Origin: a virus
Reading direction: 5' to 3' (one strand)
Virus record (IMG/VR): IMGVR_UViG_3300010300_004549
Location: 1-23,753 of that record
Length of the DNA stretch: 23,753 nucleotides
Program-made: the position numbers and the translations under genes
Part shown: one piece after another, positions 1 to 23,753 of the stretch
Position numbering within the stretch: the stretch's first letter is position 1
Layout: the number at the start of each line of letters is the position of its first letter
The notes under the pieces: generated by a model
What the model was told of the DNA's origin: nothing
What the model saw: only the letters and a program-made list of their open reading frames with translations
The model's database searches: none

Positions 1-1
1 G

Positions 2-856
2 CCATGCGAGCTCGCAGTCCGAGCACTTGATGAGCTTCTCGACTACCAGGAATATCCTGTACTAGCTGCAGAACTTTCAACAAAGAATCGTCGACCACTA
101 GGTATTGGTATTATTAATTTTGCATACTGGCTTGCTAAACATAATACAAGCTACACAGATCCAAACTTAGAACTAATTGACGAGTATGCTGAGGCGTGGT
201 CTTACTATTTACTAAAAGCTTCAGCAGATCTAGCCGAGCAAAAAGGTTCTATTCCTTTAATTGATGAGTCAAAATATGGTCATGGTATTTTACCCATTGA
301 TACATATAAAAAAGATGTTGATGAACTAGTAAGAAGAGATTATAATATGGATTGGAGTAGTTTACGTGTACAGATGAAAGAGACTGGTATTCGCAACTCT
401 ACTCTTATGGCATTAATGCCGTCAGAAACCTCTAGTCAAATTAGTAATGCTACTAATGGTGTTGAGCCACCTCGTAGCTACGTCTCTGTTAAACAATCGA
501 AAGACGGTGTATTGAAGCAAGTGGTGCCAGAATATCGTAATTTAAAAAATAAATATGAGCTGCTTTGGGATCAAACTTCACCAGAAGGTTATTTAAAAAT
601 TATGGCTGTTTTACAAAAATATATTGATCAAGGTATATCAGTTAATACTTCTTATAATCCTCAACACTACGAAGATGAAAAGATACCATTAAGTGAAATG
701 CTTCGTCATATGATTATGTTCTACAAGTATGGTGGAAAGCAGTTATATTATTTTAATACATATGATGGTGCAACAGATGATATGGATGAAGGTAAATTGC
801 CAGAGTTATCTCAGACAGAAGTAGATAATGAAGAATGTGAAAGCTGTGTAATATAG
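2..856 (+). CDS. nrdA: Ribonucleoside-diphosphate reductase, large subunit (class Ia), C-terminal part
   Basis: The frame is open from the first bases of the window to a TAG at 854-856, giving about 284 residues of the C-terminal part; the start lies upstream of the window. The protein reduces ribonucleoside diphosphates to deoxyribonucleoside diphosphates together with NrdB in the cytoplasm, supplying dNTPs for phage replication. Recognisable family blocks are LGIGIINFAYWLAK, the phosphate-binding stretch MPSETSSQISNATNG followed by EPPRSYVSVKQSKDG, and KQLYYFNTYDGA, whose tyrosine pair matches the radical-transfer tyrosines Y730/Y731 of E. coli NrdA. The tail ends CESCVI, a cysteine pair in the place of the swinging redox arm that is recharged by thioredoxin or glutaredoxin. 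The NrdB ribosome-binding site TAGGAGA overlaps its stop, so the two are in one operon. The active-site cysteine region is not in the window. Confidence 0.97.
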   Translation, partial: PCELAVRALDELLDYQEYPVLAAELSTKNRRPLGIGIINFAYWLAKHNTSYTDPNLELIDEYAEAWSYYLLKASADLAEQKGSIPLIDESKYGHGILPIDTYKKDVDELVRRDYNMDWSSLRVQMKETGIRNSTLMALMPSETSSQISNATNGVEPPRSYVSVKQSKDGVLKQVVPEYRNLKNKYELLWDQTSPEGYLKIMAVLQKYIDQGISVNTSYNPQHYEDEKIPLSEMLRHMIMFYKYGGKQLYYFNTYDGATDDMDEGKLPELSQTEVDNEECESCVI

Positions 857-864
857 GAGATAAC

Positions 865-1998
865 ATGCAGTCAGTATTTGATCAAACAAACAAAAAAGAC
901 CAGATTGAAAATGATGCTTTTTTAGATGAAAGCGGCGGTGTAACTATTGCTCGTTTTGATAAACAAAAGCATCCTATCTTTGAAAAACTAACTGATAAAC
1001 AGTTAGGATTTTTCTGGCGGCCAGAAGAAGTAGATGTCTCGCGTGACAGCAAGGACTTTAAAGATCTTTCTGATCATGAACAGCATATTTTTACATCAAA
1101 CCTAAAGCGTCAAATTTTGCTAGATAGTGTGCAAGGTCGAGCTCCTAGTGTTTCTTTTTTACCTGTCGTGTCTATTCCAGAGCTAGAAACATGGATTGAA
1201 ACCTGGTCGTTTAGTGAAACTATTCACAGTAGATCATACACGCATTTAATCCGCAATGTTTATTCTGATCCATCTAAAGTTTTTGATGAGCTTTTAAACA
1301 TAGAAGAAATCGTCGACTGTGCAGAAGATATATCTAAGTATTATGATGATCTCATTGAATATGGTTCTTGGTTTAATTTGTTAGGAGAAGGAACTCATAA
1401 AGTAAATGGCAACAACGTTCAAGTTAACAGATATGATCTCAAGAAAAAAATATGGATGGCAATTAATTCAGTCAACGCTCTGGAAGGTATTCGATTTTAT
1501 GTTTCTTTTGCTTGCAGCTGGGCATTCGCAGAGCTCAAAAAAATGGAAGGTAATGCAAAAATCATTAAACTCATTGCACGCGATGAGAACCTCCATCTAG
1601 CATCTACACAGCATATGCTTAAACTTTTACCTGAACATGATCAAGATTTTAAGAAAATAGAAGCAGAATGTGCAGAAGATGTTCGTGCAATGTTTATAAA
1701 GGCAGTTGAGCAAGAAAAAGAATGGGCAGATTATCTGTTCAAAGATGGTTCTATGATTGGGTTAAATGCTGATCTCTTAAAAGATTACGTTGAATGGATT
1801 GCAGCTCGTCGTATGCGTAAGGCCGGTATTGATTGCCCATACAAGGTACCGCAAGCTAATCCATTGCCCTGGACGCAGAAATGGATTTCAGGTGGTGAAG
1901 TACAAGTAGCACCGCAAGAGACAGAAATAACTTCTTATGTAATAGGTGGAGTAAAAAAAGATATAAACGAAAACAGCTTTCAAGGATTAAGTCTATGA
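865..1998 (+). CDS. nrdB: Ribonucleoside-diphosphate reductase, small (radical) subunit
   Basis: This 377-residue protein has the usual length for class Ia NrdB, the di-iron protein that makes the tyrosyl radical for NrdA. Counting residues, D87, E118, H121 and radical tyrosine Y125 match E. coli D84, E115, H118 and Y122 with a constant offset of three. The other iron ligands lie in SVNALEGIRFYVSF and in ARDENLHLA. The C-terminal part VQVAPQETEITSYVIGG carries the tyrosine that in E. coli (Y356) passes the radical to NrdA, and the protein ends in an acidic, flexible tail that docks on the large subunit. The ATG at 865 follows a good Shine-Dalgarno sequence (TAGGAGA). The stop overlaps the glutaredoxin start by 4 nt. 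It appears complete, without an intron or homing endonuclease, which often interrupt nrd genes in T4-like phages. Confidence 0.98.
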   Translation: MQSVFDQTNKKDQIENDAFLDESGGVTIARFDKQKHPIFEKLTDKQLGFFWRPEEVDVSRDSKDFKDLSDHEQHIFTSNLKRQILLDSVQGRAPSVSFLPVVSIPELETWIETWSFSETIHSRSYTHLIRNVYSDPSKVFDELLNIEEIVDCAEDISKYYDDLIEYGSWFNLLGEGTHKVNGNNVQVNRYDLKKKIWMAINSVNALEGIRFYVSFACSWAFAELKKMEGNAKIIKLIARDENLHLASTQHMLKLLPEHDQDFKKIEAECAEDVRAMFIKAVEQEKEWADYLFKDGSMIGLNADLLKDYVEWIAARRMRKAGIDCPYKVPQANPLPWTQKWISGGEVQVAPQETEITSYVIGGVKKDINENSFQGLSL

Positions 1999-2246
1999 TT
2001 GAGATATGGGGTAAACCTAATTGCAATTACTGCGAGTTAGCTAAAAAGTATTGTGAAGAAAAGCAATTGAAATATACTTATAAAATTCTAGGGGAAGATT
2101 TTACTCGTGAAGAGGTACTAGCAGAATTCCCAGACGCTAAAACGTTCCCTCAAATTAAAATTAACAATAAAGCTATTGGAGGTTATCTTCAGCTACCTTT
2201 ATATATAGAAGATACAGCTTATAACGGTACAGGATATTCTTTGTAA
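1995..2246 (+). CDS. Glutaredoxin
   Basis: An 83-residue protein of one glutaredoxin domain. The redox-active pair is C10-N-Y-C13 just after the first beta strand, and TFPQIKIN near residue 56 contains the cis-proline loop. The G-G pair in KAIGGY matches the glutathione-binding turn. It most likely reduces the C-terminal cysteine pair of the phage NrdA, as glutaredoxins encoded beside nrdAB do in T4-like phages. The ATG overlaps the nrdB stop as ATGA, indicating translational coupling. The active site CNYC is a variant of the usual CPYC. A thioredoxin-like role of the T4 NrdC type is the alternative, but the sequence reads as glutaredoxin. Confidence 0.95.
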   Translation: MIEIWGKPNCNYCELAKKYCEEKQLKYTYKILGEDFTREEVLAEFPDAKTFPQIKINNKAIGGYLQLPLYIEDTAYNGTGYSL

Positions 2247-2273
2247 TTTTTATAATTGTAAAAGGTGATATAG

Positions 2274-2699
2274 TTGTCTAGAAAAATAGGAATAACTTTT
2301 TCAGCATTTGATTTACTTCACGCAGGTCATATTCAGATGCTAAAAGATGCTAAAGATCAATGTGACTATTTAATTTGTGGTCTTCAAGTCGACCCAGCTA
2401 TAGATCGCAATACAAAAAATTCTCCAGTACAGAGTCTCGTTGAAAGATATATACAACTAGCAGCTGTTAAGTATGTAGACGAGATAATTCCTTACGAGTC
2501 AGAAGACGATCTTAACGATATTTTAGAGATACTTCCTGTTAGTATAAGAATACTAGGAGAAGAATATCGTGAGAAAGATTTTACTGGTAAAGATGTTTGC
2601 AGACGACTTGGCATTGAATTGTTTTTTAATAAACGAGACCATAGATTTAGTTCATCATCATTGAGGAAAAGAATCAGTCAACACAAGGATTTTATATGA
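2274..2699 (+). CDS. HxGH nucleotidyltransferase (cytidylyltransferase-like)
   Basis: A 141-residue single-domain member of the nucleotidyltransferase superfamily to which glycerol-3-phosphate cytidylyltransferase and the HldE C-terminal domain belong. The nucleotide-binding signature is H16-A-G-H19 after the first strand (FSAFDLLHAGH), and the second signature appears near the C terminus as SSSSLRKRI (126-134), in the place of the family's ISTSxLRxRI. It should join a nucleotide monophosphate to a phosphorylated small molecule with release of pyrophosphate; the substrate cannot be told. The start is TTG at 2274, preceded by AAGGTGA. It lies between the nrd genes and the 12-kb glycan block, so it may supply an activated precursor to that block. 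It is one of three small HxGH enzymes in the window. Confidence 0.85.
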   Translation: MSRKIGITFSAFDLLHAGHIQMLKDAKDQCDYLICGLQVDPAIDRNTKNSPVQSLVERYIQLAAVKYVDEIIPYESEDDLNDILEILPVSIRILGEEYREKDFTGKDVCRRLGIELFFNKRDHRFSSSSLRKRISQHKDFI

Positions 2700-2875
2700 G
2701 TAAAAAAGTAGCAGAGGAATTTTGTTGTGACGCTTGCGGGGCGGAATATACCGTCACTTACGTTCATGAAGAGATAATGGAAGAGCCTAAGTTCTGTCCA
2801 TTTTGCGCAAATGAATTAGAAACATTTGATATAGAAGATGAGTTTCAAGGCGAATTAAATTTCGAAGACGACTAA
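2696..2875 (+). CDS. Small zinc-ribbon protein
   Basis: A 59-residue open frame that starts as ATGA overlapping the previous stop and ends TAATG, sharing one base with the next start. This makes a continuous coupled series and is strong support for a real gene despite its size. It has two cysteine knuckles, CDAC near residues 11-14 and CPFC near 34-37, which together should hold one zinc ion, followed by a strongly acidic tail (DIEDEF...NFEDD). The function is unknown. Zinc ribbons of this size in T4-like phages may bind nucleic acid or host transcription or translation proteins, but the acidic tail argues against direct DNA binding by the whole protein. Confidence 0.8.
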   Translation: MSKKVAEEFCCDACGAEYTVTYVHEEIMEEPKFCPFCANELETFDIEDEFQGELNFEDD

Positions 2876-3312
2876 TGTGGACATATGAAGGTAAAGAGTT
2901 TACCTCCGATATGATTGAAGATAATTTTGGTTTTGTTTATGAGATAGTTGATTTAGATAATGGTAAAAAATATATTGGTAAAAAATGGTTTTGGAATACT
3001 CGAAAGAGACCCCCATTAAAAGGTAAAACAAGAAAAAGAACTATTACAATTGAATCTGATTGGCAGGATTATTATGGCTCAAGTGAAGAGGTAAAACTTT
3101 TAGTAGAGCAGAAAGGTTCTGAAAGATTTGTAAGATCTATTATACGCCTTTGTAAAAGCAAAGGTGAATGTACTTATTTCGAAGCAAAGATTCAATTTGA
3201 AAGAGACGTGCTTTTAAGCGATGATTACTATAATGAATTTATAGGTTGTAAAATACATTCTAGACATGTGAGTGGGTTGAAAAATGAAAGTAACAGAAGC
3301 AGAGACCCCTGA
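2875..3312 (+). CDS. SegE-like GIY-YIG nuclease-domain protein
   Basis: A 145-residue protein with a GIY-YIG nuclease fold signature near the N terminus: GFVYEIVD (19-26, the GIY strand) followed by KYIGKK (32-37, the YIG strand). Downstream are the conserved stretches PPLKGKTRKR, ESDWQDYYGSS and CTYFEAKIQFERDVLL, the last with a glutamate suited to metal binding. This order matches the SegE-type putative endonucleases found in many T4-like phages. The family is named after a homing enzyme, but it occurs as a fixed, intron-less gene in many marine T4-like phages, so a role in repair or nicking is as likely as mobility. It starts in a TAATG overlap with the zinc-ribbon gene; its 3' end overlaps the following glycosyltransferase by 29 nt. 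Confidence 0.85.
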   Translation: MWTYEGKEFTSDMIEDNFGFVYEIVDLDNGKKYIGKKWFWNTRKRPPLKGKTRKRTITIESDWQDYYGSSEEVKLLVEQKGSERFVRSIIRLCKSKGECTYFEAKIQFERDVLLSDDYYNEFIGCKIHSRHVSGLKNESNRSRDP

Positions 3313-4348
3313 AGGAAGATTAGTAAAGAAGTCTAACTTTAGAGAATATGCAATTAGTGGTAGAGAGTTTAGATATAGAGCTCCACCTTGCGAGATTATA
3401 ACATTTGATAATGCAATGGCTGTTAGTGGTTCTTGGGAGCATGGTTTAGCAGGTATTATTAAAGATAAAAAATTTTACCATAAACGTTTTACTAAAGACG
3501 CTCAAAACTTTAGAACAAAAAGCCCTTTCTGGTCAAATGCTTCAGGCACGTTTGATTTGAATATAGAGTGCTGTGAATTAAAACAAGTACCAGAATGCTT
3601 TACCTGGTTTAATATTGGTTTATACTGGCATTGGTTTCTTGAAGATCTTCCATTGATTGAAGCATTTAGAACTATCCCCGACATTCCAATTTATACTAAT
3701 CACTTAACTAATTTTCAATTACAAAGCCTGTCTTTTTTTCCAGATATAGAAAGAAGAGTAGTCCAAGTTGATACACCGATTATTTTAAATTGCTCCAAGG
3801 TTCATGTTGTTACTTACCCTGCTATTTCTTATAGAGGTAAGGCAGCAACATGGGCGGTTGAGTTTCTACGAGATAATTTAAAAGGATCGTATGTTGAGGA
3901 CGGTCCAAAAAGAATTTATATCTCTAGAAATGATGCAGTGGCTCGAAACGTAGATAATGAAAGTGAAGTTATTGAAACGCTTGTTAATGATTATGGATTT
4001 TTCCCTATGAATACTCATAAAGATAATTCTATGTCAGGTATGAGTTTACAAGAAAAATTAAATATGTATGCAACAGCAGATGTTGTAGTAAGCCCTACAG
4101 GTGCTGGTCTAACACATTCACACGCTATGGAACCAGGCTCTACAGTTATAGACTTTAATCATCCGTTCGAAATAAATGAAGAATGTGGGTGGAATAACAT
4201 TGCCATACCATGTGGTTTAAATTGGCATACTTTTGCTGCTCATACAACATCTATGTCAGCAAGACCTAAGCTTAAAAACTCTCACATGCGAGTAAGTATA
4301 AATGACTTGAGAGAAACATTGGATAATGCACTTAGTAAAACATCTTAA
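3284..4348 (+). CDS. GT61-family glycosyltransferase
   Basis: A 354-residue protein resembling the DUF563/GT61 family, which adds sugars to glycans or glycoproteins. Matching blocks are LYWHWFLEDLP (113-123), KRIYISRND (209-217), LQEKLNMYATADVVVSPTGAGLTH (255-278) and PGSTVIDF (284-291); the aromatic-His-aromatic stretch, the (R/K)xYISR strand and the hGAGLTH loop are hallmarks of the family. No signal peptide or membrane segment is seen, so it probably acts in the infected cell's cytoplasm. It is the first gene of the 12-kb accessory block, and its start lies 29 nt inside the SegE-like gene. The donor and acceptor cannot be predicted. Confidence 0.88.
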   Translation: MKVTEAETPEGRLVKKSNFREYAISGREFRYRAPPCEIITFDNAMAVSGSWEHGLAGIIKDKKFYHKRFTKDAQNFRTKSPFWSNASGTFDLNIECCELKQVPECFTWFNIGLYWHWFLEDLPLIEAFRTIPDIPIYTNHLTNFQLQSLSFFPDIERRVVQVDTPIILNCSKVHVVTYPAISYRGKAATWAVEFLRDNLKGSYVEDGPKRIYISRNDAVARNVDNESEVIETLVNDYGFFPMNTHKDNSMSGMSLQEKLNMYATADVVVSPTGAGLTHSHAMEPGSTVIDFNHPFEINEECGWNNIAIPCGLNWHTFAAHTTSMSARPKLKNSHMRVSINDLRETLDNALSKTS

Positions 4349-5066
4349 AGGTCATTCTGGTGCTACTGTATCGTTATATAAAGATCAAGATACTTATAAG
4401 GTAGTTAAAGAAAACTATAATAAAGCACGTGAGAGCGTGGAGATCCTTAGGTCTCTCCCATTTCCTACACCAGCTGTATATGAAGTAACAGATAATAAAA
4501 TTGTTATGGAGTATATAAGCGGGCAGGATATGGCGTCATATCTTTTATCTGCATCAGAGAGAGAAATCAATAATCTTATAGAATTTTTATCTAATTATAT
4601 AAATTGGTGTTTAGATAATTCTGAGCAATACAACTTTAATTATGAACTGCTAGATAAAGTAGAAAGTATTGGTAAGCATATTAATTTAAACTTCTTGATT
4701 AATAAGCTAGATTTTGAAATGCCTAGAAGTACTATACATGGTGATTTTACTCTGGAAAATATAATGTACGCTAACGACAAGTTTTATCTAATAGATGCCA
4801 ACCCTACTAATCTTAATAGTATTTATTTTGATGCTAATAAATTAAGACAAGATATAGATGCTTTATGGTTTGTAAGAAGAGAAAAAAACAAATTACATTA
4901 TAGAATTGTCTGTGAAAAAATTAGTAAAGAGCTGAAAAAACGCTTTAACTTTATGCAGAATGATGATATAATGACATTAATGTTAGCAAGAATCTTACCT
5001 TACTGTAAAGACAGCTTTACTAGTAATTTTTTAACTAAGGAAATAGAAAAGATATGGCAGTTATAA
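4326..5066 (+). CDS. Aminoglycoside/choline kinase-fold small-molecule kinase
   Basis: A 246-residue protein with a compact protein-kinase-like fold of the APH/choline kinase type. The N-terminal strands GATVSLYKD and TYKVVKE look like the nucleotide loop and the ATP-binding lysine. The catalytic loop is HGDFTLENIM (138-147; D140 catalytic, N145 metal-binding), and LIDANP (156-160, with D157) replaces the DFG-type metal motif. Families with this fold phosphorylate antibiotics, choline, ethanolamine or sugars. The gene overlaps its neighbours by 23 nt and 13 nt and is followed directly by a nucleotidyltransferase, as choline kinase LicA is paired with cytidylyltransferase LicC in phosphocholine-decorating loci. 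That comparison is an inference from order and fold only. Confidence 0.82.
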   Translation: MHLVKHLKGHSGATVSLYKDQDTYKVVKENYNKARESVEILRSLPFPTPAVYEVTDNKIVMEYISGQDMASYLLSASEREINNLIEFLSNYINWCLDNSEQYNFNYELLDKVESIGKHINLNFLINKLDFEMPRSTIHGDFTLENIMYANDKFYLIDANPTNLNSIYFDANKLRQDIDALWFVRREKNKLHYRIVCEKISKELKKRFNFMQNDDIMTLMLARILPYCKDSFTSNFLTKEIEKIWQL

Positions 5067-6094
5067 TTCCGTGTGCTGGTCGAAGTTCCAGGTTTCCGGG
5101 TACCAGACCCAAGTATCTACTAACTTTATACAATGGACAGTTAATGGTAGAAAAAGCTGTCGATCCTTATATTGCTACAGAAGATATTCATATAATTATA
5201 TTAGCAGAACACGCAGAGCAGTATGATGCTTTATCAGCATTACAGAGAATATATAAGCAGCAACCTAATGTTAATATTCATGTATTAGATGAAGCAACTT
5301 CAGGTCCAGCAGAAACCGTTTATCAGGTAGCTAAGAATATAAATCCTAACGAGCCTATCTTAATTCAAGACTGTGATAGTTTTTTTGATGGTAAAGTATC
5401 TCGATCCAATCAAGTCAGTGTTGCCGATTTAAGAAAGTTTAAAGATGTTACTAACGTAGCAGCTAAGTCTTACGCAGTATTAAATGAACAAGATATGCTC
5501 ACTAATATTGTAGAAAAATCTGTATCGAGTAATTATATTTGTGTAGGAGGATATGAATTTGCTTCTGCTGCAGAGTTTTGCTCAAACTTTGAAACTCTTA
5601 AAGAATATGCAAAAGGAGCAGAAATATTTGTATCTCATATTATAAAGAATATGCTTCACGATTCTTCTTTTAACATACACCAAGTTAGTGAGTTTATTGA
5701 TTGCGGAACATATAACGAATTTGTTAAATATAATCAATCTAAACCAACTATTTTTTGCGATTTAGATGGTACGGTATTTTATAATCAGTCACACCATTTT
5801 AGCAATAACTATGATAACGAGCCAGAACCTATTCCATCAGCTGTAGAATATCTTCTTAAAAAACAAGAGAAAGGATGTAAAATTGTCTTTACAACATCTC
5901 GACCTGATGAATATACAGAAATTACAATAGAAGCGCTTAAAAAATGCGGATTCAAAAATGTAAGCGTTCTTTTTAATATGCCACATTCACCACGGATGGT
6001 GATAAATGATAACAGTAAAACTAATCCGTACCCAACTGCATTGGCTATGAATGTGCCTAGAGATGATAAATCATATTGGGAGAAAATAACTTGA
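5054..6094 (+). CDS. NTP-transferase / HAD phosphatase fusion
   Basis: A 346-residue two-domain protein. Residues 1 to about 225 form a sugar-nucleotidyltransferase-like Rossmann domain: IIPCAGRSSRFPGTRPKYLL (4-23) is the nucleotide-binding loop with its conserved G, R and K, and TSGPAET (82-88) with QDCDSF (105-110) are the base-binding and metal-binding segments. Residues 230 to 346 form a HAD phosphatase domain: FCDLDGT (234-240, nucleophile D236), FTTSR (279-283) and VINDNSK (316-322, metal acidic residue). The second half resembles capsule-biosynthesis phosphatases. One polypeptide could therefore activate a sugar or alcohol phosphate with a nucleotide and remove a phosphate in the same pathway, as in the separate heptose guanylyltransferase and GmhB steps. 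Substrates are unknown. It overlaps the kinase gene upstream and the oxygenase gene downstream. Confidence 0.85.
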   Translation: MAVIIPCAGRSSRFPGTRPKYLLTLYNGQLMVEKAVDPYIATEDIHIIILAEHAEQYDALSALQRIYKQQPNVNIHVLDEATSGPAETVYQVAKNINPNEPILIQDCDSFFDGKVSRSNQVSVADLRKFKDVTNVAAKSYAVLNEQDMLTNIVEKSVSSNYICVGGYEFASAAEFCSNFETLKEYAKGAEIFVSHIIKNMLHDSSFNIHQVSEFIDCGTYNEFVKYNQSKPTIFCDLDGTVFYNQSHHFSNNYDNEPEPIPSAVEYLLKKQEKGCKIVFTTSRPDEYTEITIEALKKCGFKNVSVLFNMPHSPRMVINDNSKTNPYPTALAMNVPRDDKSYWEKIT

Positions 6095-7086
6095 TAACTT
6101 TTACCGAATTTGCAGAAAGAAAAGGACTTCTAAGTGCAGAGGTACTAAAGCGAGTTAACGCTTTAGAAAGTAATTTAAATAGAGAAAATTTTAAAGATTC
6201 AGCCATTGGAATGTTTATGGCTGTCTTCGAAGAATACCCTGACGAGGATATATTTACCGGTCATAAATTTTTTCATACTAAAGTAGTTAAACCTTCATTT
6301 ACACGCGTAGATCTTATGGAAAAAGGTTTACATGCTTTTCGCATGGTTATGGCTCGACACGCTGAGCGACTACGAGCTCCTGGGATTGAGCAATTCGACA
6401 CTGAAGGTCTTCTTGTGTATGAGGATTTTTGTAGTGACGAGCATCATGAAAGAATTAAATCTGAAATAGAAAATAATTTTCCTAATATAGAAAATAAGCA
6501 ACCAGTAAATAGTTTCGATCAAATTATTAAATATAATGGTTTAAACCGATTAGTAAATGGATCAAGATTGTTTGAAATATGTGCTGAAGCAGCTCATAGA
6601 AAGATCAGAGACAAAGCAGCTCGAGCCCATTTTGAGCATACTACCTATATACAAAGACTTGTAAATGAACCTGGTAACGGAGATATACAAAAAGTATGTC
6701 ACAGTGATGTTTTTTACCCCTGTGTAAAATATTGGTATTTTCCTGATGCTGTAGAAGAAGATCAAGGACCTTTTTTGTTCGCACGTAATAGTGTAGAATT
6801 AAACTATGAAAGATTAGATTTTCATTATACTCAGTCTGTAGAAGTAGTAAAAGATACGTGGGATCGAAGACGTAATAAAGGTCATGGAGAAGGTTCGTTT
6901 AGAGCGATTAATGATGACTTAGATAAAATGGGTCTTAAATTAGAACCCGTAACATGTAAACCAAATACTTTAGTAATTGCTAATACTAGCGGCTTTCATT
7001 GCAGAGGCGACGCAAAACAAAAACATATTAGAAGCGCGCTGCATGGAGCTATTCGAGTTGAAACCCCTTATGACACCTACGCTTAA
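6091..7086 (+). CDS. 2-oxoglutarate/Fe(II)-dependent dioxygenase, PhyH-like
   Basis: A 331-residue protein whose C-terminal half matches the double-stranded beta-helix dioxygenases. The iron triad is proposed as H204-x-D206 (in KVCHSDVFYPCVKYWYFP) and H303 (in ANTSGFHCRG), with a 2-oxoglutarate-binding arginine at R305 or R314. GPFLFARNS after the first motif fits the phytanoyl-CoA hydroxylase-like subfamily. The N-terminal 110 residues are not recognised. The start chosen is TTG at 6091, which gives a 4-nt overlap with the previous stop and has GGGAGA seven bases upstream; a TTG at 6076 is possible. It probably hydroxylates or oxidises a small molecule or sugar nucleotide, since it lies between the nucleotidyltransferase fusion and the radical SAM gene. 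Confidence 0.83.
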   Translation: MITFTEFAERKGLLSAEVLKRVNALESNLNRENFKDSAIGMFMAVFEEYPDEDIFTGHKFFHTKVVKPSFTRVDLMEKGLHAFRMVMARHAERLRAPGIEQFDTEGLLVYEDFCSDEHHERIKSEIENNFPNIENKQPVNSFDQIIKYNGLNRLVNGSRLFEICAEAAHRKIRDKAARAHFEHTTYIQRLVNEPGNGDIQKVCHSDVFYPCVKYWYFPDAVEEDQGPFLFARNSVELNYERLDFHYTQSVEVVKDTWDRRRNKGHGEGSFRAINDDLDKMGLKLEPVTCKPNTLVIANTSGFHCRGDAKQKHIRSALHGAIRVETPYDTYA

Positions 7087-8017
7087 ACCTATAACATATG
7101 CTTATCTAGAAACTACTAATTATTGTAATCTTGATTGCAGTTTTTGTAACCGTAAAGATGTGATCGGCCCTCTAAAACATATGCCCTTAGATCAATGGGT
7201 AGAGTTATTAGAGAAAATTAAACACCACCCTATTAAAGAAGCTAAACTAATGGGCATGGGTGAGCCGTTCTTACATCCTAAATTTGATGAGATTTGTAGA
7301 TTGTGGAAAGAGTATTTTCCTGACTCTTTTCTTATTGTTGCTACTAACTGTCAATATAAATTTACTCAAAAAATTGAGCGAGCTTTTCAACATATTGATT
7401 TAGTATATTTTAGTATTGATGGTTATAAAGAGTCTTATGAAAGAGATCGCTCTCCTGCCAAGTGGGAGAAACTAATGACCTTCTTAGAAGGATTTAAAGA
7501 AGTTAATAGAGGACGGTCTAGAGTAACTTGTAATTATGTTGTCAATCCAGACAATATCCAGGACATTCAAACAATCTATGATGAGATTGTTGTACCGTAT
7601 GGATTAGAAGAACTTAGGCTAAACATTGCTCAATGCTGGGAAGAAGGCGGCTCTATGAATGATAGTTATAGTGAAGAGCAGCTTACCTACTTAAGAGACA
7701 ATTGGCAAGAAAATATTAAAGGTAAATCTGAATGGAACTTTGATAAGTGTTTCTGGCCTCAAGAAGGTCTCTATACTACTGTAGAAGGTAGAGTATTAAT
7801 GTGTGCTCTTAATACAGAAGCTAAAAGCTTTGGAAATATTTTTGAACAGGACTTAGATGATATAAGAAATAGTTTAGATTATCAGGCTGTAAAGCATGGA
7901 TGTGAAACTAATTGTCCTACTAAGCACTGTCAAACCTGTTCATATAAACAATTAGTGCCGATTTTGAATAAGCTAGGTGTACATAATGAAGTATCGGAAG
8001 CATCTCGACAAAGTTGA
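7070..8017 (+). CDS. Radical SAM protein with SPASM-like C-terminal cysteines
   Basis: A 315-residue protein. The radical SAM cluster motif C19-x3-C23-x2-C26 sits in NYCNLDCSFCNRKD; MGMGEPFLHP is the SAM-binding GGEP-type strand and FSIDGY the next core strand. The C-terminal region has further cysteines at about 227, 245, 278, 282, 287 and 290, spaced like a SPASM or twitch domain holding auxiliary Fe-S clusters. Proteins of this type modify peptides, sugars or cofactors by radical chemistry. The ATG at 7070 is preferred because it leaves only a 17-nt overlap with the oxygenase; an ATG at 7043 is possible. A peptide (RiPP) maturation role is usual for SPASM enzymes, but no precursor peptide is visible nearby, and the neighbours suggest a carbohydrate or aminated small molecule. 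Confidence 0.9.
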   Translation: MTPTLKPITYAYLETTNYCNLDCSFCNRKDVIGPLKHMPLDQWVELLEKIKHHPIKEAKLMGMGEPFLHPKFDEICRLWKEYFPDSFLIVATNCQYKFTQKIERAFQHIDLVYFSIDGYKESYERDRSPAKWEKLMTFLEGFKEVNRGRSRVTCNYVVNPDNIQDIQTIYDEIVVPYGLEELRLNIAQCWEEGGSMNDSYSEEQLTYLRDNWQENIKGKSEWNFDKCFWPQEGLYTTVEGRVLMCALNTEAKSFGNIFEQDLDDIRNSLDYQAVKHGCETNCPTKHCQTCSYKQLVPILNKLGVHNEVSEASRQS

Positions 8018-8993
8018 GAGAATAAGCGGAATTCATTTTAGTGATAAACTAATAAAGCTAAATTCTGCTGAGCGAGACATACCGCTTGACAATTTCATAT
8101 GGAGTAAATATCTAGAAAATCTTAAAGAGACGGATATTCGTTACTACCCAGATGTAGAGATTGCTCGTAATTTAATTGCTCGTTTTGAAGGAGTTAAACC
8201 CTCTCAAGTAACTCTAGGTGCAGGATCAGATCAAGTTATAAGAAATATTTTTGACTGTTTTGTAGAGCCAGGTCAAAATGTTATAACTACTGATCCTTGC
8301 TTTCCAATGTATAATGTTTATGGTAAAATATATAATGTCGATGTTATACAAGTACCATATTATAACAAACAAAAAGACGTTCAACGTATTATAAAAAGTA
8401 TAACATCAAGAACGTCTGTAATTATGATTAGCAATCCGAACAGTCCTATCGGTGATAGTTATAGCAGAGCTGAATTACAACATATAATTACAGCAGCTCA
8501 AAAAGTAGATGCTATTGTAGTAGTAGATGAAGCTTATATACAATTTGCAGAAGATACTTCTAGTTTATCAGATATTGCTTGGTCTTATTCTAATCTAATA
8601 ATAATAAAAACTTTCTCTAAAGCTGTCGGGGCAGCTGGAATACGATTTGGTTATGGAATATCAAATTGTAAAATAGCAGCTACGCTTGGTAAAGTTAAGA
8701 GTATGTATGAGATAACAGGACCTACTATAAAGTGGGTTCAAACTATTATAGATAATTACGTTATAGTAGATAGTTATGTTCAGAATGTTAAGGCTAATAG
8801 AAGAATTTTGAGTAATAAACTACGAGAAAAATATAGAGTAGTAGATAGTCAGTGTAATTGGATACATACTACTAAAACGGATTATCCGAGCGATATTGTA
8901 ACACGTAAATGTACATTACCTTGGAGTAAAAGCACCTGGGTTCGTTTATGTATACCTAGCAGTATAGAAACTTTGAATAGGATATTAGAATGA
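7986..8993 (+). CDS. PLP-dependent aminotransferase, class I/II (HisC-like)
   Basis: A 335-residue protein of fold-type I aminotransferases, similar in plan to histidinol-phosphate aminotransferase and CobD/CobC. TLGAGSDQVI near residue 80 is the phosphate-binding loop, NPNSPIG (150-156) and VVDEAYIQF (179-187) hold the Asn, Asp and Tyr that contact the pyridine ring, and KTFSKAVGAAGIRFGY contains the Schiff-base lysine K212 and the conserved arginine R220. The ATG at 7986 with AGGTG just upstream is a better start than the GTG at 7977. It is slightly shorter than HisC. Given the adjacent radical SAM and dioxygenase genes it probably adds or removes an amino group in the same small-molecule pathway rather than serving histidine synthesis, since no other his gene is present. 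The stop overlaps the next start by 4 nt. Confidence 0.9.
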   Translation: MKYRKHLDKVERISGIHFSDKLIKLNSAERDIPLDNFIWSKYLENLKETDIRYYPDVEIARNLIARFEGVKPSQVTLGAGSDQVIRNIFDCFVEPGQNVITTDPCFPMYNVYGKIYNVDVIQVPYYNKQKDVQRIIKSITSRTSVIMISNPNSPIGDSYSRAELQHIITAAQKVDAIVVVDEAYIQFAEDTSSLSDIAWSYSNLIIIKTFSKAVGAAGIRFGYGISNCKIAATLGKVKSMYEITGPTIKWVQTIIDNYVIVDSYVQNVKANRRILSNKLREKYRVVDSQCNWIHTTKTDYPSDIVTRKCTLPWSKSTWVRLCIPSSIETLNRILE

Positions 8994-9814
8994 AAGTAGC
9001 TCTTTGCTTAAGTGGCCAAATGCGTGCTTTACGACATTGTATAGATACAATACCGGTAGCTTTTCCTGATTGCGAAGTAGATATTTACGCTACTATTTGG
9101 GATTATGAATCTGAAGAAAATGTTAGAGTACTACTAGATAAAACAAATGTTCTTTCACTTTCTAGAGTAAATAATTCAGATCTTAGCAAGCATGCTGAGT
9201 TTGAAAGACAAGTTATTAAAAAAGGTTTTGCTAACATTTCACAAGTAAAAAACTGGGCTCCAATCCCAGTTTGGAATCTAACTAGAATAGAGTTAATGGC
9301 TCAACAAAGCTATAAAGCCATCACTAATGATTACGATTATATTTTTAGATCTAGATATGATACCCGCTACTTAACTAATTTAATTGATATTGTTTCACGT
9401 GTTGATTCTGCTTTATTGACGACAGAGGATATAGGAGGTTCAGCTCCTGAAGATATATGGAAAGGTTGTCGAATGATATTTGATGGGTTTGCTGGGGGAA
9501 CTCCAGAAACAATGGCCCAGTATTATCAGTTTGCGGACTGGCTTCCACAATATTTTAACGATCACAACGAAGTGCTTAAAGCAGAAAGAACTCTGGGCTG
9601 GTATCTCTGGAACAAAACAAACGTTAATTTAGCTTTTGTTAGAAATGTAATCGGTATTCAAATAAACGAGAACGAATGGTATAATAGAGATAATCCAATA
9701 GTAACTAACTCTCTTAAAACTAAGCAAAAAGGAACATTTGATTTTTATAAAGAAGATCTACAAAAGAACTGGCCAGATTTATATGAGGAAATAAAAAATG
9801 TCTGGGGCAGTTAA
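8990..9814 (+). CDS. Putative glycosyltransferase with RxRYD motif (copy 1)
   Basis: A 274-residue protein that begins with a Rossmann-like strand, VALCLSGQMRALRHC, and has the conserved core YDYIFRSRYDTRY (115-127), where the D of RYD is a likely metal or donor ligand. Further on, DGFAGGTPETM and FADWLPQYF are shared with the gene at 10489-11361 (DGFAFGSPYAM, FNKWLPFSIF). The two are clearly related. This pattern occurs in putative GT-A type glycosyltransferases of capsule and LPS loci. I infer that function from the motif and the setting; no exact family is assigned. The start overlaps the aminotransferase stop as ATGA, and the end overlaps the sulfotransferase start by 17 nt. Confidence 0.72.
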   Translation: MKVALCLSGQMRALRHCIDTIPVAFPDCEVDIYATIWDYESEENVRVLLDKTNVLSLSRVNNSDLSKHAEFERQVIKKGFANISQVKNWAPIPVWNLTRIELMAQQSYKAITNDYDYIFRSRYDTRYLTNLIDIVSRVDSALLTTEDIGGSAPEDIWKGCRMIFDGFAGGTPETMAQYYQFADWLPQYFNDHNEVLKAERTLGWYLWNKTNVNLAFVRNVIGIQINENEWYNRDNPIVTNSLKTKQKGTFDFYKEDLQKNWPDLYEEIKNVWGS

Positions 9815-10523
9815 ATTTACTACTAAATCCGCGCACCGATCGGGATCAAATTTTATTGCAAGATTAGTAATTGACAACTATTATGTAGAGCACTCTACAC
9901 CTGGGGGTACTACTAATTTTATAGTGACCTATCCTTTTGAATATTTAGAATCAAGTTATGATCATGTTGAGTGGAAACACGGTCTTTTTCATCCTCAAGG
10001 CCTTAACTGCTGGAGCGCTGTTTTAATAGCAAGAAATCCTATTAAATGGGTAAACGGTTGTATGGACTTTTGTGCTGACATGTGGAAATGGTGGGATGTT
10101 AATCCTCAGCGAGGAGAAGATGAAAAACTAATTTTTAAATATAAAGATAGAGATATTAGTATCCCAAGAATGATTACTAGGTGGAATAAATACTACAGAG
10201 AATATCTTGAACATACCACTTTAGATTTTATTTGGTATGAGGATTTGTTGTTTGATTATAGTAGAGATAGTTTTTTAAATTATTTTCAGACAAAATTTAA
10301 TTTAAAAAGAAAATATGACGAGATAAAAATACCAACCAACATACAGCATAGTGATAATTATACAAGTGTAAAAAGAGAGCAAGAAAAAGATTTAAACTAC
10401 CATCCTAACTTGACTGATATACAGCTTGACTATATAATAAACAGTGTAGATGATAATTTAATTAAACTAATGAGTGAGAGACGGTCTTATGAAAATCGCG
10501 GTGATATACAGTGGCGAGCCTAG
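9798..10523 (+). CDS. Sulfotransferase-like protein (copy 1)
   Basis: A 241-residue protein whose N terminus, AHRSGSNFIARL (12-23), matches the P-loop-like 5'-phosphosulfate-binding segment of PAPS-dependent sulfotransferases. LIARNPIKWVNG (76-87) matches their 3'-phosphate-binding strand and helix, where R and N of RNP contact PAPS. It is compact and aromatic-rich (WKWWD). It should transfer a sulfuryl group from PAPS to a hydroxyl or amino group of a carbohydrate or similar acceptor. The nearby APS kinase at 13785 could supply PAPS. No signal peptide or membrane anchor is seen, unlike eukaryotic Golgi enzymes, so it would act in the cytoplasm. The assignment is less secure than that of the gene at 11348-11992 because the 5' loop is divergent. 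Confidence 0.75.
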   Translation: MSGAVKFTTKSAHRSGSNFIARLVIDNYYVEHSTPGGTTNFIVTYPFEYLESSYDHVEWKHGLFHPQGLNCWSAVLIARNPIKWVNGCMDFCADMWKWWDVNPQRGEDEKLIFKYKDRDISIPRMITRWNKYYREYLEHTTLDFIWYEDLLFDYSRDSFLNYFQTKFNLKRKYDEIKIPTNIQHSDNYTSVKREQEKDLNYHPNLTDIQLDYIINSVDDNLIKLMSERRSYENRGDIQWRA

Positions 10524-11361
10524 AACATATAAGAAAACACTAGCCCAGCATGATAGTTTTTTTGAAGGTTGTAATTATGAAACCTATCATTCGACCTGGA
10601 CAAAAACATCTTGGGCTGAATTAGATTTAATTAAAAACTCTCCTAATTTCAAAAATGTTAATCAAGTTGATTATAACATACCTGACAGAGCAGATTTAGT
10701 TAGATTAGAAAAGCTTCTTTTAAATAATAAACCAAACCACCCTATTTTTATGCTCGGTAGAATACAGCATATGACATCTGCAGCTGTTAGAGATTGGGAC
10801 TGGAATAAATGGCAGGAATATGATTTCATTGTAAGAATGAGATATGATTTTACTTACTGGGGTGATAGTTTTAGCCCTGATCAGAAGTTTAAAAGTTTTA
10901 TACCTAATAATGCAAACGCTAATGATATTTTTATTACTAGAAAAATGGGAGGTAAATCTAGCCCTTTAAACGTATGGGATGGATTTGCTTTTGGAAGTCC
11001 TTATGCTATGAGTTTATACTTTGATTTTAATAAGTGGCTTCCTTTTAGTATTTTTGACTCACAAATACAAAGTTGGAAGTATCAGCCTGAGTACGTTTAT
11101 GGTACATATTTACGTAAAGTAGGATTAAACGTTAGAGAGACTCTAGTTCATCCCGCACATGTTTATCCAGATGGAAAAGATGTAGATTGGCACAGAACTC
11201 AAAGAACAGTACAATATTATAGAGATCTTGCTAATTTTCACCCTGAATGGTATTTACAAAAAAATGGTAAATTAATTGTTGAAAATGATAGTCCTACAGT
11301 AACTGATAATTTTATTATAGAAGAGCTGTCTAAAGAAGGGTTTGTTTGTGAAAATGTATAA
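10489..11361 (+). CDS. Putative glycosyltransferase with RxRYD motif (copy 2)
   Basis: A 290-residue relative of the gene at 8990-9814. It starts MKIAVIYSGEPRTYK and has YDFIVRMRYDFTY (111-123) as the central motif, then DGFAFGSPYAM and FNKWLPFSIF. The C terminus holds HPEWYL, similar in place to the WPDLYE of copy 1. The ATG at 10489 is favoured over a GTG at 10474 because the protein then begins at the conserved first strand; the overlap with the sulfotransferase gene is 35 nt. Copies 1 and 2 flank a sulfotransferase gene, so the three may act on one oligosaccharide. As for copy 1, the glycosyltransferase call rests on motif and setting. Confidence 0.72.
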   Translation: MKIAVIYSGEPRTYKKTLAQHDSFFEGCNYETYHSTWTKTSWAELDLIKNSPNFKNVNQVDYNIPDRADLVRLEKLLLNNKPNHPIFMLGRIQHMTSAAVRDWDWNKWQEYDFIVRMRYDFTYWGDSFSPDQKFKSFIPNNANANDIFITRKMGGKSSPLNVWDGFAFGSPYAMSLYFDFNKWLPFSIFDSQIQSWKYQPEYVYGTYLRKVGLNVRETLVHPAHVYPDGKDVDWHRTQRTVQYYRDLANFHPEWYLQKNGKLIVENDSPTVTDNFIIEELSKEGFVCENV

Positions 11362-11992
11362 CAGGCAGTCTCCATGTGTATATGATAATATTAAGGTGGT
11401 TTTTCATGGTATACCAAAAAATGCTTCCACGAGTATAAAGCACTTATTATATCAAGCAAACTGGAATAAAAAATTTGAAGGCCCGGGACAGTGGATTCAC
11501 AAAGGCAATAAAAAAGGAGGAAGCATTTATCCGCCTCTAGCCGAAATAAAAAGTGATAAATATTTCAACTACTCTCACGTAACTGTAGTGCGCAATCCTT
11601 ATGACCGTTTTATTAGTTTCTATACTGATCTTTGCTTAGGTTCAACAAATTTAAGAAATCAATCTCCTCCTTTTTTTGTAGATAATAATTTAAATATAAC
11701 AACCTATTCAGTTGATGAAGCTATTAACATGGTTTGTAGTTTTGATGAAGATGATCTAATTGATGAACATATAGCATCTCAATCATCTTTCATTCATACT
11801 GAAGATGTTAACATCATAAAAATGGAAGATATTAGCAATGACTGGAAGTTATATTGCAACAAAATAAATATTGAATTTAATGAGATTCCAGTATATAATA
11901 AATCATTAAGTAAAGTTAACTTATCAGAAATACAAAAAGAAAAATTGTTTAAAAGATATAAGAAAGATTTCGAAAGGTTCAAATATGAGTGA
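11348..11992 (+). CDS. Sulfotransferase, carbohydrate type (copy 2)
   Basis: A protein of about 214 residues with both PAPS-binding signatures of the Sulfotransfer_2 type. Numbered from the ATG at 11354, PKNASTS (21-27), following the strand VVFHGI, is the 5'-phosphosulfate loop, and VVRNPYDRFISFY (78-90) is the 3'-phosphate segment. QSSFI in the second half sits where family members have an aromatic or Gln acceptor-side motif. It is short for the family, consistent with a bare catalytic domain without a membrane anchor. The start could be GTG 11348, which has GAAGGG seven bases upstream, or ATG 11354. Known relatives sulfate chondroitin, heparan and other glycans, and the target here is probably a sugar built by neighbouring enzymes. 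Confidence 0.87.
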   Translation: MKMYNRQSPCVYDNIKVVFHGIPKNASTSIKHLLYQANWNKKFEGPGQWIHKGNKKGGSIYPPLAEIKSDKYFNYSHVTVVRNPYDRFISFYTDLCLGSTNLRNQSPPFFVDNNLNITTYSVDEAINMVCSFDEDDLIDEHIASQSSFIHTEDVNIIKMEDISNDWKLYCNKINIEFNEIPVYNKSLSKVNLSEIQKEKLFKRYKKDFERFKYE

Positions 11993-12722
11993 CAAAGTAA
12001 GAATTTTTATTGGAACATCAGCTAATGGAGAAGATGTTGAAGCAGAAATGACATATGAGTATAGTCTACGTAAAAATACAAAACATGATGTAGAGATTAC
12101 TTGGATGAAACAAACAAGAGATGAGTCTTCTTTATGGGGCGGGTGGGATACAAGAAATTGGTCTACCCCGTTTTCAGGTTTCAGATGGGCTATTCCTGAA
12201 GCTTGCGAGTTTAAAGGAAGAGCAATATATACAGATTGTGATATGATTAATTTTAGAGACATAAGCAATCTTTTGAATGTTGATATGAAAGGAAAGCCTG
12301 TAGCAGCTCGCAAAGGAAGTCGTTTTGGCGGGCATGAATTTTGTGTAATGGTTTTTGACTGTGAGCGTTTTGAACATTATTCAATGCCTGTTTCTCGAAT
12401 GAAAAAAATTCGGGAGTCTCACCATCGTATGATAAACAATTTTACCGGCAATGATGCTCTAGTACAAGAATTAGATCGTAGATGGAATTGTCTAGATGGA
12501 GAAGACTTTGTACCAGAAGATATCTGGCTTCTTCATTATACTAAAATGGCATCTCAGCCATGGCAACCTAAATGGTTTAAAGGAACTCCTGAAAAGCATG
12601 CGCGGCCAGAAATCGCTCAATTATGGTATGATATGAGAGACGAAGCTTCTACTGCTGGTTATGTATCAGGAAATTATATTCCTGATGATCCGTACGGTGA
12701 ATATAATATTATAGGAATGTAA
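11985..12722 (+). CDS. GT8-like glycosyltransferase
   Basis: A 245-residue protein with a GT-A plan. The first strand is RIFIGTS, and FRWAIPEACEFKGRAIYTDCDMI (66-88) ends in the D84-C-D86 metal motif typical of GT8 enzymes (family form: hYLDxDhh). HYTKMASQPWQPKW (184-197) resembles the C-terminal HxxGxxKPW motif, the histidine of which also binds the metal. It would transfer a sugar from a nucleotide sugar with retention of configuration, as in LPS core galactosyl or glucosyl transferases. It overlaps the sulfotransferase gene by 8 nt and the next gene by one base (TAATG). Confidence 0.83.
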   Translation: MSDKVRIFIGTSANGEDVEAEMTYEYSLRKNTKHDVEITWMKQTRDESSLWGGWDTRNWSTPFSGFRWAIPEACEFKGRAIYTDCDMINFRDISNLLNVDMKGKPVAARKGSRFGGHEFCVMVFDCERFEHYSMPVSRMKKIRESHHRMINNFTGNDALVQELDRRWNCLDGEDFVPEDIWLLHYTKMASQPWQPKWFKGTPEKHARPEIAQLWYDMRDEASTAGYVSGNYIPDDPYGEYNIIGM

Positions 12723-13624
12723 TGAAAGTAGGAATATTTACTGATAGTGCAAATCACCCTAGATTTGATAACATGCTTAGAAAGTTTGCTTCGGGTGTTC
12801 AAAAGACCGGTGATATTGCTTTCTGTACAGCAGGCAAATATAGTAACTGTGACGTAGCAGTTATATTTGGTTCTTGGAAAGATAGAGACACACTCTGGCA
12901 TAATGTAAAACGAGATGTAGTAGCTCGAGCTAAAAATTTTATTTGTATTGAAACTCCGTTAGTTGGTAGAGGTGAAGTTAAAGATGTAGGTGATGACAAT
13001 TGGTACAGAGTAGGAATAAACGGTTTTTTAGCAGATACTGGTAACTTTAATAATAAAAGAAAACCTATAGATAGATGGTTAAAGGTTAAAGAAGAGCTTG
13101 AAGTAGAGCTTTATGATTATGAGCAAGGAGATGATATTTTAGTAGCATTACAAGTACCAGGTGATGCTTCTCTAAGAGGTAAAGACATTAATTGGTGGAC
13201 TTATGAAATTTGTCATGAAATACGTAAATATTCTGATCGTAAAATAATTATAAGAACCCCTCAAGTGTTAAAAACTTTTGATTTAGATATTCTGTATAGC
13301 ATAAGAGATAGACTACCTAAAATTGATTATGAAATTGGCAGTAAAGAAAATCTTATATCATCTATAAAAAATAGCTGGGCTACAGTTACTTACTCGTCTG
13401 GATTAGGAATAGATAGCTACCTAGCTGGAGTTCCTTCTTTTACGATGGACAGAGGTAATTTTGCCTATAGTTTAGGCAACACTAATATTAAAAATATAGA
13501 AAAACCTGCTTTGCCAGATAGACAACAATGGTTAAATAATTTGTGTTACGCACAATGGAATGATGACGAAATGTCAAGGGGTATAGTTTGGAAACATCTC
13601 AAAGAAGCATTGTTAAAACTTTAA
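12722..13624 (+). CDS. Putative GT-B type transferase, family uncertain
   Basis: A 300-residue soluble protein. The N-terminal half starts with a Rossmann-like strand (KVGIFTDSAN) and ends with RVGINGFLADTGNF near residue 100. The C-terminal half starts DILVALQVPGDASLRG (138-152) and contains SSGLGIDSYLAGVPSFTMD (225-243). That pattern, a strand, a Ser-Ser-Gly turn, a helix and then AGxP, is how GT-B and capsule or Kdo-transferase-like enzymes hold the donor. I do not recognise a precise family and offer the transferase call with caution. Position between a GT8-like gene and the DUF2061/APS kinase pair supports a glycan role. The start shares one base with the previous stop, and the end overlaps the DUF2061 gene by 37 nt. 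Confidence 0.62.
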   Translation: MKVGIFTDSANHPRFDNMLRKFASGVQKTGDIAFCTAGKYSNCDVAVIFGSWKDRDTLWHNVKRDVVARAKNFICIETPLVGRGEVKDVGDDNWYRVGINGFLADTGNFNNKRKPIDRWLKVKEELEVELYDYEQGDDILVALQVPGDASLRGKDINWWTYEICHEIRKYSDRKIIIRTPQVLKTFDLDILYSIRDRLPKIDYEIGSKENLISSIKNSWATVTYSSGLGIDSYLAGVPSFTMDRGNFAYSLGNTNIKNIEKPALPDRQQWLNNLCYAQWNDDEMSRGIVWKHLKEALLKL

Positions 13625-13788
13625 CGTGGAGATTTTTAGCAACATTAACTACTTTTATAATAAGCTGGATTATAACGGGTAGTATAGCAATAGGGTTGGG
13701 AATTGCTTCTATAGAATTTTGGGCCAAAATTGCACTGTATTATCTACATGAACGTATTTGGAATAATATTAACTGGGGTACGCGATGA
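13588..13788 (+). CDS. DUF2061 small membrane protein
   Basis: A 66-residue protein that fits DUF2061 over its full length. It opens SIVKTLTWRFLATLTTF, continues with a hydrophobic segment (about 18-40, IISWIITGSIAIGLGIASIEF) and closes with KIALYYLHERIWNNINWG, the family's terminal signature. One or two short membrane helices are expected. The start is TTG at 13588 with AAGGGG six bases upstream. Its stop overlaps the APS kinase start as ATGA. The function of DUF2061 is unknown; tight coupling to the APS kinase here suggests a link to PAPS use or sulfate metabolism at the membrane, which is inference only. Confidence 0.86.
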   Translation: METSQRSIVKTLTWRFLATLTTFIISWIITGSIAIGLGIASIEFWAKIALYYLHERIWNNINWGTR

Positions 13789-14204
13789 AAATATTAATTA
13801 TGGGACTTCCTGGATCAGGAAAAACTCATCTAGCAGTTAGACTACAGCAACATTTAAATTGTGCTTGGTATAATGCCGACGCTATACGCAAAGCTGCTAA
13901 TGATTGGGATTTTTCAGATGCTGGAAGACGAAGACAGGCAGAACGAATGGATACCTTTGCTACATTCGAAGGGACCCGTGGAAGAACAGTGATATGCGAT
14001 TTCGTATGTCCAACAAAGCAAACAAGAACAGCTTTTGGACCGGATATTACTATTTGGATGAATACAATTAAAGAAGGCCGATTTGAAGATACTAATAAGT
14101 TATTTGAATCTCCAACGAAAGTTGATCACGTAATTGATTCTTTTATGACAGATGAAGAAATTGAAGGATTTGCCCTTCTTCTTAAGGAGGAATATAATGT
14201 TTAA
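13785..14204 (+). CDS. cysC: Adenylylsulfate (APS) kinase-like protein
   Basis: A 139-residue P-loop kinase. GLPGSGKT (7-14) is the Walker A loop. NADAIRKAANDWDFSDAGRRRQAER (30-54) matches the APS-binding segment of CysC, which reads DxxR followed by FSDADRRENIRR. CDFVCPTKQTR (71-81) stands where CysC has the FISPY-R segment, and the later part is shorter than in typical CysC (about 170 to 200 residues). The enzyme would phosphorylate APS at the 3' position with ATP to form PAPS, the donor for the two sulfotransferases upstream. No reductase gene (cysH) is present, which favours sulfation over assimilation. The compact lid region leaves some doubt about the exact substrate; another nucleoside or small-molecule kinase activity is possible. 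Confidence 0.8.
   Translation: MKILIMGLPGSGKTHLAVRLQQHLNCAWYNADAIRKAANDWDFSDAGRRRQAERMDTFATFEGTRGRTVICDFVCPTKQTRTAFGPDITIWMNTIKEGRFEDTNKLFESPTKVDHVIDSFMTDEEIEGFALLLKEEYNV
14184..14190 (+). promoter_or_regulatory. Strong Shine-Dalgarno sequence
   Basis: AAGGAGG lies six bases before the ATG at 14197. It is the strongest ribosome-binding site in this block, and it settles the start of the nucleotidyltransferase at 14197 rather than further upstream inside the APS kinase gene. Confidence 0.85.
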
Positions 14205-14607
14205 TCAATTTAAACCTACTACACAAATGTTAGGTCGTTGGCAGCCTTGGCATGACGGTCATACAGCACTATTTAAAAAAGCTTTACTGGAAACAGGGCA
14301 AGTTTGTATTCAGATTAGAACTGTGCCTCAAGACGAAGATGCAAGTGCTGGAAGAACCGCGGTACAGGACGATAATCCATTTACTGCAGATGAAGTTATA
14401 ATTAATATTAAAGATTCTCTAGAAAAAGAAGGTTTCACATACGGAGAAGAATATATTATAATGAGAGTACCTAATATAGTAGACATTAGTTATGGAAGGG
14501 GAGTTGGCTATACTTTTACCGAACATGACTTAGGAGAAGATATTCATAATATATCAGCCACTAAAATTAGAGCTCAGCTGAGAGAACAAGGTAAACTAAA
14601 CCGATGA
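14197..14607 (+). CDS. HxGH nucleotidyltransferase beside APS kinase
   Basis: A 136-residue nucleotidyltransferase. GRWQPWHDGH (13-22) holds the HxGH motif (H19, H22) in a form like the GRFQPxHxGH of NadM-type adenylyltransferases, and ISATKIRAQLRE (119-130) is the C-terminal phosphate-binding motif. In between, VPNIVDISYGRGVGY is a conserved-looking stretch. The enzyme probably transfers AMP or CMP to a phosphate or other oxyanion. Its position right after the APS kinase raises the possibility that it makes APS, because ATP sulfurylase shares the fold, but it lacks the usual sulfurylase sequence context. NMN adenylyltransferase or cytidylyltransferase are the other options. It overlaps the APS kinase by 8 nt and the next gene by 4 nt. 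Confidence 0.82.
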   Translation: MFNQFKPTTQMLGRWQPWHDGHTALFKKALLETGQVCIQIRTVPQDEDASAGRTAVQDDNPFTADEVIINIKDSLEKEGFTYGEEYIIMRVPNIVDISYGRGVGYTFTEHDLGEDIHNISATKIRAQLREQGKLNR

Positions 14608-15389
14608 AATTTGAAGCTGTAACATCGATGAATGAATCCTATTTTCAAAATATAGGATTTAAAATGCTTGATAGTTATTTAATTAATTGGCCAGATACAG
14701 TAAAGTTAAATTTATACCACGAAGACAATTATAGTTACATAACTAATAAAAAAGTTGAGCTAAAAAACTTATATGAATGTGAGCCAACTTGCAAAGAGTT
14801 TGTAGAAAGACATCAGGATAGACCTGATCAGCAAAATAAGCTTGAGCTCCACAAAGGAGCAGTTAGATTTTCTTACAAGACATTTAGTATTATAAATGCT
14901 GCTACAACATCAACAGCTGATTATTTGATATGGATAGATGCCGATACTTTTACTCATTCACAAATAACAGAAGAATTTTTAAATGAACTAGTTGACCCTA
15001 ATAAATATTTGACTTATCTTGGTAGAGAAAATAATTATAGTGAATGCGGCTTTGTAATTTATAATTTAAATCATCCAGTTAATCAAGTTTTTATGAGCGC
15101 TTGGCGTCATTTATATGAACAAGATGAAGTTTTTAAGTTAGATCAGTGGCATGATTCTTACGTTTTTGATCAAATTAGATTAACGTATGAGCAAGAAGGA
15201 ATCATAGAAAATATAAATCTTTCACCATGGGGGAAAGATTATGATCATGTATTTATTAACAGTGTCTTAGGTGATTATATGGATCATATGAAAGGACCGC
15301 GTAAAGACGAAGGAAAATCACGTGAATCTGACTTATTTACTAAGAGAAAGAGTGATTATTGGTACCCACAAAGCAGATTTAATAGCTAA
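14604..15389 (+). CDS. DxD-containing glycosyltransferase-like protein
   Basis: A 261-residue protein with a likely GT-A fold. TADYLIWIDADTFTH (104-118) has the hydrophobic strand followed by D112-A-D114, the usual nucleotide-sugar metal motif. YLGRENNYSECGFVIYNLNHP downstream looks like the acceptor-side strand and loop, with the small-residue turn common in GT8/GT24-type enzymes. The C terminus, GDYMDHMKGPRKDEGKS, contains a histidine and basic residues that may bind the diphosphate. It is the last gene before a promoter and so closes the accessory block. The start overlaps the nucleotidyltransferase stop as ATGA. The exact family is not assigned. Confidence 0.75.
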   Translation: MKFEAVTSMNESYFQNIGFKMLDSYLINWPDTVKLNLYHEDNYSYITNKKVELKNLYECEPTCKEFVERHQDRPDQQNKLELHKGAVRFSYKTFSIINAATTSTADYLIWIDADTFTHSQITEEFLNELVDPNKYLTYLGRENNYSECGFVIYNLNHPVNQVFMSAWRHLYEQDEVFKLDQWHDSYVFDQIRLTYEQEGIIENINLSPWGKDYDHVFINSVLGDYMDHMKGPRKDEGKSRESDLFTKRKSDYWYPQSRFNS

Positions 15390-15393
15390 CTCG

Positions 15394-15407
15394 TTGATTT
15401 TCTTGAA
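15394..15407 (+). repeat. Upstream promoter motif, copy 1
   Basis: TTGATTTTCTTGAA, 24 bp before the -35 element at 15418 (start to start). It matches 13 of 14 bases of the copy at 23669. Positions 15397-15413 also form a dyad, ATTTTCTT-G-AAGAAAAT. It may be a binding site for an activator or a UP-like element; this is inference. Confidence 0.5.
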
Positions 15408-15417
15408 GAAAATAAAG

Positions 15418-15446
15418 TTGCCATTCTCTATAAATGTTCATATAAT
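15418..15446 (+). promoter_or_regulatory. Sigma70-type promoter before the SprT-like gene
   Basis: TTGCCA (15418-15423), a 17-base spacer and a perfect TATAAT (15441-15446), in the 81-nt gap between the last gene of the accessory block and the metallopeptidase gene. The -10 context GTTCATATAATA is shared with the promoter at 23703. GAGGAGA follows before the ATG at 15471, giving a leader of roughly 20 nt. It probably starts transcription of the replication-side operon by host RNA polymerase. Confidence 0.75.
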
Positions 15447-15470
15447 AATGGATGTACTGAGGAGAATATA

Positions 15471-15890
15471 ATGAACCAGATTGAGATCATCGGTGGTAAA
15501 GCTGATCGTAAAGAGCTTGCCGAAAAAGTAGTTAGATGGTATCTTAAAAGGACAATGCCAAGAGTAAGAACCTTTGATATAACAATCAAACTTACTAACT
15601 GTCTTAAAGACGGAGCATACGGTTACTGTTTTTCGCATGGAAAAAGAGAATTTGAATTAGAAATAGATAAAAATTTACGGTTGTTTGATTTTGTATCTAC
15701 TCTATGTCATGAGTTAACTCATCTCAAACAATATGCTAAAGGCGAAATGAAGCAGATAGATTGCTATAAAACTCAATGGAAAAAAGTAGTCTATACAGAC
15801 AGAGTTGATTATCATGATCAACCGTGGGAAAAAGAAGCGTTTAAAATGGAAAGAAATTTAGCGTTAGAATGTTTTGAAGAGGAATTATAA
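15471..15890 (+). CDS. SprT-like zinc metallopeptidase
   Basis: A 139-residue protein with a zincin signature: VSTLCHELTHLKQYAKGEMK (75-94) contains HExxH as H80-E81-L-T-H84. The third zinc ligand would lie downstream, with the helix PWEKEAFKMERNL, whose glutamates are candidates. Size and layout fit the phage SprT-like group. In cells SprT/Spartan-type proteases cleave proteins crosslinked to DNA; a role in phage DNA replication or in processing a phage protein is plausible. It has its own promoter and a good ribosome-binding site (GAGGAGA before 15471) and is the first gene of the downstream operon. Confidence 0.83.
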   Translation: MNQIEIIGGKADRKELAEKVVRWYLKRTMPRVRTFDITIKLTNCLKDGAYGYCFSHGKREFELEIDKNLRLFDFVSTLCHELTHLKQYAKGEMKQIDCYKTQWKKVVYTDRVDYHDQPWEKEAFKMERNLALECFEEEL

Positions 15891-15896
15891 ACAATT

Positions 15897-16937
15897 ATGG
15901 CGACAGAATTAAAATTAGTAGAAAATGAACCTCAATCAGATGATGTAGGTTTTAGTCTTGACGGAAGTAACGATTCAGTAGAGATTGATGAGCTCTCAGT
16001 AAATGCCAAGGGCGGTACTGAAATGATGAAATATGGACTTTACGAGCGGCTTTCTGAAGACATAAGAGATAAAGTGCAAATAATCTGTTCGAGAGTGCGT
16101 AAAGTAGACGAAGATAGACCATCTATATTATGGCTTCATGATTTATATGCAGACCCAGAATCTGTACACTTAAGAGATGAAGAGTCTAGAAAACGGTTTG
16201 CTAAACTAGTTTTTGTTTCCCATTGGCAATGGACTACATATCAAATGACAATGGGTATTAAACCTGAAGAAGCAATTATTCTTCGAAATGCTATTGAGCC
16301 TATTGAGGCCCATGATAAGCCAGACGATGGAACTATTAATTTAATTTACCATACTACCCCTCATCGCGGCTTAGAGCTGCTTGCTCCTGTAGTAGAGTTC
16401 TTAACTGCTGAGCAAGGATATGATAATATTCATTTAGATGTTTATTCGAGTTTTGAAGCATATGGTTGGCCGCAGAGAGATGAACCTTATCAACAATTGT
16501 TTGAAAAGATCAAAAATCATCCTAATATGACCTATCACGGTTATCAACCTAACGAGGTCGTACGCGAAGCGCTTAAAAAAGCACATATATTTGCTTACCC
16601 GTCAATATGGGAAGAGACTTCATGTATTGCAGCTATTGAAGCAATGAGTGCTGGCTGCGCAATTATAACTCCATTCCACGGAGCTTTGCCTGAAACTACA
16701 GGCAACTTCGCGTTTGCTTACCAGCCGTCATCAGATCATCAAGACCATGCTAATATTTTTGCAAACGTACTACACAATGTATTACAACTTTATATTAATG
16801 ATCCAGAGTCAATGAAACAGCGATTATCATTCCAGAAAACTTGGACGGATAATTTTTATAATTGGAACCAACGTGCAAAAGAATGGGAAGGGCTTATACA
16901 TGGCATCCTCGCAGCAGAAGATCAGAAAAAAGCGTAA
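15897..16937 (+). CDS. GT4-like glycosyltransferase (GT-B fold)
   Basis: A 346-residue GT-B enzyme. The N-terminal glycine loop is AKGGTEMMKYGL (37-48), KLVFVSHWQW (103-112) and ILRNAIE (128-134) are the usual connecting strands, and YHTTPHRGLELL (151-162) is the donor-phosphate segment (family form: RxxxxKGxxxL, here HRGLELL). The retaining signature is AYPSIWEETSCIAAIEAMSAGCAIITP (233-259), where E240 and E248 fit the EX7E motif. The first 35 residues are acidic and probably disordered. It would transfer a sugar from a nucleotide sugar. Glycosyltransferases sit in the replication region of several T4-like phages, where they may modify host LPS or phage DNA; which applies here is unknown. 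Confidence 0.88.
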   Translation: MATELKLVENEPQSDDVGFSLDGSNDSVEIDELSVNAKGGTEMMKYGLYERLSEDIRDKVQIICSRVRKVDEDRPSILWLHDLYADPESVHLRDEESRKRFAKLVFVSHWQWTTYQMTMGIKPEEAIILRNAIEPIEAHDKPDDGTINLIYHTTPHRGLELLAPVVEFLTAEQGYDNIHLDVYSSFEAYGWPQRDEPYQQLFEKIKNHPNMTYHGYQPNEVVREALKKAHIFAYPSIWEETSCIAAIEAMSAGCAIITPFHGALPETTGNFAFAYQPSSDHQDHANIFANVLHNVLQLYINDPESMKQRLSFQKTWTDNFYNWNQRAKEWEGLIHGILAAEDQKKA

Positions 16938-17409
16938 ACCTATGACATCGGAGCAGCGTAAAGCTGCTTCTGAACGTCTGGCTAAAGCTAGAGAAGCTCG
17001 TCTAGCTAAAAACCCGCCTAAAAATGCTAGTATTCATCCTTCAGTCAGAGAATTGAAAGAAGACCACCCTCTTTCAATGAAAAACGTTAAAGAATACATA
17101 AAATATCAAAAAGATATAAGATCTTTACTAAAACAAGCTGTTAGACGTAATGAAAAAGGTGCTTTAGCTAAGCTTTATAGTTGCGATGGATATATAAAAA
17201 ATATGGAAGGTTATCTTCGTAATGGTACTTGGCTAGACGCCTTCTACGGGAATGATCAAAATAAAAGAGTAAAATTTATATGTCATGCTCTGGCATATCA
17301 TCATACCGGAAAGTATAAAGGTATGGCTAAACGAAATGTAGGTGTTTATTATCCTGATCTTGGTCAAGAATGGACAAAAGAAATGGATAAAGAATATTAT
17401 CATAAATAA
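16900..17409 (+). CDS. Conserved phage protein of unknown function, basic N terminus
   Basis: A 169-residue protein. The first 45 residues are strongly basic and helical (KIRKKRKPMTSEQRKAASER, then KAREARLAKNPPK), suggesting nucleic-acid binding. The middle, HPSVRELKEDHPLSMKNVKE and KDIRSLLKQAVRRNEKG, is also helix-rich, and the C-terminal half has many aromatics (FYG, YHHTGKYKG, VGVYYPDLGQEW). No enzyme motif is seen. The ATG at 16900 has a GAAGGG stretch just upstream and overlaps the GT4 gene by 38 nt. It looks like a fixed gene of the T4-like marine phage core rather than a transferred one, but I cannot name it. Confidence 0.8.
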   Translation: MASSQQKIRKKRKPMTSEQRKAASERLAKAREARLAKNPPKNASIHPSVRELKEDHPLSMKNVKEYIKYQKDIRSLLKQAVRRNEKGALAKLYSCDGYIKNMEGYLRNGTWLDAFYGNDQNKRVKFICHALAYHHTGKYKGMAKRNVGVYYPDLGQEWTKEMDKEYYHK

Positions 17410-17413
17410 GAAT

Positions 17414-17761
17414 ATGGATAATATTCTAAAATTTCCAGAAAGTAGAATCAAGCGCACTCAATCAGCTAACACGCATGACCCAGCTGAAGATAAAAGACGC
17501 ATGGTTCAAAACAAGGCTCGGTTCGTTGAACACCTGACCGAGCATTATGGTGTGCAGCTTATTAATAAATTAGCAGCACATGGTTTTGATGTGGATAATC
17601 CACAATTTCTTTATGATTTTATATTCACTATAGAAGTCTTAAGATCCGGGCTTTTAAGAAATATTGGCGTAGATCATCCTCTTCAAAAACTCAGCGACAA
17701 TAGTGAAAAAATAATTGGAGAGAGTGAGTTTAATATTGATGGCCTTTTTGAGGACGAATAA
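17414..17761 (+). CDS. Conserved phage protein of unknown function
   Basis: A 115-residue protein starting MDNILKFPESRIKR, a short opening typical of small conserved proteins in this part of marine T4-like phage genomes. It contains the helical stretch KRRMVQNKARFVEHLTEHYG and a later hydrophobic helix near DFIFTIEVLRSGLLRN, then an acidic tail (NIDGLFEDE). There is no recognisable catalytic motif and no membrane segment of full length. The ATG at 17414 comes 5 nt after the previous stop; upstream in-frame starts would give an implausible Lys/Ile-rich extension. It is the last gene before the RNase H promoter. Confidence 0.78.
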   Translation: MDNILKFPESRIKRTQSANTHDPAEDKRRMVQNKARFVEHLTEHYGVQLINKLAAHGFDVDNPQFLYDFIFTIEVLRSGLLRNIGVDHPLQKLSDNSEKIIGESEFNIDGLFEDE

Positions 17762-17764
17762 TAG

Positions 17765-17793
17765 TTGCACTTTTAATCATTAGTAATTATAAT
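17765..17793 (+). promoter_or_regulatory. Sigma70-type promoter before RNase H
   Basis: TTGCAC (17765-17770), a 17-base spacer and TATAAT (17788-17793) in the 61-nt gap between the unknown gene ending at 17761 and RNase H. Transcription should begin near 17800. The -35 element is partly inside the left arm of a perfect 10-bp dyad. GGAG before the GTG at 17823 is the ribosome-binding site. Confidence 0.75.
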
Positions 17794-17808
17794 ATATTAT
17801 TAAAAGTG
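17768..17808 (+). repeat. Perfect 10-bp inverted repeat across the promoter
   Basis: CACTTTTAAT (17768-17777) and ATTAAAAGTG (17799-17808) are exact reverse complements separated by 21 bases. The left arm overlaps the -35 element and the right arm covers the expected transcription start, so the dyad brackets the -10 box. It could be an operator for a repressor or activator, or a hairpin at the 5' end of read-through mRNA. Arms are AT-rich, which lowers significance somewhat. Confidence 0.6.
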
Positions 17809-17822
17809 AATTGGAGAACAAC

Positions 17823-18680
17823 GTGCTACTCGTAGATTTTAACCAAGTAGTTATAAGTAATTTTATGACTCAAGTTGGTGCACATACTAATATTCCTCTT
17901 GAAGAGGGATTGTTAAGACATATGATTTTAAATACTATTCGTCTTAACAGAAATAAATTTGCCGACAAATATGGAGAAATGATTATCTGCTGCGACAGTA
18001 AAAAATACTGGCGTAGAGATGTTTATCCGTATTATAAAGCTGGAAGAAAAAAAGACAGAGATGCTTCAGGGGTAGATTGGAGTACTATGTTTAATACTCT
18101 TTCTACTGTTCGACAAGAATTAATAGATAATTTTCCGTATAAAACTTTAATAGTAGATGGAGCAGAAGCTGACGATATTATTGGAACTATCGTTCATAAG
18201 TTTAATCAATATGAAAAAGAAATATTAATTCTTTCAAGTGATAAAGATTTTATGCAGCTTCAAGTTTATGATAACGTTAAGCAGTATAGTCCTGTTCATA
18301 AAAGATTTATTCAAACATCTGATCCAGAATTATACTTAAAGGAACATATTATCAAAGGTGATAGAGGAGATGGTATTCCTAATGTTGCCTCTCCTGATGC
18401 TGTTTTTGTGACAGGTGGACGGCAAAAACCTATGCGCAAAAAACTTATAAATCAAATTGCTAATACTGATATTATGACTTGTACAGAAATTAGTGATGAG
18501 ATAAAAAGAAACTATGCTCGAAACAGACAATTAGTTGACTTGTCAGAAATTCCAAAAGATCTGCAAGATAATATTATAAATAGCTATACAAATTATAAAC
18601 AAAAAGATCGAAGCGGTCTATTTAATTATTTTGTATCTAAAAAATTGAAAAATTTAATGGAAAATATAAGTGAGTTTTAA
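17823..18680 (+). CDS. rnh: RNase H, T4 Rnh type (FEN-1 family 5'-nuclease)
   Basis: A 285-residue 5'-nuclease of the flap endonuclease superfamily, as T4 RNase H is; it removes RNA primers from lagging-strand fragments. All acidic metal-binding positions are visible: D5 in LLVDFNQ, D58 in CCDSKKYWRRDVYP, E115, D117 and D118 in DGAEADDIIG, D140 and D142 in LSSDKDFMQLQ, and D180 and D183 in KGDRGDGIPN. KAGRKK after the second block is the arch-region basic patch. GTG at 17823 is preferred over TTG at 17811 because GGAG lies six bases upstream and the protein then begins at the first core strand. It has its own promoter. The stop shares a base with the next start (TAATG). Confidence 0.94.
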   Translation: MLLVDFNQVVISNFMTQVGAHTNIPLEEGLLRHMILNTIRLNRNKFADKYGEMIICCDSKKYWRRDVYPYYKAGRKKDRDASGVDWSTMFNTLSTVRQELIDNFPYKTLIVDGAEADDIIGTIVHKFNQYEKEILILSSDKDFMQLQVYDNVKQYSPVHKRFIQTSDPELYLKEHIIKGDRGDGIPNVASPDAVFVTGGRQKPMRKKLINQIANTDIMTCTEISDEIKRNYARNRQLVDLSEIPKDLQDNIINSYTNYKQKDRSGLFNYFVSKKLKNLMENISEF

Positions 18681-19111
18681 TGAATTTAAGTACATATGAA
18701 GAACTTGAGCAAGTAGCTAAACAAAAAACAAAAAAAGATAAAATAGCTACCTTACAAAAATTTGCTGGGTCTAATATTGCTATACCTATCATATTAGATC
18801 TAACTTTTAACCCAGGCTGGAAATGGCTGCTTCCTGAAGGGGAACCTCCCTATAATCCCTCGACGCCAGAGCAAGATCTTCAGGCAGTGTTAAAAAAAGA
18901 CTCTCGTAAACTAATGTACTTTATAAATACTAAAGAGGGTAACAGTCTAAAACCTCTTCGTCGAGAGACAATGTATATTGAGTTTTTAGAATCGGTTGAC
19001 CCAGACGATGCTAAACTCTTACTTTCAATCAAAAACGGTAAATTTCCTTTCAATGGTTTCACAAAAAAATTGGTCAAAGAAGCCTTCCCAGACCAGACAA
19101 AGAACTGGTAA
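18680..19111 (+). CDS. DUF6433 family phage protein
   Basis: A 143-residue protein that resembles the DUF6433 family of T4-like phages. KTKKDKIATLQKF near the N terminus, a WLLPEGEPPYNPS block near residue 50, RKLMYFI, RRETMYIEFLESVDPDDAKLLL and a C-terminal LVKEAFP are the family's usual order. The function is unknown. The gene directly follows RNase H with a one-base overlap, so a role in replication or in late-gene control is possible but not shown. There are no cysteine clusters or membrane segments. Confidence 0.85.
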   Translation: MNLSTYEELEQVAKQKTKKDKIATLQKFAGSNIAIPIILDLTFNPGWKWLLPEGEPPYNPSTPEQDLQAVLKKDSRKLMYFINTKEGNSLKPLRRETMYIEFLESVDPDDAKLLLSIKNGKFPFNGFTKKLVKEAFPDQTKNW

Positions 19112-19283
19112 GACTTTTAAAAATAAAAATTGGAATGACGATTATGCTGACGAGTCTATCTCTAAGCATGCTAAAAAACCTGTCATATCTGAACATAGAC
19201 GTAAATTTAAGCAAAACATAAAGCGAATTATTGATGATGGCAACTATGACGAAATCGAAGAATATTTCGACGGATACGAATAG
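19053..19283 (+). CDS. Small basic-acidic phage protein of unknown function
   Basis: A 76-residue frame from ATG 19053, overlapping the DUF6433 gene by 59 nt. The first half is very basic and polar (KNWSKKPSQTRQRTGKTFKN), followed by NWNDDYAD, a second basic stretch (EHRRKFKQNIKRII) and an acidic end (DDGNYDEIEEYFDGYE). It fills what would otherwise be a gap of about 135 nt between two genes, which is unusual in this compact genome and supports a real gene. Charge pattern suggests RNA, DNA or protein binding by a partly disordered chain. No family is recognised with confidence. Confidence 0.68.
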   Translation: MVSQKNWSKKPSQTRQRTGKTFKNKNWNDDYADESISKHAKKPVISEHRRKFKQNIKRIIDDGNYDEIEEYFDGYE

Positions 19284-19860
19284 AGGTTTTATAATTGGTA
19301 ATGGAGTATCTCGAGAGGGTTTTGATCTCGAGCAGTTAAGACCGTTTGGCACTATTTACGGTTGTAATGCTCTGTATAGAGACTTCGAACCTGATTACTT
19401 AATAGCTATTGACGAAAAAATTACTCAAGAAATACAAAATAGCAGCTTCCCTCAAAGTAAATTTATTAACCCTTCTTTCGAAGAGCAATTCGAACACCCT
19501 GAATTTAATCCATTCTCTAGATTGAGATCAAATGCAGGGATGAATGCTATGATAGAAGCTCTTAAGCATGGTAAACGAGAATTAATATGCTTAGGTTTTG
19601 ATTTTATAATTAATAATAATTATTCTGTTAGTAATATGTATGATGGAACTAATGCTTACGGTCCTGAAACCCGTACTAGTGTAGTAGATAATATTCGAAG
19701 AGTAAAATATCTTGAGTGGTTTGCTCGAAAAAATAATACAGCTCAGTTTAGATTCATGCTTCCTCGCTCTAAAGATTTGAAAGTACATCGATTAGAATCA
19801 AACAATATAAAAGGAATGTATCTGGACGAACTCTTGACATACCTAAATAATAATGTCTGA
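19246..19860 (+). CDS. Rossmann-like protein resembling DUF115/GT42 enzymes
   Basis: A protein of about 204 residues. GFIIGNGVSREGFD is a glycine-turn strand followed by a serine; IYGCNALYRDFEPDYLIAID comes next, and SNAGMNAMIEALKHG with RELICLGFDF lie in the second half. This order, GNGxS, then CN and a tyrosine, then a Ser-Gly helix and GxDF, is shared by DUF115/MptE-like proteins and by CstII-type sialyltransferases of GT42. Either family would bind a nucleotide at the glycine turn. The C terminus has basic residues (LPRSKDLKVHR). ATG 19246 was chosen; it overlaps the previous gene by 38 nt, and TTG/ATG codons from 19231 are possible. It may be another glycan enzyme lying among replication genes. 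Confidence 0.7.
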   Translation: MTKSKNISTDTNRGFIIGNGVSREGFDLEQLRPFGTIYGCNALYRDFEPDYLIAIDEKITQEIQNSSFPQSKFINPSFEEQFEHPEFNPFSRLRSNAGMNAMIEALKHGKRELICLGFDFIINNNYSVSNMYDGTNAYGPETRTSVVDNIRRVKYLEWFARKNNTAQFRFMLPRSKDLKVHRLESNNIKGMYLDELLTYLNNNV

Positions 19861-19870
19861 AGGAGACTAA

Positions 19871-20182
19871 ATGCCAAGATATAGTTTTAAAGACACAGAG
19901 ACTGGAGAAACCTGGGATGAAATTTGCTCCTGGGACGATCGAGTCGCCTTCCTTGAAGCCAATCCCCACATTATTTCTATCATAACTGGAACGCCTGCTA
20001 TAGTAGGTGGGCGCTACACTAGTGGAGTAAAGAATGATGATGGATGGAAAGAAAATTTATCTCGGATAGCTGAAGCACATCCTGGCAGTGCTTTAGCATC
20101 TAATTATGGACCTAAAGATCCAAAAACTGTGAAGACGAGACAAGCCGTGGAGAGGTGGAGGAAACAAACTGGAAAGACATAA
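19871..20182 (+). CDS. Small conserved phage protein, FmdB-like N terminus without cysteines
   Basis: A 103-residue protein that opens MPRYSFKDTETGETWDE, a strand pattern like the N terminus of FmdB-type zinc ribbons, but the ribbon's paired CxxC cysteines are absent (only one Cys, in EICSWDD). It then has FLEANPHIISI and a conserved-looking NLSRIAEAHPGSALASNYGP in the C-terminal half, followed by a basic end (KTRQAVERWRKQTGKT). Proteins of this pattern are common in T4-like marine phages near replication genes; their role is unknown. AAGGAGA gives a good ribosome-binding site before ATG 19871. Confidence 0.82.
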   Translation: MPRYSFKDTETGETWDEICSWDDRVAFLEANPHIISIITGTPAIVGGRYTSGVKNDDGWKENLSRIAEAHPGSALASNYGPKDPKTVKTRQAVERWRKQTGKT

Positions 20183-20203
20183 TCATAACAACGAGGTGTA
20201 CAT

Positions 20204-21004
20204 ATGTCCAGAATTGCAGTCCATAGTATCGAAAATTTTTATGATGATGAGAATGAAAAATATATTACCCGGGCCCAGAGAAAGCGTTTGAGAAAGCAAA
20301 AATTACAACAAAAAAAATTGGTTAATATATTAGACATAGAACCACGAACGGAAAATCAAACCAAAGCTTTTGAAGCTTTTGATGATGGACACAATTTACT
20401 ACTACACGGAGTAGCTGGAACAGGAAAGACTTTTGTATCATTATATCTTGCGTTAGATGATATATTTAACGGTGAAGATATGAAGCGATCAGTAACTATA
20501 GTACGTTCAGTTGTTCCGACTCGAGAAATAGGTTTTCTTCCAGGAAAAGAAAAAGATAAAACCGCAGTTTACGAAGCGCCTTACAAAAGTATTATAACAG
20601 AATTAACTGGTAGAGGAGACGGGTACGAAATCTTAAAGCAAAGAGGTATTATAGATTTTACTACCACGTCTTTTCTTAGAGGTACTACAATTGATAATTC
20701 AATCATAATTGTTGATGAATGCCAGAACATGACATTCCATGAGCTAGATAGTATTATTACTAGAGCAGGAATAAACACATCGATAATTTTTAGCGGTGAT
20801 TTCAGACAAACTGATTTAAATAAACCTTGGGATCAATCTGGTATAAGTGAATTTATGAAAATCTTGAAAAGGATTAGTAGTTTTAAAGATATTGAATTTG
20901 ATTATCAAGATATAGTTCGTTCCGGCTTGGTCCGTGACTATATTATTGCCAAAGATGACTTTTATGAACAAAACTTTTCAACACCAAGCTACGCCTCAGC
21001 TTGA
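20204..21004 (+). CDS. phoH: PhoH-like ATPase
   Basis: A 266-residue P-loop ATPase of the PhoH family, widespread in marine phages. Walker A is GVAGTGKT (69-76), SFLRGTTIDNSIIIVDECQNMT (156-177) holds the Walker B acidic pair D171-E172, and FSGDFRQTD is the sensor strand typical of helicase-like PhoH domains. The first 45 residues are basic (RAQRKRLRKQKLQQKK) and may bind RNA. PhoH belongs to superfamily 1-like helicases; phosphate regulation applies to the E. coli gene, whereas its phage role is uncertain. DECQN differs slightly from the usual DEAQN. The ribosome-binding site is GAGGTG, and the 3' end overlaps the nuclease gene by about 41 nt. Confidence 0.95.
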   Translation: MSRIAVHSIENFYDDENEKYITRAQRKRLRKQKLQQKKLVNILDIEPRTENQTKAFEAFDDGHNLLLHGVAGTGKTFVSLYLALDDIFNGEDMKRSVTIVRSVVPTREIGFLPGKEKDKTAVYEAPYKSIITELTGRGDGYEILKQRGIIDFTTTSFLRGTTIDNSIIIVDECQNMTFHELDSIITRAGINTSIIFSGDFRQTDLNKPWDQSGISEFMKILKRISSFKDIEFDYQDIVRSGLVRDYIIAKDDFYEQNFSTPSYASA

Positions 21005-21638
21005 ATCTCTTAGTAGAGAAACAATAGAAGGCAAAAGATATTATGTCACCCCTGATGGTAAAAAATATCCCTCAGTAACTACTGTTGCAAGCTTTTCAAC
21101 AGCTAAGCAAATTAAACAATGGAGAGAGCGCGTAGGCCAGGAAAAGGCTACGCGTATCTCTACCCAAGCATCTGTAAGAGGTACTGCTGTACATAAATTG
21201 TGTGAAGACTATATTAATAATGTAGAAGATTATACAAAAGGTCATATGCCTGCTAATATTGAATCATTTAATACATTAAAACCTGTACTAAATGAAAAAA
21301 TAGATAATGTAGTAATGCAAGAAGCACCTTTATATTCTCATTATTTAAAAGTAGGAGGCCAAGTTGATTGCATAGCAGAATGGGACGGAAAACTCTCTAT
21401 CATAGATTTTAAAACGTCTAGAAAAATAAAAAAGAAAGAGTGGATTGGAAACTACTTTATGCAATGCAGTGCTTACGCTGTGATGTATGAAGAGTTAACC
21501 AAAGTTCCTATTCAACAGATTGTGATAGTCATTGCTGTAGATAATGAATCACCGCAAATATTTATAGAAAAAAGAGATGATCATATCTGGAAGTTTGTAG
21601 ACATAAGAAAAGAGTATGAAAGGGTGTACGGTGTTTAA
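20964..21638 (+). CDS. PD-(D/E)XK exonuclease, RecB/Cas4-like
   Basis: A 224-residue nuclease. Motifs in order are RGTAVHKLCEDY with H77, GGQVDCIAEWDG with D135, IIDFKTSRK with D148 and K150, and QCSAYAVMYEE with Q167 and Y171, the layout (GxxxH, GxxD, DxK, QxxxY) of RecB-family exonucleases. The N-terminal part has TPDGKKYPSVTTV, found in phage members of this group. It should digest or process DNA ends, in host DNA breakdown, recombination or replication-linked repair. ATG 20964 was chosen over ATG 20955; both lie inside the phoH reading frame. The stop overlaps the next gene by 8 nt. Confidence 0.88.
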   Translation: MNKTFQHQATPQLESLSRETIEGKRYYVTPDGKKYPSVTTVASFSTAKQIKQWRERVGQEKATRISTQASVRGTAVHKLCEDYINNVEDYTKGHMPANIESFNTLKPVLNEKIDNVVMQEAPLYSHYLKVGGQVDCIAEWDGKLSIIDFKTSRKIKKKEWIGNYFMQCSAYAVMYEELTKVPIQQIVIVIAVDNESPQIFIEKRDDHIWKFVDIRKEYERVYGV

Positions 21639-22020
21639 AAAAGTTTTTGTTAATGGAACTTTTGACGTATTGCATCTAGGTCATTTAAGAATGTTAAACT
21701 ATGCTAAATCACAAGGTGACACTCTTTTAGTTGCAATTGACACGGATGAGAGAGTAAAATTAAAGAAAGGTAATGATAGACCTTTTAATAATTATGAAGA
21801 GCGTAAAGAGTTCTTATTAGGTTTAAAAGCTGTTGATCATGTTTTAAACTTTGAGACTGACGACGATCTTAAAGATATTATTAAAAGATATAGTCCTGAC
21901 TTAATGATAGTTGGAAGTGATTGGAAAAATGGAGACGTCCTTGGAAGTGAGTACGCCAAAAGACTTGAGTTCTTTGAACGAATTGAGCCGTACAGTACCA
22001 CACGTATTATTAATAGGTGA
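21631..22020 (+). CDS. HldE C-domain-like nucleotidyltransferase
   Basis: A 129-residue enzyme closely resembling the adenylyltransferase half of HldE/RfaE. VNGTFDVLHLGHLRML (7-22) contains H15-L-G-H18, and AIDTDERVKLKKGNDRPFN, then PDLMIVGSDWKNGDVLGSEYA and the C-terminal RIEPYSTTRIINR follow in the family order. In bacteria this reaction turns D-glycero-D-manno-heptose 1-phosphate into an ADP or GDP form for LPS core or S-layer sugars. GTG 21631 with AAAGGG six bases upstream is chosen over ATG 21616. It overlaps the nuclease gene by 8 nt. Glycerol-3-phosphate cytidylyltransferase is the nearest alternative, but the DRP and VGSDW blocks favour the HldE type. Confidence 0.88.
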   Translation: MFKKVFVNGTFDVLHLGHLRMLNYAKSQGDTLLVAIDTDERVKLKKGNDRPFNNYEERKEFLLGLKAVDHVLNFETDDDLKDIIKRYSPDLMIVGSDWKNGDVLGSEYAKRLEFFERIEPYSTTRIINR

Positions 22021-22750
22021 TAGCTGTATAGATGAATATATCTACGGTACTGTAGACAGAATAAGCCCAGAAGCACCAGTCCCGGTGTTAAAATTTTCTA
22101 GTAAATCTACTAAGCATGGTATGGCATCTAACGTACTGGCCAATCTACAATCGTTTAATATACTTACAACATTTAAAACTAATACAGAAAAATCTATAAA
22201 AACTAGATACGTTGATGAGCGGTCAGAACAGCAAATAGTTCGTGTAGACAATGATATACTGACGGCTGAGTGTGATACTTCTAGTCTGTGTTTTGATGGA
22301 ATAGATTGTGTAGTTATAAGTGATTATGATAAAGGTTTTGTAACGGACTTAACTATACAGTACGTGATCGATAATTTTTCAGGTCCTATTTTCATCGACA
22401 CTAAAAAGAAAAATATGGGTCAGTTTAGTAAAGAAAATGTATATTTTAAAATAAACGAAAAAGAATGGGCAGAATGTGAAAGCTCGGCTTCTAATACTAT
22501 TGTAACTTTAGGAAAAGCAGGAGCTTTGTTTAAAGATAGACTATATAAAGCACCAACAGTTGATACTTTTGATGTAACAGGTGCAGGTGACACTTTTCTT
22601 TCAGCTTTAACATGGGCATATTTAACCTATGCTACCATAGACAAAGCTATAGCGATGGCAAATAGAGCAGCTGCTATTTCAGTTCAGCATAGAGGTGTTT
22701 ATACTTTAAAAGATGAAGATATTAATGAAATTAAAGAATGGAGTTATTGA
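21929..22750 (+). CDS. HldE N-domain-like PfkB sugar kinase
   Basis: A PfkB/ribokinase-fold kinase of about 273 residues. VLLIGDSCIDEYIYGTVDRISPEAPVPVLKF matches the first strands of the heptose-7-phosphate kinase domain of HldE, including the SPEAPVPV stretch, and DVTGAGDTFLSAL near the C terminus is the PfkB signature with the catalytic aspartate of GAGD. HGMASNVLANL replaces the usual GGAANVAxNL and is a degenerate form. It is shorter than HldE's kinase half (about 315 residues). Together with the adjacent adenylyltransferase it forms a split HldE. The start is unsure: ATG 21929 overlaps the previous gene by 92 nt, while TTG 21974 or 21983 would give shorter overlap. Confidence 0.86.
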   Translation: METSLEVSTPKDLSSLNELSRTVPHVLLIGDSCIDEYIYGTVDRISPEAPVPVLKFSSKSTKHGMASNVLANLQSFNILTTFKTNTEKSIKTRYVDERSEQQIVRVDNDILTAECDTSSLCFDGIDCVVISDYDKGFVTDLTIQYVIDNFSGPIFIDTKKKNMGQFSKENVYFKINEKEWAECESSASNTIVTLGKAGALFKDRLYKAPTVDTFDVTGAGDTFLSALTWAYLTYATIDKAIAMANRAAAISVQHRGVYTLKDEDINEIKEWSY

Positions 22751-23109
22751 TGAGATTAGATGGATTTGTTGAAAAGGGATGGGGACATGAGCTTATATGG
22801 GCTACTAATGATCTCTACTGTGGCAAGTTTTTAAAATTTAACAAAGATGCAATGTTTAGTATGCATTTTCATCGAGAAAAAGATGAAACTTGGTACGTTT
22901 TAGACGGAGAGTTTGAAGTTGAGTATATAGATACTAAAGACGCATCTCGTTTAACTAAAAAATTAACTAAAGGGGATGTATGGAGAAACAAGCCTTTAGA
23001 ACCTCATAGGGTAATTTGTTTAGAAGAAGGAACTATTATTGAGGTATCAACTGCAGATTCTGTTGAAGACAATTATAGAGTCTTTAAGGGAGATTCTCAG
23101 AAGACTTAG
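22750..23109 (+). CDS. Cupin-domain protein, sugar isomerase or binding type
   Basis: A 119-residue single cupin. EKGWGHELIWATN near residue 8 is like the opening of type II mannose-6-phosphate isomerase cupins, MHFHREKDETWYVLDGEFEV (38-57) is cupin motif 1 with metal ligands H39, H41 and E45, and LEPHRVICLEEG contains H86 of motif 2. It probably isomerises or epimerises a phosphorylated sugar, or binds it, for the kinase and nucleotidyltransferase just upstream. The ATG shares a base with the kinase stop (TGATG) and has GGAG seven bases upstream. The 3' end overlaps the convergent minus-strand gene by 26 nt, with no visible terminator between. Confidence 0.85.
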   Translation: MRLDGFVEKGWGHELIWATNDLYCGKFLKFNKDAMFSMHFHREKDETWYVLDGEFEVEYIDTKDASRLTKKLTKGDVWRNKPLEPHRVICLEEGTIIEVSTADSVEDNYRVFKGDSQKT

Positions 23110-23653
23110 CTTTAATGTAGCTAATATAGTTATGAAGACGACCTCTACGCCACCCGGCCGGAATCTCTCCATAACATCTTTTTTCTTCTTTAGTGAAAGC
23201 ATTACAAATCCAAAACCAACCACCTTTATTGTTATTGTTTAGAGATTTTTTAATTCTAGTTTCTTCAGAATCAACTACCCCTTCCCGGTGATGTTTGTGA
23301 TATTTGTATCTTTCTTTTAATTTTTTAGAGACTGTTTCTTTAACATGATCTGGACGAGGTTTACCATATTGGCTGTTGCCTTGTCCAGATGCAGCTTCAG
23401 ACATTTTACGACGTGTTTCTTCTGATCTACGAATAGGCCCGCTTCGTTCAATACGTTTAGTAATCCAATGATTAGGTTTAACTTCAGATCTATTATCCAG
23501 CTCACACTTGTACTGTTTTTTGTACATTTCCGCACGAATCAGCAGTTTCTCAAGCACAGAATTTGACTCGAGAAGCTCTAAATCTCGTGAATTTTGCATG
23601 GATTCTTGGAGAATCAGTAGATTTTCACTGGAATTATAGTATAAAAAATGCAT
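23084..23653 (-). CDS. NUMOD3 protein, probable homing-endonuclease relative
   Basis: A 189-residue protein, the only minus-strand gene. SEETRRKMSEAASGQGNSQYGK (77-98) is a NUMOD3 DNA-binding motif, and the end has GWFWICNAF (145-153) with IPAGWRRGR (164-172), the WIxN...IPxGWxxGR element found at the C terminus of many phage HNH and GIY-YIG homing endonucleases. No HNH or GIY-YIG catalytic motif is seen in the N-terminal 70 residues, which are only moderately charged. It could be a catalytic-domain-deleted remnant, a stand-alone DNA-binding protein, or a nuclease with a domain I do not recognise. Its orientation against the surrounding operons is typical of a free-standing mobile gene. ATG 23653 is assumed; the ribosome-binding site is weak. 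Confidence 0.8.
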   Translation of the reverse strand: MHFLYYNSSENLLILQESMQNSRDLELLESNSVLEKLLIRAEMYKKQYKCELDNRSEVKPNHWITKRIERSGPIRRSEETRRKMSEAASGQGNSQYGKPRPDHVKETVSKKLKERYKYHKHHREGVVDSEETRIKKSLNNNNKGGWFWICNAFTKEEKRCYGEIPAGWRRGRLHNYISYIKAKSSENLP

Positions 23654-23668
23654 CTTTTTTGTAACTTA

Positions 23669-23682
23669 TTGATTTCCTTGAA
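23669..23682 (+). repeat. Upstream promoter motif, copy 2
   Basis: TTGATTTCCTTGAA, 34 bp before the -35 element at 23703 (start to start), that is ten bases further than copy 1 at 15394, about one helical turn. It matches copy 1 at 13 of 14 positions, and both are followed by an A-rich run. Confidence 0.5.
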
Positions 23683-23702
23683 AAACAAAATTGAAAAAAC
23701 AG

Positions 23703-23731
23703 TTGATCTTTTGATCTCTAGTTCATATAAT
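23703..23731 (+). promoter_or_regulatory. Sigma70-type promoter for the gene beyond the window
   Basis: TTGATC (23703-23708), a 17-base spacer and TATAAT (23726-23731). The -10 context GTTCATATAATA is identical to that at 15436-15447. TTGATCTT and TTGATCTC form an 8-bp tandem repeat over the -35 element. It lies between the diverging NUMOD3 gene and the next + strand gene, whose start is just outside the window. Confidence 0.75.
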
Positions 23732-23744
23732 ATTTATATTGAAT

Positions 23745-23750
23745 GAGGAG
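23745..23750 (+). promoter_or_regulatory. Shine-Dalgarno sequence of the next gene
   Basis: GAGGAG, followed by ATA at the last bases of the window. Together with the promoter at 23703 it predicts a start codon a few bases past the right edge. The same GAGGAGA(A)TA arrangement precedes the SprT-like gene at 15471. Confidence 0.65.
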
Positions 23751-23753
23751 ATA

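Follow-up and report, generated by a model that had tools for sequence, protein, structure and literature searches.

On the plus strand of the window, the 23,753-nt stretch of viral DNA analysed here, three overlapping genes occupy positions 21631-23109: an HldC-type adenylyltransferase, an HldA-type PfkB kinase and a 119-aa cupin (Table 1). The window is the entire IMG/VR record, itself only a 23.7-kb fragment, and the virus is described as marine and infecting bacteria. The preliminary description had placed these three genes, mutually overlapping, at this site and within the replication region. We found all three there, each with database matches well above chance expectation, and with RNase H, DUF6433, PhoH and a PD-(D/E)XK exonuclease upstream. 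Downstream, the minus strand carries a NUMOD3 (homing-type) ORF, and the glycan cluster of the fragment is located elsewhere, at 3.3-16.9 kb. The GTG start of the adenylyltransferase overlaps the exonuclease stop (TAA, 21636-21638), with an alternative in-frame ATG at 21616. The adenylyltransferase gene is in turn overlapped, by up to 92 nt, by the kinase gene, whose frame is open from 21911, whose conserved core starts near 22000 and whose stop (TGA, 22748-22750) overlaps the cupin ATG as TGATG.

Table 1 Features of the window discussed in the text.
Feature	Position	Strand	Remarks
Second adenylyltransferase-like ORF	2274..2699	+	TTG start; CTP_transf_like 4.5e-12; phrog_7878 1.1e-32
NTP-transferase + HAD phosphatase fusion	5054..6094	+	NTP_transf_3 3.6e-7; Acid_phosphat_B 9e-9
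PhoH	20204-21004	+	Upstream of triad; Pfam and PHROG matches
PD-(D/E)XK exonuclease	20934-21638	+	Immediately upstream of triad; Pfam and PHROG matches
HldC-type adenylyltransferase	21631..22020	+	129 aa from GTG 21631; HLGH nucleotidyltransferase
HldA-type PfkB kinase, short form, GMAxN motif	21929..22750	+	First ATG 21929
Single-domain cupin, 119 aa	22750..23109	+	Predicted sedoheptulose-7-phosphate isomerase in place of GmhA

The kinase and adenylyltransferase pair

The adenylyltransferase matches Pfam CTP_transf_like (9e-18) and phrog_7878 (2.7e-44), and its HLGH is of the HxGH nucleotidyltransferase type expected of HldC. Its best NCBIfam match is rfaE_dom_II (105.1 bits, 2.8e-30), with glycerol-3-phosphate cytidylyltransferase behind at 1e-22. 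Because its score does not reach the curated rfaE_dom_II cut-off of 181.5 bits, we filed it as HldC-like. The second adenylyltransferase-like ORF is 32% identical to it over 113 aa (BLASTP 6e-20) and may or may not act in the same pathway.

The kinase matches phrog_8133 (1.3e-89) and, among NCBIfam families, rfaE_dom_I best (136.4 bits, 1.1e-39). That score lies below the curated equivalog cut-off of 345 bits, and we therefore filed the protein as HldA-like, not as HldA proper. Profile comparison with the PDB returned HldA first (4e84, 7.8e-28; next enzyme 1.2e-10), and the top 7 Foldseek matches of the AlphaFold model (pLDDT 96) are all HldA. Since a length filter removed most of the intended ribokinase outgroup from the kinase tree, the case for HldA affinity is carried by the PDB profile and the fold, both of which place the kinase closer to HldA than to non-heptose ribokinases. 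The catalytic motifs of the PfkB core (GAGD base, NxxE and GD..D.Y..G..R.SPEAPVPV) are kept, and they are invariant or nearly so in the phage alignment. The motif HGMASN had been read as a degenerate GGAAN pointing to a new substrate. We rejected this reading, as GMAxN is invariant across 14/14 phage kinases first aligned and the phage family as a whole has conserved this form. The kinase is indeed short, by ~60 residues relative to HldA, but so is the entire family, and a changed substrate, while possible, lacks positive evidence.

The kinase and adenylyltransferase most likely make a nucleotide-activated heptose. Such a product had been among those proposed from the outset, and it gains support from the pairing of HldA-like and HldC-like proteins and from related loci that add heptose-specific GmhB and heptose-6-epimerase genes.

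Recurrence of the module and exchange of cupin for GmhA

An HldE split into separate genes with the adenylyltransferase first had seemed unusual. The arrangement is real, but this is the usual order in the window's phage family, and the split itself is already known: the triad is a recurrent module of T4-like marine phages (P-SSM2, S-CAM1 and many IMG/VR contigs). Separate HldA and HldC proteins are also known in bacteria, and the stand-alone HldA of 4e84 is the best PDB match of the window kinase. A single-sequence kinase search of IMG/VR gave no matches, and relatives were found by alignment search. Kinase-seeded loci with full flanks carry the cupin in 34/36 cases and the adenylyltransferase in 35/36; the kinase is present at 24/28 cupin-seeded loci. 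Fusions of the cupin to either partner exist, and the cupin family is shared by hundreds of related viruses and a number of very small bacteria (Patescibacteria). In the cyanophages Bellamy and SynMITS9220M01 the neighbour of the cupin is instead a GHMP kinase, which in the latter, where we tested it, best matches HddA (286.7 bits), the other kinase that acts on heptose 7-phosphate as HldA does. Some cupin loci (L112, L130, L152 and Marinoscillum L252) have no kinase nearby, and at 74/95 window-type loci we recognised no bisphosphatase gene within 8 kb.

Of the three genes, the cupin tells us most, and it probably does the job of GmhA. It matches phrog_7851 (1.5e-38), and its profile matches in the PDB include D-lyxose isomerase (2y0o, 2.3e-5) and L-ribose isomerase (5avp, 6.1e-5). 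The model (pLDDT 94) has a cupin fold, and window-type cupins sit on a long branch of the cupin tree. We dropped the fold search as a route to the substrate, as it does not discriminate: sugar isomerases are equalled or outscored by quercetinases, KdgF and oxalate decarboxylase. The predicted metal- and sugar-binding residues are K26, H39, H41, K44, E46, H86 and E98. Their counterparts in D-lyxose isomerase (TsLI), K62, H75, H77, K86, E88, H143 and E156 (PMC8378251), align with residues kept in essentially all 183 module-type cupins. The four predicted metal ligands (H39, H41, E46 and H86) are retained in nearly all of them; K26, K44 and E98, aligned with TsLI K62, K86 and E156, are likewise kept. 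TsLI D163 may plausibly pair with D107, in a part of the alignment that contains gaps.

The window ORFs that we scanned contain no SIS domain, and the cupin itself has a different fold from GmhA; we propose that it works like GmhA, not that it is GmhA. SIS_2, the GmhA domain, was detected in 0/50 module-bearing virus records and in 0/9 complete cyanophage genomes carrying the module, with a positive E. coli control. We also considered the cyanophage "phosphoheptose isomerase" as the missing GmhA and rejected it: the protein has HAD phosphatase motifs (DxD, T, K, DD) and no SIS domain, and its best PDB match is a capsule-biosynthesis protein.

In Patescibacteria the cupin gene adjoins HldA or is fused with it, in the very position that GmhA holds in other genomes. 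Our first sample of 192 genomes contained 15 with HldE-type kinases. In four of these the cupin is a neighbour or fusion partner of the kinase and an SIS protein of GmhA size is absent, and the other 11 have an SIS protein, usually adjacent or fused, and no such cupin (Fisher 7e-4). On enlargement to 19 kinase genomes, SIS was present in one and absent from five with the cupin, and present in 12 and absent from one without it (p 0.003). Cupin and GmhA nearly exclude each other; one Patescibacterium (G368) has an SIS protein of 246 aa as well as a fusion of cupin and kinase. The cupin-partnered kinase of G077 nests among SIS-partnered kinases in the kinase tree, and the partner label requires at least four changes. 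A parcubacterial cluster comprises GT9, the cupin, HldA, an adenylyltransferase-GmhB fusion and HldD. HldA, GmhB and HldD exceed their curated cut-offs, while the adenylyltransferase half stays below its own. All the remaining ADP-heptose steps are accounted for, and the genome has no SIS_2 gene. In Marinoscillum, the only cupin carrier among 291 genomes of its order, there is an HldE-type kinase and no GmhA-sized SIS match, while 17/18 sampled relatives have an SIS protein of roughly GmhA size. Because its cupin is not beside the kinase, we count Marinoscillum as weak support for exclusion. What the sequences show directly is gene identity and order, active-site conservation, the absence of SIS_2 from module records and the cupin/GmhA swap beside HldA in cells.

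A predicted route to ADP-heptose

We propose, with a probability of about 0.7, that the triad supplies the first, second and fourth enzymes of the ADP-heptose route, with the cupin as a predicted sedoheptulose-7-phosphate isomerase. The cupin would convert sedoheptulose 7-phosphate to D-glycero-D-manno-heptose 7-phosphate by metal-dependent aldose-ketose isomerisation, replacing the unrelated GmhA. The kinase would then phosphorylate C1 to give the 1,7-bisphosphate, an HAD phosphatase (GC306 or GmhB in relatives) would remove the 7-phosphate, and the adenylyltransferase would join heptose 1-phosphate and ATP into ADP-heptose, a sugar from which bacterial surfaces are built. In the window phage, the 7-phosphatase could be the HAD half of the 5054..6094 fusion, could be encoded beyond the fragment or could come from the host. 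This HAD half is the only candidate detected in the window and a weak one (phrog_1238 at 2.3e-9 to residues 228-317; module HAD profile, E 2e-4). ADP-heptose could serve glycosyltransferases and an HldD-like epimerase, found in most relatives and here placed outside the fragment, with the heptose probably ending in a host-surface or virion glycan. We infer the substrate and reaction of the cupin, the identity of the nucleotide and the final use of the sugar.

It is unlikely that the cupin is instead an ordinary mannose-6-phosphate (or pentose) isomerase whose partners turn a hexose or pentose phosphate into a non-heptose ADP- or CDP-sugar. The short kinase with GMAxN for GGAAN and the adenylyltransferase's match to glycerol-3-phosphate cytidylyltransferase would fit, as would the nearest sister cupin family in Patescibacteria, which adjoins ManC, the setting of a mannose-6-phosphate isomerase. 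The D-lyxose isomerase residues, except H39, are common to these ManC-associated cupins too, and therefore support isomerase chemistry rather than a substrate. However, the ManC-linked cupins form a separate clade (100/100), have Gln for the first metal His and lack R110. Module cupins accompany HldA, HddA, GmhB and heptose-6-epimerase, none of them hexose-pathway genes, and the same cupin group pairs with cellular HldA enzymes bearing the canonical GGAxN.

Even less probable is a cupin acting downstream, as a nucleotide-sugar epimerase or isomerase like RmlC-type 3,5-epimerases or WbuC-type cupins, with GmhA drawn from the host. Cupins of sugar clusters often act in this way, WbuC is a weak match, and a phage could use host GmhA. 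Yet this would leave unexplained why the cupin takes GmhA's slot in cells whose genomes usually lack GmhA, and why its neighbours include HldA as well as HddA, enzymes that have nothing in common but the steps around heptose 7-phosphate; moreover, RmlC uses a metal-free His-Asp pair, whereas in the window cupin the four metal ligands are all retained. That the genes are remnants or moonlighting relatives without a heptose role in this phage is very improbable: although the 23.7-kb fragment has no clear GmhB and no HldD, and the locus is distant from the glycan cluster, the frames are intact with overlapping starts and stops, all catalytic residues are kept and the same three genes occur together in most of about 150 loci.

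The isomerase reading extends beyond this phage. We consider it likely that PHROG 7851 and its cellular kin are sedoheptulose-7-phosphate isomerases, a non-homologous GmhA replacement feeding HldA and HddA kinases in many marine phages and some Patescibacteria, and that a self-standing module for heptose activation is thereby carried by phages, even by those of cyanobacteria, in whose LPS heptose is reported to be absent (PMC4390846). The cupin is the new part of the finding; our literature search found no paper linking a cupin to heptose or sedoheptulose isomerisation. If true, this would say what a large family of phage proteins does, its members now being annotated as "cysteine dioxygenase" or "nucleotidyltransferase", and would show that the phage "phosphoheptose isomerase" genes encode HAD phosphatases. 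It would also supply the missing first ADP-heptose step in organisms seemingly without GmhA, and with it a second fold for a key reaction in making LPS-core sugars. Whether phages use heptose to remodel host surfaces, or their own particles, would become a question that one can ask. The prediction is specific and cheap: one small enzyme, one assay.

Comparison with known systems

In the HldE (or HldA plus HldC) system, with GmhA, GmhB and HldD, the two halves of HldE are homologous to the window kinase and adenylyltransferase, and relatives of the window carry GmhB-like and HldD-like genes. The window module differs in being split, with the adenylyltransferase first, a short GMAxN kinase and a cupin, and GmhA is absent from module-bearing records. 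Cyanophage "LPS" clusters (P-SSM2 type, GC304-GC308) contain the same adenylyltransferase, kinase and cupin families plus an SDR. These clusters were already noted to carry cupin-fold sugar isomerases, PfkB kinases and HIGH-type nucleotidyltransferases, in a text that draws no cupin-heptose link (the word "heptose" has 0 occurrences; PMC7824862). In contrast to them, the window triad lies beside phoH and the exonuclease, without an adjoining GC306, and its cupin belongs to a distinct clade.

The ManC-adjacent cupin, a stand-alone type II mannose-6-phosphate isomerase and the nearest sister family among Patescibacteria matches, has an analogous predicted reaction, from ketose 6-phosphate to manno-aldose 6-phosphate. 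It differs in carrying QxH where the window cupin has HxH at the metal site, in the missing R110 and in its partner, ManC rather than HldA. D-lyxose/D-mannose isomerase (2Y0O, 7NZO) shares the cupin fold, and its four metal ligands, two Lys and second-shell Glu align with invariant residues of the window family; it has the same C2 (manno/lyxo) stereochemistry expected of the window cupin's product. The window cupin, by comparison, is about 50-60 residues shorter and of low identity, has an extra invariant N-terminal K-x-W-G-x-E motif and R110, and is predicted to act on a 7-carbon sugar phosphate.

Gene layout and the kinase

The 23,753-base record is the entire genome sequence available for the window virus. 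It is marked as a T4-like marine myophage by its T4-type gene set and by PhoH and RNase H proteins with affinity to those of Methylophilales phages Melnitz. The preliminary description had reported a split HldE, adenylyltransferase gene before kinase gene, followed by a cupin; gene positions and PHROG and NCBIfam matches confirmed this triad. The three genes match phrog_7878, phrog_8133 and phrog_7851 strongly, and the two HldE halves are the top NCBIfam matches for the pair, both scoring below equivalog cut-offs. Elsewhere in the window fragment, a HAD candidate at 5054-6094 is only a weak match and HldD found no match. A second HldC-like nucleotidyltransferase ORF (2274-2699) is flanked by nrdB on one side and by a SegE-type GIY-YIG gene on the other. 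A large glycan/modification cluster (3284-16937) is inserted in the T4-like genome, encoding GT61, a RIO/Bud32-like kinase, an NTP-transferase-HAD fusion, a radical SAM/SPASM protein, a HisC-like aminotransferase, a sulfotransferase, GT8 and GT1.

Features of the module in the window and in cyanophage P-SSM2 (L002)
Feature	Position	Remarks
PhoH, then PD-(D/E)XK exonuclease		directly before the triad
Adenylyltransferase	21631-22020	first of three overlapping genes
Kinase	ends 22750	second of three overlapping genes
Cupin	22750-23109	third of three overlapping genes
NUMOD3 ORF, probably homing endonuclease	23084-23653	minus strand; directly past the cupin gene, slight overlap
PSSM2_311 (GC306, phrog_1238)	L002:12731-13075	small HAD protein
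PSSM2_312 (GC307, phrog_7851)	L002:13056-13412	module cupin

The preliminary interpretation was supported in part. The HldE relationship of the kinase held up, but the description of its HGMASN motif as degenerate did not: GMAxN is the family form, invariant in 14 phage kinases and nearly so in a wider alignment of 68. Both alignments retain the kinase core (GAGD, NxxE, SDYxKG, KTR and R-x-D). Profile comparison with the PDB placed HldA (4e84) first at 7.8e-28, with the runner-up at 1.2e-10, and the seven best fold matches of the confident structure model (pLDDT 96) are all HldA. Phage kinases also form one clade inside the HldA/HldE sample of the kinase tree. Conserved motifs, profile, modelled fold and tree position thus support an HldA-like kinase, as a family assignment rather than proof of substrate.

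Recurrence in viruses and revised annotations

In all 12 kinase-bearing loci from named or single-cell marine phages (including P-SSM2, S-CAM1, S-CAM3, S-SSM7, S-T4 and P-TIM68), the adenylyltransferase, the cupin and the small protein GC306 are present as well. IMG/VR scans yielded at least 583 confirmed kinase relatives and at least 580 confirmed cupin relatives. Where flanks were complete, kinase loci carried the cupin in 34/36 cases and the adenylyltransferase in 35/36, and 24 of 28 cupin loci carried the kinase. Module loci fall into two types. Cyanophage-type loci have GC306 adjoining the cupin (52/55) and an SDR (53/55); window-type loci usually lack GC306, and have an SDR in 69/95 and a GmhB-like gene in 13/95, with no phosphatase found within 8 kb at most of them. 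Some cupins have no kinase nearby; at two loci (L130 and L152, near 8000), a window-type cupin adjoins a QueE-like radical SAM gene with neither kinase nor adenylyltransferase nearby.

GC306 is annotated as 'phosphoheptose isomerase', a label we reject: the protein has four HAD motifs (DxDGT/TAR/K/DDK) and no SIS domain. Its best PDB match is a capsule-biosynthesis protein (1.5e-22) and it matches the EcbF-BcbF capsule-phosphatase family. By these sequence matches PSSM2_311 and its homologues are small HAD phosphatases, and the isomerase label is likely a propagated misannotation. In cyanophage SynMITS9220M01, GC306 is fused to an HldC-like domain. 'Nucleotidyltransferase' and 'cysteine dioxygenase', given to PSSM2_312 and GC307 homologues, are likewise rejected, the protein being the module cupin. 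The phage SDRs tested score 210 and 223 bits against ADP-heptose 6-epimerase, their best match (cut-off 274.6); for the phage GmhB-like genes tested, the best match is heptose 1,7-bisphosphate 7-phosphatase, at 135 and 134 bits (cut-off 178).

Searches for SIS_2, the domain of the isomerase GmhA, found nothing in any of the 50 virus records and 9 complete cyanophage genomes that bear the module; an E. coli control did give a match. SynMITS9220M01, which has no PfkB kinase in the stretch examined, encodes a SIS protein in a separate cassette (best match GmhA, 47 bits). This second heptose-type cassette (L015:13556-16324) comprises a GHMP kinase, the GmhA-like SIS protein, a HAD-adenylyltransferase fusion and an HldD-like SDR. 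The same phage also encodes a fusion protein that combines an NTP transferase with an RpiB/LacAB-type sugar isomerase domain (L015:4265-5422).

The cupin in the position of GmhA

HldE-type kinases occur in 15/192 Patescibacteria genomes. Four of these have a module-type cupin, adjacent to the kinase (G065, G077) or fused to it (G233, G255), and their SIS_2 matches, if any, are only of GlmS size. The other 11 lack a module-type cupin and have a SIS_2 protein, which in 8 of them lies next to the kinase or is fused with it. Since the genomes are not independent, the Fisher p of 7e-4 for this exclusion is only a guide. In an enlarged sample of 380 genomes, 19 have the kinase and p = 0.003: G285 conforms to the pattern, a SIS protein is present in G284, both proteins occur in G368, and G396, with an atypical kinase, has neither SIS_2 nor a module-type cupin, perhaps reflecting yet another isomerase choice. 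That HldA-like kinase adjoins transaldolase-, RpiB- and GT9-like genes.

In the kinase tree, a well-supported group of kinases with SIS partners encloses the cupin-partnered G077 kinase, so a swap of partner has taken place beside closely related kinases; the partner label needs at least 4 changes. Cupin-kinase fusions occur in both orders. Separately, Marinoscillum pacificum carries a window-type cupin (56% identical) near radical SAM and methyltransferase genes, and a GmhA-sized SIS protein was not found in its genome.

A parcubacterium (L192) encodes, in order, a GT9 heptosyltransferase, the cupin, HldA, an adenylyltransferase-GmhB fusion and HldD. HldA, GmhB and HldD each score above their own cut-offs and SIS_2 has no match in the genome, which reads as a complete predicted pathway with a cupin. 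Bellamy and SynMITS9220M01 have a member of the module cupin family next to genes for a GHMP kinase and an NTP transferase; in SynMITS9220M01, the best match of this kinase is HddA (286.7 bits). HldA and HddA have a common substrate, D-glycero-D-manno-heptose 7-phosphate; a partner common to both therefore fits best at the step making that substrate. Cupin-adenylyltransferase fusions (L024, L027, L049) and the cupin-kinase fusions agree with this placement.

Predicted chemistry and comparison with known systems

Iyer and colleagues (PMC7824862) already described cyanophage clusters that contain cupin-fold sugar isomerases, PfkB kinases and HIGH-type nucleotidyltransferases, and heptose or rfaE genes were mentioned in the SynMITS9220M01 announcement (PMC7378029) and a pelagimyophage survey (PMC7029224). 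The searched literature yielded no proposal of a cupin standing in for GmhA; the cupin as a predicted non-homologous GmhA is likely the discovery here. Heptose is reported to be absent from cyanobacterial LPS (PMC4390846), so what a cyanophage module makes would be alien to the core of its host. Candidate uses of the sugar are the host surface, the virion or other.

Fold searches with the confident cupin model (pLDDT 94) returned generic cupins, phosphomannose isomerase and D-lyxose isomerase among them, and were not discriminating. Sequence is more informative: the cupin profile matches D-lyxose isomerase (2y0o, 2.3e-5), and the G077 cupin scores 26.2 bits against Pfam Lyx_isomer (cut-off 20.8). 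Residues holding metal and sugar in TsLI are K62, H75, H77, K86, E88, H143 and E156 (PMC8378251). Their cupin counterparts are K26, H39, H41, K44, E46, H86 and E98, and essentially every one of the 183 phage and cell cupins aligned has these residues. The branch that bears the window-type cupins is long.

A sister cupin family lies beside ManC, where a mannose-6-phosphate isomerase is expected; unlike module cupins, it lacks R110, and its first metal position is occupied by Gln. Beside HldA, the module cupin would convert sedoheptulose 7-phosphate to manno-heptose 7-phosphate, a reaction that we infer parallels the formation of mannose 6-phosphate from fructose 6-phosphate beside ManC.
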